This document shows, piece after piece, positions 1 through 64,000 of a DNA stretch of 64,000 bases (positions within the stretch are counted from its first letter, which is position 1; each line of letters opens with the position of its first letter). The translations under genes were made by a program, and so were the position numbers. Origin of the DNA: Pseudohaliea rubra DSM 19751 (GTDB taxonomy: Bacteria > Pseudomonadota > Gammaproteobacteria > Pseudomonadales > Halieaceae); assembly GCF_000764025.1 (NCBI RefSeq), contig NZ_KN234749.1, positions 1 through 64,000 on the forward strand, given 5' to 3'. The notes beneath the pieces are model-generated. The model was given only the letters and a program-made list of their open reading frames with translations, had not been told where the DNA came from and did not search any database.

Positions 1-148
1 CCTCGCAGACGGCTGCCGGTGGGGCGTGCTGCGGCTCGCCCACGGAAAGAGCGATGGGCCGCCTGTCCGCCGGGGGCGCGAGCTCTGCAAACAGCTCGCG
101 CAGGCGCTCAAAAGGATAGGGCTGGAGCCGCTCGAGGTCCGGGTTCAT
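1..148 (-). CDS. dapC: Succinyldiaminopimelate transaminase, N-terminal fragment
   Basis: This is the first 49 codons of a gene running off the left edge of the window. The N-terminus reads MNPDLERLQPYPFERLRELF, the characteristic opening of DapC, the PLP-dependent N-succinyl-L,L-diaminopimelate aminotransferase of lysine and peptidoglycan-precursor synthesis. Its ATG overlaps the TGA of glnD by 4 bases (ATGA), so the two are translationally coupled. The dapC-glnD-map order matches Pseudomonas. The PLP-lysine region is outside the window, so the call rests on the N-terminus and synteny. Confidence 0.8.
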   Translation of the reverse strand, partial: MNPDLERLQPYPFERLRELFAELAPPADRRPIALSVGEPQHAPPAAVCE

Positions 149-2808
149 GCCGCCTGCTGTCCGTCCAGCTCGCGGCAGATGGCCTCCTGGATATCCCGGC
201 AGCGCGCCGGGTCCGTGAGCGGACGCTGCGCATCGTCGGTGATGAAGAACACATCCTCGACCCGCTCGCCAAGGGTCTGGATCTTTGCGGCCTGCAGTAC
301 GACACCGTAGCGGACGAAGACTTCGCCGATGCGGGCGAGCAGCCCCGGCCGGTCCGGGGACATGACTTCGAGGATCGTGACTCCCTTGGTCTCGTCGGTA
401 GTCATGGAGGTCTCCGTGGGCAGGCTGAAGGAGCGCATCTGCCGGGGCATGTGCCGCTGCACGATGGCTACGCCCCGTGCTTCGTCGGCGAGGGCCCGGC
501 TGAGGTGTTCGCCAATGTGCTTGAGGCGGCCTGCCTCTTCATCGAGGGGCGCGCCGCTCGAGTCCAGCACGTAGAAAGTGTCGAGGCTCATACCGTCGCT
601 GCCGTTGTAGACCCGGGCATCGTGGATGCTCAGGTCGAGCTGCTCAAGCTCGGCGCAGATGCGCGGGAAAGTGCCCTTGTCGCTGCGCGCGTAAATAAAA
701 AGCTGCGTGGTGTTGGCAACGCTCGACTCCACCGTATTGCGCACCAGCACCAGCGGTTGTTCGCGATCGTGGTGTCCGGCAATCGCCTCCGTATGCCAGG
801 CGATATCCTCGGCGCGCTCGCGCAGGAAGTAGTCCTCGCCGCGCTCGGACCACAGGGCGGCGAGCTCGTCCTCGGTGAAGCCGCGGTATTCCAGCAGCTC
901 CATCGCGGCCCGGCGCGTTTCCTCAATCCATTCCCCTTTTTCCACGGGGTTCTCAAGGCCGCGGCGCAGCGCGCGCTTGGCCTCGGCGTAAAGCTGGCGC
1001 AGCAGGCTGCCGCGCCAGGCGTTCCAGAGTGTCGGGTTGGTGCCGGTGATATCGGCGACGGTAAGCGTGAACAGGTAGTCGAGGCGCTCCTGGCTGCCCA
1101 CATGGCGGGCGAACTGCTGGATCACATCCGGATCGGAAATGTCCTTGCGCTGGGACACGGCAGACATGAGCAGGTGATTGCGCACCAGCCAGCTCACCAG
1201 CTCCGTATCCCGTCGGCTGAGGCCATGATCGCGGCAGAAGACCTCGGCATCGACGGCGCCGAGCTCCGAGTGATCGCCACCGCGGCCCTTGCCGATGTCG
1301 TGGTAGAGGCCGGCGATGTACAGCAGTTCGATCTTCGGCAGGCGGCGCGCCACGCGACCGGTCACCGGGAAGCGCTCGTCGCTCTCCGGGCGCAGGAAGC
1401 GGCGCATGTTCTCCACCACCTGCAGCGTATGTGCATCGACCGTGTAGGTGTGAAACAGGTCGTGCTGCATCTGCCCGACGACGCGGCCGAAGGCCGGCAG
1501 GTACTTGCCGAGAATGCCGTAGCGGGCCATGCGCCGCAGCTGCCGCGTCATGCGGTGCGGGCTGCGCAGGATGGCGAGGAACCGGGCCCGGTTGGCCGGG
1601 TCGGCGCGGAAGTCATCGTCGACCAGATGCCGGTGCTCGCGGATGAGACGGATCGTCGGCGCGGCGATACCCTTGATAGCGGGGTGGCTGCCGGCCAGCA
1701 GGAACACCTCGAGGAGGGCGCCCGGGCGCTCGCTGAACAGGGCCGGGCGGCGGGCGGCGATATAGCCGTTGCGGATCTCGAAGTTATCGTCGATAACCTC
1801 GACCTCGTCCTCGCTGGCGGTGCGCAGGATGGCCTGATCGAAGGTCTGAAGGACCAGTTCGTTGAGCTGCGCGATGGCCAGGGCCCAGCGGTAGTACACC
1901 TGCATGAACTTCTCCACGGCGAGTTTTTCATCATCCGTGAAGCCCCACTGGCGCGCCAGGGCGCGCTGGTGGTCGAAGAGCAGACGGTCTTCCTCGCGGC
2001 CGGCCAGCGTGTGCAGGGCATAGCGGACCTGCCAGAGGAACTCGCGGCCGCGGAGCAGGATCTGCGCCTCCTCTTCCGTAAGCAGGCCGTTCTCGGCCAG
2101 CTCCTCGACACTGCTCCAGCCGAAGTGGCGCCGCGCCAGCCAGCCAATGAGCTGAAGATCGCGCAGACCGCCGGGGGAACTCTTTACGTTGGGCTCGAGG
2201 TTGTATTCCGTATCGGCAAATTTCTCGTGCCTCGACGCCTGCTCCGCGTGCTTTGCTTCGAGGAAGGCCCGGGCGCTCCACATGTGAGCGGTGCCGGTGC
2301 GCTCGCGGAGTTCCGCCAGCAAGGCATCCTCCCCGGCGATCAGCCTTGCCTCGAGCAGGTTGGTAAGGATAGTGATGTCTTCACCGGCCCGCCGGGTGCA
2401 TTCGGCGACGCTGCGGACGCTGTGCCCGAGGGACAGGCCGAGGTCCCAGAGCAGCGTCACAAAACGCTCGACGGCCACCTCCGGCACGGTGGCATCGTCG
2501 TCGTGGAGCACCAGCAGGTCGATGTCGGAGTGCGGGTGCAGCTCGCCGCGGCCGTAGCCGCCCACGGCCACCAGGGCAAGGGGTGCCGGGCCCCAGTCGA
2601 CCCGGGACCAGAGCTCCCGAAGGAGTCCGTCGATGGCCCGGGCCCGGCCGTGGATCAGTTCCCCGGCGGGCTCTCCTGCGCTGAAGGCTGCGTCCAGGGC
2701 GGCGTTGCTCTCTGCCAGGGTGCTGCGTCCGGCCGCCACGAGCCCCGCTTCTTCGGCGCGGCTGCGAAAGTGTTCGGTGTTGAACAGCTGAAGGGGTAGT
2801 GCTGCCAT
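145..2808 (-). CDS. glnD: [Protein-PII] uridylyltransferase / uridylyl-removing enzyme GlnD
   Basis: Bifunctional nitrogen sensor of 887 residues, the normal family length. It uridylylates PII when glutamine is low and removes UMP when glutamine is high. The nucleotidyltransferase signature GGYGRGELHPHSDIDLL is at residues 83-99. A central HD domain contains the metal-binding motif YHDIGKGRGGDHS. Two C-terminal ACT domains, which bind glutamine, follow at roughly 700-780 and 815-885. The ATG at 2808 lies 6 bases beyond the map stop, so map, glnD and dapC form one minus-strand operon. All catalytic motifs look intact. It gives the organism a PII-based nitrogen-status input, relevant to the nitrogen-compound catabolic genes further right, but no direct link is visible. 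Confidence 0.97.
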   Translation of the reverse strand: MAALPLQLFNTEHFRSRAEEAGLVAAGRSTLAESNAALDAAFSAGEPAGELIHGRARAIDGLLRELWSRVDWGPAPLALVAVGGYGRGELHPHSDIDLLVLHDDDATVPEVAVERFVTLLWDLGLSLGHSVRSVAECTRRAGEDITILTNLLEARLIAGEDALLAELRERTGTAHMWSARAFLEAKHAEQASRHEKFADTEYNLEPNVKSSPGGLRDLQLIGWLARRHFGWSSVEELAENGLLTEEEAQILLRGREFLWQVRYALHTLAGREEDRLLFDHQRALARQWGFTDDEKLAVEKFMQVYYRWALAIAQLNELVLQTFDQAILRTASEDEVEVIDDNFEIRNGYIAARRPALFSERPGALLEVFLLAGSHPAIKGIAAPTIRLIREHRHLVDDDFRADPANRARFLAILRSPHRMTRQLRRMARYGILGKYLPAFGRVVGQMQHDLFHTYTVDAHTLQVVENMRRFLRPESDERFPVTGRVARRLPKIELLYIAGLYHDIGKGRGGDHSELGAVDAEVFCRDHGLSRRDTELVSWLVRNHLLMSAVSQRKDISDPDVIQQFARHVGSQERLDYLFTLTVADITGTNPTLWNAWRGSLLRQLYAEAKRALRRGLENPVEKGEWIEETRRAAMELLEYRGFTEDELAALWSERGEDYFLRERAEDIAWHTEAIAGHHDREQPLVLVRNTVESSVANTTQLFIYARSDKGTFPRICAELEQLDLSIHDARVYNGSDGMSLDTFYVLDSSGAPLDEEAGRLKHIGEHLSRALADEARGVAIVQRHMPRQMRSFSLPTETSMTTDETKGVTILEVMSPDRPGLLARIGEVFVRYGVVLQAAKIQTLGERVEDVFFITDDAQRPLTDPARCRDIQEAICRELDGQQAA

Positions 2809-2814
2809 GGGTGC

Positions 2815-3588
2815 TTAGAAGGGCTCTTCGCTGCGACGGGTAAGGACCTCGACGCCGTCCCCGGTCACCGCAAGGGTGTGCTCCCACTGGGCCGAGAGGC
2901 GGCCATCGCGCGTGGTGACGGTCCAGCCGTCCTTCTGGTTGAGCCGCGTGTGCCGGCGGCCGGCATTGACCATGGGCTCGATGGTGAAGGTCATACCCGG
3001 CTCCAGCACCAGGCCCTCGCCACGGCGGCCGTAGTGCAGCACCTGCGGGTCTTCGTGGAAGACGCGGCCAATGCCGTGGCCGCAGTACTCGCGGACCACC
3101 GAGTAGTGATTGCCTTCGGCGTGTTCCTGGATGATCGCGCCGATGTCGCCGAGGCTGGTGCCCGGGCGAACGATGTCGATGGCGCGATAGAGGCACTCCT
3201 GGGTGATCCGCACCAGGCGCTCGGCGTGGGCCGGTACTTCGCCGACCCCGACCATAATGCTGGTGTCCCCGTGGTAGCCATCCTTTATAACGGTGACGTC
3301 GATATTCACGATGTCGCCTTTTTTCAATTTCTTGCCGTCGCTGGGGATGCCATGGCAGACCACATCGTTCACGGAGGTGCAGATGGACCGGGGAAAGCCA
3401 TGGTAATTCAGCGGCGCCGGGATCGCGTCCTGCGTGCCGGTGATATAGTCGTGGCAGATGCGGTCAAGCTCTCCGGTGGTCACGCCGGGTATGACCTGTG
3501 GCCGGATCATTTCGAGGACCTCTGCTGCGAGGCGGCCCGCCACACGCATCTTTTCCAACTCTTCTGCTGACTTGATTGAGACTGCCAT
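2815..3588 (-). CDS. map: Type I methionine aminopeptidase
   Basis: Cytosolic dinuclear-metal peptidase of 257 residues that removes the initiator methionine from nascent proteins. The fold signature is complete. The substrate-side histidine is in VCHGIP, and the metal ligands are the aspartates of NIDVTV and HGDTS, the histidine of GHGIG, and the glutamates of TIEPM and QWEHT. The length is typical of the bacterial type Ia enzyme, with no N-terminal extension. It is the first gene of the minus-strand map-glnD-dapC operon and is divergent from rpsB across 289 bases, the arrangement conserved in many gammaproteobacteria. Confidence 0.97.
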   Translation of the reverse strand: MAVSIKSAEELEKMRVAGRLAAEVLEMIRPQVIPGVTTGELDRICHDYITGTQDAIPAPLNYHGFPRSICTSVNDVVCHGIPSDGKKLKKGDIVNIDVTVIKDGYHGDTSIMVGVGEVPAHAERLVRITQECLYRAIDIVRPGTSLGDIGAIIQEHAEGNHYSVVREYCGHGIGRVFHEDPQVLHYGRRGEGLVLEPGMTFTIEPMVNAGRRHTRLNQKDGWTVTTRDGRLSAQWEHTLAVTGDGVEVLTRRSEEPF

Positions 3589-3726
3589 GGGTCATCCGTT
3601 GCAAGGTGGTGTGCCCCCCGCCGGCGGCCGGGGATTATTGTCAGCCGGTTAGTGTAACGCATGGGCCTGGCACCCGGTAACGACGGCGAGGCCCCCGGCG
3701 GCCCGGGTCTGTCCCCGGGCGTGGGC

Positions 3727-3755
3727 TTTTCTTCCCGGGGGCGCTGTGCTATAAA
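3727..3755 (+). promoter_or_regulatory. Weak candidate sigma-70 promoter for rpsB
   Basis: The 289-base map/rpsB intergenic region must hold divergent promoters. The best plus-strand candidate has TATAAA at 3750-3755 as the -10, with a poor -35 (TTTTCT-like) about 17 bases upstream. This leaves a leader of more than 110 bases before the rpsB ATG, consistent with the long rpsB leaders known in E. coli, but no S2-binding structure was identified by eye. No promoter for map was picked out. Confidence 0.35.
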
Positions 3756-3877
3756 GCGCGCGCCGCGGAGGTCCGCGGTAAATACGCACACATGCCGCAA
3801 CCCGCACCAGGGTGCCGTCGCGAACGGTTTGGTGCCGGGGGCCTGTGGAGGACCCAACCCAAGAAAAGGTAACTATC

Positions 3878-4663
3878 ATGTCCCAGGTAAGCATGCGCGA
3901 CCTGCTGCAAGCTGGTGCGCACTTCGGTCACCAGACCCGTTTCTGGAACCCGAAGATGGATCAGTACATCTTCGGCGCCCGCAACAAGATCCACATCATC
4001 AACCTCGAGCACACCGTGCCGGCTCTCAATGAGGCGCTCGGGCTGGTCAAGAACATGGCCGGCAACAAGAACAAGATTCTTTTCGTCGGTACTAAGCGCG
4101 CCGCCGGCAAGATTATCAAGGAACAGGCGCAGCGCGCCGGCATGCCCTACGTCAGCCACCGCTGGCTGGGTGGCATGCTCACCAACTACAAGACGATCCG
4201 CGCCTCCATCAAGCGTCTGCGTGAGCTTGAGGCCCAGCAGACTGACGGTACCTTCGACAAGCTGACCAAGAAGGAAGCCCTCATGCGCGCCCGGGATATG
4301 GAGAAGCTCGAGCGCAGCATCGGCGGCATCAAGGATATGGGCGGCCTGCCGGACGCGCTGTTTGTGGTCGACGTGGACCACGAGCGCATCGCGATCACCG
4401 AGGCGAACAAGCTCGGGATCCCGGTTATCGGCATCGTCGATACCAACAGCGACCCGGACGGCGTCGATTACGTGATCCCCGGCAACGACGACGCGATCCG
4501 CGCCATCAAGCTCTACGTGGCAACCTTCGCCGATGCCTGCATCGCCGGTCGCGTGGAATCCGGTGAGGCCGTGGCGGCCGCAGACGAGTTCGTGGAAGAG
4601 GCGCCTGCCGAAGCCGCGGACGACGCCGGCGCCGCGGAAACCGAGGCTGCCGACGCCAGCTGA
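3878..4663 (+). CDS. rpsB: 30S ribosomal protein S2
   Basis: Ribosomal protein S2 of the small-subunit head-platform region, 261 residues. The start at 3878 gives [20 protein letters not shown], matching the E. coli N-terminus MATVSMRDML. An ATG 66 bases upstream is in frame but adds a tail not found in the family. The motifs [13 protein letters not shown] and [10 protein letters not shown] are conserved. The last 30 residues are an Ala/Glu/Asp-rich acidic tail, common in S2 proteins of GC-rich bacteria. It is followed by tsf after a 130-base gap holding an attenuator-like hairpin. Confidence 0.97.
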
Positions 4664-4701
4664 GCTTTCCCGCGGCTGCACGCCGCACGGAACAGGGCAC
4701 G

Positions 4702-4736
4702 GGCCCGCCGGCAATGCCGGGCGGGCCTTCATCGTT
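4702..4736 (+). terminator. Intra-operon hairpin (attenuator) between rpsB and tsf
   Basis: A GC-rich inverted repeat, GGCCCGCC at 4702-4709 pairing with GGCGGGCC at 4720-4727, is followed by a U-rich run ending in TTTT (4734-4737). It probably causes partial termination so that S2 and EF-Ts are made in different amounts. An rpsB-tsf attenuator is known in E. coli. Confidence 0.55.
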
Positions 4737-4793
4737 TTGATAGAGGTTTGACCGGCCCGGAAGCGTCGGGTCGATACCGCAGGAGGTACTGCA

Positions 4794-5651
4794 ATGTCTG
4801 CAGCATTGGTGAAGGAACTTCGGGAACGGACCGGACTCGGTCTGCTGGAATGCAAACGAGCTCTCGCCGCCGCCGATGGTGACATCGAGAAGGCGATCGA
4901 GGAGCTGCGCAAGTCCAGCGGCATGAAAGCCGCTAAAAAGGCTGGCCGCACGGCCGCGGACGGCGTGGTTGCCGCCCGCGTTGCCGAGGACGGCAGCTAC
5001 GGCGTCCTGGTGGAAGTGAACAGCGAAACCGACTTCGTCGCCCGCGACGGCAGCTTTCTGGGCTTTGTCGACAGCGTTCTGGAGAAGGCCTTCAGTGAGC
5101 GCCAGGACGATGTTGCCGCGCTCATGGCCGGCGAGCTTGAGCAGGCCCGGGAAGGGCTGGTGCAGAAGATCGGCGAGAACATCAGCGTGCGCCGCGTGGC
5201 TGTGCTGGAAGCCAGCGACGGTGTCGTCGGCTCCTACGTCCACGGCAACAACCGCATTGCGGTGCTGGTTCAGCTCCAGGGTGGCGACCAGGACCTGGCG
5301 CGGGACGTGGCGATGCACGTGGCGGCCGTCAATCCGCCGGTAGTGTCCCCGGACGATATGCCGCAGGAGCTGGTCGAGAAGGAGAAAGAAATCTATACGG
5401 CGCAGGCCCTTGAGTCCGGCAAGCCGGCGGAGATCGTCGAGAAAATGATCGGCGGGCGCATCAAGAAGTTCCTCGCGGAGAACAGCCTGATCGAGCAGCC
5501 CTTCGTCAAGGACCCGGACATGAAGGTCGGCAAGCTTGTTGCCGCAGCCGGTGCCTCGGTGGCGGGTTTCAGCCGTTTCGAGGTCGGCGAGGGCATCGAG
5601 AAGGAGACCGTCGACTTCGCCGCCGAGGTCGCCGCGCAGCTGGGTGGCTGA
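4794..5651 (+). CDS. tsf: Elongation factor Ts
   Basis: Guanine-nucleotide exchange factor for EF-Tu, 285 residues as in E. coli (283). The N-terminal UBA-like domain carries the family signature [16 protein letters not shown], and the second signature is in [12 protein letters not shown]. The start is set by a strong AGGAGG at 4781-4786, eight bases before the ATG. It is the second gene of the rpsB-tsf unit and is closed by a strong intrinsic terminator. Confidence 0.97.
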
Positions 5652-5667
5652 GGTCGCTTCAGCAGAC

Positions 5668-5697
5668 CAAAACGGGGCCTTAGCCCCGTTTTTTTTG
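5668..5697 (+). terminator. Rho-independent terminator after tsf
   Basis: ACGGGGC pairs with GCCCCGT around a CTTA loop and is followed by eight T residues (5689-5696). It lies 17 bases after the tsf stop and separates rpsB-tsf from the pyrH gene group. Confidence 0.9.
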
Positions 5698-5814
5698 GAC
5701 TACGCACTTTTCAGGGCGATTTCTGATTTCCGGGGCGAGTGTTTGAGGATGCCCCCCGGTCTTGCCCGGCCGGGACGCTCCTTCGTTATTCGCTCGTTGC
5801 AGTTTCCCGGTGCG

Positions 5815-5875
5815 GCTGCGGGAGGGTACCCCCAGTCGCTCCACGATTCGTGGAGCGACTGGGGGCACCTTCCAA
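5815..5875. repeat. Intergenic inverted-repeat element, copy 1
   Basis: A perfect 18-base inverted repeat, CCCCCAGTCGCTCCACGA (5829-5846) and its complement (5848-5865), is separated by one base. The left arm is preceded by GCTGCGGGAGGGT (5815-5827). The unit GCGGGAGGGTRCCCCCAGTCGCTCCACG recurs at 21.4 kb, so this is a dispersed element, here two units head to head. It has no U tract. It occupies the 5698-6023 gap between the tsf terminator and pyrH, where I see no gene; the rest of the gap is unremarkable. Confidence 0.8.
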
Positions 5876-6023
5876 CCTCCTTCCCGGGAATCCGCGACGA
5901 GCTGTTTTTTTCGACGCGAGGGGTTGCCCGGCCCCGCGATAGTCGTAAAACAACCCAGAGCGCTGCCGCCGGGCCGGGTTGTCGGGTAAGATAGCGGCAG
6001 TTCCGAGGGAGGTGCGAGAGCGA

Positions 6024-6746
6024 GTGACAGCGAGCGGCGAAAAGAAGTACAAGCGGATACTCCTGAAGCTCAGCGGGGAGGCCCTGTCGGGCCGGGAGAA
6101 GTTTGGCATCGATCCCAAGGTGCTGGACCTCATGGCCCTCGAGATCGGTCAGTTGGTGGGTATCGGCGTGCAGGTCGGGCTGGTGGTCGGCGGCGGCAAC
6201 CTGTTCCGCGGCGCGGCACTGCAGGCCGCAGGGCTCGACCGGGTCACCGGGGACCACATGGGCATGCTGGCCACGGTCATGAACGCCCTGGCAATGCGCG
6301 ACGCCCTCGAGCGGTCCAACATCGCCACGCAGGTGCTGTCCTCCATCCCCATGTCCGGGGTTGTAGATCACTACGACCGGCGCAAGGCAATGCGTGCGCT
6401 GTCCAATGGCGACGTCGTCATCTTCTGCGCCGGCACCGGCAATCCGCTCTTCACGACCGACTCGTCCGCCTGCCTGCGCGGTATCGAGGTAGAGGCAGAC
6501 CTGGTGCTCAAGGCCACCAAGGTGGACGGCGTCTATTCCGCCGACCCCATGAAAGAGCCGGACGCGGAGCGTTACGAGCGGCTGAGCTATGACGAAGTCC
6601 TCGACAAGAAACTTGAGGTGATGGACCTCACCGCCATCTGCCTCTGCCGGGACCACAACATGCCCGTGCGTGTATTCATGATGGAAAAAGCCGGCGCGCT
6701 GCTTAATATCGTTCGCGGCGGCCGCGATGGTACGCTCATCGAGTGA
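6024..6746 (+). CDS. pyrH: UMP kinase
   Basis: Hexameric bacterial UMP kinase of the amino-acid-kinase fold, 240 residues, phosphorylating UMP to UDP. Conserved segments are [13 protein letters not shown] at the N-terminus, [21 protein letters not shown] and [11 protein letters not shown]. The GTG at 6024 was chosen because GGGAGGTG lies 10 bases upstream and the protein then begins shortly before the [13 protein letters not shown] segment, as in E. coli. A TTG at 5979 would add 15 residues that do not look family-like. It starts the run pyrH-frr-uppS-cdsA-dxr-rseP, in which most genes abut or overlap. Confidence 0.96.
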
Positions 6747-6764
6747 TCAACAGGGAGTAACAGC

Positions 6765-7322
6765 GTGATCGACGACATCAAGCGCGAGGCCGAAGAGCGC
6801 ATGAAGAACAGCCTCGACGCCCTCGGTACCCACTTCAACAAGATCCGCACCGGGCGGGCGCATCCGAGCATCCTCGACGGTCTCAAGGTGCCCTATTACG
6901 GCGCCGATACGCCCCTGAACCAGGTGGCGAACGTCAATGTTGAGGACGCCCGTACCCTGAGCCTCACGGTCTGGGACCGGTCCATGATCCCGGAGGTCGA
7001 GCGCGCGATCATGAAGTCCGACCTCGGGCTCAATCCGGCTACGGCCGGCGAGGTCATCCGCATTCCCATGCCGCCGCTGACCGAAGAGACGCGCAAGGGC
7101 TATATCAAGCAGGCCCGGAGCGAGGCTGAGTCGGCGCGCGTCTCCGTCCGCAATGCCCGCCGGGATGCCATGGGCATGCTCAAGGATCTGCTCAAGGAAA
7201 AAGAAATCAGCGAAGACGACGAGCGCCGCGGCCAGGACGCGGTGCAGAAACTCACGGACGGCTACGTTGCCCGGGTAGATTCGATGCTCGCGGACAAGGA
7301 AGCCGACCTGATGGAAATCTGA
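6765..7322 (+). CDS. frr: Ribosome recycling factor
   Basis: RRF, 185 residues, exactly the usual length. With EF-G it splits post-termination 70S ribosomes. The three-helix bundle is recognisable from [18 protein letters not shown] near the N-terminus and the C-terminal helix ending [10 protein letters not shown]. The start is GTG, preceded by GGGAG at 6753-6757; it lies 18 bases after pyrH and shares its transcript. Confidence 0.97.
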
Positions 7323-7331
7323 CGACTCGCG

Positions 7332-8096
7332 ATGACCGCGCCGAGCGGCAAACCTCCGGCAGTTGTGCCGCGCCATGTGGCCATCATCATGGACGGCAAT
7401 AATCGCTGGGCCAAGCGCCGTGGGCTGCCCGGTCCCGCCGGGCACCGGGCCGGGGTGGAGGCCGTGCGCAGCATCATGCGGTCCTGCCGAGATAACGGGG
7501 TGGAGGTGCTCACGCTTTTCGCCTTCAGCAGTGAGAACTGGGGCCGCCCCCGGCATGAGGTACGAGCCCTGCTCGCGCTACTTTCCCGTTACCTGCGCAC
7601 CGAGGTGAAGCAGCTGCGGGAGGACGGGGTGCGCCTGCGCTTCATCGGCGAGCGGACCCGCTTCAGTGTGCGCCTGCAGCGGCTCATGGAGCACGCCGAG
7701 CGCAGCACCGCTGCCAATCGGGAGGCGACGGTGGTTATCGCCGTCGATTACGGCGGTCAGTGGGATATCGCCCGCGCCGCGCGGCGTCTGGCGGAGCGTG
7801 CGGTCAGCGGCGAGCTCGATCCGGCAGCCATTGACCGGTCCGCCCTGGCGGCGGAGCTCAGCCTGGCCGAACTGCCGCTGCCGGATCTCTGTATCCGTAC
7901 CGGTGGCGATGCGCGGATCAGCAATTTTCTGCTCTGGCATTTTGCCTACAGTGAACTCTACTTTACCCCGACGCTATGGCCCGACTTCGGCGAACTGGAA
8001 TTCGCCCGCGCCCTGGCCGACTACTCCCGGCGCGAGCGGCGTTTCGGCCAGCGCGAACCCGATGGTCTCGTCGCCAGCGGCGACCTCGATGCTTAA
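7332..8096 (+). CDS. uppS: Undecaprenyl diphosphate synthase (cis-prenyltransferase)
   Basis: Makes the C55 lipid carrier for peptidoglycan and O-antigen synthesis from FPP and IPP. It has 254 residues. The catalytic-site motif HVAIIMDGNNRWAKRRG is near residue 15, the FSSENWGRP substrate-binding segment is in the middle, and DLCIRTGGDARISNFLLWH is in the C-terminal third, all classic cis-prenyltransferase features. It lies 9 bases after frr and overlaps cdsA by 8 bases, so translation is coupled. Confidence 0.96.
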   Translation: MTAPSGKPPAVVPRHVAIIMDGNNRWAKRRGLPGPAGHRAGVEAVRSIMRSCRDNGVEVLTLFAFSSENWGRPRHEVRALLALLSRYLRTEVKQLREDGVRLRFIGERTRFSVRLQRLMEHAERSTAANREATVVIAVDYGGQWDIARAARRLAERAVSGELDPAAIDRSALAAELSLAELPLPDLCIRTGGDARISNFLLWHFAYSELYFTPTLWPDFGELEFARALADYSRRERRFGQREPDGLVASGDLDA

Positions 8097-8925
8097 GCAG
8101 CGGGTTATTACGGCCCTCGCCATGGCGGGGTTGTTTCTTGCGGGTATTTTTTTCCTCCCCGTGGCGGCCCTGGCGGCTGCCTTTGCCCTGGTGGTGGCGG
8201 CCGGCGCCTGGGAATGGGCGCCGTTGTCGGGTTTTCGCGGTGCGGCACGGCAGGCGCTCTTCGCTCTGCTGGTGCTCGCGGGCTGTGCCGGGGTCTGGTT
8301 TCTGCTCCCCCTGGGCGAGACGCCGCGGCGGGCGGATGTGCAGCCGGTGCTCGGTCTTGCCTGCCTCTGGTGGTGCTTTGCGCTGCTCTGGGTGCGCGCT
8401 TTTCCCGGTAGCGCCGTGATCTGGAATTCCCGTCCCATGCGCGGCCTTATGGGTCTGTTCGTCCTGGTGCCTGCCTGGGTTGCGGCGGTCTACCTGCTGA
8501 CCCTGCCCCTGGGGGGAGCGCTCATGGTGGCGTTGGTGCTGCTCGTCGCTGCCTCCGATATCGGCGCCTACTTCACCGGCAAGCGCTTTGGCCGCCATCG
8601 GCTGGCGCCGGCCGTCAGTCCCGCCAAGACCTGGGAGGGCTTCTGGGGGGGTGTTGCCTGTAGCGTCGCGGTAGCGGCCCTGCTCTGGATGTTCCTGCCG
8701 GTACGGCTGGATCATCTTGGCCTGGCGGCGGTGGTTGCTGTGGCCCTGGTCACGGCGCTGACCTCTGTCCTCGGGGATCTCACCGTGAGCATGGTCAAGC
8801 GGGAGAGCGGTGTGAAGGACTCCAGCTCTCTGCTGCCGGGCCACGGCGGCCTGCTCGATCGCCTCGACAGCCTCTGCGGCGCGGCGCCCACCTTCACCCT
8901 TGGTCTACTGCTCGCGGGGTACTGA
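8089..8925 (+). CDS. cdsA: Phosphatidate cytidylyltransferase (CDP-diglyceride synthase)
   Basis: Integral inner-membrane enzyme that converts phosphatidic acid and CTP to CDP-diacylglycerol, the precursor of all phospholipids. It has 278 residues with several hydrophobic membrane segments. The family signature [11 protein letters not shown] followed by [15 protein letters not shown] is complete near the C-terminus. The start [14 protein letters not shown] is an ATG at 8089 inside the end of uppS. Upstream in-frame codons overlap uppS in another frame and are not used. The stop TGA shares a base with the dxr ATG. Confidence 0.95.
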
Positions 8926-10148
8926 TGATGACACCGACCGGAAAGCAACAGGTCACGGTCCTCGGTTCCACCGGATCCATCGGCGTCAACACGCTGGATG
9001 TGCTTGCCCGGCACCCGGAGCGTTTTGCCGTCCACGCGCTCACGGCGCAGCGCTCCGTCGCCGCGCTCCGGGACCAGTGCCTGGCCCATGCTCCGCGCTA
9101 CGCGGTCATGACCGACGAGGGGGCGGCGGAGGAGCTGGCCAGGGAGCTTACCCGCGCCGGCTCGGCTACGACGGTGCTCGGTGGGGCGGCTGCGCTTGAT
9201 GAGGTCGCCGCGGACCCGGCCGTAGCGGTCGTGATGGCGTCGATTGTCGGTGCCGCCGGGCTTCCCGCCACCCTGGCGGCGGCCCGCGCCGGCAAGCGCG
9301 TGCTGCTGGCCAACAAGGAAGCGCTGGTCATGGCCGGAGCCCTGTTCATGTCCGCTGTGCGTGATGCCGGTGCGCTGCTTTTGCCCATCGACAGTGAGCA
9401 CAACGCTATTTTCCAGTGCCTGCCTGTGGATGCCAGCGCCCGCCCCGGGCTTGCCGGTGTCGAGCGGATTCTGCTGACGGCCTCCGGGGGCCCCTTCCGG
9501 ACGTGGGACACGGCGCGCATCGCCGCTGCAACGCCGGATCAGGCCTGTGCACATCCCAACTGGTCCATGGGCCGCAAAATCTCCGTGGATTCCGCGACGC
9601 TCATGAACAAGGGTCTGGAGCTGGCCGAGGCCTGCTGGCTCTTCGGCGTCGGGCCGGAGCGGGTGACCATCGTGGTCCACCCGCAGAGCGTCATTCATTC
9701 CCTGGTGCAGTATCGGGATGGCTCGGTGCTGGCCCAGCTGGGCAATCCGGACATGCGCACGCCCATCGCCTACGGCCTTGGCTGGCCCGAGCGCCTCGCC
9801 GCCGGCGTCATGCCCCTGGATCTCTTCGAAACGGCGCGCCTGGATTTTGAGGCCCCGGACGAGGAGCGGTTCCCCTGCCTGCGTATCGCCCGGGAGGCGA
9901 TCGCTGCCGGCGGCACCACCATGGCCGCCTGCAATGCTGCCAATGAGGTGGCTGTGGCCGGCTTCCTCGATGGTGCCATCGGATTCATGGATATCCCCGC
10001 GGTCATCGAGAACACCCTTGCGCGCGTGAAGCGCGTTGAACCCGAGAGCCTCGCTGTTGTCGAAGCTGCGGACGACGAGGCCCGGCTGGTGGCCGCGGAG
10101 CTGCTGCGCTCCCGCGGCAGCAGACCGCTCGCACAATCGGAGCCCTGA
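8925..10148 (+). CDS. dxr: 1-deoxy-D-xylulose 5-phosphate reductoisomerase
   Basis: Second enzyme of the MEP isoprenoid pathway, converting DXP to MEP with NADPH. It has 407 residues. The NADPH-binding [13 protein letters not shown] is at the N-terminus; ANKEALV, the metal- and substrate-binding [18 protein letters not shown], and [20 protein letters not shown] all match DXR. It overlaps cdsA and rseP by one base each. Together with uppS it shows that isoprenoid and lipid-carrier synthesis are encoded in this block as usual. Confidence 0.97.
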
Positions 10149-11506
10149 TGGACCTGCTGCAGACCATTTTCATTACCCTCGCAACGCTGGCGATTCTCGT
10201 CGCCGTGCACGAGTATGGCCATTTCTGGGTTGCCCGCCGCTGCGGCGTGAAGGTGCTGCGCTTCTCCATCGGCTTCGGCAGACCGCTGGCCCGCTGGCAC
10301 GACCGGCTGGGTACGGAGTACACCCTTGCGGCGATTCCCCTCGGCGGCTATGTCAAGATGCTCGACGAGCGCGAGGGTGAGGTCCCTACGGCGGAGCTGG
10401 GCGGGGCCTTCAACCGCAAGCCGGTGCTGCAGCGCATCGCTGTGGTGGCTGCCGGCCCCCTGGCCAACTTCCTGCTCGCTATCGTCGCCTACTGGGGTCT
10501 GTTCCTCGCCGGCGAGAGCGGCTACGCGCCGCTCATCGACAAGGTTGAGGCCGGCTCCGTGGCGGACCTCGCCGGCCTCGAGCCGGGGCAGGAGGTTGTC
10601 GCTGTGGACGGGCGCGAGACGCCGACCTGGCAGGCGCTGAGCTTCCGCCTCCTCGAGCGTATCGGTGACACCGGCGAAATCCGCTTCACGGCGCGCTACC
10701 CGGACTCCGACATCCGCTACGAATCCAGCGCCCGCCTCGACGCCTGGCTCGCCGGCGAGGAGGAGCCGGACCTCCTCGGGGGCATCGGTCTCAAGCTCTT
10801 CACACCGCCGGTCGAACCGCGGGCTGACGAGATCGTGCCCGGCGGCGCTGCGGAGCGCGCGGGCCTTGCCGTCGGCGACCTCGTGCTCAGCGCCGACGGT
10901 CGACCCATGCCCTTGTGGGAAGACTGGGTCGCCTTCGTGCGTGAGCGCCCGGGGCAGGCCATTGACCTGCGGGTGCGCCGAGAGAACGGCAGTGAGTTCG
11001 AGGCGCGCATCGTTCCCGAGCCCGCGACCAGCGAGGCCGGGGAGCCTATCGGCCGTATCGGCATGGCCGTGGCGGTACCGCCGATGCCCGAACACCTGCG
11101 CCGGGACTTTGAGCGTGGCCCCGTAGAGGCGCTGGGCGCGGGAATCCGGCGCACCGGTGAACTGATCTCCTTTACCCTGGAGTCTGTGCGCAAGATGCTC
11201 CAGGGGCTCATCTCGCCGAAGAACTTGAGCGGCCCGATCACCATTGCTAAAGTGGCGTCCACCTCAGCCAAGTCCGGCCTTGAATCCTACATCGGTTTTC
11301 TTGCCCTGCTCAGCGTGAGCCTGGGTGTGCTCAATCTTTTGCCGATTCCTGTGCTGGATGGCGGTCATCTGCTTTATTACGCGGTAGAATTGGTGGTTGG
11401 ACGGCCAGTGCCGGAGCGCATCCAGGCGGTGGGTTACCAGGTCGGCCTTTTTCTGGTGATCAGCCTGATGATGCTGGCACTGTATAACGATTTTGCGCGC
11501 CTCTAG
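10148..11506 (+). CDS. rseP: Site-2 zinc metalloprotease RseP
   Basis: Inner-membrane intramembrane protease of 452 residues. In enterobacteria it cleaves the anti-sigma factor RseA to release sigma-E and clears signal-peptide remnants. The zinc motif HEYGH is at residues 21-25 in the first membrane segment. The third-segment motif NLLPIPVLDGGH is near residue 400. Two periplasmic PDZ domains lie between. The ATG overlaps the dxr stop. It sits directly upstream of bamA, as in most gammaproteobacteria, fitting its role in envelope-stress control. Confidence 0.96.
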   Translation: MDLLQTIFITLATLAILVAVHEYGHFWVARRCGVKVLRFSIGFGRPLARWHDRLGTEYTLAAIPLGGYVKMLDEREGEVPTAELGGAFNRKPVLQRIAVVAAGPLANFLLAIVAYWGLFLAGESGYAPLIDKVEAGSVADLAGLEPGQEVVAVDGRETPTWQALSFRLLERIGDTGEIRFTARYPDSDIRYESSARLDAWLAGEEEPDLLGGIGLKLFTPPVEPRADEIVPGGAAERAGLAVGDLVLSADGRPMPLWEDWVAFVRERPGQAIDLRVRRENGSEFEARIVPEPATSEAGEPIGRIGMAVAVPPMPEHLRRDFERGPVEALGAGIRRTGELISFTLESVRKMLQGLISPKNLSGPITIAKVASTSAKSGLESYIGFLALLSVSLGVLNLLPIPVLDGGHLLYYAVELVVGRPVPERIQAVGYQVGLFLVISLMMLALYNDFARL

Positions 11507-11572
11507 CTGGAGGGCGCCGGCGCCTGAGGGCGGCCGGTGCAGCGGGCGTGCTGTGTTGATGTTGGGAACGCA

Positions 11573-14176
11573 TTGAAAACGCGACCGTTGACTTGCCGCA
11601 CCTTGATCCTTGCCCTCTGGCTGCTGGCCCCGCTGGCCTGGGCGCAGGGCTTTGTAATCTCCGACATTCGTGTCGAGGGCCTGCAGCGTATCTCTGCGGG
11701 CAGCGTCTTCGCGGCCATGCCTATCGGCGTCGGCGATATTGCCGACACGGCGAGTATCCGGACCGCGGCACGCAATCTGTTTGCTACCGGCAACTTCGAC
11801 GATATCCGCATTGGCCGCGATGGCAACGTGCTCGTGGTCGTACTCGCGGAGCGGCCGAGCATCAGCGAGATCAATATCGACGGCAACAAGGCTATCGAGA
11901 CCGAAGCGCTCCTTGGTGGCCTCAAGAGCGCGGGCCTCGCCGTCGGGCAGGTGTTCCAGCGTTCCACCCTGGAGGGCATGCAGCTCGAGCTACAGCGGCA
12001 GTATGTGCAGCAGGGCCGCTACGACGCCAACATCGAGACCGAGGTGCTGCCGGAGCCGCGCAACCGGGTTTCTGTGAACATCGAAGTGGACGAAGGCACT
12101 GTGGCCTCCATCAAGCACGTCAATGTCGTCGGCAACGCCGTGTTCAGCGATGAGGAGCTGAAGGACATCTTCGCGCTCAAGGAAACCGGCTGGCTGTCTT
12201 TCTTCACCAATGACGACAAGTACTCCCGCGAAAAGCTTACCGGCGACCTGGAGGCGCTGAACTCCTACTACCTGGATCGCGGCTACCTTCAGTTCAACAT
12301 CGACTCCACGCAGGTCTCTGTCTCCCCGAGCAAGGAAGAGGTGTTCATCACTGCGAACGTTACCGAGGGCGAGAAATTCGCTGTCGATTCCGTGGGCCTT
12401 TCCGGTGACCTCGTGCTCGATGAAAGCGACCTGCAGCGCTTCATTCTGATTACCGAAGGGCAGACCTACTCCCAGCAGCTGGTCACGGCTACGGAGGAGT
12501 ACATCACCCGCCGCCTCGGCAATGAGGGCTACAACTTCGCCAAGGTGACCGGCATTCCCGAGATCAACGAAGAAGAGAATACCGTTGGCCTGAAGTTTTT
12601 CATCGACCCGGGCAAGCGTACCTACGTGCGCCGGATCAGCTTCAAGGGCAATATGCGTACCGCCGACGATGTGCTGCGCCGGGAGATGCGGCAGATGGAA
12701 AGTGCGCCGGCTTCCGCTGCCGCCATCGAGCAGTCCCGTATCCGCCTCCAGCGTCTGGGGTTCTTCAGTGAGGCCACCGTGGAAACGCCGGAGGTGCCCG
12801 GTCACGACGACCTTATCGACGTCGAGTTCGAGGTCGAAGAGCAATCCTCCGGCAGCATTGGCGCCAGCCTCGGTTTTGCGCAGGATGCCGGCCTTATCCT
12901 CGGCGTGAACCTGCAGCAGAACAACTTCCTCGGCAGCGGCAAGCGCGTTGGCATCGGTATCAATTCCTCGCGCTTCCAGGATCTCTATAATTTCAGCTAC
13001 ACCAATCCCTATTTCACCGAGGACGGGGTGAGCCGCGGTTTCAATGTCTTTTATCGCTCCACGGACCTCAACGAGGTGAACGTGGCCAGCTATACCACCG
13101 ATACGCTCGGCGCCAGCCTCAACTTCGGCTATCCGATCAAGGAGACCGAGCGTCTCGGCTTCAGCTTCGGTATCGAGAACACGGAGATCACCGCCGGGCG
13201 CTTTGCAGTGCAGGAAATCCGCTCCAGTCCGAGGCTCATTGCCGGCATTGAGGATTTTTACGAGAGCACCCGCCAGCCCGACGGCAGCTACCTGGCGCCG
13301 GAGGTGCTCCGCCCGGTGAGTGAACTCCCGGAAAGTGCGCTTACCATTCCCTCCGAGCCCGGCTTTCTTGACGAGAACGGCGATGAGTTCCTGAACTGGA
13401 CCGTTACCAGCAGCTGGACCCAGTCCACGCTCAACCGTGGTCAGCTCGCCACGCGGGGCGCCTCCCAGTCCGTGGCCCTGGAAGTGTCCATGCCGCTGTC
13501 GGACCTCGAGTTCTTCAAGCTCACCTATCGCGGTGAGATCTACTTCCCCATCATCAACGACTGGGTGCTGCACTTCCGCACGGAGCTGGGCTACGGCGAC
13601 GGCTACGGCGACACCACGGATCTGCCGTTCTACGAGCACTTCTTCGCCGGCGGCTTCGGCTCTGTCCGCGGCTATCAGGTCAACACGCTGGGCCCGCGGA
13701 GTACGCCGCCGGTCATCTATGACGTCAGCCAGCCGGCCACCGGTATCGACGGCGACGGCAACGCCTCCGAGGTCGGTGGCCCTGACCGCGATCAGTTCGG
13801 CTACGTCCTTGACCCGGCGACAGACAAACTTACCTTCCAGGAAGTGCAGAATTTCCGGCGCCCGCCGCCCTTTGGCGGCAATGCGCTGGTTGAGGGCTCT
13901 GCGGAACTCCTGTTTCCGCTGCCCTTCATCAAGGACCGCAGGAGCCTGCGTTCGGCGTTCTTCTTCGATATCGGCAACGTCTTCGACACCAAGTGCGGGG
14001 GCGAGCAGCTCAACTGCTTCGATATCGATCCCGATGAGCTCCGTTATTCGGCAGGTATCGGCGTGACCTGGATTTCCGGCTTCGGCCCCATGACCTTCAG
14101 CCTTGCCAAGCCGCTGAATGCCTCCGATATTGATCGTGAGGAGGTGTTTCAGTTCACCCTTGGCCGCGGCTTCTGA
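11573..14176 (+). CDS. bamA: Outer-membrane protein assembly factor BamA
   Basis: Core of the BAM complex that folds beta-barrel proteins into the outer membrane. It has a signal peptide (LILALWLLAPLAWAQ), five POTRA domains to about residue 420 and a 16-strand barrel. The lid-loop motif VRGY is present and the protein ends in phenylalanine. At about 867 residues it is longer than the E. coli protein (810). The extra length is mainly acidic extracellular loops, one around residues 545-600 and one following VRGY. The start is uncertain: TTG at 11573 gives a compact signal peptide; a GTG at 11537 would lengthen it by 12 residues. Confidence 0.95.
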   Translation: MKTRPLTCRTLILALWLLAPLAWAQGFVISDIRVEGLQRISAGSVFAAMPIGVGDIADTASIRTAARNLFATGNFDDIRIGRDGNVLVVVLAERPSISEINIDGNKAIETEALLGGLKSAGLAVGQVFQRSTLEGMQLELQRQYVQQGRYDANIETEVLPEPRNRVSVNIEVDEGTVASIKHVNVVGNAVFSDEELKDIFALKETGWLSFFTNDDKYSREKLTGDLEALNSYYLDRGYLQFNIDSTQVSVSPSKEEVFITANVTEGEKFAVDSVGLSGDLVLDESDLQRFILITEGQTYSQQLVTATEEYITRRLGNEGYNFAKVTGIPEINEEENTVGLKFFIDPGKRTYVRRISFKGNMRTADDVLRREMRQMESAPASAAAIEQSRIRLQRLGFFSEATVETPEVPGHDDLIDVEFEVEEQSSGSIGASLGFAQDAGLILGVNLQQNNFLGSGKRVGIGINSSRFQDLYNFSYTNPYFTEDGVSRGFNVFYRSTDLNEVNVASYTTDTLGASLNFGYPIKETERLGFSFGIENTEITAGRFAVQEIRSSPRLIAGIEDFYESTRQPDGSYLAPEVLRPVSELPESALTIPSEPGFLDENGDEFLNWTVTSSWTQSTLNRGQLATRGASQSVALEVSMPLSDLEFFKLTYRGEIYFPIINDWVLHFRTELGYGDGYGDTTDLPFYEHFFAGGFGSVRGYQVNTLGPRSTPPVIYDVSQPATGIDGDGNASEVGGPDRDQFGYVLDPATDKLTFQEVQNFRRPPPFGGNALVEGSAELLFPLPFIKDRRSLRSAFFFDIGNVFDTKCGGEQLNCFDIDPDELRYSAGIGVTWISGFGPMTFSLAKPLNASDIDREEVFQFTLGRGF

Positions 14177-14219
14177 CCATCAACCGCAACCCACCCACTG
14201 TAGATAAGGGGAGAGTATC

Positions 14220-14738
14220 GTGAACAGACTCGCCAGTATGACCTTTGCGCTCGCCGCGCTTACCCTGCCGGCGCTTGCCGCCGCCCAGGGTAAAATCGCC
14301 GTCGTCAACTTGCAGCAGGCGATCCTGCAGTCGGATCGCGCCCAGCAGGAGCTCGAGACGGTGCGCAACCAGGATGACTACAAGGCTGACAAGAAGGAGT
14401 TCGACCAGCTCAAGAAAGAGCTCGATGAGCTGGTGCAGGATTTCCAGAAGGACGCCGCCGTGATGAGCCCGGAGCAGCAGCTGGCCGCCCGCAAGAAGCT
14501 CGCTTCCAAGCAGTCCGATCTCGAGCATGTGGCCGGCAAGCTGCAGTCCGCAGAGCAGGAGACCGGCCAGGCGCTGCTGCAGGAGCTGTCGCCCACGGTG
14601 CAGGAGGTGCTGCGTGAGCTGATCCAGAATGAAGGCATCGGTCTTCTGCTGCAGCGTGATTCCGTCATTCATGCGGACCCGGGCTACAGCATCACCGCCA
14701 AGGTGACTGATAAGCTGAACCAGCTCAACGCCCAGTGA
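14220..14738 (+). CDS. skp: Periplasmic chaperone Skp (OmpH family)
   Basis: Trimeric periplasmic holdase for unfolded outer-membrane proteins, 172 residues. It has a signal peptide ending LPALAAAQ. The mature protein starts [13 protein letters not shown], the family's first strand. A long charged coiled-coil region rich in Lys, Glu and Gln (about residues 45-125) forms the tentacles. The GTG start follows AAGGGGAG. It lies 43 bases after bamA. In relatives lpxD follows skp; here fabZ follows after 52 bases. Confidence 0.92.
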
Positions 14739-14790
14739 GGGCTCGCGCCCCGGTGCGGCGGCGCGGACACAAGAACAAAGGAGCAAGGCC

Positions 14791-15231
14791 ATGCTGATGG
14801 ACATCGATGGTATCCGCGAGCACCTGCCGCACCGCTATCCCTTCCTGCTCGTCGACCGCGTCGTCGAGCTGGTGCCCGGTGAGTCCATCGTTGCCTACAA
14901 GAACCTCAGCATCAATGAGGAGTTCTTTCAGGGGCATTTTCCCGGCAAGGCCGTCTTCCCCGGTGTCTTGATCCTCGAGGCCATGGCCCAGGCCGCCGGC
15001 ATCCTCGGTTTCAAGTCCCAGGACAAGACGCCGGCCGATGGCTCGATTTACTATTTCGTCGGTGCCGACGATCTGCGCTTCAAGCGTCCCTGCGTGCCCG
15101 GCGATCAAGTGTACCTCCATGCGAAGATTCTCGGTGATCGCCGCGGGATCTGGAAGTTTGCCGTGCGCGCGGAGGTGGGCGGGGAGCTCTGTGCTTCCGC
15201 GACCATCCTCTGCGCCGATCGCAAGGCCTGA
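14791..15231 (+). CDS. fabZ: 3-hydroxyacyl-[ACP] dehydratase FabZ
   Basis: Hot-dog-fold dehydratase of fatty-acid elongation, 146 residues, removing water from beta-hydroxyacyl-ACP. The catalytic segment [20 protein letters not shown] contains the active-site histidine, and the partner glutamate is in the following helix. [13 protein letters not shown] at the N-terminus is typical. The RBS AAGGAG lies about 10 bases upstream. Its usual neighbours lpxD (upstream) and lpxA-lpxB (downstream) are missing, so here fabZ is flanked directly by skp and rnhB. Confidence 0.96.
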
Positions 15232-15247
15232 GGCGCCTTCGGCGCCG

Positions 15248-15868
15248 GTGCCTGAGTTCCCCGCCAGCCAGCCCGTGGCGCTGCCGCAGAGCGCTGCGCC
15301 GGTGGCCGGGGTGGATGAGGTCGGCCGCGGGCCCCTCGCCGGTGACGTTGTGGCGGCTGCCGTCATTCTTGACCCGGCGCGGCCCATCGATGGGCTGGCA
15401 GACTCCAAGCGTCTCTCCCCTGGCCGTCGCGAGCAGCTGGCCGGTGCGATCCTCGAACGCGCTCTGGCCTGGGCCGTCGGTCGTGCGAGCGTTGAGGAAA
15501 TCGATCGCCTGAATATTCTGCAAGCCTCGCTGCTGGCCATGGTGCGCGCCGTTGATGCCCTGGGCACCACCCCGGGCCACGTGCTCGTGGACGGCAACCG
15601 TCTGCCGCACTGGCCCTACCGTGCCGAGGCCGTGGTCGGCGGCGATGGCCTGCACGCGGAGATCGCCGCCGCCTCCATCCTGGCCAAGGTGACCCGCGAT
15701 CGGGAGCTCGCTGCCCTGGCCGATCGCTACCCGGGCTACGGCTTCGATCGCCACAAGGGGTATCCTACCCGGGAGCACCTCGACGCCCTGGCGCGGCTGG
15801 GGCCGTCGCCGGTGCACCGGCGAAGCTTCGGCCCGGTGCGTCGGCTGCTAGGGTCCGAAACGGCCTAG
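15248..15868 (+). CDS. rnhB: Ribonuclease HII
   Basis: Removes misincorporated ribonucleotides and RNA of RNA-DNA hybrids. The catalytic acid cluster is visible in [13 protein letters not shown] (Asp and Glu), the aspartate of VLVDGN and the C-terminal half around [13 protein letters not shown]. The start is uncertain. GTG at 15248 gives about 206 residues with a 20-residue proline-rich lead-in; GTG at 15275 or 15302 would start closer to the conserved core. A small hairpin (GGCGCC-TTC-GGCGCC, 15232-15246) lies between fabZ and this gene. Confidence 0.93.
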
Positions 15869-15925
15869 CTGCCCGCGCGGCCGGACCCGACCCGGGCGCT
15901 ACATCAAAGGAGGCAAGCGCGAACT

Positions 15926-18900
15926 ATGAGCGATTTCGTCCACCTTCGGCTCCATAGCGAGTACTCGCTGGTCGACGGCCTGGTCCGGGTCAAGCCGCTG
16001 GTGAAGCGGGTAGCGGAGCTTGGCATGGGCGCCGTGGCCCTCACGGACCTGTGCAACTTCTTCGGTCTGGTGAAGTTCAGCAAGGCGGCCTTCGCTGCCG
16101 GGGTCAAGCCCATCTTCGGCGCCGACCTCCTGGTCGTCGACCGGGAGGATCAGGATGACACCTCCACCCTGACGCTGCTGGTGATGGACGCCATCGGTTA
16201 CCGCAACCTTACCGAGCTCATTTCCCGGGCCTATACCCGGGGCCAGCGCCTGGGTGTGCCGCGGGTGACCCGCGCATGGCTGGACCAGTACAGCGAGGGC
16301 CTTATCGCCCTGTCGGCCGGCGCGGCGGGCGATGTGGGTCGGGCGCTGGTAGCGGGGCGGCGGCAGCAGGCAGCGGAGCGCCTCGCCGAGTGGATGAACC
16401 GCTACCCGGGGCGCTTCTACCTCGAGGTGCACCGGACAGGACGCGAGGGCGATGAAGATCACCTCCACGGGGCGGTGGCCCTGGCGGGCGAGGCCGGCTG
16501 CCCGGTGGTCGCCAGCAACGACGTGCGTTTTCTCAGCGCGGAGGAGTTCGAGGCCCACGAGGCGCGTGTCTGTATCGGCGAGGGCCGGACCCTGGATGAC
16601 AAGCGCCGGGTTCGGCGCTATCGCGCGCAGCAGTACCTGCGCTCGCCGGCGGAAATGGCGGAGCTGTTTTCGGACCTCCCGGAGGCCCTGGAAAATACCG
16701 TGGCCATTGCCCAGCGCTGCAACTTCGTCATCGAACTGGGCAAGCCCTGCCTGCCGGACTACCCCGTGCCTGAGGGGCTGAGCATGGATGCCTTTTTCCG
16801 CCACCTGTCCTTCGAGGGTCTGGCCATGCGCCTGGCGAAGCTCGGCCTTGCCGGTAACCGCGAGGCCGAGGCGCGCTATCGGCAGCGCCTGGAGCACGAG
16901 CTGGACACGATCATTCAGATGGGCTTTCCAGGCTACTTTCTTATTGTCATGGACTTCATTCGCTGGGCCAAGGAGCAGGGTATCCCCGTCGGTCCCGGGC
17001 GGGGCTCCGGTGCCGGGTCGCTGGTGGCCTATGCGCTGGAAATCACGGATCTGGACCCCCTGGCCTACGATCTGCTCTTCGAGCGTTTCCTCAACCCCGA
17101 GCGGGTATCCATGCCGGACTTCGATGTCGACTTCTGCATGGAGCGCCGCGACGAGGTGATCGACTACGTGGCCCGGCAGTACGGCCGCGAGGCGGTGTCG
17201 CAGATCATCACCTTCGGCACCATGGCCGCCAAGGCGGTGGTTCGCGATGTCGCCCGGGTGCAGGGCAAGTCCTACGGCCTGGCCGACAAGCTGTCGAAGA
17301 TGATTCCCTTCGAGGTGGGCATGACCCTCGAGAAAGCTCTGGAGCAGGAAGAGAGTCTGCGCGACTTCCTTGCCGAAGACGGGGAGGCGCAGGAGATCTG
17401 GGACATGGCCGAGCAGCTCGAGGGTGTCACCCGCAATGCCGGCAAGCACGCCGGCGGGGTGGTGATCGCGCCGTCGAAGATCACGGATTTCTCGCCTCTC
17501 TACTGCGACGAGGACGGCGGTAGCCTGGTTACCCAATACGACAAGGGCGACGTTGAGGACGCGGGGCTGGTCAAGTTCGACTTCCTGGGCCTGCGTACCC
17601 TGACCATCATCGACTGGGCGGTGCACATCATCAATGCCGAGCGGGAAAAGACCGGTGAGCCACCGCTCGACATCGACATGCTGTCCCTCGACGACCGCGC
17701 TACCTTCGACCTGCTCAAGTCGGCAGAGACCACCGCCGTCTTTCAGCTGGAGTCCCGGGGCATGAAGGAACTGATCGCGCGGCTGCAGCCGGACTGCTTC
17801 GAGGACATCATTGCCCTCGTGGCCCTGTTCCGTCCGGGGCCCCTGCAGTCGGGGATGGTGGACAACTTTATCAACCGCAAGCACGGCCGCGAGGCCATCG
17901 CCTACCCGGACCCGCACTACCAGCACGAGCTGCTCAAGCCGATCCTCGAGCCCACCTACGGCATTATCCTTTACCAGGAGCAGGTGATGCAGATTGCCCA
18001 GGCGCTGGCGGGCTACACCCTCGGCGGTGCCGACCTGCTGCGCCGCGCCATGGGCAAGAAAAAGCCTGAGGAGATGGCGAAGCAGCGCACCGTGTTCGCC
18101 GAGGGTGCCGCGCAGCAGGGCGTTGACGCGGAGCTGGCCACGCATATCTTCGACCTGGTGGAGAAGTTCGCGGGTTACGGCTTTAACAAGTCGCACTCCG
18201 CAGCCTACGCGCTGGTCTCCTACCAGACCGCCTGGCTGAAGACTCACCATCCGGCGTCCTTCATGGCCGCGGTGATGAGCTCGGAGCTGACGAACACGGA
18301 CAAGATCGTGGTGCTTATCGAAGAGGCCCGGCGCATGGGCCTCACCGTAAAGCTGCCGGACGTGAACGAGGGCAGCTATGCGTTCACGGTGAATGGCGAT
18401 GGACACATTGTCTACGGCCTCGGCGCCATCAAGGGCCTGGGCGAGGGGCCCATCGAGAATCTCCTCTCGGCGCGCCGGGAGGACGGCGACTTCAGCGATC
18501 TCTTAGATTTCTGCGACCGTACTGACCCCCGGCGGGTAAACCGTCGTGCCATCGAGGCCCTGGTGCGCGCCGGGGCCTTTGACAGTCTTGGTGTCGACCG
18601 CTGGATTCTCACGAGTGCCATCGACGACGCACTGCGTGCCGCCGAGCAGAACGCCGCCAACCTGGAGGCGGGCATGGCGGACCTGTTCGGCGCTGCGGTA
18701 GTCACCGCTGCGGCGGCAGGCGGCGACTGCTATGCCGATCACCGCCGCGTGCGCCCCTGGTCCGACCGGGAGCGGCTGGCCGGCGAGAAGGAGACGCTGG
18801 GCCTCTACGTCACCGGTCATCCCATCGACGAATATGAAGGTGAGGTAAGACGTATGGCGCCGAGCCGGATTGCCGATCTGCGTCCTGATGGCAGCGCGGT

Positions 18901-19408
18901 GCAGCGGGTGGCGGGGCTGGTCATCGCCCTGCGCACCACGAAGACGGCCCGGGGCACCATGGCCATCGCTACGGTGGACGATCGCAGCGCGCGCATTGAG
19001 ATGACCGTCTATGCAGAGTCCTTCCTCGAGTGCCGGGACGTGCTAGTGAAGGATGCCATTATCGTCGCCGAGGGTCGCGTGGCCCAGGACGATTACAGTG
19101 GCGGTCTCGTCCTGCGTGCGCAGGCCGTGCACAGCCTGGATCAGGAGCGGCAGCGGCTGGCCCGGCAGCTGACCATCGAGGTGGCCGGGGAGGCCGTGGA
19201 CGAGGCCTTTACGGAGTTCCTCGCCCGGGCCCTCGGCGCCGCCCCCGGCGCCTGCCCGGTGCGCCTGATCTACTGCGAGGGGGGGGTGCGCGCCCCGGTG
19301 CGCCTCGGGGAGCGCTGGCAGGTGAACCCGACGGAAGAGCTTCTGCAGGCGTTGCGCGACCGCATCGGCGGCGCTAACGTAACCCTGGCCTACAGCGGAG
19401 ACCATTGA
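15926..19408 (+). CDS. dnaE: DNA polymerase III subunit alpha
   Basis: Replicative polymerase, 1160 residues, the E. coli length. The N-terminal PHP domain starts FVHLRLHSEYSLVDG. The polymerase active-site aspartates are in MPDFDVDFCMERR (about residue 400), with the third in the palm around residue 550. The finger region GRGSGAGSLVAYAL, tandem HhH motif and C-terminal OB fold follow. The RBS GGAGG lies before the ATG at 15926. It ends the housekeeping block. accA, which usually follows, is not present in the window. Confidence 0.98.
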   Translation: MSDFVHLRLHSEYSLVDGLVRVKPLVKRVAELGMGAVALTDLCNFFGLVKFSKAAFAAGVKPIFGADLLVVDREDQDDTSTLTLLVMDAIGYRNLTELISRAYTRGQRLGVPRVTRAWLDQYSEGLIALSAGAAGDVGRALVAGRRQQAAERLAEWMNRYPGRFYLEVHRTGREGDEDHLHGAVALAGEAGCPVVASNDVRFLSAEEFEAHEARVCIGEGRTLDDKRRVRRYRAQQYLRSPAEMAELFSDLPEALENTVAIAQRCNFVIELGKPCLPDYPVPEGLSMDAFFRHLSFEGLAMRLAKLGLAGNREAEARYRQRLEHELDTIIQMGFPGYFLIVMDFIRWAKEQGIPVGPGRGSGAGSLVAYALEITDLDPLAYDLLFERFLNPERVSMPDFDVDFCMERRDEVIDYVARQYGREAVSQIITFGTMAAKAVVRDVARVQGKSYGLADKLSKMIPFEVGMTLEKALEQEESLRDFLAEDGEAQEIWDMAEQLEGVTRNAGKHAGGVVIAPSKITDFSPLYCDEDGGSLVTQYDKGDVEDAGLVKFDFLGLRTLTIIDWAVHIINAEREKTGEPPLDIDMLSLDDRATFDLLKSAETTAVFQLESRGMKELIARLQPDCFEDIIALVALFRPGPLQSGMVDNFINRKHGREAIAYPDPHYQHELLKPILEPTYGIILYQEQVMQIAQALAGYTLGGADLLRRAMGKKKPEEMAKQRTVFAEGAAQQGVDAELATHIFDLVEKFAGYGFNKSHSAAYALVSYQTAWLKTHHPASFMAAVMSSELTNTDKIVVLIEEARRMGLTVKLPDVNEGSYAFTVNGDGHIVYGLGAIKGLGEGPIENLLSARREDGDFSDLLDFCDRTDPRRVNRRAIEALVRAGAFDSLGVDRWILTSAIDDALRAAEQNAANLEAGMADLFGAAVVTAAAAGGDCYADHRRVRPWSDRERLAGEKETLGLYVTGHPIDEYEGEVRRMAPSRIADLRPDGSAVQRVAGLVIALRTTKTARGTMAIATVDDRSARIEMTVYAESFLECRDVLVKDAIIVAEGRVAQDDYSGGLVLRAQAVHSLDQERQRLARQLTIEVAGEAVDEAFTEFLARALGAAPGACPVRLIYCEGGVRAPVRLGERWQVNPTEELLQALRDRIGGANVTLAYSGDH

Positions 19409-19410
19409 TC

Positions 19411-19704
19411 ATGGCGGAACAGGACGACACGGCCATCGAGGCCGCGGTGCTGCGGCGACTCCTCGCACACCTCGACGAGCGCAAGGATGTGCAGAATATC
19501 GACCTCATGAACCTCGCCGGCTTCTGCCGCAACTGCCTGTCGAAATGGTATGTGGCGGCCGCGGAGGAAAACGGCGTCGAACTCAGCTACGAGGCTGCGC
19601 GCGAACGCGTCTACGGCATGCCCTATGAGGATTGGAAAGCGGCCTATCAGGCGCCGGCCACGGCGGAGCAGCAGGCCGCCTTCGACGCCCGGAACAGGCA
19701 TTGA
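19411..19704 (+). CDS. DUF1244 family protein
   Basis: Small soluble protein of 97 residues. The core RRLLAHLDERKDVQNIDLMN followed by LAGFCRNCLSKWY is the signature of DUF1244, a helical family of unknown function with two conserved cysteines (about residues 39 and 42) that might bind metal. The ATG at 19411 is two bases after the dnaE stop, with GGAG at 19397-19400 as ribosome-binding site. It is probably co-transcribed with dnaE. No experimental role is known to me. Confidence 0.85.
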   Translation: MAEQDDTAIEAAVLRRLLAHLDERKDVQNIDLMNLAGFCRNCLSKWYVAAAEENGVELSYEAARERVYGMPYEDWKAAYQAPATAEQQAAFDARNRH

Positions 19705-19755
19705 CGCGGCCGCGGTTGCGGCTTTCGGGGAAAACACTGTAAGAAGGAAAAGCCC

Positions 19756-21285
19756 ATGATCACGAAGACGCTTCGACGCCTGAGCCTGGTGTTCGCCACC
19801 GTCCTCGTCCTCGCCGCCGGCACGCAGGCGGCCGATAAGCCGAATATCCTTGTCATCTGGGGTGACGACATCGGCATTACCAACATCAGCGCCTACGGTG
19901 ACGGCATCATGGGTTATGAGACGCCGAACATCGATCGTATTGCCGACGAGGGCATTCGCTTCCTTGATTACTACGGGGATCAGAGCTGTACCGCGGGGCG
20001 TTCGAGCTTCATTACCGGTCAGTCACCCCTGCGCACCGGGCTCTCCAAGGTCGGTATGCCCGGCGCGGCTCTGGGTATCCAGAATCGGGACATCACCCTT
20101 GCCGAGGTGCTCAAGGAGCACGGCTACGCCACGGGGCAGTTCGGCAAGAACCACCTCGGGGACCGGGACGAGTTCCTGCCGACGGCGCACGGCTTCGATG
20201 AGTTTTTCGGCAACCTCTATCACCTGAACGCTGAGGAAGAGCCGGAGGATGAGGATTACCCCGAGGATCCGCGTTTCAAGGAGCTGTTCGGGCCGCGCGG
20301 CGTCATTCGCTCCTATGCCGATGGTCGCGTGGAGGACACGGGGCCCCTGACCCGAAGGCGCATGGAGACGGCGGACGAGGAATTCGTCGCCGCGGCGAAA
20401 GACTTCATCGGCCGGCAGGTGAAAGCGGACAAGCCTTTCTTCACCTGGGTCAACACCACCGGCATGCACTTCCGCACGCACCGGGCCGACAAGCACAAGG
20501 GCAAATCCGGCCAGGGTTTCTATAACGATGTGATGGTCGCTCACGATGAGCTGGTCGGTGATCTTCTCCACCAGCTCGCGGAGCTGGACATTGCCGAGAA
20601 CACCATCGTCTTCTACTCCACCGACAACGGCGTGCATTACAACACCTGGCCGGATGCCGGGATCACCCCTTTTCGCAGCGAGAAGAACTCGAACTGGGAA
20701 GGGGCCTACCGGGTGCCCGCCATGGTGCGCTGGCCGGGGAAAATTGCACCGGGGCAGGTCTCCACGGCGATCATGTCGCACCTGGACTGGATGCCCACGC
20801 TTGCGGCGGCGGCCGGCGACCCGCAGCTGAAAGCGAAGTTGCTGGCAGGCACGACCGTGGGCAACAAGGAGTCGCGGTTGCACCTCGATGGCTACAATTT
20901 CCTCCCCTACCTGACGGGCGAGGCCGAGGACGGGCCCCGGAAGGAGTTCATCTACCTGAACGATCTTGGTGCGCCGGTGGCTGTGCGCGTGGGCGACTGG
21001 AAACTGGTGTACGCCGAAAACCGGGCAAAGACCATGGCCCTTTGGGCCGAGCCCTTCGTGACCCTGCGTCTGCCCAAGCTGTTCCACCTGCGCCGGGATC
21101 CGTACGAGCGGGCCGACCACAACTCCAACACCTACTGGGACTGGTACGTGGACAAGGCCGCGCAGATGTACCGCGGTGGTTTTACCATGACCCAGTTTCT
21201 CATGACCTTCCGGGAATATCCGCCGAGCCAGAAGCCCGATTCCTGGTCCATCGACAAGATGACCGATATGTTCCTGCCGGAGTGA
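19756..21285 (+). CDS. Secreted arylsulfatase-type sulfatase
   Basis: Type I sulfatase of 509 residues with a signal peptide (cleavage expected after AAGTQAA). The active-site motif CTAGR at residues 78-82 fits C-x-(P/A)-x-R, in which the cysteine is converted to formylglycine by a sulfatase-modifying enzyme not encoded here. Metal-binding aspartates are in WGDDIG (residues 37-38), and FGKNHLGD and YSTDNG supply further active-site residues. It probably acts in the periplasm on sulfate esters. It lies 51 bases after the DUF1244 gene, preceded by AAGGAA, and has no carbohydrate-utilisation neighbours, so the substrate is unknown. Confidence 0.88.
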   Translation: MITKTLRRLSLVFATVLVLAAGTQAADKPNILVIWGDDIGITNISAYGDGIMGYETPNIDRIADEGIRFLDYYGDQSCTAGRSSFITGQSPLRTGLSKVGMPGAALGIQNRDITLAEVLKEHGYATGQFGKNHLGDRDEFLPTAHGFDEFFGNLYHLNAEEEPEDEDYPEDPRFKELFGPRGVIRSYADGRVEDTGPLTRRRMETADEEFVAAAKDFIGRQVKADKPFFTWVNTTGMHFRTHRADKHKGKSGQGFYNDVMVAHDELVGDLLHQLAELDIAENTIVFYSTDNGVHYNTWPDAGITPFRSEKNSNWEGAYRVPAMVRWPGKIAPGQVSTAIMSHLDWMPTLAAAAGDPQLKAKLLAGTTVGNKESRLHLDGYNFLPYLTGEAEDGPRKEFIYLNDLGAPVAVRVGDWKLVYAENRAKTMALWAEPFVTLRLPKLFHLRRDPYERADHNSNTYWDWYVDKAAQMYRGGFTMTQFLMTFREYPPSQKPDSWSIDKMTDMFLPE

Positions 21286-21291
21286 GCGTTG

Positions 21292-21323
21292 CCGGGCCCA
21301 CAACGGCGGGCCCGGTTCCGTTA
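21292..21323 (+). terminator. Probable terminator after the sulfatase gene
   Basis: CCGGGCCC (21292-21299) pairs with GGGCCCGG (21308-21315) and is followed by a short T-containing run (TTCCGTT). The U tract is poor, so it may be weak or Rho-assisted. Confidence 0.5.
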
Positions 21324-21431
21324 CTCAGGCCTTCCTGCACCCTTTCTTCTGGTTCATCGTAGCTTTCCCGGGGGCAGCCTTACCTGGCCGGGGCGCTGCT
21401 CGAGAGTCATGCATCGCCGTATTCCGGGCCC

Positions 21432-21494
21432 GCTGCGGGAGGGTGCCCCCAGTCGCTCCACGCTATTCGCTTGGTGGGGGCATCCTCCCGCAGC
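21432..21494. repeat. Intergenic inverted-repeat element, copy 2
   Basis: This element shares GCTGCGGGAGGGTRCCCCCAGTCGCTCCACG with copy 1 at 5.8 kb. Its ends pair over about 20 bases: GCTGCGGGAGG (21432-21442) with CCTCCCGCAGC (21484-21494), continued by GTGCCCCCA against TGGGGGCAT. The central part differs from copy 1. It lies in the 597-base gap (21286-21882) between the sulfatase and the CoA-transferase operon; that gap also holds the sulfatase terminator and the regulatory sites near 21.7-21.85 kb, and I see no gene in it. Confidence 0.75.
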
Positions 21495-21696
21495 TGGCCT
21501 TGACCTTCGTCTTCGTCAGCCGTCCCGGGTCGATGATGACGACGGGAGGGCGCCGATGCGAGGCAGTTTCCCCGACAAGGGGCTGCGAAGTTACCGTCCG
21601 TCAGACCAGCGCAGGCTGGCTCCCGGCGATAAAGCAGGCCCCTGCGGCGGATAACTCGCCGCACCCCGGGAGCTATGCTGCTGGTCATGCCCCGAT

Positions 21697-21713
21697 TATT
21701 TCATAATGAAATA
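21697..21713. promoter_or_regulatory. Candidate upstream activator site 1 for the sigma-54 activator
   Basis: The perfect dyad TATTTCATAATGAAATA, core TTTCA-N3-TGAAA at 21699-21711, is centred about 137 bases upstream of the -12 GC of the sigma-54 promoter. That is the normal range for enhancer-binding-protein sites. The same core occurs upstream of the second sigma-54 promoter (48304-48316). A TATAAT (21712-21717) overlaps its right end but has no matching -35. Confidence 0.6.
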
Positions 21714-21827
21714 TAATATCATCACGTTGAAATAATTGCGGCGTCACAAGGCCGCGCTGGTGCACAGGCTGCCGGCCAGGCGCCGGGCCCTTGCAGCCCC
21801 TGCGTCTTCGTGCGGCCCCGGGGTGCG

Positions 21828-21845
21828 CTGGCACGTATCATGCAT
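21828..21845 (+). promoter_or_regulatory. Sigma-54 promoter of hydantoinase module 1
   Basis: CTGGCACGTATCATGCAT fits the sigma-54 consensus TGGCACG-N4-TTGCW with one mismatch (ATGCA for TTGCA). GG at 21830-21831 and GC at 21842-21843 are exactly 10 bases apart. Transcription would start near 21855, about 28 bases before the CaiB gene. The downstream operon encodes a PrpR-type sigma-54 activator, which supports the call. Confidence 0.8.
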
Positions 21846-21882
21846 TGAGCCGCAGTACAGTTAAGAAATCTGAGAGTAGACC

Positions 21883-23082
21883 ATGGCAAAACCCCTCGCC
21901 GGCGTGCGCATTCTGGACCTTACCCACATGCTTTCCGGTCCTTACGGCGCCATGATTCTCGCCGACCTCGGTGCCGAGACCATCAAGGTCGAACCGCTCC
22001 AGGGCGAGGGGACCCGCAAACTCCTGGCGACGGACCCGGCCAATTCCCTGGAGGGCCAGGGCGCCTACTTCATCACGCTTAACCGCAACAAACAGAGCGT
22101 CGCCCTGGATCTCAAGAGCGAAGAGGGCCTGCAGGTTTTCTATGACCTTGTGAAAGAGGCCGACGTGGTCATCGAGAACTTCAGCGCCGGCGTCGCCGAC
22201 AAGTTGAAGATCAGCTACCCGCATCTGCGCGAGCACAACCGCGGCATCATCACCTGCTCTATCAGCGGCTTCGGGTCCGCGGGCCCCAATTTCCAGCGTC
22301 CGGCCTTCGACCAGGTGGTGCAGGCCCTCGGTGGCGGGATGTCCATCACAGGCACTGACGCCGAGCATCCGACCCGTGCGGGCATTCCCATCGGCGATCT
22401 CGGCGGCGGCATGTTCGGGGTGATGGGTATTCTCTCCGCACTTTATGAGCGCGAGCGCAGTGGCGAGGGCCAGCACGTCGATATCTCCATGCTCGACTGT
22501 CAGATCTCCATGCTCAACTACATGGCCACGATGTACTTCCTCTCGGGCCAGGAGCCGACACCTATCGGCAACGCCCATTTTGTGCACGTGCCCTACAACA
22601 GTTACCGCACCGCCGACGGTCACATCATCATCGCCGTGATTTTCGACAGCTTCTGGGACAACCTGCTGGAGGTAGTGGATTTCGAGCCCTTCCGCGACGA
22701 GAAGTACAAGACGCAGCCTGCGCGACTGGCAGACAAGGATTTCATCGACGGCAAGCTCAACGAGATCCTCGCCACCAACACCTCCGACTACTGGCTCAAG
22801 CTGCTCCAGGAAAAGCGTATCCCCTGCGCCAGGGTCAACCGCTTTGGCGAAGCCCTGGCCGATGAGCAGGTAATGTCCCGGAACATGGTGGTGGAACTCG
22901 AGCATCCGAGCGGCGCGAAAACCCGCGGCCCGGGCAACCCCATCAAGCTCTCCCGCACCAGTGACGAGAGCTTCTCGCCGGCGCCGCTCCTCGGCCAGCA
23001 CACGGAAACAGTGCTGACCGGCGTTCTCGGCTACAGCGCCGAGCAGGTTGCGGAGCTGCGCGAGGGAGGCAAGATCGCATGA
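21883..23082 (+). CDS. CaiB/BaiF (class III) CoA-transferase, first of three
   Basis: Moves CoA between an acyl-CoA and a free carboxylic acid. It has 399 residues with the N-terminal Rossmann-like start PLAGVRILDLTHMLSGPYG. The nucleophilic aspartate is expected in IPIGDLGGGMFG (Asp172), aligned with Asp169 of formyl-CoA transferase. It is the first gene after the sigma-54 promoter and overlaps the HMG-CoA-lyase-like gene by 4 bases (ATGA). The substrate cannot be read from sequence; the neighbours suggest an acid derived from a nitrogen heterocycle. The RBS is weak (GAGAG). Confidence 0.9.
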   Translation: MAKPLAGVRILDLTHMLSGPYGAMILADLGAETIKVEPLQGEGTRKLLATDPANSLEGQGAYFITLNRNKQSVALDLKSEEGLQVFYDLVKEADVVIENFSAGVADKLKISYPHLREHNRGIITCSISGFGSAGPNFQRPAFDQVVQALGGGMSITGTDAEHPTRAGIPIGDLGGGMFGVMGILSALYERERSGEGQHVDISMLDCQISMLNYMATMYFLSGQEPTPIGNAHFVHVPYNSYRTADGHIIIAVIFDSFWDNLLEVVDFEPFRDEKYKTQPARLADKDFIDGKLNEILATNTSDYWLKLLQEKRIPCARVNRFGEALADEQVMSRNMVVELEHPSGAKTRGPGNPIKLSRTSDESFSPAPLLGQHTETVLTGVLGYSAEQVAELREGGKIA

Positions 23083-23981
23083 GCGCAGAGACCATTCGCA
23101 TCAACGAGGTTGGACTGCGCGATGGTTTGCAGAGCCAGCCCAGGCACCTGACCCTCGACGAGCGCGAGACCATGGCGCGCTCGCTCCTCGCAACGGGTAT
23201 CCGTCACTTCGAAGTCGGCAGCTTCGTGTCCCCGAAGGCGGTACCGCAAATGGCCGGCACCGATGAGCTGGTGGCGCGGCTGGCGCCGCCGCCCGGTGTC
23301 AGCTTCAGCGCGTTGGTGCCGAACATGAAAGGCTACGAACTGGCGCGGGCGGCCGGCGTTGAAACAGTCGCGGTGGTGATCTCGGCCACCGACACCATGA
23401 ATCGCAAGAACATCAACATGGGCCTCGACGAGACCCTGGCCGTGGCCGAGGCGGTGATCCGCCGGGGCCGGGAGGAGGGCGCTCGGGTTCAGGCCTACCT
23501 GGCCGTGGCCTGGGAGTGCCCCTTCGAGGGGCCGACGCCGGCGGCGGTGGTGCGTGATCAGGCGCGCCAGCTTGCGGCCTACGGCGCCGACGAGATCGTC
23601 ATCGCCGATACCATCGGCGCGGCCAATCCGGCGGCGGTGCGCGCGCTCATGAGCGACCTGGTTGCGGAACACGGCGCCGAGCGCCTTGCCTGCCACTTTC
23701 ACGATACGCGTGCGCTCGGTCTGGCCAACGTCTACGCCGCTGTTGAGAGCGGCATTCGCAGCTTTGACAGCTCCATCGGTGGTCTCGGCGGTTGCCCCTT
23801 TGCGCCGGGGGCCAAGGGCAATGTGGCCACCGAGGATGTCGTCATGCTCTGCGAAGCCATGGGCTTCGTTACGGGCGTCGACATGCCTGCGCTGCTCGCG
23901 GCGGTGGCTACCGTCAGCGACCTGATCGGCGCGCCCCAGGGCGGGCGCGCTCACTACTGGCTCAGCAACAACGCGGCCTAG
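23079..23981 (+). CDS. Hydroxymethylglutaryl-CoA lyase family protein
   Basis: DRE-TIM-type lyase of 300 residues. The catalytic RDGLQ is at 14-18, metal ligands HFH at 206-208, and the active-site loop GLGGCPFAPGAKGN with Cys239 at 235-248. The family cleaves 3-hydroxy-3-methylglutaryl-CoA or related 3-hydroxyacyl-CoAs into acetyl-CoA and a keto product. Translational coupling to CaiB suggests it cleaves the CoA ester made by that transferase, possibly not HMG-CoA itself. Followed 50 bases later by hyuA1. Confidence 0.88.
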   Translation: MSAETIRINEVGLRDGLQSQPRHLTLDERETMARSLLATGIRHFEVGSFVSPKAVPQMAGTDELVARLAPPPGVSFSALVPNMKGYELARAAGVETVAVVISATDTMNRKNINMGLDETLAVAEAVIRRGREEGARVQAYLAVAWECPFEGPTPAAVVRDQARQLAAYGADEIVIADTIGAANPAAVRALMSDLVAEHGAERLACHFHDTRALGLANVYAAVESGIRSFDSSIGGLGGCPFAPGAKGNVATEDVVMLCEAMGFVTGVDMPALLAAVATVSDLIGAPQGGRAHYWLSNNAA

Positions 23982-24031
23982 CGGCCCGGGAACGCAGGCC
24001 CTGGTGGGTCTGCGCCAGAGAGGAGAAAAGA

Positions 24032-26092
24032 ATGGCATACAGACTCGGCGTCGACGTCGGCGGCACCTTTACCGACTTCCTCCTTATGAACGAGGAGACC
24101 GGCGAGACCCATACCGCGAAAGTGCCGTCCACGCCGGAGGATTCTTCCGTCGGTGTGCTCAATGGGGTGGCGCGGGTCTGCGAAGAATCGGGGATCGACC
24201 CCAGCGCTATCAAGCTGGTCATGCACGGTACCACGGTCGCTACCAACGCCGTGCTCACGGGCAAGGGTGCCCGGGTGGGCCTGGTCACCACCGCCGGCTT
24301 TGAAGATACGCTGCAGGTGGCACGTTCCTACTGCCCGGGCGGCCTCGGTGGCTGGGTCAGCTATAACAAGAGCCCGTTACTGGCACCACTGGAGCTGACC
24401 ATCGGCGCCAGCGAGCGCATCGGGGCTGATGGCGCCATCGTCACGCCCTTGGATGAAGACAAGCTGCGTGCCGACCTCGCGACGCTCCATGCCACCGGTG
24501 AGGTTGAAGCCCTCACCATCTGCTTCGTCAATGCGTATATCAACCACGCCCACGAAGCCCGCGCCCGGGAGATCGCCCGGGAGCTTTTCGGCGACACACC
24601 CATATCGATCTCCAGCGAGGTGGTGCCGGAAATGCAGGAGTACGAGCGCACGGAGACGACGGTGGTGAACTCCTACGTGCGTCCCGAGGTGTCCCGCTAC
24701 GTGAACAACCTGCAGAACGCCCTGGAGGAGCGCCTCGGCAGTGATACGCAGCTGTCGATCCTGCGTTCCGACGGCGGCCTGGCCTCGGCCCGGGCCGCCG
24801 CCGCTTCGCCGGTGAACCTGCTCATGTCCGGCCCCGCCGGCGGCGTTGCCGGCGCCATTTATTTTTGCAGCCGCGCCGGCTACGACGACATTCTCACCTT
24901 TGATATGGGCGGTACCTCTACGGACGTGGCCCTCATCCAGGCTTCCAAGGCCCGGGTTCGCCGCGAGACCTACGTCGGCGACGTGAACGTGCGTGCGCCT
25001 TCGGTGGATGTGCGCACCGTCGGCGCCGGCGGCGGTTCCATCGCCTTTGTGCCCGAGCTGACCAAGGCGCTGCGCGTTGGCCCTGAATCGGCCGGTGCGG
25101 TACCGGGGCCTGCCTGCTACATGAAGGGTGGCACGGAGCCCACGGTCTGCGATGCCAACGTGGTGCTTGGTTATCTGCCCTCGGATGTGCAGCTCGGCGG
25201 CAAGATGGAAATCAACTACGACGCCTCCGTCGCCGCGGTCCAGAAGGTCGCTGACGGCATCGGCATCAGCCTGATGGAGGCCGCCGAAGGCATCATCAAG
25301 ATCGTCAACGAGTCCATGTTCGGCGCCCTGCGCCTGGTTTCCGTGGAACAGGGCTACGATCCGCGGGACTTTGCCCTGGTCGGCTTCGGCGGTGCCGGCC
25401 CGCTGCACGCCAACGCACTCGGCATCCTCACCAACGCCTGGCCGGTGATCGTGCCGCCGGGGCCGGGCGTGCTCTGCGCCTACGGCGATGCCACCACCCA
25501 GGTGCAGGACGAGGCGGCGCGCACCTATCTGCTCATGGCGGAGGACCTCACTGACGACAAGCTGCTGGCTGACCTCAAGGAGCTGCAGGAACGAGCCGGC
25601 CAGGCCCTGGTCGCCGACGGCATCCCCGCCGAGCAGCATGAGGTGACCTTCCAGGCAGATCTGCGCTACATGGGCCAGGCCTTCCAGATTACCGTGGACT
25701 TCACCGAGGCGGAGCTGCGCGAAAAGGGCGTGGCCCTGCTTACCGATGCCTTCGACGAAGAGCACGAGCAGCTGTTCACCTTCAAGCTCGGTGACGGTCA
25801 CGAGGTTCTCATGATCCGGGCGGTGGCCAAGGCGGCGACCCGTGCCGTGCTCACCCGCGAGGGCGGCGATACCAGCGCTTCTCTCGACGACTGCGTGATC
25901 CACGAGAGCCGCTTCTACTTCGAGGGTGCGTGGCACGACATCCGCCTTTACGACCGGAGCAGGCTGCACGAAGGGCTGAGGGTCCCCGGGCCTGCGATCG
26001 TTACGGAAATGGATTCCACCACGGTGGTGCTGCCCGGCTATGAGGCCGGCGTTGATGCCATCGGCAATCTGCTGATCAACCCGGCAGCCTGA
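24032..26092 (+). CDS. Hydantoinase/oxoprolinase subunit A (HyuA-like), module 1
   Basis: ATP-binding subunit of 686 residues in the family of N-methylhydantoinase, 5-oxoprolinase, caprolactamase and acetone carboxylase beta subunits. It has the ASKHA-type phosphate-binding motifs GVDVGGTFTD at residues 6-15 and DMGGTSTD at 291-298, plus the family segment LMSGPAGGVAGA. These enzymes activate a cyclic amide carbonyl with ATP and hydrolyse the ring. The start at 24032 follows AGAGGAGA and gives the conserved N-terminus. hyuB1 follows after 13 bases. HyuA2 at 53.0 kb is a close paralogue. The substrate is not determinable. Confidence 0.92.
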   Translation: MAYRLGVDVGGTFTDFLLMNEETGETHTAKVPSTPEDSSVGVLNGVARVCEESGIDPSAIKLVMHGTTVATNAVLTGKGARVGLVTTAGFEDTLQVARSYCPGGLGGWVSYNKSPLLAPLELTIGASERIGADGAIVTPLDEDKLRADLATLHATGEVEALTICFVNAYINHAHEARAREIARELFGDTPISISSEVVPEMQEYERTETTVVNSYVRPEVSRYVNNLQNALEERLGSDTQLSILRSDGGLASARAAAASPVNLLMSGPAGGVAGAIYFCSRAGYDDILTFDMGGTSTDVALIQASKARVRRETYVGDVNVRAPSVDVRTVGAGGGSIAFVPELTKALRVGPESAGAVPGPACYMKGGTEPTVCDANVVLGYLPSDVQLGGKMEINYDASVAAVQKVADGIGISLMEAAEGIIKIVNESMFGALRLVSVEQGYDPRDFALVGFGGAGPLHANALGILTNAWPVIVPPGPGVLCAYGDATTQVQDEAARTYLLMAEDLTDDKLLADLKELQERAGQALVADGIPAEQHEVTFQADLRYMGQAFQITVDFTEAELREKGVALLTDAFDEEHEQLFTFKLGDGHEVLMIRAVAKAATRAVLTREGGDTSASLDDCVIHESRFYFEGAWHDIRLYDRSRLHEGLRVPGPAIVTEMDSTTVVLPGYEAGVDAIGNLLINPAA

Positions 26093-26105
26093 GGAGGATA
26101 GCGAG

Positions 26106-27974
26106 ATGCCTGCAAGAATTATCCAGGAAAACAGTGCGCCGCTGAACACCGTCGACGTCGACGGCGTGACCGTCGATCTGATCGAAAATGCCCTCAGGAA
26201 CGCCCGGGAGGAAATGGACGCGGTCCTCTTCCGCACGGCCATGTCTCCGGGCATCCGGGAGCAGGGCGACTGCTTCCCGATGATCGCCAATCGCGACGGC
26301 AAGATGGTCGTGGGCCAGTTCGGCTCCTTTATCGGCCCGTTCCTGTCGGCCTATGATGCGGATATCGAGGAAGGGGACATCATCCTCACCAACGACCCCT
26401 ACATGTGTAACGGCGCGGTGTCCCACCTGCCGGACTGGGTCGTGCTCGTGCCCGTATTCAAGGATGGCCGTCATATCGCCTGGAGTGCCATGTTCGGCCA
26501 CATGTCCGACAACGGCGGCATGGTGCCGGGGTCGATCCCGATCAAGGCGACGACCATCTACCAGGAAGGCATCCGCATCCCGCCGACCAAGCTGTACAAG
26601 AAGGGTGTACTGCAGGAGGACATCCTCGAACTCATTCTGCACAACGTGCGCATGCCGCAGTGGAACCGTTTCGATCTCAATGCGCTCGTCGCCGCCTGCA
26701 AGACCGCGGCCCGGCGCTGCGTGGAGATCGCCGAGCGCTTTGGCGACGATGTGCTCGCCACCACCATGGATGTCATGCTCCAGCGCAACTACGACGCCAT
26801 GAAACACATCATCGAGAACTTCGTACCGGAAGAGCCGCGGGAGTTCGAGGACTACCTCTGCGACGACGGCATGGGCATGGGTCCCTACCGCATCAAGTGC
26901 CGGCTCTGGCGCGAGGGCAGCAAAGCGATCTTCGACTTCGCGGGGACGGACCCGCAGGCCCAGAGCTCGGTCAACTTCTTCCTCAACGAGGACATGTTCA
27001 AGATGTTCTTCGGTTCCTTCACGATTAACGTGGTGGACCCGCAGATGGTGTTCAACGACGGTTTCTATGATCTCGTTGACGTGCGCATCCCCGAGGGCAC
27101 GCTGCTCAAGCCGAAGTACCCGGCGGCGCTCTCCGGCCGTACGCACGCCCTGGGCCGCATCTTCGATCTGCTCGGGGCGCTTCTCGGCATGGGTGCACCG
27201 GAGCAGATGCTCAACGCCGCTGGCTTCTCCGACTCGCCGCACCTGTTCTACTCCGGGTACCGCGATAACGGCGAGTGGTTCCAGCTCTTCCAGATCGGTT
27301 TCGGCGGCATCCCCGGCCGCCCCGTGGGCGACGGCCCTGACGGCCACAGCCTGTGGCCGGGCTTCACCAATGTACCGAACGAGTTCATTGAGTCCTACTT
27401 TCCGCTGCGCATCGAGACCTATGCCACGATCCCGGATTCCGGCGGCGCCGGCCTGCACCGCGGCGGCAATGGCCTGACCGTGGCCTATCGCTTCCTCGCT
27501 GACGGTGAGATCGGCATCCACGACGACCGCTGGCTTACCTACCCCTGGGGTGTGCTGGGTGGTGAGCCGGGGCTGCGCTCCACCAAGCGCCTGGAGCGTG
27601 TCGACGGTAGCGAGGAGTGGCTCGGCGCCAAGGCCGAGGGTATCAAGGTGAAGAAGGGCGACCTGCTCCACTTCAACACCTGGGGTGGCGGTGGCTGGGG
27701 GGATCCTTTCGAGCGTGCTCCGGAACTGGTGCGCCAGGATGTTGCCCGTCGCCTTGTCACCCGGGAGGGTGCGCGTCGCTACGGCGTCGTTATCGCCGCC
27801 GACGGCAGCGTGGACGCGGACGCGACGGAGAACCTGCGAGAGCAGCTGCGCGCCGAGCGCGGCGAGGTGCCGCTGTTCAACCGCGGCGGTTCCATTGAGG
27901 AGCTCAAGGCCCGCTGCCTCGAGGAGACACACCTCGAGCCCCCGGTGGACCCCAGCTTCCAGGGCGCGGCCTGA
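26106..27974 (+). CDS. Hydantoinase subunit B (HyuB-like), module 1
   Basis: Catalytic partner of HyuA, 622 residues. Family motifs include TNDPY near residue 97, SAMFGHMSD, DFAGTDPQ, the central SGRTHALGRIFD, and the glycine-rich GGGGWGDP near the C-terminus. HyuB subunits carry the metal centre and active site for opening cyclic amides such as hydantoins, oxoproline or caprolactam. AGGAGG lies just upstream of the ATG. It is followed 10 bases later by the cysteine amidohydrolase, as expected for hydrolysing the ureido acid released by ring opening. A paralogue is at 55.1 kb. Confidence 0.92.
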   Translation: MPARIIQENSAPLNTVDVDGVTVDLIENALRNAREEMDAVLFRTAMSPGIREQGDCFPMIANRDGKMVVGQFGSFIGPFLSAYDADIEEGDIILTNDPYMCNGAVSHLPDWVVLVPVFKDGRHIAWSAMFGHMSDNGGMVPGSIPIKATTIYQEGIRIPPTKLYKKGVLQEDILELILHNVRMPQWNRFDLNALVAACKTAARRCVEIAERFGDDVLATTMDVMLQRNYDAMKHIIENFVPEEPREFEDYLCDDGMGMGPYRIKCRLWREGSKAIFDFAGTDPQAQSSVNFFLNEDMFKMFFGSFTINVVDPQMVFNDGFYDLVDVRIPEGTLLKPKYPAALSGRTHALGRIFDLLGALLGMGAPEQMLNAAGFSDSPHLFYSGYRDNGEWFQLFQIGFGGIPGRPVGDGPDGHSLWPGFTNVPNEFIESYFPLRIETYATIPDSGGAGLHRGGNGLTVAYRFLADGEIGIHDDRWLTYPWGVLGGEPGLRSTKRLERVDGSEEWLGAKAEGIKVKKGDLLHFNTWGGGGWGDPFERAPELVRQDVARRLVTREGARRYGVVIAADGSVDADATENLREQLRAERGEVPLFNRGGSIEELKARCLEETHLEPPVDPSFQGAA

Positions 27975-27984
27975 GGCCGGGGCC

Positions 27985-28593
27985 ATGGCAGATCTCGAGC
28001 GCAAGAGCGCGGAGCTGGGTGAACGCCCGGCACTCCTGCTCGTGGACATGATCAATGCCTTCACGGATCCCGCGAGCCCCCTCGGCAGCGATGCCGATGC
28101 CGTGGTCGCGGCGAATGCGCGGTTGCTGGCGGCTTTTCGGGAGCGCGGCCTGCCGGTGTTCTACACCACGGTGGTCTATCGCAGCGACGACCAGGCCACG
28201 GTCTTCCGCCGGCGCCTGCCGGCCCTGGAAGTGCTCAAGCCCTGCAGCGATGCCGTGCGGGTCGACAAGCGGCTGGCGCCCCGCGCCGGGGAGGGGCTCA
28301 TTGAAAAATGCCATGCGAGCAGCTTCTTCGGTACCGATCTCGCAAAGCGCCTCCAGGCCGCGGCTGTCGACAGCCTCGTGGTGACCGGTCTCACCACCAG
28401 CGGCTGTGTGCGCGCCACGGTGGTCGACGGCCTGCAGCACGACTACCCGGTGTTCGTGCCCGCCGATGCCGTCGGTGACCGCAACGCCGAGGCGCATGCG
28501 GCCAACCTCCACGACATGCACGCCAAGTATGCTGATGTGGTCGATTCGCTGACGGTGATCGCGGCCCTGCCGCCCCGGGAGGCCGCGGGATGA
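27985..28593 (+). CDS. Isochorismatase-fold cysteine amidohydrolase (N-carbamoylsarcosine amidase-like), module 1
   Basis: 202-residue hydrolase of the RutB / N-carbamoylsarcosine amidase group. The Asp-Lys-Cys triad is visible: Asp21 in [11 protein letters not shown], Lys108 in [13 protein letters not shown], and Cys141 in [14 protein letters not shown]. Such enzymes split an N-carbamoyl or terminal amide group, releasing ammonia and CO2. This is the step after HyuAB in creatinine/N-methylhydantoin breakdown and after RutA in uracil breakdown. It overlaps the sigma-54 activator gene by 4 bases (ATGA). Confidence 0.88.
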
Positions 28594-30161
28594 TCGGTCG
28601 CGTCCGCATCCTGGTGGTCGGCTATCGCAAATTCAGCGAGCTGATCAACGTGCTCCTTCCGGAGTTCGAGCAGGATGCGGAAGTGACCATCGTCGAGTCC
28701 ATCGCGAGCGGCAACACCGATTACTCCGACCTCGTTGAAAAGCACCGGCCGGACGTGATCATCAGCGCGGGGGCCAACGCGGCTTACTTGCGCAGCACGC
28801 TCGCGGTGCCCGTGCTGTCGCAGCCGGTCACCGATACGGACGTGCTGGAGGCGCTGGCCAAGGCGCGGAAGTTGTCACGGCGCGTGCACATCTTTACCTA
28901 TGCGGATAAATCCGGCCCCAGTCATCGGTTTCTGGCCAGCCTGCCGGAGCTTTGCGACCTCGAGCTTTGCCACCACAGCTATAGCACGGCCGACGAGGCC
29001 AATGAGAGCTTGCTGCTGGCCATCGCCGACGAGGACCCCAAGGTTATTGTGGGGCCGAGCTATACCTGCGGCCTGGCGGAGCAGCGCGGCATTCCCGCCA
29101 TTATCATGTATAGCCGTGATTCGGCCCGGGAAATGCTGCGCCGGGCCATCGACGCGGGGCGTTCCGCGCAGTCCGCCCGGGCCGTAGCGCGTGGCGATCG
29201 GCCGCAGCGTTTCATTGTGCATTCCTCGCGCATGGAACGTGTCGCCGCCCTTGCCAGAACTTATGCCCGGGGTCGGGCCTCGGTATTGCTCGAAGGGGAG
29301 AGCGGTACCGGCAAGGAGCATATTGCGCGCGAGATCCATCGTCTCAGTGACTATGCGGACGGACCACTCGTGGCCGTGAACTGCTCTAGCATCCCCCATG
29401 AGCTCTTCGAGAGTGAACTGTTCGGTTATGTCGAGGGTGCCTTCACCAGTTCCCGCCGCGGCGGGCGCATCGGTCTTATGGAGCAGGCCAACGGCGGCGC
29501 ACTGTTCCTGGACGAGATCGGTGAAATGCCGCCCCAGCAGCAGATCAAGCTGCTCCGCGCCCTGCAGGAGCGCCGTATCCGTCCCGTGGGCGGCAACCGG
29601 GAAATTGATGTCGACTTCAAGCTCATTGCTGCGACCAACCGGGATCTGCAGGATGCTGTCGATCAGGGCGAGTTCCGCGATGACCTTTTCTACCGGCTGA
29701 ATGTCTTCAATCTCCGCCTGCCGCCGCTGCGTCAGCGCAAGGAGGAGGTGCCGGCCATTGCCCGCCACTACGTCGCGCACTACGCGGCGGAATATGACGT
29801 CGCTGTGCCGGTGGACGCCGTGCTCGACCTGGTCGAGCCACTTTTTGATGCCTACCACTGGCCGGGCAATATCCGGGAGCTGCAAAACTTCACGGAACGG
29901 CTGGTGGTAAATTGCGGTAAAGCGGCGCATGTTTCCCTGAGCCGCAATGAAGTGCTGGACATTCTTCCCGAGCTTACGCGCCAGGATCAGGGCTATGCGT
30001 CCGGCGCGCTCAAGGATCTGGAGGCCTCGGCCATCGTGCGCGCCATGGAGAAGTTCGGCGGAGACCGTCAGCAGGTTGCCGCCTACCTGGGAATCAGCCC
30101 GACGACGCTGTGGCGCCGGCTGAAGAAGCTCGAAGTCAGTGAAACGAAGCGACTCGCCTGA
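28590..30161 (+). CDS. Sigma-54-dependent activator with PrpR-type sensor domain
   Basis: Enhancer-binding protein of 523 residues. Residues 5-195 are a PrpR_N-type sensor, known from the propionate regulator PrpR to bind a small metabolite. The AAA+ domain has Walker A GESGTGKE at 236-243, a sigma-54-contact loop at 283-288 and Walker [10 protein letters not shown] near 306-314. A Fis-type helix-turn-helix ([20 protein letters not shown]) ends the protein. The contact loop reads GAFTSS instead of GAFTGA. It lies inside the operon it probably activates from the sigma-54 promoter at 21.83 kb, giving positive feedback, and probably also acts at 48.21 kb. Confidence 0.9.
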
Positions 30162-30223
30162 GGTTCCCCGGGTGTGTCGCCGGTAGCAAGGTTTGAAAGT
30201 AAAAAAGGGGCAGGAGAAAGACG

Positions 30224-32869
30224 ATGAAAGCAAAACACAAACACTTGGAGGCAGGCAGCACTGGCCGTTACTTCCCGTTAGCGACAACAAGAGGAAAACT
30301 ACTGATGAGCATTCCAGGAGTGAACGAGCGGCGGCCGGCGAGCAAGCCACGCCTTCTAACCGCGGCAATCTGCGCGATGGCATCCTCTTCCGGGGCGTTG
30401 TTGCTACCGGCGGCGGCTCACGCACAGCTCGAGGAGATTGTGGTGACCGCGCGGGCCCGTACCGAGTCTCTGCAGGATGTTCCCAGCACCGTGACGGCCT
30501 TCTCCACCGGCCAGATCGAAGACATGGGCATCGAGCGGGCTGAGGACTTCATCTCGCAGACGCCCGGTGTAAGCATGGTCAACTCGGTGGAAATCGGCGA
30601 CTCGTCGCTGTCCATCCGCGGCATGAACGGCGCCCGTGACGCCGAGACTAACTTCGCGCTGATCATCGATGGCATCCTCCATGTGAACACCTACGCGTTC
30701 AACCGCGAGTATGCCGACCTCGAACAGATTGAGATCCTGAAGGGCCCCCAGGGTGCGCTCTACGGCCGCTCAGCCGCGGCCGGTGCGGTTATTATGTCTA
30801 CCAAGCGGCCATCGCAGGAGGTGGAAGGCAAGGTGCGGGTCAGCTTTGCCGAGGACAATACCTACACCGGCCTTGCGACCGTCTCAGGACCTCTCAGCGA
30901 CACGGTCGCCGGTCGCTTGCAGGCGGATTTCCGCAGCAGCGACGGGTTCTACAGCAATAGCTTCCTGAACGATGACGTTGTCGATGCCGCAGAAAACTAC
31001 GCAGTGGCGGGTCGCCTTGTGTTTGATCCGAGCGACACGCTGTCCTTTGATACCAAGCTGCGCTACAGCAAGGCAGAGGCATCAGCTATTGCGTTCAATG
31101 CAGGGTTTGCGATCCCTTCCTTCCAGGCCTTCGGTACGCCCGGGTCGGAAGCCTTTTACCAGGATGTGAACGATCACGATTTCGTGTTTGCGGGCAACGT
31201 CGAGCCGATCAGTGAGCAGGAAGTAATCGAGTTCTCCATCAAGATGGATAAGCAGCTGGACTGGGGCGGTACGCTGACTGCCTGGGGTGCCTACAGCGAT
31301 AGTGAGGATACCTTCATCGCCGACGGGACCTCCGGCGCTTTCGGCTTCTATGCCGGCACTGATTCCTGCATCAATTCTCTCGCCAACCTGGCGCCGTCCT
31401 ACACGCCCGCTGTGCCTGGTGGCGTGACGCCCCTGCCGGCGCCGACCTTCATCTTCGGCTCCGGCCCTGGCGAGTCGGTGCTGCCGCCCTACAGCCCCAC
31501 CACCTGTGACGGCTACCAGTGGCAGGAGCGGATCCAGGAAGATTTCAGCTTCCAGGTTCAGCTGACTTCGGCGGAAGATCAGCAGCTGCGCTGGCAGGCC
31601 GGGGCCTATTACCTGAACATCGAGCGCCGGCAGGCGGTCGCCCAGGCGCGCGATCCGGGAGCAGAGTGGCCTGCGCGCTCCCAGCTGCCGGAGGCAATTT
31701 TCACGCCGCTGACCGATGCCATTGTCGATGACACCTTTGATACTGAAGTGTTCGCGGTATTCGGTTCCGTCAGCTATGACATCACGGATAGGCTGGAGCT
31801 GTCCCTGGCCGCCCGCTATGACCGGGAGGAGCGCGAGGTCTCCAACAACGTACCGTCCCCGGCCGACGGCAATCTGACCAGCTTCATTGATTTCTGCGGT
31901 GGTAACTGCACCCTGAACGGTGAACCGCTCGCCGGCTCGCCGCTGAACCCCGGTTTCGTCAACTTTGACGATTTCACCGTATCGCCGACCCTGCCGGACC
32001 GCAGTGAAACCTTCGACCAGGTCCAGCCCAAGATCAGCCTGCGCTGGGACGCCACCGATGCGACGACCATTTACGGCAGCTGGGGTGTGGGCTTCAAGGC
32101 CGGCGGCTTCCTCAACCAGGGTTCGACGGAGACCATTCAGTTCTATCTCGTCGATAACGGCGGGGCGGTAAATGCGCCTCCGGGCCTGTTCCGCGAGGAA
32201 ACCTCCAGCGCCTTTGAAGTGGGCTTCCGCTCGGACCTCTTCGATAACACGCTGCGACTCAACGGTGCGGTGTTCTACACCGAGGTCGATGACATGCAGT
32301 TCTTCGAGTTCTTTGTCGGACCCTTCGGTCTGCTGAGGACCGCATCGAACATCGACGAGGTGACGCTGCAGGGCTTTGAGCTCAGCGCTGCCTGGGCTAT
32401 GACCGACAACCTGCGCCTTGACCTGGGCTACTCCATGGTGGACGGCGAGATTGACGAGAACGCCCTGCGCCCCTACACCAAAGGGAATGAGGTGCCTAAC
32501 AACCCTGAGTTCACGGCCAATGCGGCGCTGCAGTACAACCAGCCGATCGGTGAGTTCGAGCTGTTCGGGCGCCTTGAGTACTCCTACCAGGGCGATACGT
32601 ACTACCACACAGTGCAGGACGATATCGTGCCGGCAACGCTCTTCGGCGGCCCGCCCGCCAACTACGACGTCACGCGGGTCGACGGCTATGGCCTGACCAA
32701 CCTGCGTCTCGGCGTGCGCACCAACCAGTGGAGCGTGACGGCCTTTGCGAGCAACCTCTTCGAAGAAGAGTTTATCCGCGAGGTCATCCTGGCGCCGGAG
32801 TTCGGTGGTGGTTTCATCAGCCCCGGAACGCTGCGGCGCGTGGGCGTGGAGCTTCAGTACAACTTCTGA
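30224..32869 (+). CDS. TonB-dependent outer-membrane receptor, first
   Basis: Gated outer-membrane porin powered by TonB-ExbBD, 881 residues. After a signal sequence ending LLLPAAAHAQ comes the TonB-box region LEEIVVTARARTES, the plug domain with LKGPQGALYGRSAAAGAV, and a 22-strand barrel ending in phenylalanine. The start at 30224 has a good AGGAG; an ATG at 30305 with GAGGAAA gives a shorter and more usual signal peptide. It follows the activator gene by 62 bases and precedes a strong terminator, so it is likely the last gene of module 1 and imports that module's substrate. Confidence 0.93.
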   Translation: MKAKHKHLEAGSTGRYFPLATTRGKLLMSIPGVNERRPASKPRLLTAAICAMASSSGALLLPAAAHAQLEEIVVTARARTESLQDVPSTVTAFSTGQIEDMGIERAEDFISQTPGVSMVNSVEIGDSSLSIRGMNGARDAETNFALIIDGILHVNTYAFNREYADLEQIEILKGPQGALYGRSAAAGAVIMSTKRPSQEVEGKVRVSFAEDNTYTGLATVSGPLSDTVAGRLQADFRSSDGFYSNSFLNDDVVDAAENYAVAGRLVFDPSDTLSFDTKLRYSKAEASAIAFNAGFAIPSFQAFGTPGSEAFYQDVNDHDFVFAGNVEPISEQEVIEFSIKMDKQLDWGGTLTAWGAYSDSEDTFIADGTSGAFGFYAGTDSCINSLANLAPSYTPAVPGGVTPLPAPTFIFGSGPGESVLPPYSPTTCDGYQWQERIQEDFSFQVQLTSAEDQQLRWQAGAYYLNIERRQAVAQARDPGAEWPARSQLPEAIFTPLTDAIVDDTFDTEVFAVFGSVSYDITDRLELSLAARYDREEREVSNNVPSPADGNLTSFIDFCGGNCTLNGEPLAGSPLNPGFVNFDDFTVSPTLPDRSETFDQVQPKISLRWDATDATTIYGSWGVGFKAGGFLNQGSTETIQFYLVDNGGAVNAPPGLFREETSSAFEVGFRSDLFDNTLRLNGAVFYTEVDDMQFFEFFVGPFGLLRTASNIDEVTLQGFELSAAWAMTDNLRLDLGYSMVDGEIDENALRPYTKGNEVPNNPEFTANAALQYNQPIGEFELFGRLEYSYQGDTYYHTVQDDIVPATLFGGPPANYDVTRVDGYGLTNLRLGVRTNQWSVTAFASNLFEEEFIREVILAPEFGGGFISPGTLRRVGVELQYNF

Positions 32870-32885
32870 GCCTGCGGTCCTGAGC

Positions 32886-32922
32886 AAGGCCGGCCCGGGT
32901 GAACCGGGCCGGCCTTTTTTTT
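32886..32922 (+). terminator. Strong rho-independent terminator after TonB receptor
   Basis: A 13-base stem, AAGGCCGGCCCGG against its complement, with a short GTGAA loop is followed by a run of T (32914-32922). It closes the plus-strand module 1 operon. Confidence 0.92.
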
Positions 32923-32955
32923 CCTCGTAGCTTGCCGGGTTGAAAGCGGCGTCGG

Positions 32956-33711
32956 CTAAAGGCTTATCGTGGTGCCTCCGTCGACCGCAAGCACCTGGCC
33001 GGTCAGATAGCGGGCCTTGTCAGACAGGAGAAAAACGGCGACGTCGGCGATATCTGCGGGGTCACCCACGCGGCCCAGGGGCACCGTGCCTGCGAACGCC
33101 TCGAGGCCTGCCTCTCCCAGGGAGTTCACAGGATCCAGGGTCTGCGCACTGCGGATAACGCCCGGAGCGATCCCGTTGACACGCACTTGAAAGGGCGCCA
33201 GTTCGAGTGCCGCTGCACGCACCAGCCCCGCCACGCCGCCTTTGCTTGAGGCATAGGGGATGTGCTCGGACCAGCCAAGGAGGGAGCCGACAATGGAGGA
33301 CAGGCAGACTACCGCGCCCTTCTGCTCGCGCTTCATGCCCGGCGCCGCAGCCCTGAGCACGCGCATCATTCCCTTGAGGTTCACGTCGAGCGTTTCGTCC
33401 CATTGCTCGTCGGTCAGCGTTGCCAGGGGCAGGGTCCTGGCAATCCCTGCGTTCAGTACCAGCGCGGAGAGCGCTCCGTAGTCTGCCTCCAGCGCTGCCA
33501 CCAGGTCGTTGGTAGCGGCGGAGTCGCTGACATCGAGATAGTGGTACTCGGCATCGCCACCATTGCCCCGGATGGCTGCCGCGCAGTCTTCACCCTCGTC
33601 GCGGAGCACATCGGTGACAATCACCCGGTAGCCCGCCTCCGCTAGCGCCTCGGCAGAGGCCTTGCCCAGTCCGATGCCTGCACCCGTTACCAGAGCCGTT
33701 CTTCTTTCCAT
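32956..33711 (-). CDS. SDR-family NAD(P)-dependent oxidoreductase, first
   Basis: Classical short-chain dehydrogenase of 251 residues. The cofactor motif TGAGIGLGK is near residue 9, NAG is at about residue 87, and the catalytic Ser-Tyr-Lys is in CLSSIVG and YASSKGG. It would oxidise or reduce a hydroxyl/carbonyl of an intermediate. It lies 78 bases downstream of a second SDR on the same strand, so the two probably form one operon. It converges on the TonB receptor gene. The substrate is unknown. Confidence 0.9.
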   Translation of the reverse strand: MERRTALVTGAGIGLGKASAEALAEAGYRVIVTDVLRDEGEDCAAAIRGNGGDAEYHYLDVSDSAATNDLVAALEADYGALSALVLNAGIARTLPLATLTDEQWDETLDVNLKGMMRVLRAAAPGMKREQKGAVVCLSSIVGSLLGWSEHIPYASSKGGVAGLVRAAALELAPFQVRVNGIAPGVIRSAQTLDPVNSLGEAGLEAFAGTVPLGRVGDPADIADVAVFLLSDKARYLTGQVLAVDGGTTISL

Positions 33712-33789
33712 GTTTTTGTCCTGTCTTGCCTTGAAGGATTGCCACGGAGCCGCGGCACCTACCGGTGATGATTCGCTACCCGGTGAACG

Positions 33790-34557
33790 CTAGAGAAATG
33801 CATCACCGCCATTGGGGCTCAGACACTGGCCGCGGAAGTGGGCCGCCGCGTCGCTGGCCAGAAACAGGTAGGCACCGACGATATCGTCAACCTCGGCCAG
33901 GCGACCGGCGGGTATGCTCCCGCGGATGGCAGAGATCACCTCGTCAGGCACATCCGCCAGCATCGGCGTCATGGTGGCCCCCGGCGCAACGCAGTTCGCC
34001 GTGACCTCGCGGTCCCCGATCTCGAGCGCCAGGCTGCGGGTGAAAGAGAGAATCGCGCCCTTTGCGGCCGTGTAGTGCGCGAAGCCCGGCGCGCCGATGT
34101 AGGCGAGCTGGGAAGCGGTGTTGATGATGCGCCCGCTGTTTTGCGCATAGAACAGCGGCAGCGCCTTCCGCGTGCAGAGGAAGGTGCCAAGCAGGTGTAC
34201 ATCCATCACCCGCTGGAAATGCTCGACCGTGAGCGCTTCAATCGGTGCGCTGTGGGCAATCCCCGCGTTGTTGACCAGGATATCCAGGCGCTCTTCCCGC
34301 TGCGCGATCTGCGCGAACATGGCATCGACCTGGTCTTCTCTGGAGACATCGGCCTCGACGCAGCTGGCACTACCGCCGGTTTCCTCGATCCCGGCGACGA
34401 CCGCTGCGGCGTCGTCGTAGCACGACGGCCCCGGGTAATTGACGAAAACCCGGGCGCCAGAGGCCGCAAAGGCCCGCGCGACTTCGGCACCGATACCGGA
34501 GGTTGCGCCCGTAACCAGAGCGACCTGTCCTGTCAGGTCAACGGATAAACTGCCCAT
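33790..34557 (-). CDS. SDR-family oxidoreductase, second
   Basis: Classical short-chain dehydrogenase of 255 residues with TGATSGIGAEVARAFA at the N-terminus, VNNAGIAHS, and the catalytic Tyr-Lys in HYTAAKGA. AAGGAT precedes its ATG. It is divergent from the methyltransferase gene across 168 bases. Paired SDRs in catabolic islands often act on successive hydroxyl intermediates, but no substrate clue is visible in the sequence. Confidence 0.9.
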   Translation of the reverse strand: MGSLSVDLTGQVALVTGATSGIGAEVARAFAASGARVFVNYPGPSCYDDAAAVVAGIEETGGSASCVEADVSREDQVDAMFAQIAQREERLDILVNNAGIAHSAPIEALTVEHFQRVMDVHLLGTFLCTRKALPLFYAQNSGRIINTASQLAYIGAPGFAHYTAAKGAILSFTRSLALEIGDREVTANCVAPGATMTPMLADVPDEVISAIRGSIPAGRLAEVDDIVGAYLFLASDAAAHFRGQCLSPNGGDAFL

Positions 34558-34647
34558 ATGAAATCCTTGTCGTCGGGAGATTCAAACGTGTGGTAAAAGC
34601 TTTTGCAGTCCGCGCTCAGACTGCAGTGATAAGCTGCATATACAGGT

Positions 34648-34676
34648 TTTACGTTGCGACAGCCCTGGGTTATAGT
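34648..34676 (+). promoter_or_regulatory. Candidate sigma-70 promoter for the methyltransferase/RutA-like operon
   Basis: TTTACG (34648-34653) and TATAGT (34671-34676) are separated by 17 bases, about 50 bases before the methyltransferase ATG. A nearby TGG...TTGCA at 34596-34611 resembles sigma-54 but its GG-to-GC spacing is 11 and was not accepted. Confidence 0.5.
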
Positions 34677-34725
34677 CAAGCAGTTGTTCGCTTTAACCGC
34701 TTCAGCGCAAGTGAGGAGTTTCCCG

Positions 34726-35883
34726 ATGCCCGCGGCCTACAAAGAACAAATGCGACACAGCGCTCTCCCCGAGACTACCCACGATGAACTGGCACGACAG
34801 CATTTCGTGCGCTCTTTCAAGGAGCACCTGGTGCATCAGGTGCACCCCGGTCTCGCGACGGCCTACGAGAAGCGGGCAAAGCCGAGCTTTGAAGCTACGC
34901 ATCAGCGCGCGCCGGAAACGATCCAGGAGGTCGCTTCGGTGATGAAGCAGGACAGTCATTACCAGGTGTGGAGTTCCCTGCTGCGAACCAGCCAGGAGAT
35001 GATGTGGTCGTCGGCGCAGCTCCCCGTCGAGCGGTCCCTGTCGTCCTTGATCGCCAGGGCGCGCAAGCGTTGCTCCACCGGGTCACTGACGCTGGATCCT
35101 AAGCTACCGATCCCGGCCTACCACACCGCGGTCGATATTCACTGCCAGCCCGGTGGCTACCACACCGAGTACACGGCGGATGACGTTGCCCAGGGTGCGA
35201 TCTACGATCGGGCCGTCTACCTCTACGCGATGGGGCAGATGGGCGAGAACAACGCTGACATGGGCGACAGCACCATCAATTGGCTGAAGGCCAACTATCC
35301 GGATTTCTCGCCGGCGAAAATCCTGGATATGGGCTGCTCCGTCGGGCACAGCACGCTGCCTTATGCCAGCAGTTTTCCCGCAGCGGAGGTGCATGCAATA
35401 GACGTTGCTGCACCGATGTTGCGCTACGCGCACGCCCGGGCAGCAGCGATGGGCTTTCCTGTTCACTTCTCTCAGCAGAATGCAGAGGCGACAAGCTACG
35501 AGGACAATAGCTTCGACCTGGTGGTGTCCCACATTCTGCTGCACGAAACTTCCTCGGCGGCGATCAAGAACATCATTGCCGAATGCCACCGGGTGCTGAA
35601 GCCCGGGGGCCTGATGCTCCATGTCGAGACGCCCCCCTACGAGGGCATGTCCCCCTTTGATACCTTCCTTTTTGACTGGGACAGCGAGAACAACAACGAG
35701 CCCTTCTGGCGTAAGAGTCACCAGCTGGATCTCGACGGCCTCGCCCGCGATGCGGGTTTTGATAACCCCGTGATCAAGGTGATGGCACCCAGCGCCTTCC
35801 AGGAAACGCAGCGGTCCATGACGTTCCAGGGTGGTGACTTCGGCGGCGGTGGCGTCTGGTTCATCTACGGATGCCAGAAGTGA
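34726..35883 (+). CDS. Class I SAM-dependent methyltransferase with extra N-terminal region
   Basis: 385-residue protein. The C-terminal half is a SAM-binding Rossmann fold with motif I ILDMGCSVGHST near residues 199-210, followed by IDVAAPML and RVLKPGGLMLHVE. The first 190 residues are not a domain I recognise; they contain YHTAVDIHCQPGGYH. The start at 34726 follows GAGGAG. The next gene overlaps by 13 bases and then comes the RutA-like monooxygenase, so methylation may be part of the same pathway, for example N- or O-methylation of an intermediate. Function beyond methyl transfer is unknown. Confidence 0.85.
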   Translation: MPAAYKEQMRHSALPETTHDELARQHFVRSFKEHLVHQVHPGLATAYEKRAKPSFEATHQRAPETIQEVASVMKQDSHYQVWSSLLRTSQEMMWSSAQLPVERSLSSLIARARKRCSTGSLTLDPKLPIPAYHTAVDIHCQPGGYHTEYTADDVAQGAIYDRAVYLYAMGQMGENNADMGDSTINWLKANYPDFSPAKILDMGCSVGHSTLPYASSFPAAEVHAIDVAAPMLRYAHARAAAMGFPVHFSQQNAEATSYEDNSFDLVVSHILLHETSSAAIKNIIAECHRVLKPGGLMLHVETPPYEGMSPFDTFLFDWDSENNNEPFWRKSHQLDLDGLARDAGFDNPVIKVMAPSAFQETQRSMTFQGGDFGGGGVWFIYGCQK

Positions 35884-36236
35884 GCAGCGCCGAGCCGAAG
35901 CTCAAGCGCCGGGCCAAGGGAAAGAGGCCGTTTTACTTCTCCGACCCCGATATTGACAGGTTGCTGTCCATGCTTATGGCCCTGGCCGGTGAGCTCTCGG
36001 TAACCCGTGACCGGTTGGACACCCTGGAGCGTGTCGCCCAGGCAAAGGGTCTTCTCTCCCAGGCTGATATCGAAGCCTTTGAGCTGGATGAGCAGGCCTT
36101 GAGCGACCGCGCCGCGAGACACCAGGTCCTCTTCAAGGAAGTTACGCGCATTATTTCTGCGGAGCTTGAGGGGCTGGATGACAGCGATGCCACCGAATAC
36201 GCCGAGGTCGTTGCACAGGTCGAGCGGGACGACTGA
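35871..36236 (+). CDS. Small hypothetical protein between methyltransferase and RutA-like gene
   Basis: 121 residues, not recognised. It opens with a basic stretch (KLKRRAKGKR) and then appears mostly helical, with heptad-like leucines around residues 28-60 and an acidic C-terminus. There is no signal peptide, membrane segment or cysteine motif. It overlaps the end of the methyltransferase gene. A GTG at 35880 that overlaps the stop (GTGA) is an alternative start. Its fixed position between two enzymes suggests a partner or assembly subunit, but this is inference. Confidence 0.7.
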   Translation: MPEVSSAEPKLKRRAKGKRPFYFSDPDIDRLLSMLMALAGELSVTRDRLDTLERVAQAKGLLSQADIEAFELDEQALSDRAARHQVLFKEVTRIISAELEGLDDSDATEYAEVVAQVERDD

Positions 36237-36370
36237 TTTCGCGTTGCGCCTCTTGCCAACCCCTTACCAGCAGAACAGCGGAGCTCGTGCGTCACAGGAA
36301 GGTATTCCCGCCCGCGCCGAGTTCCGCGAGTTTCTGTTCGCTGGCTTCAACCCCCTGAAGGAGTCCATCG

Positions 36371-37429
36371 ATGAAGTTCGGGATTTTTCTGCCCAACGGA
36401 AGTAACGGTTACATTCCCTCGGCCGGTAGTCCGGTCTATGAGCCCACCTTCGAGCACAACCTTGCCATTTCCCGGGAAGCAGAGCGGCAGGGCCTTGATT
36501 TCGTGCTGTCGATGATGAAGTTCCGGGGCTTCGGTGGCGATACCGGCTACTGGGACAGCTGCCTTGAGTCGTTCACGCTGATGGCGGCGCTGGCGGCGGC
36601 AACGGATAAGGTCGGCCTCTTTCCGTCCATTTCAATTCTGAGTCAGCACCCTGCCGTCGTGGCGCGGATGATTGCCACCATCGACGACATCTCCGGCGGT
36701 CGCTGCGGCCTGAACATCGTGACCGGCTGGAACAAGCCCGAGTACAGCCAGATGGGTATGTGGCCTGGGGATGACTATTACGGGCGGCGCTATGAATATG
36801 CCGACGAGTACGTCACTGTCCTCAAGGGGCTCTGGCAGGGCGGCGGCTTCACTCATCACGGGGAGTTTTTCCAGCTCGACGATTGCATCGTCAATCCGAC
36901 GCCGCGGGACGCCATACCGCTGGTCAGCGCGGGTCAGTCTGACGCCGGCAGAGCTTTTGTGGCCAAGCATGCAGACCATCAGTTTGTGCTGACGGACAAG
37001 TCCAGCCTTGCCGCCAGCGTCAAGGACGTGCGGGAAAAGGCAAAAGCCTACGATCGGACCGTGGGGATTTACGCGCTGTTTCACATGATCATCGGCGATA
37101 GCGATGCCCAGGCCCAGGAGCAGGTCGATCAGATCGTCGAGCAGGCCGACCGCGGTGCCATTGCCAACATCATCGGCAGCGCGACCCTCGACACCAACAA
37201 GGGGGGCACCAGTGATACGCTCAAAGCGGCCCTGGAAAAGAGCGTGGAAGAAGGCAACATGGCTTTTATGGGTATCCCCGTGATTCACGGCAGCGAAGAG
37301 ACCGTGGCCAGAAAGATCGAGGCTATTGCCGCGGAAACCGATGTCGATGGCTTGCTTTTCAGCTGGCCGGACTTCGTCGATGGCTGCAGCCGTTTCGGGC
37401 AGAAGATCAAGCCGCTATTACGTCTTTAA
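36371..37429 (+). CDS. RutA-like flavin-dependent (LLM class) monooxygenase
   Basis: 352 residues, clearly related to pyrimidine monooxygenase RutA. Matching segments include GFGG followed by LESFTLMAALAA, VARMIATIDDISGGRCGLN, IVTGWNKPEYSQMGMWPGDD and SAGQSDAGRAF, which I recall in nearly the same form in E. coli RutA. RutA uses FMNH2 and O2 to break a ring C-N amide bond of uracil, and its relatives use a flavin-N5-peroxide. No flavin reductase (RutF) is nearby. AAGGAG at 36357-36362 fixes the start. Two hydantoinase modules with RutB-like hydrolases on the same island make a heterocyclic amide a likely substrate. It may not be uracil. Confidence 0.88.
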   Translation: MKFGIFLPNGSNGYIPSAGSPVYEPTFEHNLAISREAERQGLDFVLSMMKFRGFGGDTGYWDSCLESFTLMAALAAATDKVGLFPSISILSQHPAVVARMIATIDDISGGRCGLNIVTGWNKPEYSQMGMWPGDDYYGRRYEYADEYVTVLKGLWQGGGFTHHGEFFQLDDCIVNPTPRDAIPLVSAGQSDAGRAFVAKHADHQFVLTDKSSLAASVKDVREKAKAYDRTVGIYALFHMIIGDSDAQAQEQVDQIVEQADRGAIANIIGSATLDTNKGGTSDTLKAALEKSVEEGNMAFMGIPVIHGSEETVARKIEAIAAETDVDGLLFSWPDFVDGCSRFGQKIKPLLRL

Positions 37430-37489
37430 GCCTTTCCCGGCAGCATTATGTTGATGCCCCGGGGTTGAGCCTTAGCTGGAGACTGTTTC

Positions 37490-38371
37490 ATGAGTGACGA
37501 GCCGATTGTCTTTATCAATGGTGAATACCTGCCCCTTTCCGCGGCGCGGGTGTCTCCCGTTGACCAGGGGTTTCTGCTGGGTGACGGTGTCTTTGACGTC
37601 GTCTCGGCCTGGAAGGGCAGAATCTTCAAGCTGGAGGCGCACCTCGACCGCTTCTTCGATTCAATCCAGGCGGCCCGCCTCAATCATGCCATGGACCGCG
37701 ATGCCTGGAAGGAAGCCATCATTGAGACCACGCGCCGCAACAGGCTCGCAGACGCGTCAATCCGCTTTATTGTGACCCGAGGCGAGCCCGATGGTGTGGT
37801 CGCGGACCCGAGGGTCTTTTCACCAACCTGTATCGTATGGGCCGCGCCTTATGTTTTTCTGGCCGATGAAGAGAAGCGGCGCGGCGGTATCCGACTCATG
37901 ATCAGCGCTACGCGAGGCTTCCCCGCCGACACCCTGGACCCTCGCTACAAGTGCCTTGACCGGCTCCACTCGCAGCTCATTCGCCTGGAAGCCCTTGAGG
38001 CCGGTTACGATGACGCCCTGTGGCTCGATCATTCCGGGCATGTCTCTGAGTCCGCCGCGAGCAACCTGTTCATCGTCAAGAAGGGCGTCCTGTACACGCC
38101 CGCCGCCGGAATTCTCCGGGGCATTACCCGCGATACGGTGCTGGAGCTCGCTTCGGAACTTGCCATTCCCTGGCAGGAGCGCAAGCTCAGTGCCTTTGAT
38201 GTCTATGTGGCGGACGAGGTTTTCACCTGCAGCACTGCCGGTGGAGTCCTCCCGGTAAGGGAAGTCGCGGGGCGGACAATTCAGGGTGCAACGCCGGGCC
38301 CGATCACCCGGGCCCTTGATAGCGCCTACTGGGAAATGCGCGAAGCGGGCCGCTACGGTACGGTCCTGTAG
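37490..38371 (+). CDS. Class IV PLP aminotransferase (D-amino acid / branched-chain type)
   Basis: 293 residues of the fold-type IV family that includes D-alanine aminotransferase, branched-chain aminotransferase and aminodeoxychorismate lyase. The PLP lysine is Lys154 in LDPRYKCLDRL, and VSESAASNLF holds the cofactor-binding glutamate region. It starts typically with INGEYLPLSAARVSPVDQG. CTGGAG precedes the ATG. It lies 60 bases after the RutA-like gene and is likely the last gene of that operon. It could deaminate an amino acid released from ring opening; stereospecificity cannot be assigned by eye. Confidence 0.88.
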   Translation: MSDEPIVFINGEYLPLSAARVSPVDQGFLLGDGVFDVVSAWKGRIFKLEAHLDRFFDSIQAARLNHAMDRDAWKEAIIETTRRNRLADASIRFIVTRGEPDGVVADPRVFSPTCIVWAAPYVFLADEEKRRGGIRLMISATRGFPADTLDPRYKCLDRLHSQLIRLEALEAGYDDALWLDHSGHVSESAASNLFIVKKGVLYTPAAGILRGITRDTVLELASELAIPWQERKLSAFDVYVADEVFTCSTAGGVLPVREVAGRTIQGATPGPITRALDSAYWEMREAGRYGTVL

Positions 38372-38413
38372 CCGGGGGAGGAGGGCACGGTCGAGGTTGC
38401 GTGGCAGGGGCGC

Positions 38414-39808
38414 TCAGCAGGTCTTTGCCAGGCGATCCAGGGCGTAGGAAAAGGCATCCATCGCAACGTCGATTTCGCTCTCGCTTATCGTGAAAGGCGG
38501 CGCGCATTTGATGGTATTCGGCACGAAGCCACCGAGGAATACACCCTTTTCAGCGCAGGCACCTGACACTATAGCGTTGGGGTACTGGCTCAGGTCGCCG
38601 CTGAAGTTGGTGTAGCGGTCCGCTTCCACGAGGGGTCTGCCATCGCTGCCGACAAGATCGACGGCGTAGTAGAGCCCCGCGCCGGCGATACGGCCGATGA
38701 CAGTGTGTTTCCTTGCCAGGGCCTCCAGGCGGTCGCGGAGGTAGGCGCCGCGGGCATGTACCGTCGCCAGGATGTCGTTATCCAGCATATAGCTGAGCGT
38801 GCCGACGATGCTGGCGCAGACTAGCGGGTGTCCATCCCAGGTGCTGCCGCTCCACCACCGTGCCCCTTCGAGGAAGGCGCCGATAGCCTCGTTGACGACC
38901 ATGCCCCCGGAGGGAAGGGACGATCCGTTGATGCCCTTGCCGACAATCATGATGTCGGGCTCCACGCCCTCGGTCAGCTGGTACCCGAACCACTTGCCCA
39001 GCCTGCCGGCACCGCAAAGCACCTCATCGTCGATCCACAGGATGCCGTAGCGGCGCAGGAGATCGAAGAGGCCGCGATAGTAGTCCGCGTGTGGCATGAG
39101 GCCCGCGGCCCCGAACATTGGCTCGGTAATGATTGCCGCGATGTTTTCCGGGCCGCAGGCTCGGATCAGTTGTTCCGTGGCGACCAGGGAAGGTAACTCG
39201 CCCTCGGCCGGGAAGTCCGTGGGTTCTGGCGGCGGAATGGGAATGTAGCCAGGCGCCGGCACCCCCGGTATATCCCGCACCTCGGAGAAACCCTGCTGCC
39301 CCTGCAGTGTCAAATTACCGCGGTAGCCACGCAGGAAAGTCGATCCGCTGGCCATCCCGTGAAAGGAGTGGGCCTGGGTCATGATCAGCGGTTTTCCGGT
39401 GAACAGCCGAGCGGCCTGTACGGCGTTCTCCACGGCCTCGGTGCCGGAGGTGAGAAAGCGTACCCGGGAGGCCCAGGACGCCGGCGCTCCCAGGATGTCT
39501 TCTACGAGGAGCTTTGCAGCGCGGGCCCGGTACTCGTTCGCCATGCCGAAGAACACATGACCGTAGCGCTCCATGGCTTCCTTGATCGCGTCATGGGGTG
39601 CTGCGTGCCGGTGCCCCAGGGAGTCCGACACCAGCTGGCTCTGGAAATCCAGCAGGCGAGCACCACTGCTCAGGGTGATGTAATTGCCGTCTACGCGCTC
39701 GACGCCGGTGAAACTGTGCTCTGCCGCCGCCATGGTGTTGTGCAGGTAGTAGCGGCGATCCCAGTTTTCGATGGCATCCCAATCGGGGGCCTTGTGTTCC
39801 TCAGCCAT
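38414..39808 (-). CDS. Class III PLP aminotransferase (omega-aminotransferase type)
   Basis: 464 residues of fold-type I, subgroup II aminotransferases, which act on omega-amino acids, beta-alanine or GABA. SGTEAVENAVQAARLFTGK, the PLP aspartate region WIDDEV (about 260) and the Schiff-base lysine in VGKGINGSSLPSGG (Lys291) are intact. The ATG at 39808 was chosen for the GGAGGTTTC just upstream; longer in-frame starts lack an RBS. It converges on the class IV aminotransferase gene. Such enzymes typically follow reductive or hydrolytic pyrimidine and lactam degradation, where they remove the amino group of beta-alanine-like products. Confidence 0.88.
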   Translation of the reverse strand: MAEEHKAPDWDAIENWDRRYYLHNTMAAAEHSFTGVERVDGNYITLSSGARLLDFQSQLVSDSLGHRHAAPHDAIKEAMERYGHVFFGMANEYRARAAKLLVEDILGAPASWASRVRFLTSGTEAVENAVQAARLFTGKPLIMTQAHSFHGMASGSTFLRGYRGNLTLQGQQGFSEVRDIPGVPAPGYIPIPPPEPTDFPAEGELPSLVATEQLIRACGPENIAAIITEPMFGAAGLMPHADYYRGLFDLLRRYGILWIDDEVLCGAGRLGKWFGYQLTEGVEPDIMIVGKGINGSSLPSGGMVVNEAIGAFLEGARWWSGSTWDGHPLVCASIVGTLSYMLDNDILATVHARGAYLRDRLEALARKHTVIGRIAGAGLYYAVDLVGSDGRPLVEADRYTNFSGDLSQYPNAIVSGACAEKGVFLGGFVPNTIKCAPPFTISESEIDVAMDAFSYALDRLAKTC

Positions 39809-39990
39809 GAAACCTCCAGCGACGGATCCGTCGCGGTCCAGCGTATCATGGATGTTAACGTCCCTGGGGCCTCGGGCACTGTTAACGCAGCGTAGACGGA
39901 TGCGGGGGCGAACCCCCACCAAGCGAATATCGTTAAGCGCCTGATCGCTTTGGCTTCGTCGGATGTATGGCGAGTATCATCACCGCCGGC

Positions 39991-40647
39991 CTAGCTCTCC
40001 TTCTGCAAGGCTTGATAGGCAGAAAGGACGTGGGCATGCATAAGCGCTCGCGCGAGATCCCCATCGCCGCAGCGCAGAGCGAATACAAGCTGACGGTGGT
40101 CCTGGTTGCTGCGATGAAGTTCTTCCCGATCATAGGCTGCCGCAGCGATAAACAGGATTCGCTGTTCAATAAGGCGCTCCAGCGTGGAGGATAGATGTTG
40201 GCTGTCAGCCATACTCCGGATGTGTTCGTGGAAGCGTGCATTAGCGGAGACAAATAAATCCAGATCAAGCGAGGGCTGTGCGTTTACGGCCTCATCAATA
40301 TCCGAGCAGCAGGCCAACAGGATGTTAATGTCCGCTTCGGTGCAACGCGAAGCGGCGCGATAGGCTGCGTAGCCTTCGAGTAGCGCGCCAATATCGAAAA
40401 GACTTTGCTGCTCATCTTCAGACCAGCGCGCAACAAACACGCCACGGTTGGGCGCGAACTCCACCAGCCGTTCACTCGCCAGACGGCGAAGTGCGTCGCG
40501 AACCGGGGTGCGGCTGACACCACATTCCGCAGCCAGCTGTCGCTCTTTGAGATGTTCACCTTGCGCAAGTTCGCCCTGCAGGATACGCGCACGGATTTTC
40601 TGATAGGCGATCTCTGTCGCGCTCTTGCCCTGATGTGCTGTGTGCAT
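39991..40647 (-). CDS. GntR-family regulator, FadR/FCD subfamily
   Basis: 218 residues. The N-terminal winged helix contains LKERQLAAECGVSRTPVRDALRRLASERLVEF. The C-terminal FCD ligand domain shows NARFHEHI and HRQLVFALRCGD with the usual metal-binding histidines. Such regulators repress catabolic operons and are released by acid metabolites. It is the fifth gene of a minus-strand run headed by the second TonB receptor. Two GGTATACC dyads near the head of that run fit the typical FCD-type operator shape and are its likely targets. Confidence 0.88.
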   Translation of the reverse strand: MHTAHQGKSATEIAYQKIRARILQGELAQGEHLKERQLAAECGVSRTPVRDALRRLASERLVEFAPNRGVFVARWSEDEQQSLFDIGALLEGYAAYRAASRCTEADINILLACCSDIDEAVNAQPSLDLDLFVSANARFHEHIRSMADSQHLSSTLERLIEQRILFIAAAAYDREELHRSNQDHRQLVFALRCGDGDLARALMHAHVLSAYQALQKES

Positions 40648-40746
40648 GCGATCTTCGGAATTCCGGGAAGTCAGCTTCTGGCCGACAATAGTACGGGACG
40701 CGCTGCTGCCGGACCAATGTGCTTCTGAGACGATTTTCCCGTGGAG

Positions 40747-41601
40747 CTATCGTTCCTCAAGCTCGATGAAGCCGAGCTGCAAGGCAGGTAAACCGGGCAG
40801 CGATATCCAGAGACCGTCGTTTTCTTCCGTGTAGGGCATGCGCCTGGCTTCGAGATAGCGTCGATAGCGTTCTAGATCACTGCTTGCCAGAAGCAACCGG
40901 TCAACTACCGTGGGTTTGCTGTCTCCTTCGTCGCCCCCCGCCCGCCGGTGCGGAATCAGCGGCGGGGCCTGCCTGTCGACGCCTGCGGCTTTGGCCCAGT
41001 TCCCGAACTGCTCCCGGGAAACCAACGGTTCGTCGCAGGACGCAATAACTTCGATAGCGGAGTGAGCCGTCCAGGCAGCTGTGCGGCCCGCGGGATGCAA
41101 CACAAGTTCCGGCGTTAACTGCTCTACCCAACATGTCAGTGCACTGAGCTCTGGTGCGCCCACGATCGGAAACCAGCGAAAATTCGCGGTTGCCCCACCC
41201 CCATGGGCAACGGTGCGACTGGCTTCAAAAAGCTCGCCAAGTTCTAGACCTTGTTTGGAAAGCGCTGCATGGGCGGTTGGGGCGTTACTGCACGTTAAGG
41301 CAACGATACGTGTTCCCGGCCCAAAACGCTCGAGGTATGGAACGAGGTGGTTGTCACTTCTGCCTGGGTCGGGCGCAGAAATCTCGATATAAAAGTTAGC
41401 CAGCACGATGTGGGCACTGTGCTGACCGAGACTTACGCTTTCGCCATCCCGCATTCCGCAGAGTGGCACCGGCCGGGAAACCCTGAAACCAAGAGCGTTA
41501 AAGGCATCAACGAGGGGTTTAAGCTCGCGGGCGACAATGCCTACGTGGTCCACTGAAGGCATCATCGCTTGGGGTTTCGGTGCCGGCGCGTGCGGGGGCA
41601 T
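40747..41601 (-). CDS. VOC-family (glyoxalase-like) protein
   Basis: 284 residues with a vicinal-oxygen-chelate fold start VDHVGIVARELKPLVDAFNALGF and a second half ending LGFIELEER. It most resembles the Glyoxalase_3 type (lyase or hydrolase-like), in which a divalent metal stabilises an enolate. The ATG at 41601 lies 10 bases after the bicupin stop; an ATG at about 41532, just before the VOC fold, is an alternative. No clear RBS precedes either. Being next to the bicupin suggests both act on the same oxygen-rich intermediate. Reaction unknown. Confidence 0.75.
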   Translation of the reverse strand: MPPHAPAPKPQAMMPSVDHVGIVARELKPLVDAFNALGFRVSRPVPLCGMRDGESVSLGQHSAHIVLANFYIEISAPDPGRSDNHLVPYLERFGPGTRIVALTCSNAPTAHAALSKQGLELGELFEASRTVAHGGGATANFRWFPIVGAPELSALTCWVEQLTPELVLHPAGRTAAWTAHSAIEVIASCDEPLVSREQFGNWAKAAGVDRQAPPLIPHRRAGGDEGDSKPTVVDRLLLASSDLERYRRYLEARRMPYTEENDGLWISLPGLPALQLGFIELEER

Positions 41602-41611
41602 GGCAGGTGGT

Positions 41612-42460
41612 CTAATAGTTGGGAGGACGGTCATAGGCGGCGGCATACTGCATGAGATCGGCCGGTAGCTGTGGCCGATACTCAGGCTCCCAGGTGAACG
41701 GTTTCTTTTCGTCGTCGAAGTGGTTGACCAACGGTCCCCCGATAGTACGCACGAACAAATGGTAACCCGTATCTGTCCCTGCGGGACCATGGTACACATC
41801 CTCACGCCACCACGCGTAACCGCCGGGTCCCATACGTCCGCAGTCGCCCCAGACGTACTCGCCTTCAAGGCAGTACAGCTCCTCGACCATCGGGTGCGTC
41901 CATTGTGGCTTCGCCATACCCGGCGGTACGCGGTGAGGTGGCGAGCAGTAAAGGAAGGATACCTCGCCGGTTTCGGGGTCCTCACGCAGGGGCTTGATCG
42001 CCACGCCGGGCGCTAGCTGCGGGTCAACGAGACCCGCATCCCACTCCATGGAAAGCGGATCGACGAAACGCACCAGGCGATCCTCCCTGAAGCCCCTTTG
42101 TGCCGGACCTGTATGGAGGGTCGGGTGTCCGTGGTACATGGCGAGGAGGACGGCGCCGTGAGGGCTACTCGCCCGCTCGCGCGGGAAACCGGCAGGCAGG
42201 AAGGCATAGCTGTGCTTGCTGTATTCTTGTCCGCTCACTGTGAAGCTGCCGTCAAGGACGAGGAACTCTTCATCGCAGCCAAGGTGCTCGAGGGCCGTCG
42301 CTTCCCAGCCTGCAGGGAATCGCACTATGCAAGTTGCTGCGCCATTTTTATCATCAATACTCAGTTGCTTAACATCGACATCGTCCCGTCCATTACCGTG
42401 GAGGCCTTTCCTCCAGGGTAGATGTTGGGCCTGGATGAACATGATGTGCGGTCTGGCCAT
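41612..42460 (-). CDS. Bicupin-domain protein
   Basis: 282 residues with two cupin-like segments. The first has EHLGCDEEFLVLDGSFTV and ends LLAMYHGHP (about residues 55-110). The second is THPMVEELYCLEGEYVWGD followed by DVYHGPAGTDTGYHLFVRT (about 185-245). The histidines and glutamates could bind a metal in both. It is soluble, without a signal peptide. AAGGAG precedes its ATG. It lies between an MFS carrier and a VOC protein. It may be a dioxygenase, isomerase or lyase; sequence does not decide. Confidence 0.78.
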   Translation of the reverse strand: MARPHIMFIQAQHLPWRKGLHGNGRDDVDVKQLSIDDKNGAATCIVRFPAGWEATALEHLGCDEEFLVLDGSFTVSGQEYSKHSYAFLPAGFPRERASSPHGAVLLAMYHGHPTLHTGPAQRGFREDRLVRFVDPLSMEWDAGLVDPQLAPGVAIKPLREDPETGEVSFLYCSPPHRVPPGMAKPQWTHPMVEELYCLEGEYVWGDCGRMGPGGYAWWREDVYHGPAGTDTGYHLFVRTIGGPLVNHFDDEKKPFTWEPEYRPQLPADLMQYAAAYDRPPNY

Positions 42461-42515
42461 AATGGGTTTACTCCTTTGGGTCTCTGCATCGGTTATCCTG
42501 CTCTACCGCTGATCG

Positions 42516-43853
42516 CTATTGCGCGTCCCTTCGTGGAAGCGGCATCGCGTCTGCGCGCTCCTGCCTTTCGACGAGGCCTGCGAAGCCTCGGAGGCAAAGC
42601 AGCAAGGCGCAAAGCGACAGCGACCCTCCCAGGGCTCCCACTGTTGCCATGGCGTGATGCAGGCGGTCATCGCTTTGATAAACGAAGTCGGTAAACAGTG
42701 CGACGGCGGTACCTCCAAAGCCAATCCCGGTGAGATTGACCACGAAAAGGTAGAGGGCAGAAAGCTGTGCGCGCATGTTCGGGGGCGAGATCAGTTGAAT
42801 CGCCAAAGCGGCCGGGCCGAAAGGAAAACTCGCAAAAAACAGCAAGGGACAGAACATCAGTAGCGTCAGCGGGTAGGAAACAAGTGGTGTAAGCGCGGCG
42901 ACAGGCAGCAGCACCACCGCGCCCGCGAGACTTGCCCGTAACGGCGCGTCGCGATAGCCACGGCGTGTGAGGAAGTCGCTCAAGAGTCCGCCGGCGATGA
43001 TACCGCTGCCTCCGAATATGACGGCGATGATGCCGAGAGCTCTACCCGCTTCGGCCCGAGGTACATTGTGGATACGGATAAGATACTCCGGTGCCCAGCT
43101 CATAATCGCGTTAAATAGGAGCGTCATCATCGCGAAGCCGGAAAAATGGAACACGAACACCTTCCAATGGCTACCGAAGTACTGGAGGGCCATAGCGAAT
43201 GATGCCCGCCCCAGGTCGCGGTGCCGGGAGGGGCGGGCAGGCTCACGGAGCGTCATCACGAGAAGCGAAAGCAACAACCCCGGAAGACCAATGCTCAGAA
43301 AAACCGCCTGCCAGGGGCGCAGCGTGCCGAGCACCGGCAGCAACAGGCCGCCGCGCAGCTCAAAGAAGGCGAGCAGTTCCGCACCGAGGATAAATGAGAG
43401 ACCGATACCGATGAAAACCCCGGACGCATAGACACCAAAAGCGCGGCCGAGTCGCTCCCGGGGGAACATATCGGTCAGCATCGAGTAGGCCGCCGGCGAT
43501 AGGGCAGCCTCCCCGACGCCAACACCGACGCGGGCGAGGAACAGCGTAGGGAAGGTCCGGGTCAAACCGCAAAGCGCCGTAGCCAGGCTCCACACGGAGA
43601 TACCGACGGCAATCAGATTGCGGCGATTGCCACGGTCGGCGAGCCATGCGATCGGGACGCCCAGTGCGGTGTAGAGCACGGCAAAGGCGAGACCCTGGAG
43701 CAGGCTGAACTGTGTGTCGGAGATGCCGAGATCCGCTCGGATGGGGCCGACCATGAGAGACAGGATCTGGCGGTCGATGTATGAGAACGTGTAGGCGACC
43801 GTGAGTAGCCCGACCGCATACCAGCGCATGGCATCCTCTCGCTTAGCGATCAT
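42516..43853 (-). CDS. MFS transporter (spinster-like family)
   Basis: 445-residue inner-membrane carrier with about 12 hydrophobic segments. The first segment AYTFSYIDRQILSLMVGP and the loop WLADRGNRRN are typical of the spinster-like MFS branch common in TonB-receptor-rich aquatic bacteria. It is immediately downstream (60 bases) of the second TonB receptor gene, so together they form an outer- and inner-membrane import route. ATG at 43853 was kept; ATG at 43829 with GAGAGGA is possible. Confidence 0.9.
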   Translation of the reverse strand: MIAKREDAMRWYAVGLLTVAYTFSYIDRQILSLMVGPIRADLGISDTQFSLLQGLAFAVLYTALGVPIAWLADRGNRRNLIAVGISVWSLATALCGLTRTFPTLFLARVGVGVGEAALSPAAYSMLTDMFPRERLGRAFGVYASGVFIGIGLSFILGAELLAFFELRGGLLLPVLGTLRPWQAVFLSIGLPGLLLSLLVMTLREPARPSRHRDLGRASFAMALQYFGSHWKVFVFHFSGFAMMTLLFNAIMSWAPEYLIRIHNVPRAEAGRALGIIAVIFGGSGIIAGGLLSDFLTRRGYRDAPLRASLAGAVVLLPVAALTPLVSYPLTLLMFCPLLFFASFPFGPAALAIQLISPPNMRAQLSALYLFVVNLTGIGFGGTAVALFTDFVYQSDDRLHHAMATVGALGGSLSLCALLLCLRGFAGLVERQERADAMPLPRRDAQ

Positions 43854-43913
43854 GCCTCAGCGCCTTGGCACACGGTGCCGGCACACAGGTGCGAGGAACT
43901 CACGGCGGCCCCC

Positions 43914-46133
43914 TCAGAAGCTGCGCTGGAAGTTCAGCCCCCAGCTGCGACCCGCAGCGGGGTATCCCAGGGCGCTGCCTATGCCGAGCGGATCACGGTC
44001 CGCATCGGAGGTGGAAGTGAAGCGTACCCCCGTGTGGAAATAGTCCTCATCGGTCAGGTTGCGGCCAGCAAGCGTGATTTCCCAGAGACCGTTAGCACTT
44101 GCCCATGACAGACTTGCGTCGACCAGACCGATGCTGGCTTGGGCCACTTCGTTTTCGTTGAACTGCGAAAAGTAGACGCGCGACTGATACATGTAGCGAC
44201 CGCTGAGAATCAGCGAGCTTCCATCGCCAAGCTGGTGCAGATAGTTGGCATGAAGTGTCGCCTTCATTTCCGGCGCGTTTGGCATCCGGTTGCCGGAGAG
44301 ATCGAGCACACGGGGTGTGCCATCCGGATTATTGCCAAGCCTGTCCGAGAATTCGTCGTACTCTGCGTCCAGAAGCGAAAAGGCCAGGCCGACCTCGAGA
44401 GCCGGCACCGGCTGCGCGATCAGCTCGCCCTCCATGCCATAGATCGTGGCCTCCGCTGCATTAGTCGTGAGCGTGAGATTGTTGATAAAGGTTGAAACCT
44501 GAAGGTCCTGGTAGTCGTAGTGGAACGCGCTGGCGTTGATCCGGAGCCTGTTGTCGAACCAGTCCGACTTGATGCCCGCTTCCCAGGCGGAGAGCTCCTC
44601 CGGATCGTAACTCGGATTCGCATCAAGGCTGTTGAAGCCGCCAGACTTGAAGCCTTCGGACCAGCTAAGGTAGAGGAGAAGATCAGCCGTCGCCCGATAC
44701 TCGAAACCGACCTTGGGCGTTGTATCGGACCAGCTTTCCTTGTCGTCGCGATTGCTGAATACCAGCGGATCCATCGACGAGTTTAATCCTTCCAGATCAA
44801 AGACTGCGCCGACCGAACTTGTGTCCTCCTTGGTCTCCTTGCTGTACCGAAGCCCCAGGCTCAGATCGAGACGCTCCGTAATACCGTAGGTCACTTCGGA
44901 GAATAGTGCGGAAGCTTCTGTTTCGTTGGTGCTGGGTATAACAAAAGACCCGCGCGATCCGGGCGAGCTGGCAAAGAGTGGACGTCCACCGGCGCGGACG
45001 AGCCCTAGTGCCTGTTCCTTGTCCTCTTTGAGGTAGAAGGCACCCACCAGAGCACGGAACCGACCTCCGTCATCAAAGGCCAGGCGAAGCTCGTGGGATT
45101 GCTGATCTGTATCGTAGGCATACTGAGTGCGGGTAATATCGATCTCGGTCCCGTCAGTATTGAAGAGGAATTCTCCGTTGAAGTCGCGGTAGCCGCTCAC
45201 GCCGCTGATAGTCCATGCGTCGTTGAGCTCCCATTCCAGCTCTGCGGTGAGTCCGCTCGTTTCCCACTCGTTGAAAGACTGTAGATCGTTACGAATATTC
45301 CCGAAGCTCGGCGGCGGGGCGGCTCCTAGGACCTCGGCAGCGCCCAGGTTGTCGCGCGGCCGGACGGACGTATTGCCGTCCTCGGATTGGGTGCCGTCCG
45401 CGATGAGGGTCAGCCGAACCCGGTCGTTAGGTTTGAAAAGGACGCTACCGCGTACCTGCTGAATATCGTTATCGTCCACATCCACGCCGGCTACAGGGTT
45501 GATATTCTCCGTGTAACCATCATCCTGCATGTGTCGTGCAGCGATGCGAACGCTGAACTGATCGCTAATCGGGCCACCGGCCGCAGCGCTCAGCTCGCGC
45601 CGGTCCCAACTGCCTATGCCCCCGCGCACATATCCCTCCCAGCTGTCACCTGGGCGCCGTGAAAGGATATTGATAGCCCCCGCTGTCGTATTGCGCCCGT
45701 ACAGCGTTCCCTGGGGTCCCCGCAGCACCTCGACGCGCTCTATGTCGAGAAACTGGTTGAGCGCAAGCTGCGTGCGCCCCTGATATACGCCGTCCATGTG
45801 GACGCCCACGGAGGGATCAGCGGCAATGCCGAAGATATTTGTGCCAACGCCCCGTAAGTAGATCTGTGCCTCTCCGGCCGCTTCGCTGTAGGCCATGCTC
45901 GGCGTTTGGGCGGTGATCGATTCGATCGTGTCCTGATTGTAGCGGGCGAGAGACTCGCCATCGATTGCCGTGATCGACACAGCGATATCCTGCGCTGATG
46001 CCTCGCGCTTCGTTGCTGTGACCACGGTTTCCTCAAGGGCGCCCGGCAGGTCCTGAGCGCCTGCCAGGGTTGAGAGCCCGAGGCCCACGATTCCTGCTGC
46101 AGTGTAAGTGACACCCTTCTGATCTCTAAGCAT
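43914..46133 (-). CDS. TonB-dependent outer-membrane receptor, second
   Basis: 739 residues. The signal peptide ends LSTLAGAQ. The TonB-box region is LEETVVTATKREAS, the plug contains LRGPQGTLYGRNTTAGAINI, and the barrel ends WGLNFQRSF with terminal phenylalanine. GGAGGGGAG gives a strong RBS. It heads the minus-strand run TonB receptor-MFS-bicupin-VOC-GntR. Two GGTATACC dyads lie 53-125 bases upstream. The transport substrate is unknown but is probably related to the pathway encoded by the neighbours. Confidence 0.93.
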   Translation of the reverse strand: MLRDQKGVTYTAAGIVGLGLSTLAGAQDLPGALEETVVTATKREASAQDIAVSITAIDGESLARYNQDTIESITAQTPSMAYSEAAGEAQIYLRGVGTNIFGIAADPSVGVHMDGVYQGRTQLALNQFLDIERVEVLRGPQGTLYGRNTTAGAINILSRRPGDSWEGYVRGGIGSWDRRELSAAAGGPISDQFSVRIAARHMQDDGYTENINPVAGVDVDDNDIQQVRGSVLFKPNDRVRLTLIADGTQSEDGNTSVRPRDNLGAAEVLGAAPPPSFGNIRNDLQSFNEWETSGLTAELEWELNDAWTISGVSGYRDFNGEFLFNTDGTEIDITRTQYAYDTDQQSHELRLAFDDGGRFRALVGAFYLKEDKEQALGLVRAGGRPLFASSPGSRGSFVIPSTNETEASALFSEVTYGITERLDLSLGLRYSKETKEDTSSVGAVFDLEGLNSSMDPLVFSNRDDKESWSDTTPKVGFEYRATADLLLYLSWSEGFKSGGFNSLDANPSYDPEELSAWEAGIKSDWFDNRLRINASAFHYDYQDLQVSTFINNLTLTTNAAEATIYGMEGELIAQPVPALEVGLAFSLLDAEYDEFSDRLGNNPDGTPRVLDLSGNRMPNAPEMKATLHANYLHQLGDGSSLILSGRYMYQSRVYFSQFNENEVAQASIGLVDASLSWASANGLWEITLAGRNLTDEDYFHTGVRFTSTSDADRDPLGIGSALGYPAAGRSWGLNFQRSF

Positions 46134-46185
46134 TCTGCTCCCCTCCCGCCCTCGCGTGGCGACACATAAACCTTTGTCACCTTAA

Positions 46186-46258
46186 TGGTATACCAAAATT
46201 GCCTTTTATCAACAAAAATACCCCTTATATTTCTTTAATGATCTATTTCGGTATACCG
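46186..46258. promoter_or_regulatory. Paired GGTATACC operators upstream of the second TonB receptor
   Basis: TGGTATACCA (46186-46195) and CGGTATACCG (46249-46258) are perfect dyads about 63 bases (six helical turns) apart in an AT-rich stretch. The shape matches sites bound by FCD-type GntR regulators, one of which is encoded in the downstream run. The 46134-46525 gap contains these sites and a terminator at its left-hand gene-proximal end near 46.46-46.50 kb; no gene is seen in it. Confidence 0.6.
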
Positions 46259-46459
46259 TCACTGGTGTGGGTAACCCATAAAACCTTTGAAAACGGTATT
46301 CGTGAAATGATGAAGCTGAGGCTGTGGGGCTCGGCGCGTGCTGTCGAGGGCGTTAATTGGAAGGCGGCATGTTTCATAGCCTGGTGGACAAGTCGGCGCA
46401 TCGGGAGGCTATGAGAGCGTTTTAGTCCGTAGGACTCACCCCGATAATTTACGGCGAAC

Positions 46460-46497
46460 TAGAAAAAAGGCCCCGGCGACTGGGTCGCCGGGGCCTC
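46460..46497 (-). terminator. Terminator for the racemase/SnoaL operon
   Basis: GGCCCCGGCGAC (46469-46480) pairs with GTCGCCGGGGCC (46484-46495) around a 3-base loop. On the minus strand it is followed by six T residues. It lies about 30 bases beyond the stop of the last SnoaL-like gene. Confidence 0.88.
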
Positions 46498-46525
46498 TTC
46501 TCTGCTCCCGTGAGCGCCGTCGCTG

Positions 46526-46924
46526 TCAGACGAGGGGGTTGGCACCGCTCATGTAGATATAGACTTCCTGGAACTTGTCTCCGCGGATACGCCAGAAGTT
46601 CGTGTTCTCCAGCAGGATCGTGTTGCCGTCGTGGTCCTTCAGCTCCGCCGTGAAGCTGGCGGCGATGCGGCCGTTCTTCTCATCGATCGTGCAGGTGAAG
46701 TCGCGGTGGATGATAGTCTCGTAGCTCTCCATGAAGTCCACGAACATCCGCTTGATACCTTCCCGGCCGACATGCGTGGTAAAGGCCGTTTGCACGGTGA
46801 TCATGGCGTTATCGTGGAAGCAGTCGAGCACCGCATCGAGATTCTTGGCATCGACATTGGCGAAGTACTTGTTGAGCGCGAGGTCTACGAGTTCGTCCCG
46901 GCCCAGGGTGGTTTGATATTGCAT
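46526..46924 (-). CDS. SnoaL-like (NTF2-fold) protein, distal copy
   Basis: 132 residues. The NTF2-like pattern includes YFANVDAKNLDAVLDCFHDNA, a strand-rich centre and the end VYIYMSGANPLV. NTF2-fold proteins of this size act as isomerases, dehydratases or cyclases, or are structural partners. It is paralogous to the preceding gene: both have VLDCFH and YIYMSG/YVYMSG near the same positions. AAAGGAA precedes the ATG. It is the last gene of the sigma-54-controlled racemase operon. Confidence 0.8.
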   Translation of the reverse strand: MQYQTTLGRDELVDLALNKYFANVDAKNLDAVLDCFHDNAMITVQTAFTTHVGREGIKRMFVDFMESYETIIHRDFTCTIDEKNGRIAASFTAELKDHDGNTILLENTNFWRIRGDKFQEVYIYMSGANPLV

Positions 46925-46952
46925 GGCAGAATTCCTTTGAGTCGGTCGGAGG

Positions 46953-47348
46953 TTACTTGAGGAGGTTTTCGCCACTCATGTAGACGTAGACGCGAGTGAA
47001 CTTGCCGTCCTTCAGGTAGAAGCGGTTGCAGTTCTCGTAGCGCAGTTCCTCGTCGGCGCCCTTGGGGGTGACCTCGACCGAGAACTGTGAGCAGATCGCT
47101 TCATTGCCCGTGTCGGCCGTATGCACGAAGTTGCCGTGCCAGATGCGGCTGTGCGCATCAAAGAGGCCCTCAAACATCGCTCGGATGCCCTGGTCCCTGC
47201 CTTCATGCACTGTCATGGAGGTGACTTCGGTCAGTACCGCGTCCTCGTGGAAGCAATCGAGCACCTGCTCGAGGTTGTAATTGTCGACGCCGTCAAAGTA
47301 GCGCTTGGTGACGATGTCGATGTAGTACTCGTAGGGATGTGCACTCAT
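46953..47348 (-). CDS. SnoaL-like (NTF2-fold) protein, proximal copy
   Basis: 131 residues, a tandem paralogue of the downstream gene. Segments are RYFDGVDNYNLEQVLDCFHEDAV, an acidic and aromatic middle region, and FTRVYVYMSGENLLK at the C-terminus. It lies 30 bases after the racemase-like gene and 28 bases before its paralogue. Two adjacent NTF2-fold genes often encode heteromeric complexes or handle successive steps; neither role is proven here. Confidence 0.8.
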   Translation of the reverse strand: MSAHPYEYYIDIVTKRYFDGVDNYNLEQVLDCFHEDAVLTEVTSMTVHEGRDQGIRAMFEGLFDAHSRIWHGNFVHTADTGNEAICSQFSVEVTPKGADEELRYENCNRFYLKDGKFTRVYVYMSGENLLK

Positions 47349-47378
47349 GGGTTAGCTCCGTTGTAACGTTGTCCGGGT

Positions 47379-48128
47379 TCAGCCGTTGCCGCGGGCGAGG
47401 ACGCCGGCGTCGTTGGGCATCTCCGGGCTGGCGAAGGCAGTCTTGCTGTGGGTGAGGCCGAGCTTCAGGTACATCTTGCACAGTTCGAAGGAGACCTGGC
47501 CGGGGTTCACGACGGGCACCGGCAGAACGCTGGCGAGGTGGGCGTGCGATTGATGCATCGTCGTCGAGCCAAGAACGATGACATCGGCGCCGTCTTCCTC
47601 GATGGCTTTCCGGGATTCCTCTTCCAGGGCCTTGAAGACGACTTCCTCCTTGCCCTCAAGGAGTTCCGCGAGGTCAGGCCGCGTGTTGATGGAGCGCAGG
47701 GAGGCGCAGCGTGCTTCCAGCTTGTACTCGCCAATGGTCTTCCGGTAGAAGTGGAACCATTGCGGCCACATGGTCACAACGGAGAACTTGTGACCGAGCA
47801 TGCAGGCCGTGTGCAGCGATGCCTGGCCTGGCCCCACCACCGGGATAGAGAGGCGCGAGCGCAACGCATACATGCCGGAATCGCTTACCGTATCGATGCA
47901 GATGGCGTCGAAGCCCTCTTCTTCGGCCCTGATGCCGGCCTCGAAGACGCTCATGTCCATGAGCAGGGCATCGTAGTAGCTGTCGCCGAGCGCTGCCCCC
48001 CAGGTGACGGCCTCAAAGGCGACTTCAAAGCCTTCGCCGACCATCTCCGGGGGAATCTGCTCGGCCCGGTTCTGCACACCGGCCTCGTCCATCGGTATAG
48101 GGACAATAATCTTGATTCTTTTTGTCAT
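47379..48128 (-). CDS. Asp/Glu/hydantoin racemase-superfamily protein lacking the second cysteine
   Basis: 249 residues. The fold is shown by KIIVPIP at the N-terminus, FDAICIDTVSDSGMYALR with Cys77, VVGPGQASLHTACMLG and DGADVIVLGSTTMHQ. In two-base racemases the second catalytic cysteine sits where this protein has Ser188 (LGSTT). Only Cys77 is therefore available. One-cysteine members of the superfamily include arylmalonate decarboxylase-type enzymes, so it may be a decarboxylase or isomerase rather than a racemase. GGAGAG precedes the ATG. It is the first gene after the minus-strand sigma-54 promoter. Confidence 0.82.
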   Translation of the reverse strand: MTKRIKIIVPIPMDEAGVQNRAEQIPPEMVGEGFEVAFEAVTWGAALGDSYYDALLMDMSVFEAGIRAEEEGFDAICIDTVSDSGMYALRSRLSIPVVGPGQASLHTACMLGHKFSVVTMWPQWFHFYRKTIGEYKLEARCASLRSINTRPDLAELLEGKEEVVFKALEEESRKAIEEDGADVIVLGSTTMHQSHAHLASVLPVPVVNPGQVSFELCKMYLKLGLTHSKTAFASPEMPNDAGVLARGNG

Positions 48129-48203
48129 GGTTCTCTCCCTGTTGTCGTGACTGCCTTCGAGGTTGCGCACCGTTCTCGCCGATGCTTCCGTACGAAACGT
48201 ACT

Positions 48204-48220
48204 ACGCAAGAAAAGTGCCA
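48204..48220 (-). promoter_or_regulatory. Sigma-54 promoter of the racemase/SnoaL operon
   Basis: Read on the minus strand, TGGCACTTTTCTTGCG matches TGGCAC-N5-TTGC. The GG (complement of 48218-48219) and GC (complement of 48206-48207) are exactly 10 bases apart. Transcription would start near 48194, about 65 bases before the racemase-like ATG. The TTTCA-N3-TGAAA dyad upstream matches the one at the module 1 promoter. Confidence 0.82.
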
Positions 48221-48293
48221 GTTTTCTCAGGGCAACGCTGCACGTGGTGGTGCGCGATCGTGATGCCCCGGCCGCCGCCCGGCTGTTGCGTTC

Positions 48294-48328
48294 TGAAAAA
48301 TGGTTTCAGCTTGAAAACCCGTTTTCAA
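48294..48328. promoter_or_regulatory. Candidate upstream activator site 2 for the sigma-54 activator
   Basis: Overlapping dyads: TGAAAAATGGTTTCA (48294-48308), the shared core TTTCA-GCT-TGAAA (48304-48316), and the perfect 18-base dyad TTGAAAACCCGTTTTCAA (48311-48328). The shared core is centred about 103 bases upstream of the -12 GC of the sigma-54 promoter. Its right end overlaps the last codons of the CaiB gene. Confidence 0.6.
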
Positions 48329-49458
48329 TCTTTACTGTCATAGTCCCAGCCCCGGTCGGCGGCTTCCCCGGCGAATTCGTTGAGCGCCGGTGCCTGCGTT
48401 CGAACCCTGCCCGGCTCGCGCTGGAACTTGAGTGGCGTGCCGGGGAGTTCGACGCCCCTGTCGTCCTCGAAGAGCATGCCGCGAGCCCGCGCGTGCGGAT
48501 GATCGAAGGCCTCAGCCATGTCCAGCACCGGCGCCCAACTCACCTCAACATCGGCCAGGAACGCGCACCATTCCTCAAAGGATTTGCCGGCGAAGATGGT
48601 TCGCAGCTCGCTGATCAGCCGCTGCTGTCCCGGACCCGGGTCCTCCCGGGCCAGCTCCAGGAGTTCGCCGCGGCCGAGGGCAGACAGCAGCGCCTCGGCG
48701 AATTTCAGCTCCCGTCCGGTCAGGGCGATATGGCGGCCGTCAGCGGTCTCGTAGAGATTGTAGAACGCCGAACCGCCGATGGAGCGGTGCGTGCGCGTGG
48801 TCGGTGCGGTGCGGTCGTGAAAAACCGGGCCGGACAGATGGGCCGTCCAGGCCATGAGCGCGTCGTACATGTTGGCGTCGATGATGTCACCGACGCCCGT
48901 GGTCTCGCGTCGGTACAGGGCCATCAGGATGGCGCTAAGACCGGTGAGGGCCGAGGCCATATCTGCCGACGGCATGCCGGGCACTACGGGTACACCGTCT
49001 CCATTGTCGTTAAGGGCGAGGAAGCCGGTGTAGGCCTGCGCGCCCATATCGTGGCTGGCCTTCACCGAAAGCGGTCCGGCCTGACCGAAGGCCGAGAGAG
49101 AGCAGTAAATGAGTCGCGGGTTCAGGGCGCAGAGGGTTTCAGCATCAACCCCCAGCTTCCTGACGACCCCGGCGCGAAATCCCTCGATGAAGATGTCTGC
49201 TTCTTTTGCCAGCTCAAGGAGCGTCGCGCGATCGACGTCGGTCTTGAGATCAAGCTCCAGGCTGCGCTTACCGCGATGTGTGTTGCGATACCAGATCGAC
49301 TCGCCGCTTTCGTCGAAGGGGCCGAAGCTGCGGCTTGGCTCGCCGCCCGGGGGCTCGACGCGGATCACCTGCGCACCGTGGTCGACCATGAGCTGGGTGA
49401 TCACTGGTCCCGGCAGGAACATGCTGAGATCCAGGACCTTCACGCCATCGAGTTTCAT
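48325..49458 (-). CDS. CaiB/BaiF family protein, alpha-methylacyl-CoA racemase-like (second)
   Basis: 377 residues starting MKLDGVKVLDLSMFLPGP. It has a His-Asp pair (136-137, KASHDMG) and an aspartate in PSADMASALTG (Asp166). The His...Asp pairing is typical of alpha-methylacyl-CoA racemases, while transferases use the aspartate alone. So it may epimerise a 2-methylacyl-CoA rather than move CoA. The ATG at 49458 follows AGGAG. It is the last gene of the minus-strand run GntR-amidase-CaiB-CaiB. A racemase would fit a branched acyl-CoA feeding the acyl-CoA dehydrogenase at 59.9 kb. Confidence 0.85.
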   Translation of the reverse strand: MKLDGVKVLDLSMFLPGPVITQLMVDHGAQVIRVEPPGGEPSRSFGPFDESGESIWYRNTHRGKRSLELDLKTDVDRATLLELAKEADIFIEGFRAGVVRKLGVDAETLCALNPRLIYCSLSAFGQAGPLSVKASHDMGAQAYTGFLALNDNGDGVPVVPGMPSADMASALTGLSAILMALYRRETTGVGDIIDANMYDALMAWTAHLSGPVFHDRTAPTTRTHRSIGGSAFYNLYETADGRHIALTGRELKFAEALLSALGRGELLELAREDPGPGQQRLISELRTIFAGKSFEEWCAFLADVEVSWAPVLDMAEAFDHPHARARGMLFEDDRGVELPGTPLKFQREPGRVRTQAPALNEFAGEAADRGWDYDSKD

Positions 49459-49503
49459 CAATGCTGACTCCTGTTTCGTTCGCCTGCACTGTCCGTCCGG
49501 GCC

Positions 49504-50658
49504 TCAGGTTTTGGCCTTGTGGCCCTGGCGAAGGCTGTCGCCGTGCTCATCAAGTGCCGGCGCCGCACGCTGCGCCGGGCGCTGGCCGTTGATCTTCAGA
49601 GGGTTTGCAAAGAAGCGCAGTTCCCGGCCGGAGGGGTGAGAAACAGGCTTGATCATCTCTGCCTCGGCGAGGAAGGGATTGTCCACCGCCTCGTCGAGTG
49701 GTCGCACCGGCGCCGCTGGAATCTTGCCCTTGAGGATTTCCATCCACTCGCTGGAGGTCCGGGTGCCAAGCGCCTCGTCGAGGATGGTACCCAGTGTCGA
49801 CCGGTGCTGCTGTCTCGCCGCCATCGTTGCAAAGCGTGGATCCTCGGCCAGCTCGCCGCGCTCAATCAGCTGTACCAGAAGTTCCCAGAAATTCTGGTTC
49901 ATGCAGCACAGATAGATCCAGCCGTCAGCTGTCCTGTACAGCTGTACCGGCGTGGAGGAGGGGTGCGCGGCCCGCGGCATCCGTGGGGTGACGATACCCT
50001 CGTTGAGGTACCAGGTGCCCTGATAGGCGAGCTGGTGTACGGCGGTATCGAAAAGCGATGCGTCGATATCCATGCCGGTGCCGCTGCGGCTGGCCGAGTG
50101 GATGGCGCTCATGACGCCGAAGGCCAGCATCATGCCGGTCATGTAGTCGATCATCGACAGGCCGATACGCGTGGGCTCCGCCTCGGGGTCACCGGTCAGC
50201 GCCATGATGCCGGCCTCGGCCTGCATGAGAAAATCGTAGCCCGGCCAGTCTGCCCGGGAACTGTCGCGGCCGTAGGCCGAGATGTGGCCGCAGACAATGG
50301 CCGGATTGATGGCCTGCAGCGATGCGTAGTCGATCCCGAGCTTTGCCGGCAGGCTGCCGCGCAGGTTGTTGATGACTGCATCGCAGTCAACGACCAGACT
50401 CTCGAAGAGGGCCCGGTCATCCGGGTCTTTGAGGTTCAGGACGAGGCTTTTCTTGTTCAGGTTGAAGCACTGGTAGTAGAGGCTGTCGCCTTCCCCCAGT
50501 GTCTGTGGCCCGGTCTGCCGTGCGTAGTCGCCGGCGGCGCTTTCGACCTTGATGACCTCGGCACCGAAATCAGCGAGAAACATCGTGGCGTAAGGCGCGG
50601 CACCGAACTGTTCAAAGCTGATGATGCGCAGGCCTTCGAGGGGTTTGATGGCCGTCAT
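49504..50658 (-). CDS. CaiB/BaiF CoA-transferase (third)
   Basis: 384 residues with PLEGLRIISFEQFGAAPYATMFLADFGAEVIKVE. The predicted nucleophile is Asp171 in GLSMIDYMTGM, and the transferase-type GYDFLMQAEAG segment precedes it. It lacks the His-Asp pair of its neighbour, so it is more likely a true CoA-transferase, perhaps succinate- or dicarboxylate-dependent. It is preceded by AGAGGA and lies 84 bases after the amidase gene. Confidence 0.87.
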   Translation of the reverse strand: MTAIKPLEGLRIISFEQFGAAPYATMFLADFGAEVIKVESAAGDYARQTGPQTLGEGDSLYYQCFNLNKKSLVLNLKDPDDRALFESLVVDCDAVINNLRGSLPAKLGIDYASLQAINPAIVCGHISAYGRDSSRADWPGYDFLMQAEAGIMALTGDPEAEPTRIGLSMIDYMTGMMLAFGVMSAIHSASRSGTGMDIDASLFDTAVHQLAYQGTWYLNEGIVTPRMPRAAHPSSTPVQLYRTADGWIYLCCMNQNFWELLVQLIERGELAEDPRFATMAARQQHRSTLGTILDEALGTRTSSEWMEILKGKIPAAPVRPLDEAVDNPFLAEAEMIKPVSHPSGRELRFFANPLKINGQRPAQRAAPALDEHGDSLRQGHKAKT

Positions 50659-50742
50659 GGGGAGTCCTCTTGCGGCGACGTGACCAGATCCTGCAAATCA
50701 GTCTGGCCTAAAAGATACGATAAATCTACACCATAGATCGTA

Positions 50743-52068
50743 CTAATTGTCCCGTGCGTACACCGCGGGCCGTTCCGTCAGCGCCAGGCCCTCCTCGATG
50801 GCCTGCGCCGCGCGCAGCAGCCGGGCCTCTTCACCCCAGGGGGCGGCCAGCAAGGCGCCCATGGGCAGTCCGTCCCGGTCCAACCCCATGGGTACGGAGA
50901 CCGATGGCATGCCGCTGGCCCCGAGATCGTAGGTGAAGCGCGACACGAGCCTGGTGGTTTCCACCATATCGTCCGCATCGCGCCAGAGCGGTGCCGTCAC
51001 TGGCGTTGTGGGCAGGAGCAGCAGGTCGATGCCGCTGTCGAACACGCTTCTGAGCCATTGTTTCAGTGCGAGCAGTGCGCGGATGCTGGCCGCGTACTCC
51101 GTGCCGGTCACCTGCTGGCCAAGCGCGATGCGACGGCGTACCTCTGCGCCGATGGCCGCGCGGTGGCCGGCATCCGCCATGAGTGGCCCTCGCGCTTCGG
51201 CGACATCCGCGAGGATGAAACGGAAGGCGTGGTGTTCGGACAGGGCATTGTTGTCAGTGGGCTGGACGTCGGCCAGGCGGGCGCCCGCTTTTTCCAGCAG
51301 GCGCCCCACCTCTGCCAGGGCGCTCTCGATATCCGGTGCCAGAGCCTCGGCAAAAAAGCCGCGCAACACACCGACAGAGAAGCCGGCGATGCCGTGGTGC
51401 AGTGTCGACAGCGTCGATGGCCCGGCGGCGATGGACAGCGGGTCGGCGGCGTCGTAGCCCTGAATGATGTCGTAGACCCAGCAGGCCTCGGCGACGGTGG
51501 CCGCCAGCGGCCCGATGGTGTCGCTGATGGTGCTCACCGCGAGGCAGCCGGTGTTCGGTACCCGTCCCACGGTCGGTCGGAGGCCGACGACACCACACAG
51601 GGCCGCGGGAATACGTACCGATCCGCCCGTGTCTGTGCCGAGCGCGACACGCACCATGCCACTGGCCACGGCGGCGGCAGAGCCACTGCTGGAGCCGCCG
51701 GTGATCCGGTCCGTTGCCCAGGGGTTCAGGCAGTTGCCGAAGTGCTCATTCTCTCCGGTGGCACCGAAGCAGAATTCCGTGAGGTTGGCCTTGCCCACAA
51801 TGGCGGCATTCTGCGCCTGCAGCCGCGCGACCACCGTAGCCGTCCCCGCCGCGGGGCCGGCCTGTGCGTAGAGCCGGGACCCGCAGGTCGTCGGCAGGCC
51901 GCGGACATCCATGCAGTCCTTCACGAGCACCGGCACCGGGTTGGCGCCGGGGTCGGCGGCCGGCACCAGTTGATCGCTGATGACTGCGTTTACCTCGGTG
52001 TTCAGCTGCTTGATCGCTGCCTGGGCTGCGGCAACGGCCTGCGGCCGCCTCGGGTAGCTGTGTGTCAT
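50743..52068 (-). CDS. Amidase-signature hydrolase
   Basis: 441 residues of the amidase-signature family with the Ser-cisSer-Lys triad: Lys50 in VLVKDCMD, cis-Ser near 126 in GGSSSGSA and the nucleophile Ser150 in GTDTGGSVRIPA. It hydrolyses a carboxamide or carbamate-type bond. No signal peptide is seen, so it acts in the cytosol. AAGGAG precedes the ATG. It lies 28 bases after the GntR gene in the same transcript. It may remove an amide nitrogen from the pathway substrate; GatA is unlikely because gatC/gatB are absent. Confidence 0.9.
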   Translation of the reverse strand: MTHSYPRRPQAVAAAQAAIKQLNTEVNAVISDQLVPAADPGANPVPVLVKDCMDVRGLPTTCGSRLYAQAGPAAGTATVVARLQAQNAAIVGKANLTEFCFGATGENEHFGNCLNPWATDRITGGSSSGSAAAVASGMVRVALGTDTGGSVRIPAALCGVVGLRPTVGRVPNTGCLAVSTISDTIGPLAATVAEACWVYDIIQGYDAADPLSIAAGPSTLSTLHHGIAGFSVGVLRGFFAEALAPDIESALAEVGRLLEKAGARLADVQPTDNNALSEHHAFRFILADVAEARGPLMADAGHRAAIGAEVRRRIALGQQVTGTEYAASIRALLALKQWLRSVFDSGIDLLLLPTTPVTAPLWRDADDMVETTRLVSRFTYDLGASGMPSVSVPMGLDRDGLPMGALLAAPWGEEARLLRAAQAIEEGLALTERPAVYARDN

Positions 52069-52096
52069 CGGGCGTCTCCTTCGTGCCGTAGCCGCT

Positions 52097-52852
52097 TCAG
52101 GGTGCGCCTCCGAGAAGGAAGCGGTGATTCAGGACGAAGTCCCGGGAGCGGTAGATGCTTTGTGATATGAGGTAGATGGCGCCGTTTGCATCGAAGTAGC
52201 GCCGGATGACTTCCAGTACCGGTGCCTCGGGCACGTCGCGCAGTTCCTCCGCCTGCTTGACCGCGAGCCGGGTGGCGCGGATGTCCTGGGACACGGCATG
52301 GGGCTCGAGGCCGTGTTCCTTTTCCAGCCACTGGTAAACGGGGCTTCGCCCCAGCACCTCGGCTTCCGGCAGGGTGGCGCGTTCCGTGTCGATATAGACG
52401 GCCACCAGGGCCAGGGGTTCGCCGTCTTCCTCAAAGCGAACGCCGCGCATGAATTGCCACTGGCGGGCCTCGTCGCAACCGAGGCGTCGGGCGAGCTTGC
52501 CGTCGGTGCGGACGATGTCCCGATGGCCCCAGGCCATGAAGGTGGCCGAGGCGTAATTGAGCAGGTCTTCCCGCGAAGAGACCCCGGACTGGAAAATCGC
52601 AAGGGGCAGTCGCCGCAGTACCGTCGACCCTGAGCCGCGGCGGCGCCGCACGAGGCCGTCGGCCTCGAGCCGGGCCATAGCCTCGCGGAGTGCGTAGCGA
52701 CTGGCGCCGAGTTCTGCGCAGAGGGCCTTTTCCGTTGGCAGGAGCTTGCCCACGCCGTAGTGGCCTTCGGCAATCCTTGCTCTGAGTGCCTGGTAAAGCA
52801 TCTGCGGCGTCGAAGGCTTGGGCTGCTTTGATGACAACGATGTTCTCTCCAT
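52097..52852 (-). CDS. GntR-family regulator, HutC/UTRA subfamily
   Basis: 251 residues. The N-terminal winged helix has LLPTEKALCAELGASRYALREAMARLEADGLVRRRRGSG split over helices 2-3 and the wing. The UTRA ligand domain ends with YLISQSIYRSRDFVLNHRF. HutC-type regulators repress histidine/urocanate and other nitrogen-compound pathways. It is divergent from hyuA2, and a CTATT-N4-AATAG dyad sits between them. An upstream GTG at 52858 is an alternative start. Confidence 0.88.
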   Translation of the reverse strand: MERTSLSSKQPKPSTPQMLYQALRARIAEGHYGVGKLLPTEKALCAELGASRYALREAMARLEADGLVRRRRGSGSTVLRRLPLAIFQSGVSSREDLLNYASATFMAWGHRDIVRTDGKLARRLGCDEARQWQFMRGVRFEEDGEPLALVAVYIDTERATLPEAEVLGRSPVYQWLEKEHGLEPHAVSQDIRATRLAVKQAEELRDVPEAPVLEVIRRYFDANGAIYLISQSIYRSRDFVLNHRFLLGGAP

Positions 52853-52903
52853 TATCACGGGGCAACTGCCACCCCGCCAGGGGGCAGAGGGGTTATATCA
52901 TAC

Positions 52904-52960
52904 CTATTGGCAAATAGATTCGAATTTATATTGACAGTGAAAATGCCGCCTGCCTACTCT
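52904..52960 (+). promoter_or_regulatory. Candidate sigma-70 promoter and GntR operator for module 2
   Basis: TTGACA (52931-52936, perfect -35) is followed after 18 bases by TACTCT (52955-52960) as a moderate -10. The dyad CTATT-GGCA-AATAG (52904-52917) sits just upstream, a likely site for the divergent HutC-type regulator. A 12-base match to a sequencing-adapter end lies at 52965-52976, downstream of the promoter. Confidence 0.55.
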
Positions 52961-53004
52961 AGATGCTCTTCCGATCATCATGCCGCAGCCGGTGGGGGTG
53001 TGTA

Positions 53005-55059
53005 ATGGCTTTTAGTGTTGGAGTCGATGTCGGTGGTACCTTCACCGACGTCTTCGTGCTTGACGATGCCGGTGGGCAGCCCTTGATGGCCAAGGTGCCC
53101 TCCACGCCGGAGGACCCGTCCATTGCCGTGATCAACGGCATCGACAAGGTCTGCTCAGAGCATGCTATTGACCCCACGGAGATCCGCGCTGTCATGCACG
53201 GCACCACCGTGGCGACCAATGCCGTGCTCACCGGCAACGGCGCCCGGGTGGGCCTCATTGTCACCGACGGGTACCGCCAGATTCTGCACCTCGCGCGGGG
53301 CTTCGTGCCCGGGGCACTTTCGGGCTGGATCAACTTCGTCAAGGGTCGCCCCATGGCGGAATTGCGCGACACCGTTGAGGTCTCGGGCCGCATCGGCGCC
53401 GATGGCGCCGAGGTGCGCCCCCTGGACGAGGCGCAGGTTCGCGCTGCGGTGGAAAAGCTGCGGACGAAAGACATTCAGTCCGTGACCATCTGCCTCATGA
53501 ACAGCTACGTCAACAGCGCCCACGAGGAGGCCGTCGAAGCCATCGTCCGGGAGCTGATGCCCGGCGTGGCGATTTCTGTATCATCGCGCACGCTCCCGGA
53601 AGTGCAGGAATACGAGCGCGCCATCACCAGCGTGGCCAATGCCTTCGTGAAGCCGGTGGTGTCGCGCTACCTGACCAACCTCAAGGCCGGTCTCGAGGAT
53701 CGCACCGGCTCCCTGAGCCTGTCGATTCTGCGCTCCGATGGCGGCCTCGCCGCCGCGCAGACCGCCGCTGAGTATCCCGTAAACCTGCTTATGTCGGGCC
53801 CTGCCGGTGGTGTTGCGGGGGCAATCTGGGTGGCCCGGCAGTCGGGCTTCGAGAACATCATTACCTTTGACATGGGAGGCACCTCCACGGATGTGTGCCT
53901 GGTCGAAGGCGGGGAGGCGCAGGTTCGCCGGGAAACAGTGGTTCACGATGTGATCGTGCGCGCCTCGTCGGTAGATGTGCGCACCGTCGGTGCCGGCGGT
54001 GGCTCCATCGCCTATGTGCCGGAGCTGACCAAGGCGTTGCGGGTGGGCCCCGAATCCGCCGGCGCTGTTCCGGGCCCTGCCGCCTACGACAAGGGCGGCG
54101 AGAACCCTACGGTGACCGATGCCAATGTTGTCCTCGGCTACCTGCCTTCCGATGCCCGCCTTGGCGGTGACATGAAGATCCGCAAGGATCTTGCGGCCAA
54201 GGCACTCGAAAAAGTCAGCGAGCCCCTGGGCATGACCCTCGCGGAGGCCGCCGAGGGTGTGATCCGTATCGTCAACGAAAACATGTTCGGCGCCCTGCGC
54301 CTGGTCTCGGTGGAGCAGGGCTACGATCCGCGCAACTTCTCGCTCATGGCCTTTGGCGGCGCAGGTCCCCTTCACGCCAACGCCCTCGGTCGTCTGCTCG
54401 GCGCCTGGCCGGTTATTGTTCCGCGGGGGCCGGGTGTGCTCTGTGCCGCCGGTGATGCCACCACGAACCTTCGCGACGAGGCCGCGCGCTCCCTGATCAA
54501 GCTGGCGGACGAGACCACCCAGGAAGAGCTCGTGGATGCCTTCGCAGAGCTGGAGCAACGCGCCCGTGCCTCCCTGGATGCGGACGGTGTCGCCCGCGAT
54601 CGGCAGGAGGTGCGCTACCAGGTTGACCTGCGCTACGCGGGGCAGTCGGCAGACATCAGTGTCACCATGAGCCCCGAGGACTTCCTGGCGGAAGGCCTGG
54701 CGCCGGCGACGGGTCGCTTCGACGAGCTTCACGAGCAGATGTTCAACTTCCGCCTGTCCAAGGCCAAGGAAATCGTCAACCTACGGGTGATCGTCCTCGG
54801 TCCCGGCGCGGAAGCTGTAGAGCTTCACGTCGATGAGGGCGATGGCGATGCTTCCCGGGCGGCGGTGGCAGCCACGAAGATCTATTCCGATGGCGAGACC
54901 CACGACGGCACGATCTATGACCGTTCGAAGCTTCTGGCTGGCGATCGTATTGATGGTCCGGCGATTATCACGGAAGTTGACTCGACCACCCTCGTCCTCC
55001 CCGGCAGTCACGCCATGGTGGACTCGGTAGGCAACCTATTGATCAGAGATAACTCCTGA
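53005..55059 (+). CDS. Hydantoinase/oxoprolinase subunit A (HyuA-like), module 2
   Basis: 684 residues, a paralogue of HyuA1. Phosphate motifs are GVDVGGTFTD at 6-15 and DMGGTSTD at 289-296; the segment KVPSTPEDPS and the LLMSGPAGGVAGAI region are shared with HyuA1. It is the ATP-using half of a cyclic-amide hydrolase. The start at 53005 was chosen because the conserved N-terminus begins there; an in-frame ATG at 52963 would add 14 residues overlapping the suspected adapter-like sequence. hyuB2 follows after 18 bases. Confidence 0.92.
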   Translation: MAFSVGVDVGGTFTDVFVLDDAGGQPLMAKVPSTPEDPSIAVINGIDKVCSEHAIDPTEIRAVMHGTTVATNAVLTGNGARVGLIVTDGYRQILHLARGFVPGALSGWINFVKGRPMAELRDTVEVSGRIGADGAEVRPLDEAQVRAAVEKLRTKDIQSVTICLMNSYVNSAHEEAVEAIVRELMPGVAISVSSRTLPEVQEYERAITSVANAFVKPVVSRYLTNLKAGLEDRTGSLSLSILRSDGGLAAAQTAAEYPVNLLMSGPAGGVAGAIWVARQSGFENIITFDMGGTSTDVCLVEGGEAQVRRETVVHDVIVRASSVDVRTVGAGGGSIAYVPELTKALRVGPESAGAVPGPAAYDKGGENPTVTDANVVLGYLPSDARLGGDMKIRKDLAAKALEKVSEPLGMTLAEAAEGVIRIVNENMFGALRLVSVEQGYDPRNFSLMAFGGAGPLHANALGRLLGAWPVIVPRGPGVLCAAGDATTNLRDEAARSLIKLADETTQEELVDAFAELEQRARASLDADGVARDRQEVRYQVDLRYAGQSADISVTMSPEDFLAEGLAPATGRFDELHEQMFNFRLSKAKEIVNLRVIVLGPGAEAVELHVDEGDGDASRAAVAATKIYSDGETHDGTIYDRSKLLAGDRIDGPAIITEVDSTTLVLPGSHAMVDSVGNLLIRDNS

Positions 55060-55077
55060 GCGGGAGGAGGCAGCGTA

Positions 55078-57006
55078 ATGGCGACGGTAATTGAAACTAG
55101 CACCACGCCCTGGGAAACGGTGGAGGTCGATGCGGTAACGCTCGATGTTATCGAGAACGCCATCCAGAACGCCCGGGTGCAGATGGACGCGATCCTTTTC
55201 CGGACGGCGATCTCGACGATCATCCGTGAGCAGCGCGATGGTTTCCCGGTGCTCACGGATCGGGACGGGCAGATGCTGGCGGGGCAGTTCGGCTCGCCGG
55301 TGGATGGCTTCATCGACAACTACGACGGCGATGTGCAGGAGGGCGACGTTCTTCTGACCAACGACCCCTATGCCTGCGACGGGGCTATCAGTCACCTCAA
55401 CGACTGGTTGGTCTGCACGCCGGTGTATTACCACGGCCGGCTCCTCGGCTGGGCCGCGATGTTCGGCCACATGAGTGATATTTCCGGCTCCACCGCAGCC
55501 TCTATGCCGGTCACCTCTACAGACATCCTGCAGGAGGGTATCGTCATCCCGCCGGTTAAGGTGGTATCCAAGGGTGAACTGCAGCAGGACATCGTGCGCC
55601 TGGCCGTGCGCAACTCGCGCACGCCGGACTGGAACGAGGCGGACTTCTACGCCATTCTCTCGGCCTGCCGCACCGGCGCCGCCCGTCTCGTGGAGATGGC
55701 AGATCGCTTCGGCCCCGACGTGCTTGTGTCGGCGCAGAAGCAGCTTCTTGCCCGCAACCGCGAGGCCATGCGGGAGCTCATCGTCTCCACCATGCCCGAA
55801 GAGAAGGTTGTATTCGAAGACTGGATCTGCGACGACGCGCTTGGCCATGGCCCCTACAAAATGGGCTGCGAGATGTGGCGCGAGGGCGATAAGCTGGTCT
55901 TCGATTTTTCCCGCACGGATCCGCAGTCCGCAGGATGCATCAACTTCCTGCTCAACGACCGTATGTTCAAGATGTTCTGCGGTCAGTTCATGGTCAACGT
56001 CTTCGACCCGCAGATCGTGCTGAACGACGGCTATATCGATCTTATCGATGTGCGCATTCCGAAGGGCACACTGCTGAACCCGGTGGCGCCGGCGGCGCTC
56101 AATGGTCGCACGCATGCGCTGGGCCGGATCTTCGACATCATCAGCGGTCTGTTCGGCACGGCTAACTCGGATTTCCTCGTCGCCGCGGGTTTCTCCGACA
56201 GTCCGCACCTGATGTTCTCGGGCTTCAATCAGCGTGACGACTGGTTCCTCATGTTCCAGATCGGCTTCGGCGGCATTCCCGGCAAGCCGGGCGGCGACGG
56301 CCCCGACGGCCACTCGCTGTGGCCGAAGATGCGCAACGTGCCGAATGAATACACGGAGGCCTACTTCCCCATTCGGGTCGAGCGCTTCGAGTCTATCCCG
56401 GACACGGGAGGCCCGGGGCTGCATCGTGGCGGCAACGGCGTGAGGACAGAGTATGCCTTCCTCGTAGAGGGCAAGATCTCCATCCACGACGACCGCTGGT
56501 TCACCTATCCCTGGGGCGTCAAGGGCGGCTTGCCCGGTACGCGCAGTCGCAAGACGCTGCGGCGCGCCGACGGCAGCACCGAGAACCTGCCTTCCAAGGT
56601 TGACGACGTGCCGGTCGCGCCCGGCGATCTGCTTGTGTTTGAGACCTGGGGTGGCGGCGGCTGGGGGGATCCCCTGGAGCGGCCCTACGACAGCATCGCC
56701 TACGACCTCGAGGCAGGCCTTGTTACCGCCGAAGGTGCGCGCCGTTATGGCGTTGTCGCCGGCGTGGACCTGGCTATCGACGAGACCGCGAGCGATGCCC
56801 TACGGGCGACCATGCGCAACGCGCGGGGCGACGTCGAGGCCTTCGACTTCGGCGGAACGCTGGACGAACTGCGTGCGGCCTGCCTCGAGGAAACCGGCTT
56901 CGAGCCGCCGGCGCCGCCGGTGCAGGCGCCGATTGCCGCTGCCTGGCTGCGCAAGCAGCGCCGGGAGGCCGAGGCTCGAGACGGCAGCGCACGCGCGGCG
57001 GGTTGA
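55078..57006 (+). CDS. Hydantoinase subunit B (HyuB-like), module 2
   Basis: 642 residues, a paralogue of HyuB1 with the same layout: TNDPYACDGAISHLNDW near residue 95, AAMFGHMSD, DFSRTDPQS, NGRTHALGRIFD and GGGGWGDP. The C-terminal 20-odd residues are a Pro/Arg-rich tail absent from HyuB1. A strong GGGAGGAGG precedes the ATG. With HyuA2 it should form an ATP-dependent ring-opening enzyme. The two modules may open different rings or the same ring under different control. Confidence 0.92.
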   Translation: MATVIETSTTPWETVEVDAVTLDVIENAIQNARVQMDAILFRTAISTIIREQRDGFPVLTDRDGQMLAGQFGSPVDGFIDNYDGDVQEGDVLLTNDPYACDGAISHLNDWLVCTPVYYHGRLLGWAAMFGHMSDISGSTAASMPVTSTDILQEGIVIPPVKVVSKGELQQDIVRLAVRNSRTPDWNEADFYAILSACRTGAARLVEMADRFGPDVLVSAQKQLLARNREAMRELIVSTMPEEKVVFEDWICDDALGHGPYKMGCEMWREGDKLVFDFSRTDPQSAGCINFLLNDRMFKMFCGQFMVNVFDPQIVLNDGYIDLIDVRIPKGTLLNPVAPAALNGRTHALGRIFDIISGLFGTANSDFLVAAGFSDSPHLMFSGFNQRDDWFLMFQIGFGGIPGKPGGDGPDGHSLWPKMRNVPNEYTEAYFPIRVERFESIPDTGGPGLHRGGNGVRTEYAFLVEGKISIHDDRWFTYPWGVKGGLPGTRSRKTLRRADGSTENLPSKVDDVPVAPGDLLVFETWGGGGWGDPLERPYDSIAYDLEAGLVTAEGARRYGVVAGVDLAIDETASDALRATMRNARGDVEAFDFGGTLDELRAACLEETGFEPPAPPVQAPIAAAWLRKQRREAEARDGSARAAG

Positions 57007-57008
57007 CC

Positions 57009-57671
57009 ATGGGCGAGGGGCAATCCGCGGTGTCGCGCGATGCCTTCGCTGAGGCGAGCTACGGAGCCCGCGCCCTTGGTTTCGGCCGGCGCCCGGCGAT
57101 CCTTGTGGTCGATTTTCAGCGGGCTTTCACGGACAGCGCCTTTCCCATGGGCCGATCCGCTCACGTCCAGCGCGCCGTCGATGAGACCGCCGCGCTGCTC
57201 GCCTTCGCCCGGCCTCTGGGTATTCCCGTGGCCACCTGCGCCGTCGGCTGGTGCAGCGAGAAGGATATGGGCCGCTGGAAAGTGGATGCCGTCTATGACG
57301 GGCTTTTTTACGGCCAGCCCGGCATGGAGCTGGACCCGCGCATCGCGGGCGCCGGCGATTTTCATTTCACCAAGGGCGCACCGTCCATGTTCTTCGGCAC
57401 GCCCCTGGTTACCTTCCTGACCCGCGAAGCCGTCGATACGGTCCTGGTGACCGGCTGTACGACCAGCGGCTGCGTGCGCGCAACGGTTAATGATGCCTTT
57501 TCCTACGGCTACCGGGTGATCGTGCCGGAGGCGTGCTGCGGCGATCAGGACCAGGAGGCGCACGAGGCCAACCTGCGGGATGTGGGGCGTCGTTACGCGG
57601 ATGTCATGACCGTCGCTGACACCCGCGCCGCGCTCGCCGCCCTCGAAACGCGCCAACCCGAAACGCGCTAA
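57009..57671 (+). CDS. Isochorismatase-fold cysteine amidohydrolase, module 2
   Basis: 220 residues. The triad is Asp35 (VVDFQRAFTD), Lys122 (FTKGAPSMFFG) and Cys155 ([15 protein letters not shown]), as in N-carbamoylsarcosine amidases. An extra 15-residue N-terminal lead precedes the fold. It is coupled to hyuB2 (ATG two bases after the stop). It is expected to release ammonia and CO2 from the ureido or carbamoyl acid made by HyuAB. AAGGAG for the next gene overlaps its stop region. Confidence 0.88.
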   Translation: MGEGQSAVSRDAFAEASYGARALGFGRRPAILVVDFQRAFTDSAFPMGRSAHVQRAVDETAALLAFARPLGIPVATCAVGWCSEKDMGRWKVDAVYDGLFYGQPGMELDPRIAGAGDFHFTKGAPSMFFGTPLVTFLTREAVDTVLVTGCTTSGCVRATVNDAFSYGYRVIVPEACCGDQDQEAHEANLRDVGRRYADVMTVADTRAALAALETRQPETR

Positions 57672-57684
57672 GGAGACCATCGCG

Positions 57685-58491
57685 ATGGCAACGCTTGAAC
57701 GTCCTGACGGGGCGAGCATTCACTACGAGGTGGTGGGCGAGGGTGAACCCGTGCTCTGCCTGGGCGGCTGGGGCACGTTCTGCCACGGCGAGCTGCGCGG
57801 GCTGCCCTTCGGTCTGGTGGATCGCTACCAGGTCATCATCATGGACTATCGGGGCCTGGCGTCATCGACGGACAACCCGGCCACGCCGGCGACCATGGAA
57901 CTTTACGCCGGTGACGCGCTGGCGGTGCTCGATGCCCTCGGGCTTCAGCGGGTGCACCTGCTGGGGATGGTCGGCATCGGCGCCTGCATCTGCCAGCAGA
58001 TGGCCATTGAGCGGCCCGCGCTGGCCCGATCCCTGGTGAACACGGGCGCCTGGGGCAGCGTGGACGCGCTCCTGCGCGAACATCTGCAGCTGTTCCTCGA
58101 TATCCACGAGAAGATGGGCTGGGCGGATTTCCAGCGCTTCGCCTGCGCTCTTTCCTTCGAGCCGGACTTCTATGATGCCAATATCCATCGGCTCCTTGGC
58201 GAGGACGGTCCCTGGAAGGAGCTGCGCGGCAAGCTCGCCACGCACCGACGTTTCATCGAGGCGAGCCTGGCCCACGATGCGCTGGCGGACCTCAAAGCGG
58301 TAGACGCCCCGGCCCTGATCCTCCACGCGGAAATGGACGTGGTCACCGGGCCGCGACTGACCCGGCCCATTGAAGAGGCCCTGCCGAACGCAACGGGAAT
58401 CACCTTCCCCGAGGCCGCGCACGTGCTCGCCGGCAAGGCCCTGCGCCAGCGCTTCTCCGAAGCCCTCCTGGGGTTCCTCGATGCCCACTGA
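57685..58491 (+). CDS. Alpha/beta-hydrolase-fold protein lacking the nucleophile serine (RutD-like layout)
   Basis: 268 residues with oxyanion-loop segment GGWGTF, VIIMDYRGLASS, an acid residue in HAEMDVVTG and the C-terminal histidine in PEAAHVLAG. The nucleophile elbow, normally G-x-S-x-G, reads GMVGIG (94-99), with Val96 where serine should be. RutD, the aminoacrylate hydrolase of the Rut pathway, also has a changed elbow, so this protein may speed a non-covalent hydrolysis or deamination. It overlaps the CitE-like gene by 11 bases. Confidence 0.85.
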   Translation: MATLERPDGASIHYEVVGEGEPVLCLGGWGTFCHGELRGLPFGLVDRYQVIIMDYRGLASSTDNPATPATMELYAGDALAVLDALGLQRVHLLGMVGIGACICQQMAIERPALARSLVNTGAWGSVDALLREHLQLFLDIHEKMGWADFQRFACALSFEPDFYDANIHRLLGEDGPWKELRGKLATHRRFIEASLAHDALADLKAVDAPALILHAEMDVVTGPRLTRPIEEALPNATGITFPEAAHVLAGKALRQRFSEALLGFLDAH

Positions 58492-59332
58492 GAGCGCCGC
58501 CCTGCAGCTCGCTTTCCGGACCCTGCTGTTCGTGCCCGGCAATCGCATGGACCGCGTCGCCAAGGCGCACGACAGTGCTGCCGACGTGGTCTGCATCGAT
58601 CTCGAGGACGCGGTACCCGCCGCGGACAAGGACGCAGCGCGGGAGGCTGTGCTGGCTTTCCTGGCGAGCGCCGCCACCGGGCGGACTGCGGTCCGTATCA
58701 ACGGGTTGCGCACGCGCGCGGGTCTGCGTGACCTCCTGGCCCTTGCCGGTGCGCCGCGCTGCCCGTCCCTCCTGCTTGTGCCCATGGTCGAGAGCGCGGC
58801 CGAGCTGGCGATCGTCGACGCGGTGCTTGGCGACGCAGTGGTATCGGTCGTTCCCCTTGTCGAAACCGTCGAGGGGCTCGAGGCGGTGCGTGCCATCGGC
58901 AGCGCGCCGCGCGTCGACAATGTGATGTTCGGCGGCGGCGACCTGTCGTCGCAGCTCGGCGTCGACCTTGCGTGGGAGCCGCTCCTGCAGGCCCGCAGCC
59001 AGTTCGTGCTCGGCTGTGTGGCCGCGCGGGTCCGTGCGATCGATGTGCCCTACATTCACATCAAGGACGAGGCGGGACTGCGCGAGGAGACGGCGAGAGC
59101 CAGGGCGCTCGGTTTCGCCGCAAAAGCGGTCATACACCCGGCCCAGCTGGCACCGGTCCAGGAGGCTTTCCAGCCCACGGCCGCGGAACTCGCGCGGGCC
59201 CGGGCGGCGGTCGAGGCCTACCGGCAGGCGGGCGGCAGGGCGATCATGCATGACGGTGTGATGCTCGATGAGCCGATCGTCCGGCGCTATGAATCCTTAC
59301 TTTCACTGGATAATGAGGCAGACCATGCGTAA
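58481..59332 (+). CDS. CitE/HpcH-HpaI family acyl-CoA lyase
   Basis: 283 residues of the CitE-like aldolase family, starting LLFVPGNRMDRVAKA with the Mg-binding acid cluster in IDLEDAVP (about 40-46) and GGGDLSSQLG where many relatives have GAED. Members cleave malyl-, methylmalyl- or citramalyl-CoA to acetyl-CoA (or propionyl-CoA) plus a 2-oxoacid. With MaoC just downstream this pairs as lyase plus hydratase, the order seen in mesaconate/itaconate routes. The ATG at 58481 lies within the alpha/beta-hydrolase gene. Confidence 0.87.
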   Translation: MPTESAALQLAFRTLLFVPGNRMDRVAKAHDSAADVVCIDLEDAVPAADKDAAREAVLAFLASAATGRTAVRINGLRTRAGLRDLLALAGAPRCPSLLLVPMVESAAELAIVDAVLGDAVVSVVPLVETVEGLEAVRAIGSAPRVDNVMFGGGDLSSQLGVDLAWEPLLQARSQFVLGCVAARVRAIDVPYIHIKDEAGLREETARARALGFAAKAVIHPAQLAPVQEAFQPTAAELARARAAVEAYRQAGGRAIMHDGVMLDEPIVRRYESLLSLDNEADHA

Positions 59333-59834
59333 AGGAGTCATCGAGGTAGCCGAGGGACGCTACCGGGAAACTTTCGGCCGCTATCTGGAAGATTTCACCG
59401 TGGGCGATGTGTACGAGCATCGTCCCGGGCGGACAATTACTGATACAGACAATGTCTGGTTCACCCTGCTGACGATGAATACGCACCCGGCGCACTTCGA
59501 TTATGAGTACGCCAAGAAGACGGAGTTCGGCAAGCCGTTGGTCTGCTCGCCCTTTACCGTCGCGCTACTTGTCGGCATGAGTGTCTCCGACATCAGCCAG
59601 AAGGCCGTTGCCAACCTCGGCTGGGGAGATATCAAGCTGCCCCATCCACTGTTTCCCGGTGACACGCTCTATGCGGAGTCGGAAGTGCTGGCCAAGCGCG
59701 AATCCAAGAAGCGCCCGCAGCAGGGGATCGTGACGATTCAGACCACGGGCCGGAACCAGGACGGCGTCGTTGTGTGCACCTTCGAGCGCAGCGTCCTGGT
59801 CTGGAAGCAGGGTTTCGGCAACGCCGACGATTGA
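59325..59834 (+). CDS. MaoC-like acyl-CoA hydratase
   Basis: 169-residue hot-dog-fold protein. The hydratase segment reads MNTHPAHFDYEYAKKTEFGKP, close to R-specific enoyl-CoA hydratases but with the usual G-D before N missing, as in mesaconyl-CoA/itaconyl-CoA hydratase-type proteins. It probably adds or removes water on an unsaturated dicarboxyl-CoA feeding the CitE-like lyase. The ATG at 59325 overlaps the lyase stop by 8 bases; an ATG at 59313 is possible. It lies 50 bases before the acyl-CoA dehydrogenase. Confidence 0.85.
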   Translation: MRKGVIEVAEGRYRETFGRYLEDFTVGDVYEHRPGRTITDTDNVWFTLLTMNTHPAHFDYEYAKKTEFGKPLVCSPFTVALLVGMSVSDISQKAVANLGWGDIKLPHPLFPGDTLYAESEVLAKRESKKRPQQGIVTIQTTGRNQDGVVVCTFERSVLVWKQGFGNADD

Positions 59835-59884
59835 TCAACAGCGGCGCTGCGAAGCGCCTTGGAAAGGCTTGAAAGGAGAGAGCA

Positions 59885-61060
59885 ATGACTGCAGCAGAGC
59901 GGCCGCCACGGCAGATTGATCCTGAGGAAGAGCGCGCCCTGATCGACGGCATCGAGCGCTGGGTCGAGCGGGAGGTGGCTCCGGTCGCCATGAAGTACGA
60001 TCACGCCGACGAGTGGCCCGCCGATCTCGTTGAGCAGATGAAGGAGATGGGCCTCTTCGGTGCCACTATCAGCCCGGAATACGGCGGCCTGGGACTCCCT
60101 GCCCGCACCTACGCCGAGCTGGTGACGCGCATTTCCTCTTACTGGATGGCGATCACCGGGATCTTCAACTCCCACCTTATGATGGCTGCGGCAGTGGAGC
60201 GCTTCGGTACCGACGAACAGAAGGCGCACTGGCTGCCCCGCTTTGCCACCGGCGAGGTGCGCGGTGGCCTGGCCCTGACCGAGCCCAATGCGGGGACGGA
60301 CCTGCAGGCCATTCGCTCCACGGCTGTGCGGGACGGCGATGATTACGTTATCAACGGGACCAAGACCTGGATTACCAATGGCATCCAGGGCAGCTGTGTG
60401 GCGCTGCTCGTCAAAACGGATCCGGCGGCCGAGCCGCGCTACCGGGGCATGAGCCTGTTCATCGCGCCCAAGGGCGAGGGCTTCACGGTCGGCAAGAAGC
60501 TGAAGAAGCTTGGCTACAATGCGATCGACAGCGCAGAGCTGATCTTCGAGGACTACCGGCTGCCGGCGGCGAACCTTATCGGTGGTGAGGAAGGCAAGGG
60601 TTTCTTCCAGGCCACCGGCGGCCTGGAACTCGGGCGTATCAATGTCGCCGCCCGGGGCGTGGGCCTGGCTGAAGGTTCGTTACGCCTCGCGACGGCCTAT
60701 GCGCAGACCCGCGAAACCATGGGCAAGCCGATCTGCGAGCACCAGGCGATCCAGCTCAAGCTGGGAGAAATGGCAACCCGTGCCCGGGCGGCCAGGCTGC
60801 TGACCCTCGACGCGGCGGATGCCTATGACCGCGGTCACCGCTGCGACATGGAGGCCGGCATGGCGAAGTATTTTGCCTCGGAGGCCGCCGTGCGCAATTC
60901 CGAGGAGGCTATGCGTGTGCACGGCGGTTACGCCTACTCAAAGGAATACGAGATCGAACGCTTCTACCGGGACTCGCTGCTCATGTGCATTGGCGAAGGG
61001 ACCAACGAGATGCAGCGCATCATCATCGCCAAGCAGTGGGTGAAGCAGCACCCCGTCTAG
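59885..61060 (+). CDS. Acyl-CoA dehydrogenase
   Basis: FAD-dependent enzyme of 391 residues that makes a 2,3-double bond in an acyl-CoA. The signature segment ALTEPNAGTDLQAIRSTA is present, and a likely catalytic base is Glu371 in CIGEGTNEMQR, the usual position for short-chain, glutaryl and methylsuccinyl types. AAGGAGAG precedes the ATG. It ends module 2 and with MaoC and the CitE-like lyase gives a dehydrogenation-hydration-cleavage sequence, for example for a methylsuccinyl- or glutaryl-type CoA ester. Confidence 0.92.
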   Translation: MTAAERPPRQIDPEEERALIDGIERWVEREVAPVAMKYDHADEWPADLVEQMKEMGLFGATISPEYGGLGLPARTYAELVTRISSYWMAITGIFNSHLMMAAAVERFGTDEQKAHWLPRFATGEVRGGLALTEPNAGTDLQAIRSTAVRDGDDYVINGTKTWITNGIQGSCVALLVKTDPAAEPRYRGMSLFIAPKGEGFTVGKKLKKLGYNAIDSAELIFEDYRLPAANLIGGEEGKGFFQATGGLELGRINVAARGVGLAEGSLRLATAYAQTRETMGKPICEHQAIQLKLGEMATRARAARLLTLDAADAYDRGHRCDMEAGMAKYFASEAAVRNSEEAMRVHGGYAYSKEYEIERFYRDSLLMCIGEGTNEMQRIIIAKQWVKQHPV

Positions 61061-61080
61061 AGCACTGCACATCTTCAGGC

Positions 61081-61106
61081 GCCGGGGCCGCTACAGGGGC
61101 CCCGGC
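61081..61106. terminator. Hairpin between convergent acyl-CoA dehydrogenase and EAL genes
   Basis: GCCGGGGCC (61081-61089) pairs with GGCCCCGGC (61098-61106). It overlaps the stop of the minus-strand EAL gene and has no U tract on either strand, so it is at best a weak or Rho-dependent bidirectional terminator. Confidence 0.4.
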
Positions 61107-62278
61107 CGCCCGAAAAGATAGCCTTGCATCAAGTCGATGCCGAGCCCGGCCAGGGCCGCCCGCTCTGACTCCTCCTCGACGCCCTCGGCAATAATGCAAC
61201 TGCCGGTTTCGTTGGCGAAGGTGATCAGGGCCGCGGCCAGGGCGCGGAGGTTGTAGTCTGCGTCGACCCGGCGGGTCAGGGACCGGTCCAGTTTGATGTA
61301 GTCCGGCTGCAGCTTCAGAATGTGCCGGAAGCTTGCGTAGCCGGCGCCGGCATCGTCCACGGCAACGCGCATGCCTCGCTCGCGGAGTGGCGCCAGGGCC
61401 TCGGCGATTGCGCTGTACTCCTGGATGCTGCTGTGCTCCGTGACCTCCAGCACCAGCCGTTCCAGCGGTGCGTCTGCCAGCGCCGCTTCAACGCTGCCAT
61501 CGAGGACACAGAGCGGAGAACTGTTGAGGGACAGGTAGGCGTCGTCCGGCAGATCTCCAAGCCGGGCGAGGGCGGCGCGGAGGGTACAGTCTTCCAGAGC
61601 TTCCGCGAGGCCTACGGTGGCCGCTTCGGCGAACACGATATCGGGGGCGTGCCCCAGCGACGCGGGGAAGCGTGTCAGCGCCTCAAAGCCGGCTATGCGG
61701 CCTGCGCGCAGGTCATGAATTGGCTGAAAGACGGTGCGGAAGTTGCCTGTATCGATAACGGTCTGCAGCGTCTGCCGGTGAGCCTTCCGGTCCAGGTTGT
61801 CCGCCTCCCGGCGTTCGAGAAATTGCCCGAGGAAATCTGCGAACAAACGCATGGTATTCAGATCGCGCTTGTTCAAGGTTGGGTCGGCGCGGCGGCTAAA
61901 GCAGCAGAAGGTGCCGAACACCCGCCCTTCCGCGGGAAAGCGTATCGGCACGCTGATGTGAGCGCCGACTGGCAGCGCAGTGGTTGCCTCGAGAGAGCGG
62001 GCTTCGGCATTGGCATTGGCGTCAGGGATCAGTTCCGGCAGGCGGCCGTCGACCACCCGCTGGCAGAAACTTTCCTGCAGCGGACCTGAGTCGCCCGCCT
62101 CAATGGGCGTAAAACCCGGAGCGCAATCGACGGCGCGAAAGAACCGCTGGTCGTCGATGAACTCACCCACGAAAGCAACCTCCATATTGAGGATGCGGCG
62201 TATGGTGCTGAGCGCATCCTCCAGGATGACGCTCGTGGGAATGGCTCGCGGGAAGTCGTCGGGTAGCGGGAGGTTCAT
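61091..62278 (-). CDS. GAF-EAL cyclic-di-GMP phosphodiesterase
   Basis: 395 residues. The N-terminal GAF sensor spans about 20-165. The EAL domain follows with catalytic motif FEALTRF, the Asn of SLNSSP, EVTEHSS, DDAGAGYASF, the lysine in YIKLDRS, AEGVEEE and QGYLFG. All metal and catalytic residues look present, so active hydrolysis of c-di-GMP to pGpG is expected. The ATG at 62278 is preferred; a TTG at 62374 would add 32 residues. Its GAF ligand is unknown. The gene is convergent with module 2 and divergent from the RND gene. Confidence 0.9.
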   Translation of the reverse strand: MNLPLPDDFPRAIPTSVILEDALSTIRRILNMEVAFVGEFIDDQRFFRAVDCAPGFTPIEAGDSGPLQESFCQRVVDGRLPELIPDANANAEARSLEATTALPVGAHISVPIRFPAEGRVFGTFCCFSRRADPTLNKRDLNTMRLFADFLGQFLERREADNLDRKAHRQTLQTVIDTGNFRTVFQPIHDLRAGRIAGFEALTRFPASLGHAPDIVFAEAATVGLAEALEDCTLRAALARLGDLPDDAYLSLNSSPLCVLDGSVEAALADAPLERLVLEVTEHSSIQEYSAIAEALAPLRERGMRVAVDDAGAGYASFRHILKLQPDYIKLDRSLTRRVDADYNLRALAAALITFANETGSCIIAEGVEEESERAALAGLGIDLMQGYLFGRPGPL

Positions 62279-62477
62279 GCGTCGCCGGAGTCTGCTTTCA
62301 GGCGCACCACCTTGCGCGATGACGCCTGCCAAGTTGCCAGTCTCTGATTCTAACGGACTGTTCCGGTGGTACAACCTGCGGAGGTTGTCTGCGTCCCGCT
62401 GCGTAAGTCCCGGACGCTGACGACAGCGTCGAGCGGCTGCTAGACTCTACTTCTACTTTTCGAGCTCGGGGCTATGC

Positions 62478-64000
62478 ATGGCGGGGTGGTTCACCGGGGT
62501 AATGGCGCGGGTGCTGGACGGAGGTCTGCCACGCTTTATCTTCCTTGGGGCCATCGTTGCGGGCGTGCTCGCCCTCGAGTTCACCCCCCGGGAGGAAGAG
62601 CCGCAGATCGTCGTGCCAATGATCGACGTGCTGGTGGAGGCGCCGGGGCTCAGCGCCGCCCAGACTGAGCGGCAGGTCACCATCCCCCTCGAGAAGCTGC
62701 TCAACCAGCTCCCCGGCGTCGAGCACCTCTATGCCAGCTCCGGCGAGGGAGAGGCGGTGGTCACGCTGCGCTTTCACGTGGGCGAGGACCGCGAGAAAGC
62801 CATCCTCAATACCTATAACAAGCTCTACGCCAATGAGGATCAGCTACCGCCGGTGGTGAGCAACTGGCAGCTGAAGCCCGTGGAAGTGGACGATGTACCG
62901 ATCCTCGTCGTCGGCCTGTGGAGCGATGACCCGCAGCGCTACAGCGACTACGAGCTGCGCCGGGTGGCGGAGGAGTTCACGACGGCGCTGCAGGCCATCC
63001 CCGACACCAGCGAGGTGAAGGTCGTCGGCGGCCGGCCGCGGACGGCACAGGTGCTGCTGGAGCCGGAGGCGCTGGCGGCGCGTCGGACCACCGGCGCCGA
63101 TGTAGTCGACGCCCTGGCGGTCTCCAGTGTGCTGATCCGCGCCGGCACCTGGACGGTCGGCGATCGGGCGATCCGCCTGGAGGGCGGCGATGTACTGCGC
63201 GAGCCCACGGAGCTCGACCAGCTGGTGGTCAACATGATCGACGGCGCACCGGTGACGCTCGGCGAGGTGGCGCGGATCGTGGATGGTCCCGCGGAACCGG
63301 AGAGCTACAGCTGGCTGATGCCGGCGCAGCACGCCGGGGACGGTTATCCGCTGGTGGTGCTGTCCGTTGCCAAGCAGCGTGGCGCCAACGCGGTTGCCGT
63401 GGCTGAGGAGACGCTGGCGGTACTCGAGCAGGTGCGTGGCGAGATCCTGCCGCCGGCGCTCAAGCTCACGGTGCTGCGCAATTACGGCGAGACCGCCGAC
63501 GCCAAGGTCAATGATCTCGTTGTTTCCCTTGCCTTTGCCATTTTCACCGTAGTGGTTTTTATCGGCGTCTTTCTCGGCTGGCGTCCGGCGCTCGTCGTCG
63601 GCCTCGCCGTCCCCGTGTGCTACGGCATCACCCTCGCTCTGGACTATGCTCTCGGCTACACCATCAACCGGGTAACGCTGTTCGCGCTGATCCTATCCCT
63701 GGGCCTGCTCGTCGACGATCCGATCACCGGCGTCGACAATATCGCGCGCTTTCTCGCCCGCGGCGGTCGTCCGGCGGACCGGATCATCGCCGCCATGGCC
63801 GAGATCCGAACGCCGCTGATCATGTCGACGGTCACGATCATCCTCGCTTTCCTGCCCCTGGCCTTCATCACCGGCATGATGGGGCCGTACATGGCGCCCA
63901 TGGCCTTCAACGTACCGGTGAGCGTGATCAGCAGCACGCTGGTGGCCTTCCTGGTCACGCCCTGGGTGGCGAGCCGCCTGCTCCGTCCCGGTGAGGGGGC
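62478..64000 (+). CDS. RND-family efflux permease, N-terminal part
   Basis: The first 507 codons of a gene that leaves the window on the right. The N-terminus FIFLGAIVAGVLALEFTPREEEPQIVVPMIDV, the porter-domain repeat and the transmembrane motif GLLVDDPITGVDNIARF (matching the DDAIVVVENI region, with the conserved aspartates) identify an AcrB/MexB-type proton-driven permease. No adaptor (membrane-fusion) gene precedes it in the 199-base gap to the EAL gene, where I saw nothing else, so the adaptor, if any, would lie to the right. Substrate is unknown. Confidence 0.9.
   Translation, partial: MAGWFTGVMARVLDGGLPRFIFLGAIVAGVLALEFTPREEEPQIVVPMIDVLVEAPGLSAAQTERQVTIPLEKLLNQLPGVEHLYASSGEGEAVVTLRFHVGEDREKAILNTYNKLYANEDQLPPVVSNWQLKPVEVDDVPILVVGLWSDDPQRYSDYELRRVAEEFTTALQAIPDTSEVKVVGGRPRTAQVLLEPEALAARRTTGADVVDALAVSSVLIRAGTWTVGDRAIRLEGGDVLREPTELDQLVVNMIDGAPVTLGEVARIVDGPAEPESYSWLMPAQHAGDGYPLVVLSVAKQRGANAVAVAEETLAVLEQVRGEILPPALKLTVLRNYGETADAKVNDLVVSLAFAIFTVVVFIGVFLGWRPALVVGLAVPVCYGITLALDYALGYTINRVTLFALILSLGLLVDDPITGVDNIARFLARGGRPADRIIAAMAEIRTPLIMSTVTIILAFLPLAFITGMMGPYMAPMAFNVPVSVISSTLVAFLVTPWVASRLLRPGEG

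Follow-up and report, generated by a model that had tools for sequence, protein, structure and literature searches.

A RutA-sister luciferase-like monooxygenase encoded in a putative amide-catabolic island

Background

The flavin monooxygenase RutA cleaves the N3-C4 bond of uracil. It serves as the model for flavin-N5 oxygenation, and the only natural substrates named for it in the cited passages are uracil and thymine. According to passages of PMC10005588 and PMC7662398, dioxygen in RutA is held by T105 and N134 and surrounded by L65, V136 and F224 (E. coli 382-residue numbering). The T105S variant retains about 80% activity while the other changes tested at T105, N134 and V136 abolish it (excerpts of PMC7662398). 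The dioxygen motif was published as F/L-T/S-NxV-A-F/L/Y in PMC8234197, whose passages give no residue number for the A and state that the motif is not fully conserved in SfnG. A sister group that keeps the RutA oxygen pocket in other gene company offers a way to search for a second natural substrate and for the residues that set the substrate.

The gene and its neighbourhood

The gene described here, LLM, is located at 36371..37429 (+) of the window, which is the whole 64,000-nucleotide stretch of Pseudohaliea rubra DSM 19751 DNA that was analysed. It starts with ATG, has GGAG close upstream and encodes 352 residues. The left of the window carries housekeeping genes up to dnaE at 19.4 kb, followed by a catabolic island with two hydantoinase/oxoprolinase pairs, three family III CoA-transferases, an amidase, two isochorismatase-fold hydrolases, a MaoC hydratase and an acyl-CoA dehydrogenase. 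Around LLM the order is a TonB receptor, two short-chain dehydrogenases (SDRs) on the other strand, a methyltransferase, a 121-aa protein, LLM, a class IV aminotransferase and a convergent class III aminotransferase. The main features are as follows.

23079..23981, +, HMG-CoA-lyase-like lyase (HMGL); homologue between LLM and HydA in locus L066
23792..26092, +, HydA1; true start probably later than the start of the open reading frame
26106..27974, +, HydB1; type widespread in the family, mostly without LLM
30224..32869, +, TonB-dependent receptor of a conserved block; named by eye, no family-library scan
32956..33711, -, short-chain dehydrogenase 1 (SDR1); named by eye, no family-library scan; conserved block with MT and the small protein
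33790..34557, -, short-chain dehydrogenase 2; named by eye, no family-library scan; same conserved block
34654..35883, +, class I SAM methyltransferase (MT); homologues suggest a start ATG at 34726, residue 25 of the open reading frame
35871..36236, +, 121-aa helical protein; no Pfam or NCBIfam match
36371..37429, +, LLM, RutA-sister luciferase-like flavin monooxygenase, 352 aa; from family models, tree and fold
37490..38371, +, class IV aminotransferase (AT4); 60 bp after LLM, 88% identity to PDB 7p3t from L. syltensis
38414..39922, -, class III aminotransferase (AT3); nearest solved relatives 5g09/5g2p, "transaminase"
48325..49461, -, family III CoA-transferase; clear Pfam and sub-cut-off NCBIfam match
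49504..50658, -, family III CoA-transferase (CoAT3b); homologue adjoins the HydAB-LLM operon in relatives
50743..52068, -, amidase; family match
52097..52858, -, GntR-family regulator; family match
52963..55059, +, HydA2, hydantoinase/oxoprolinase A; family match
55078..57006, +, HydB2, hydantoinase B; family match
57003..57671, +, isochorismatase-fold hydrolase; same superfamily as RutB and biuret hydrolase
57685..58491, +, alpha/beta hydrolase; weakly RutD-like (66.4 bits, cut-off 238.5)
59268..59834, +, MaoC hydratase, RipB/Ich-like (240.8 bits, cut-off 340)
59885..61060, +, acyl-CoA dehydrogenase; family match

The MaoC and CoA-transferase names come from NCBIfam matches below cut-off alongside clear Pfam ones. 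The small protein at 35871-36236 represents a conserved helical family that accompanies the methyltransferase, and its predicted model is poor (pLDDT 62.5).

Pfam places LLM in Bac_luciferase (E 2.3e-55). Its top NCBIfam model is RutA TIGR03612 with 359.8 bits (E 1.9e-107), below the equivalog cut-off of 498.3, and E. coli RutA is also the best match among solved structures by sequence (303.8 bits). The second-best model was SfnG TIGR04021 (169.8 bits, cut-off 382.95), the NtaA/DmoA model TIGR03860 reached 151.1 bits (cut-off 279.7) and the alkanesulfonate models scored far below the RutA model. No second LLM-like gene was matched in the genome at E 0.001. The open reading frame and the RutA likeness reported by the first-pass annotation were thus confirmed, as were the neighbouring methyltransferase, small protein of no known family and class IV aminotransferase. 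The "long near-identical segments" it saw in common with E. coli RutA were overstated: identity is 43% (151/355) and the longest identical run, LESFTLMA, has 8 residues.

A sister group of RutA

The best 80 of 199 relatives divided into 38 loci (53-89% identical) and 42 RutA loci (42-46%). The 38-locus group, within those best 80, spans marine Gammaproteobacteria, Alphaproteobacteria, Pseudonocardia, Myxococcota and Binatia. A tree of 103 proteins was built from 37 LLM-group rows (the window protein and 36 of the 38, as L070 and L073 fell below 300 aa and were dropped), 44 RutA rows and 22 other luciferase-like rows, whose families were not scanned and which hold no alkane, NTA, DszA or HcbA1 representatives. 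The LLM group was recovered beside RutA with modest support of 74/83 (a single group in 74% of bootstrap trees). The RutA rows form one group at 100/89 with the window protein outside, and both groups jointly split from the 22 other rows at 100/99. L063, L066 and L005 form long branches and their placement is unsure. Identity between the two groups was 36-47% (median 42.7) while the medians inside them were 63.2 for the LLM group and 72.2 for RutA. LLM falls outside RutA by the TIGR03612 cut-off, by the RutA clade and by the rutB-G/rutR company, and it is a member of a separate sister group of RutA and not RutA itself.

Thirteen of 140 family genomes carry LLM: the window genome and 12 of one other genus, among them L. 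syltensis and HTCC2080. We take L. syltensis NOR5-1B and HTCC2080 to be cultured strains. Between the window and L. syltensis, LLM is 89% identical and dnaE (15926-19408) 65-66%, and LLM was matched at neither E 1e-40 nor E 1e-70 in a genome of the window's own genus (dnaE 92-93%). For these reasons a recent horizontal transfer between the window lineage and L. syltensis was considered. It is not claimed because HydB1 (26106-27974), which neighbours dnaE in both genomes, also reaches 85-86% identity. For these three genes, gene relationships do not match those of the genera.

The predicted structure of LLM (pLDDT 92.5) is closest to the RutA crystal structures, with Z 45 and an rmsd of 1.4 A over 327-328 residues at 44% identity. 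Lower matches were SfnG (Z 43.2), RcaE (38.4), BdsA (38.3) and HcbA1 (35.3), and among solved structures the alkane monooxygenase LadA (Z 36.4) and the NTA monooxygenase (Z 34.2) also stand below RutA. The structure alignment covered the window protein together with 20 of the 38 LLM-group and 5 of the 42 RutA loci.

The equivalents of RutA T105, N134, L65, V136 and F224 in the window protein are S86, N115, L46, V117 and F205. RutA positions L65, N134, V136, W139 and F224 are invariant in all 37 LLM-group rows and the T105 position holds serine in 31 and threonine in 6. Since RutA T105S keeps most of its activity, the natural serine of the LLM group is compatible with N5 chemistry. The dioxygen motif, as far as the published passages give it, is present as L46, S86, N115-I116-V117 and F205 with the A of the motif left unassigned.

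Besides the dioxygen-pocket residues, several positions were observed to be nearly fixed in different states (at least 35 of 37 LLM-group rows against at least 42 of 44 RutA rows): I28>N9, N30>S11, W33>Y14, I68>M49, E78>G59, A104>P85, P112>H93 and F350>W332 (RutA>LLM). These differences, which include the N-terminal loop residues I28, N30 and W33, suggest a substrate other than that of RutA. At I28, N30 and P112 the LLM group has the same state as every one of the 22 other luciferase-like rows, and the change at these positions may therefore be on the RutA side. Glu292 of RutA was not used as a marker because it is not conserved even among the RutA rows.

Absence of rut genes

Searches of the whole window with E. 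coli RutB-RutG and RutR found nothing (E 1e-10, 60% coverage), RutF, RutC and RutG having already been reported as missing beside the gene. A genome-wide search with the RutB, RutF and RutG models gave only scores below cut-off in this 98.8%-complete genome: 65.3 of 254.75 bits for RutF, 36.6 of 377.95 for RutB and 62.9 of 758.65 for RutG. The RutG model is a weak test since it exceeded its cut-off in none of 14 control genomes, E. coli included (RutF in 1, RutB in 2).

Under the same thresholds (E 1e-10, 60% coverage) the 42 RutA loci contain rutB in 36, rutC in 36, rutD in 35, rutF in 35, rutR in 31, rutE in 23 and rutG in 18, while rutC-G and rutR occur in the flanks of none of the 38 LLM-group loci (best 80 of 199 relatives). 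A RutB-like protein, 27-32% identical, is found in 8 of the 38. We also considered LLM as a RutA orthologue in a broken-up rut operon; this was rejected on the cut-off, the tree, the nearly fixed residues and the missing rut genes (RutB-RutG and RutR in the window, the RutB, RutF and RutG models in the genome). We noticed a second RutA-like group outside rut operons, in loci L077, L081, L083, L085, L092 and L100 (Belnapia, Paeniroseomonas and another Acetobacteraceae genome), where RutA is 64-70% identical to E. coli RutA and the flanks hold no rutB-G or rutR match.

Gene company of the sister group

Neighbours were counted by tblastn (E 1e-20, 40% coverage) in flanks of unequal length around the 38 LLM-group loci, window excluded, with the 42 RutA loci as control (best 80 of 199 relatives). 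HydA was found in 16 of 38 against 0 of 42 and HydB in 14 against 0. The HydA enrichment has a Fisher p of 8e-7 with related loci counted as independent; the 16 loci are related, and about three groups carry the signal (Halieaceae, other marine Gammaproteobacteria and sphingomonads). MT occurs in 16/38 vs 0/42 and the small protein in 15/38 vs 0/42; 14 of the 15 loci with the small protein also have MT, and the fifteenth, L042, ends there. SDR1 (20/38 vs 1/42) and CoAT3b (15/38 vs 0/42) are counted at family level, as paralogues of CoA-transferases and SDRs cross-match. AT3 occurs in 7/38 vs 1/42, the sole control match (L095) being 27% identical. Lower counts, each against 0/42, were obtained for the isochorismatase at 57003 (11/38), an FAD oxidase (7/38), a molybdenum hydroxylase (6/38), an AllA-like protein (5/38) and a PuuE-allantoinase-like protein (3/38). 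The amidase at 50743 shows the opposite trend (0/38 vs 6/42).

The gene orders differ among the loci. In the Luminiphilus relatives L037, L039, L041, L042, L072 and L073 the order is HydA-HydB-LLM with a HydB-LLM gap of 54-79 bp. In L044, L046, L047 and L051 the order is LLM, small protein and MT reversed, then HydA-HydB. Sphingomonad L066 has LLM-HMGL-HydA-HydB, and Novosphingobium L057 has LLM-MT-small protein on one strand and HMGL-HydA-HydB on the opposite strand 5-10 kb away. These differing arrangements speak for several separate origins of the LLM-HydAB association.

Other loci show further partners. In the Alphaproteobacteria L059-L062 a molybdenum hydroxylase, with an AllA-like gene in three of the four, is followed by AT3-LLM. 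Sphingomonads L055 and L058 have the order FAD oxidase-LLM-hydrolase-MT, the hydrolase being of the alpha/beta type. The Binatia loci carry another luciferase-like gene besides LLM, together with an acyl-CoA-dehydrogenase-fold gene and, in three of four, HpaB, and no amidases; L048 and L049 carry HpaB with MmgE-, CitE- and sulfotransferase-like genes. The cupin-, GST-, sulfotransferase-, CitE-, MmgE- and cyclase-like names were given by eye or taken from plasmid annotation.

Several observations on single loci may be added. L068:6045-11140 (Binatia) holds a full and a shorter (615 bp) RutA-sister copy close together, with a longer luciferase-like gene and the acyl-CoA-dehydrogenase-fold gene. 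At L059:2883-3929 (-) lies another luciferase-like gene with 41% identity to the window LLM, about 6 kb from the RutA-sister gene and divergent from the molybdenum hydroxylase. Plasmid pSI-1 of Arthrobacter sp. AK-1 (L120) encodes a 47.6% identical relative of LLM near a cyclase-family protein, a permease, a carbon-nitrogen hydrolase, two flavin reductases and a fumarylacetoacetate hydrolase family gene. On plasmid pJE1 (L122:14947-24730), a single cluster holds MT, a 119-aa small protein, two FAD oxidases and HydA-HydB, and Sphingobium plasmid pTomTYG65b has a stretch laid out in the same way. A search of the pJE1 stretch gave no LLM match. As MT sits with HydAB there without LLM, the methyltransferase may belong to the hydantoinase module. 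Literature searches yielded nothing useful on pSI-1 or pJE1, and among the papers listed when hydantoinase or Luminiphilus was paired with RutA or with luciferase-like enzymes, none describes the gene.

Candidate hydantoinase partners

Three HydB types were distinguished in the 140 family genomes by identity to HydB1 (79-89%, 64-66% and 56-57%). The HydB1 type (79-89%) occurs in about 45 genomes, and besides the window only L. syltensis among them has LLM. The 64-66% type adjoins LLM in several genomes and is also present in at least 15 genomes with no LLM match. The HydB2 type (56-57%) is found, by identity class, only in the window and L. syltensis. HydB1 would be the obvious partner as part of the nearest pair, but this was weakened by its relatives being widespread mostly without LLM. 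We take HydAB2, which co-occurs with LLM in the window and L. syltensis, as the likelier partner module in this genome.

L. syltensis keeps the second cluster of the window (two CoA-transferases, amidase, GntR, HydA2, HydB2, isochorismatase, hydrolase, MaoC and acyl-CoA dehydrogenase) in the same order at 64-89% identity. There LLM-AT4-AT3, the TonB-SDR-SDR-MT-small protein block and the HydAB2 cluster are three separate loci; in the window all of these lie within 30.2-61.1 kb. HydAB1 has an HMGL gene alongside, as in the LLM loci L057, L058 and L066. In the HydB tree both window copies group with sphingomonad copies (L057 and L066 among them) at 98/99 and not with the LLM-linked Halieaceae copies. 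Because of the HMGL link and this tree, HydAB1 is still a candidate beside HydAB2. A HydB copy adjoining LLM in another family genome (G156 contig 29:61823-63700) was seen to have 11 in-frame stops, from decay or assembly error.

Proposed function and alternatives

We propose that LLM is an FMNH2-dependent oxygenase that applies RutA-type flavin-N5 chemistry to an amide-type or related carbonyl compound other than uracil, within a putative catabolic island that also encodes ATP-dependent cyclic amidases and CoA enzymes; to this reading as a whole we give about an even chance. LLM would be the oxygenase of a two-component FMN system whose reductase is a separate protein. The reduced FMN would bind in the TIM barrel with O2 kept at the re face by L46, S86, N115, V117 and F205, and the N5-(hydro)peroxide would attack a carbonyl carbon of the substrate and break the adjoining bond. 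The substrate is most likely a cyclic amide, imide or ureide. In the presumed order of steps, ATP-dependent HydAB would act next, along with the isochorismatase-fold and alpha/beta hydrolases, the CoA-transferase, the MaoC hydratase and the acyl-CoA dehydrogenase, and the fragments would reach central metabolism through CoA-dependent steps on the carbon skeleton; an amine or carbonyl intermediate would fall to the two transaminases. Candidate reductases are the one RutF-like protein of the genome (65.3 bits) and, for the relative on pSI-1, the two flavin reductases near it.

RutA-type chemistry, as put forward in the first-pass annotation, is supported by the pocket residues, the tree and the fold, and its link to hydantoinase modules is seen directly in the relatives (HydA-HydB-LLM in six loci, LLM-HMGL-HydA-HydB in L066). 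That annotation was right in its direction; the heterocyclic substrate it suggested, and the methylation of that substrate by the upstream enzyme, are hypothetical. Neither of the findings it had named as contrary appeared: the NtaA/DmoA and alkanesulfonate models and the LadA and NTA folds all score below RutA, and RutB, RutF and RutG (a weak test for the last) gave nothing above cut-off elsewhere in the genome. Neighbours of the isochorismatase-fold, PuuE-like, AllA-like and carbon-nitrogen hydrolase kinds suggest that C-N bonds are the target. Against the amide reading, 22 of the 38 loci have no HydA in the flank, several being short (best 80 of 199 relatives), and HydAB lacks LLM in many genomes, about 44 of them with the HydB1 type and several of them incomplete MAGs. 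LLM, the MT block and HydAB2 are also apart in L. syltensis, and the company in Binatia consists not of amidases but of other flavin-enzyme-like genes and, in three of four loci, HpaB; in L048/L049 it is HpaB with the MmgE-, CitE- and sulfotransferase-like genes.

The main alternative comes from the transaminases. AT4 of L. syltensis (L036:11120-12001) is identical to PDB 7p3t over 293/293 residues, and the window AT4 is 88% identical to it; the gene starts 60 bp after LLM in both genomes, which share the order LLM-AT4-AT3. We take the solved relatives of AT3, 5g09 and 5g2p, to be (S)-selective. AT3 is co-located with LLM in L. syltensis and six alphaproteobacterial loci, and an AT4-like gene (38%) adjoins LLM in a myxococcotal MAG. 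A passage of the review PMC12029284 states that Konia and coworkers (2021) engineered the L. syltensis (R)-omega-transaminase as a biocatalyst; given the sequence identity, 7p3t is probably this enzyme. Its gene's position 60 bp behind a RutA-like one gives a clue to the native role of the crystallised 7p3t.

With AT4 and AT3 as neighbours an amine or carbonyl intermediate is likely, and this is the main support for the view that the substrate of the same flavin-N5 peroxide is a ketone or ester, attacked in a Baeyer-Villiger-like reaction or some other C-C/C-X cleavage during chiral amine/ketone catabolism. Transaminases and SDRs would make the ketone, LLM would oxygenate it, the alpha/beta hydrolase would split the ester and HydAB would be acetophenone-carboxylase-like. 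An (R)-amine transaminase orthologue as the next gene, the AT4-like gene of the MAG, class III transaminases (nearest solved relative 5g09) in 7 of 38 loci, SDRs in 20 of 38 and the order FAD oxidase-LLM-alpha/beta hydrolase-MT in L055 and L058 all agree with it. The HydA proteins do match acetophenone carboxylase gamma (316.6, 286.4 and 294.2 for HydA1, HydA2 and the LLM-linked HTCC2080 HydA), but they score higher with N-methylhydantoinase, their top model (476.7, 464.8 and 450), and with 5-oxoprolinase (410.5, 406 and 408), which favours amide hydrolysis by these proteins. The match of the FAD oxidase to solved vanillyl-alcohol-oxidase-type enzymes is confined to about residues 15-295, and the C-N bond neighbours named above also speak against a ketone. 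We regard this alternative as less likely than the amide reading but as a serious rival to it.

Another alternative is that LLM is a divergent RutA still opening uracil or thymine, with the other steps done by unrelated, scattered enzymes of the island (the isochorismatase, the weakly RutD-like hydrolase, and transaminases for the C3 fragment). RutA is indeed the closest characterised enzyme by sequence and fold, and proteins of the RutB superfamily and of weak RutD likeness are in the window. The score under the RutA cut-off, the position outside the RutA clade, the nearly fixed differences including the I28/N30/W33 loop and the RutB and RutF models staying below cut-off in the genome (RutG being a weak test) make it improbable. 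An ordinary SfnG/SsuD/NtaA-type enzyme oxidising a sulfone, sulfonate, aminopolycarboxylate or alkane shares the superfamily, with SfnG second by model score and fold, yet we consider it very improbable given half the RutA score, the missed SfnG and NtaA/DmoA cut-offs and the 100/99 split from the 22 other rows, their families not scanned.

Returning to the amide reading, a more specific version of it is a long shot. The LLM group would be a separate flavin-N5 oxygenase family with a methyl-substituted cyclic imide or lactam as the substrate whose ring it opens; a maleimide- or pyrrolinone-type ring released when tetrapyrroles are broken down is one example. HydAB and the isochorismatase-fold amidase would finish the ring, giving a branched C5 dicarboxylate which the CoA-transferase, the RipB/Ich-like MaoC hydratase and the lyase would process to central metabolites. 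If true, this would be an aerobic route for a marine nitrogen heterocycle, one that to our knowledge is assigned to no known gene cluster.

Comparison with known systems

RutA (TIGR03612; PDB 6sgg, 6sgl and 5wan) is the described enzyme most like LLM in fold (Z 45), identity (43%), dioxygen-pocket residues and length. It differs in that LLM belongs to a sister group, scores under the equivalog cut-off, shows nearly fixed differences that include the N-terminal loop and lacks a rut operon. The dimethylsulfone monooxygenase SfnG (TIGR04021) shares the superfamily and fold (Z 43.2), but its identity in the fold alignment is 27% and its model score far lower. LLM has the dioxygen motif of the group C N5-peroxide monooxygenases (RutA, DszA, CmoJ and DmoA), as far as the published passages give it. 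For the DszA/HcbA1 enzymes the fold scores are lower (BdsA Z 38.3 and HcbA1 35.3 against 45 for RutA).

The two HydAB pairs of the window and the LLM-linked pairs of the relatives belong to the ATP-dependent hydantoinase/oxoprolinase HyuA-HyuB family, whose members include N-methylhydantoinase, 5-oxoprolinase and the acetophenone and acetone carboxylases. We know of no RutA-like oxygenase in the characterised HyuA-HyuB systems, and none of the papers listed in the literature searches links the two. The window AT4 is the 88% identical orthologue of the L. syltensis (R)-amine transaminase with the same 60 bp spacing after LLM. The L. syltensis enzyme is described as an engineered biocatalyst in the review passage (PMC12029284), and the LLM neighbourhood gives this crystallised transaminase a candidate native pathway.
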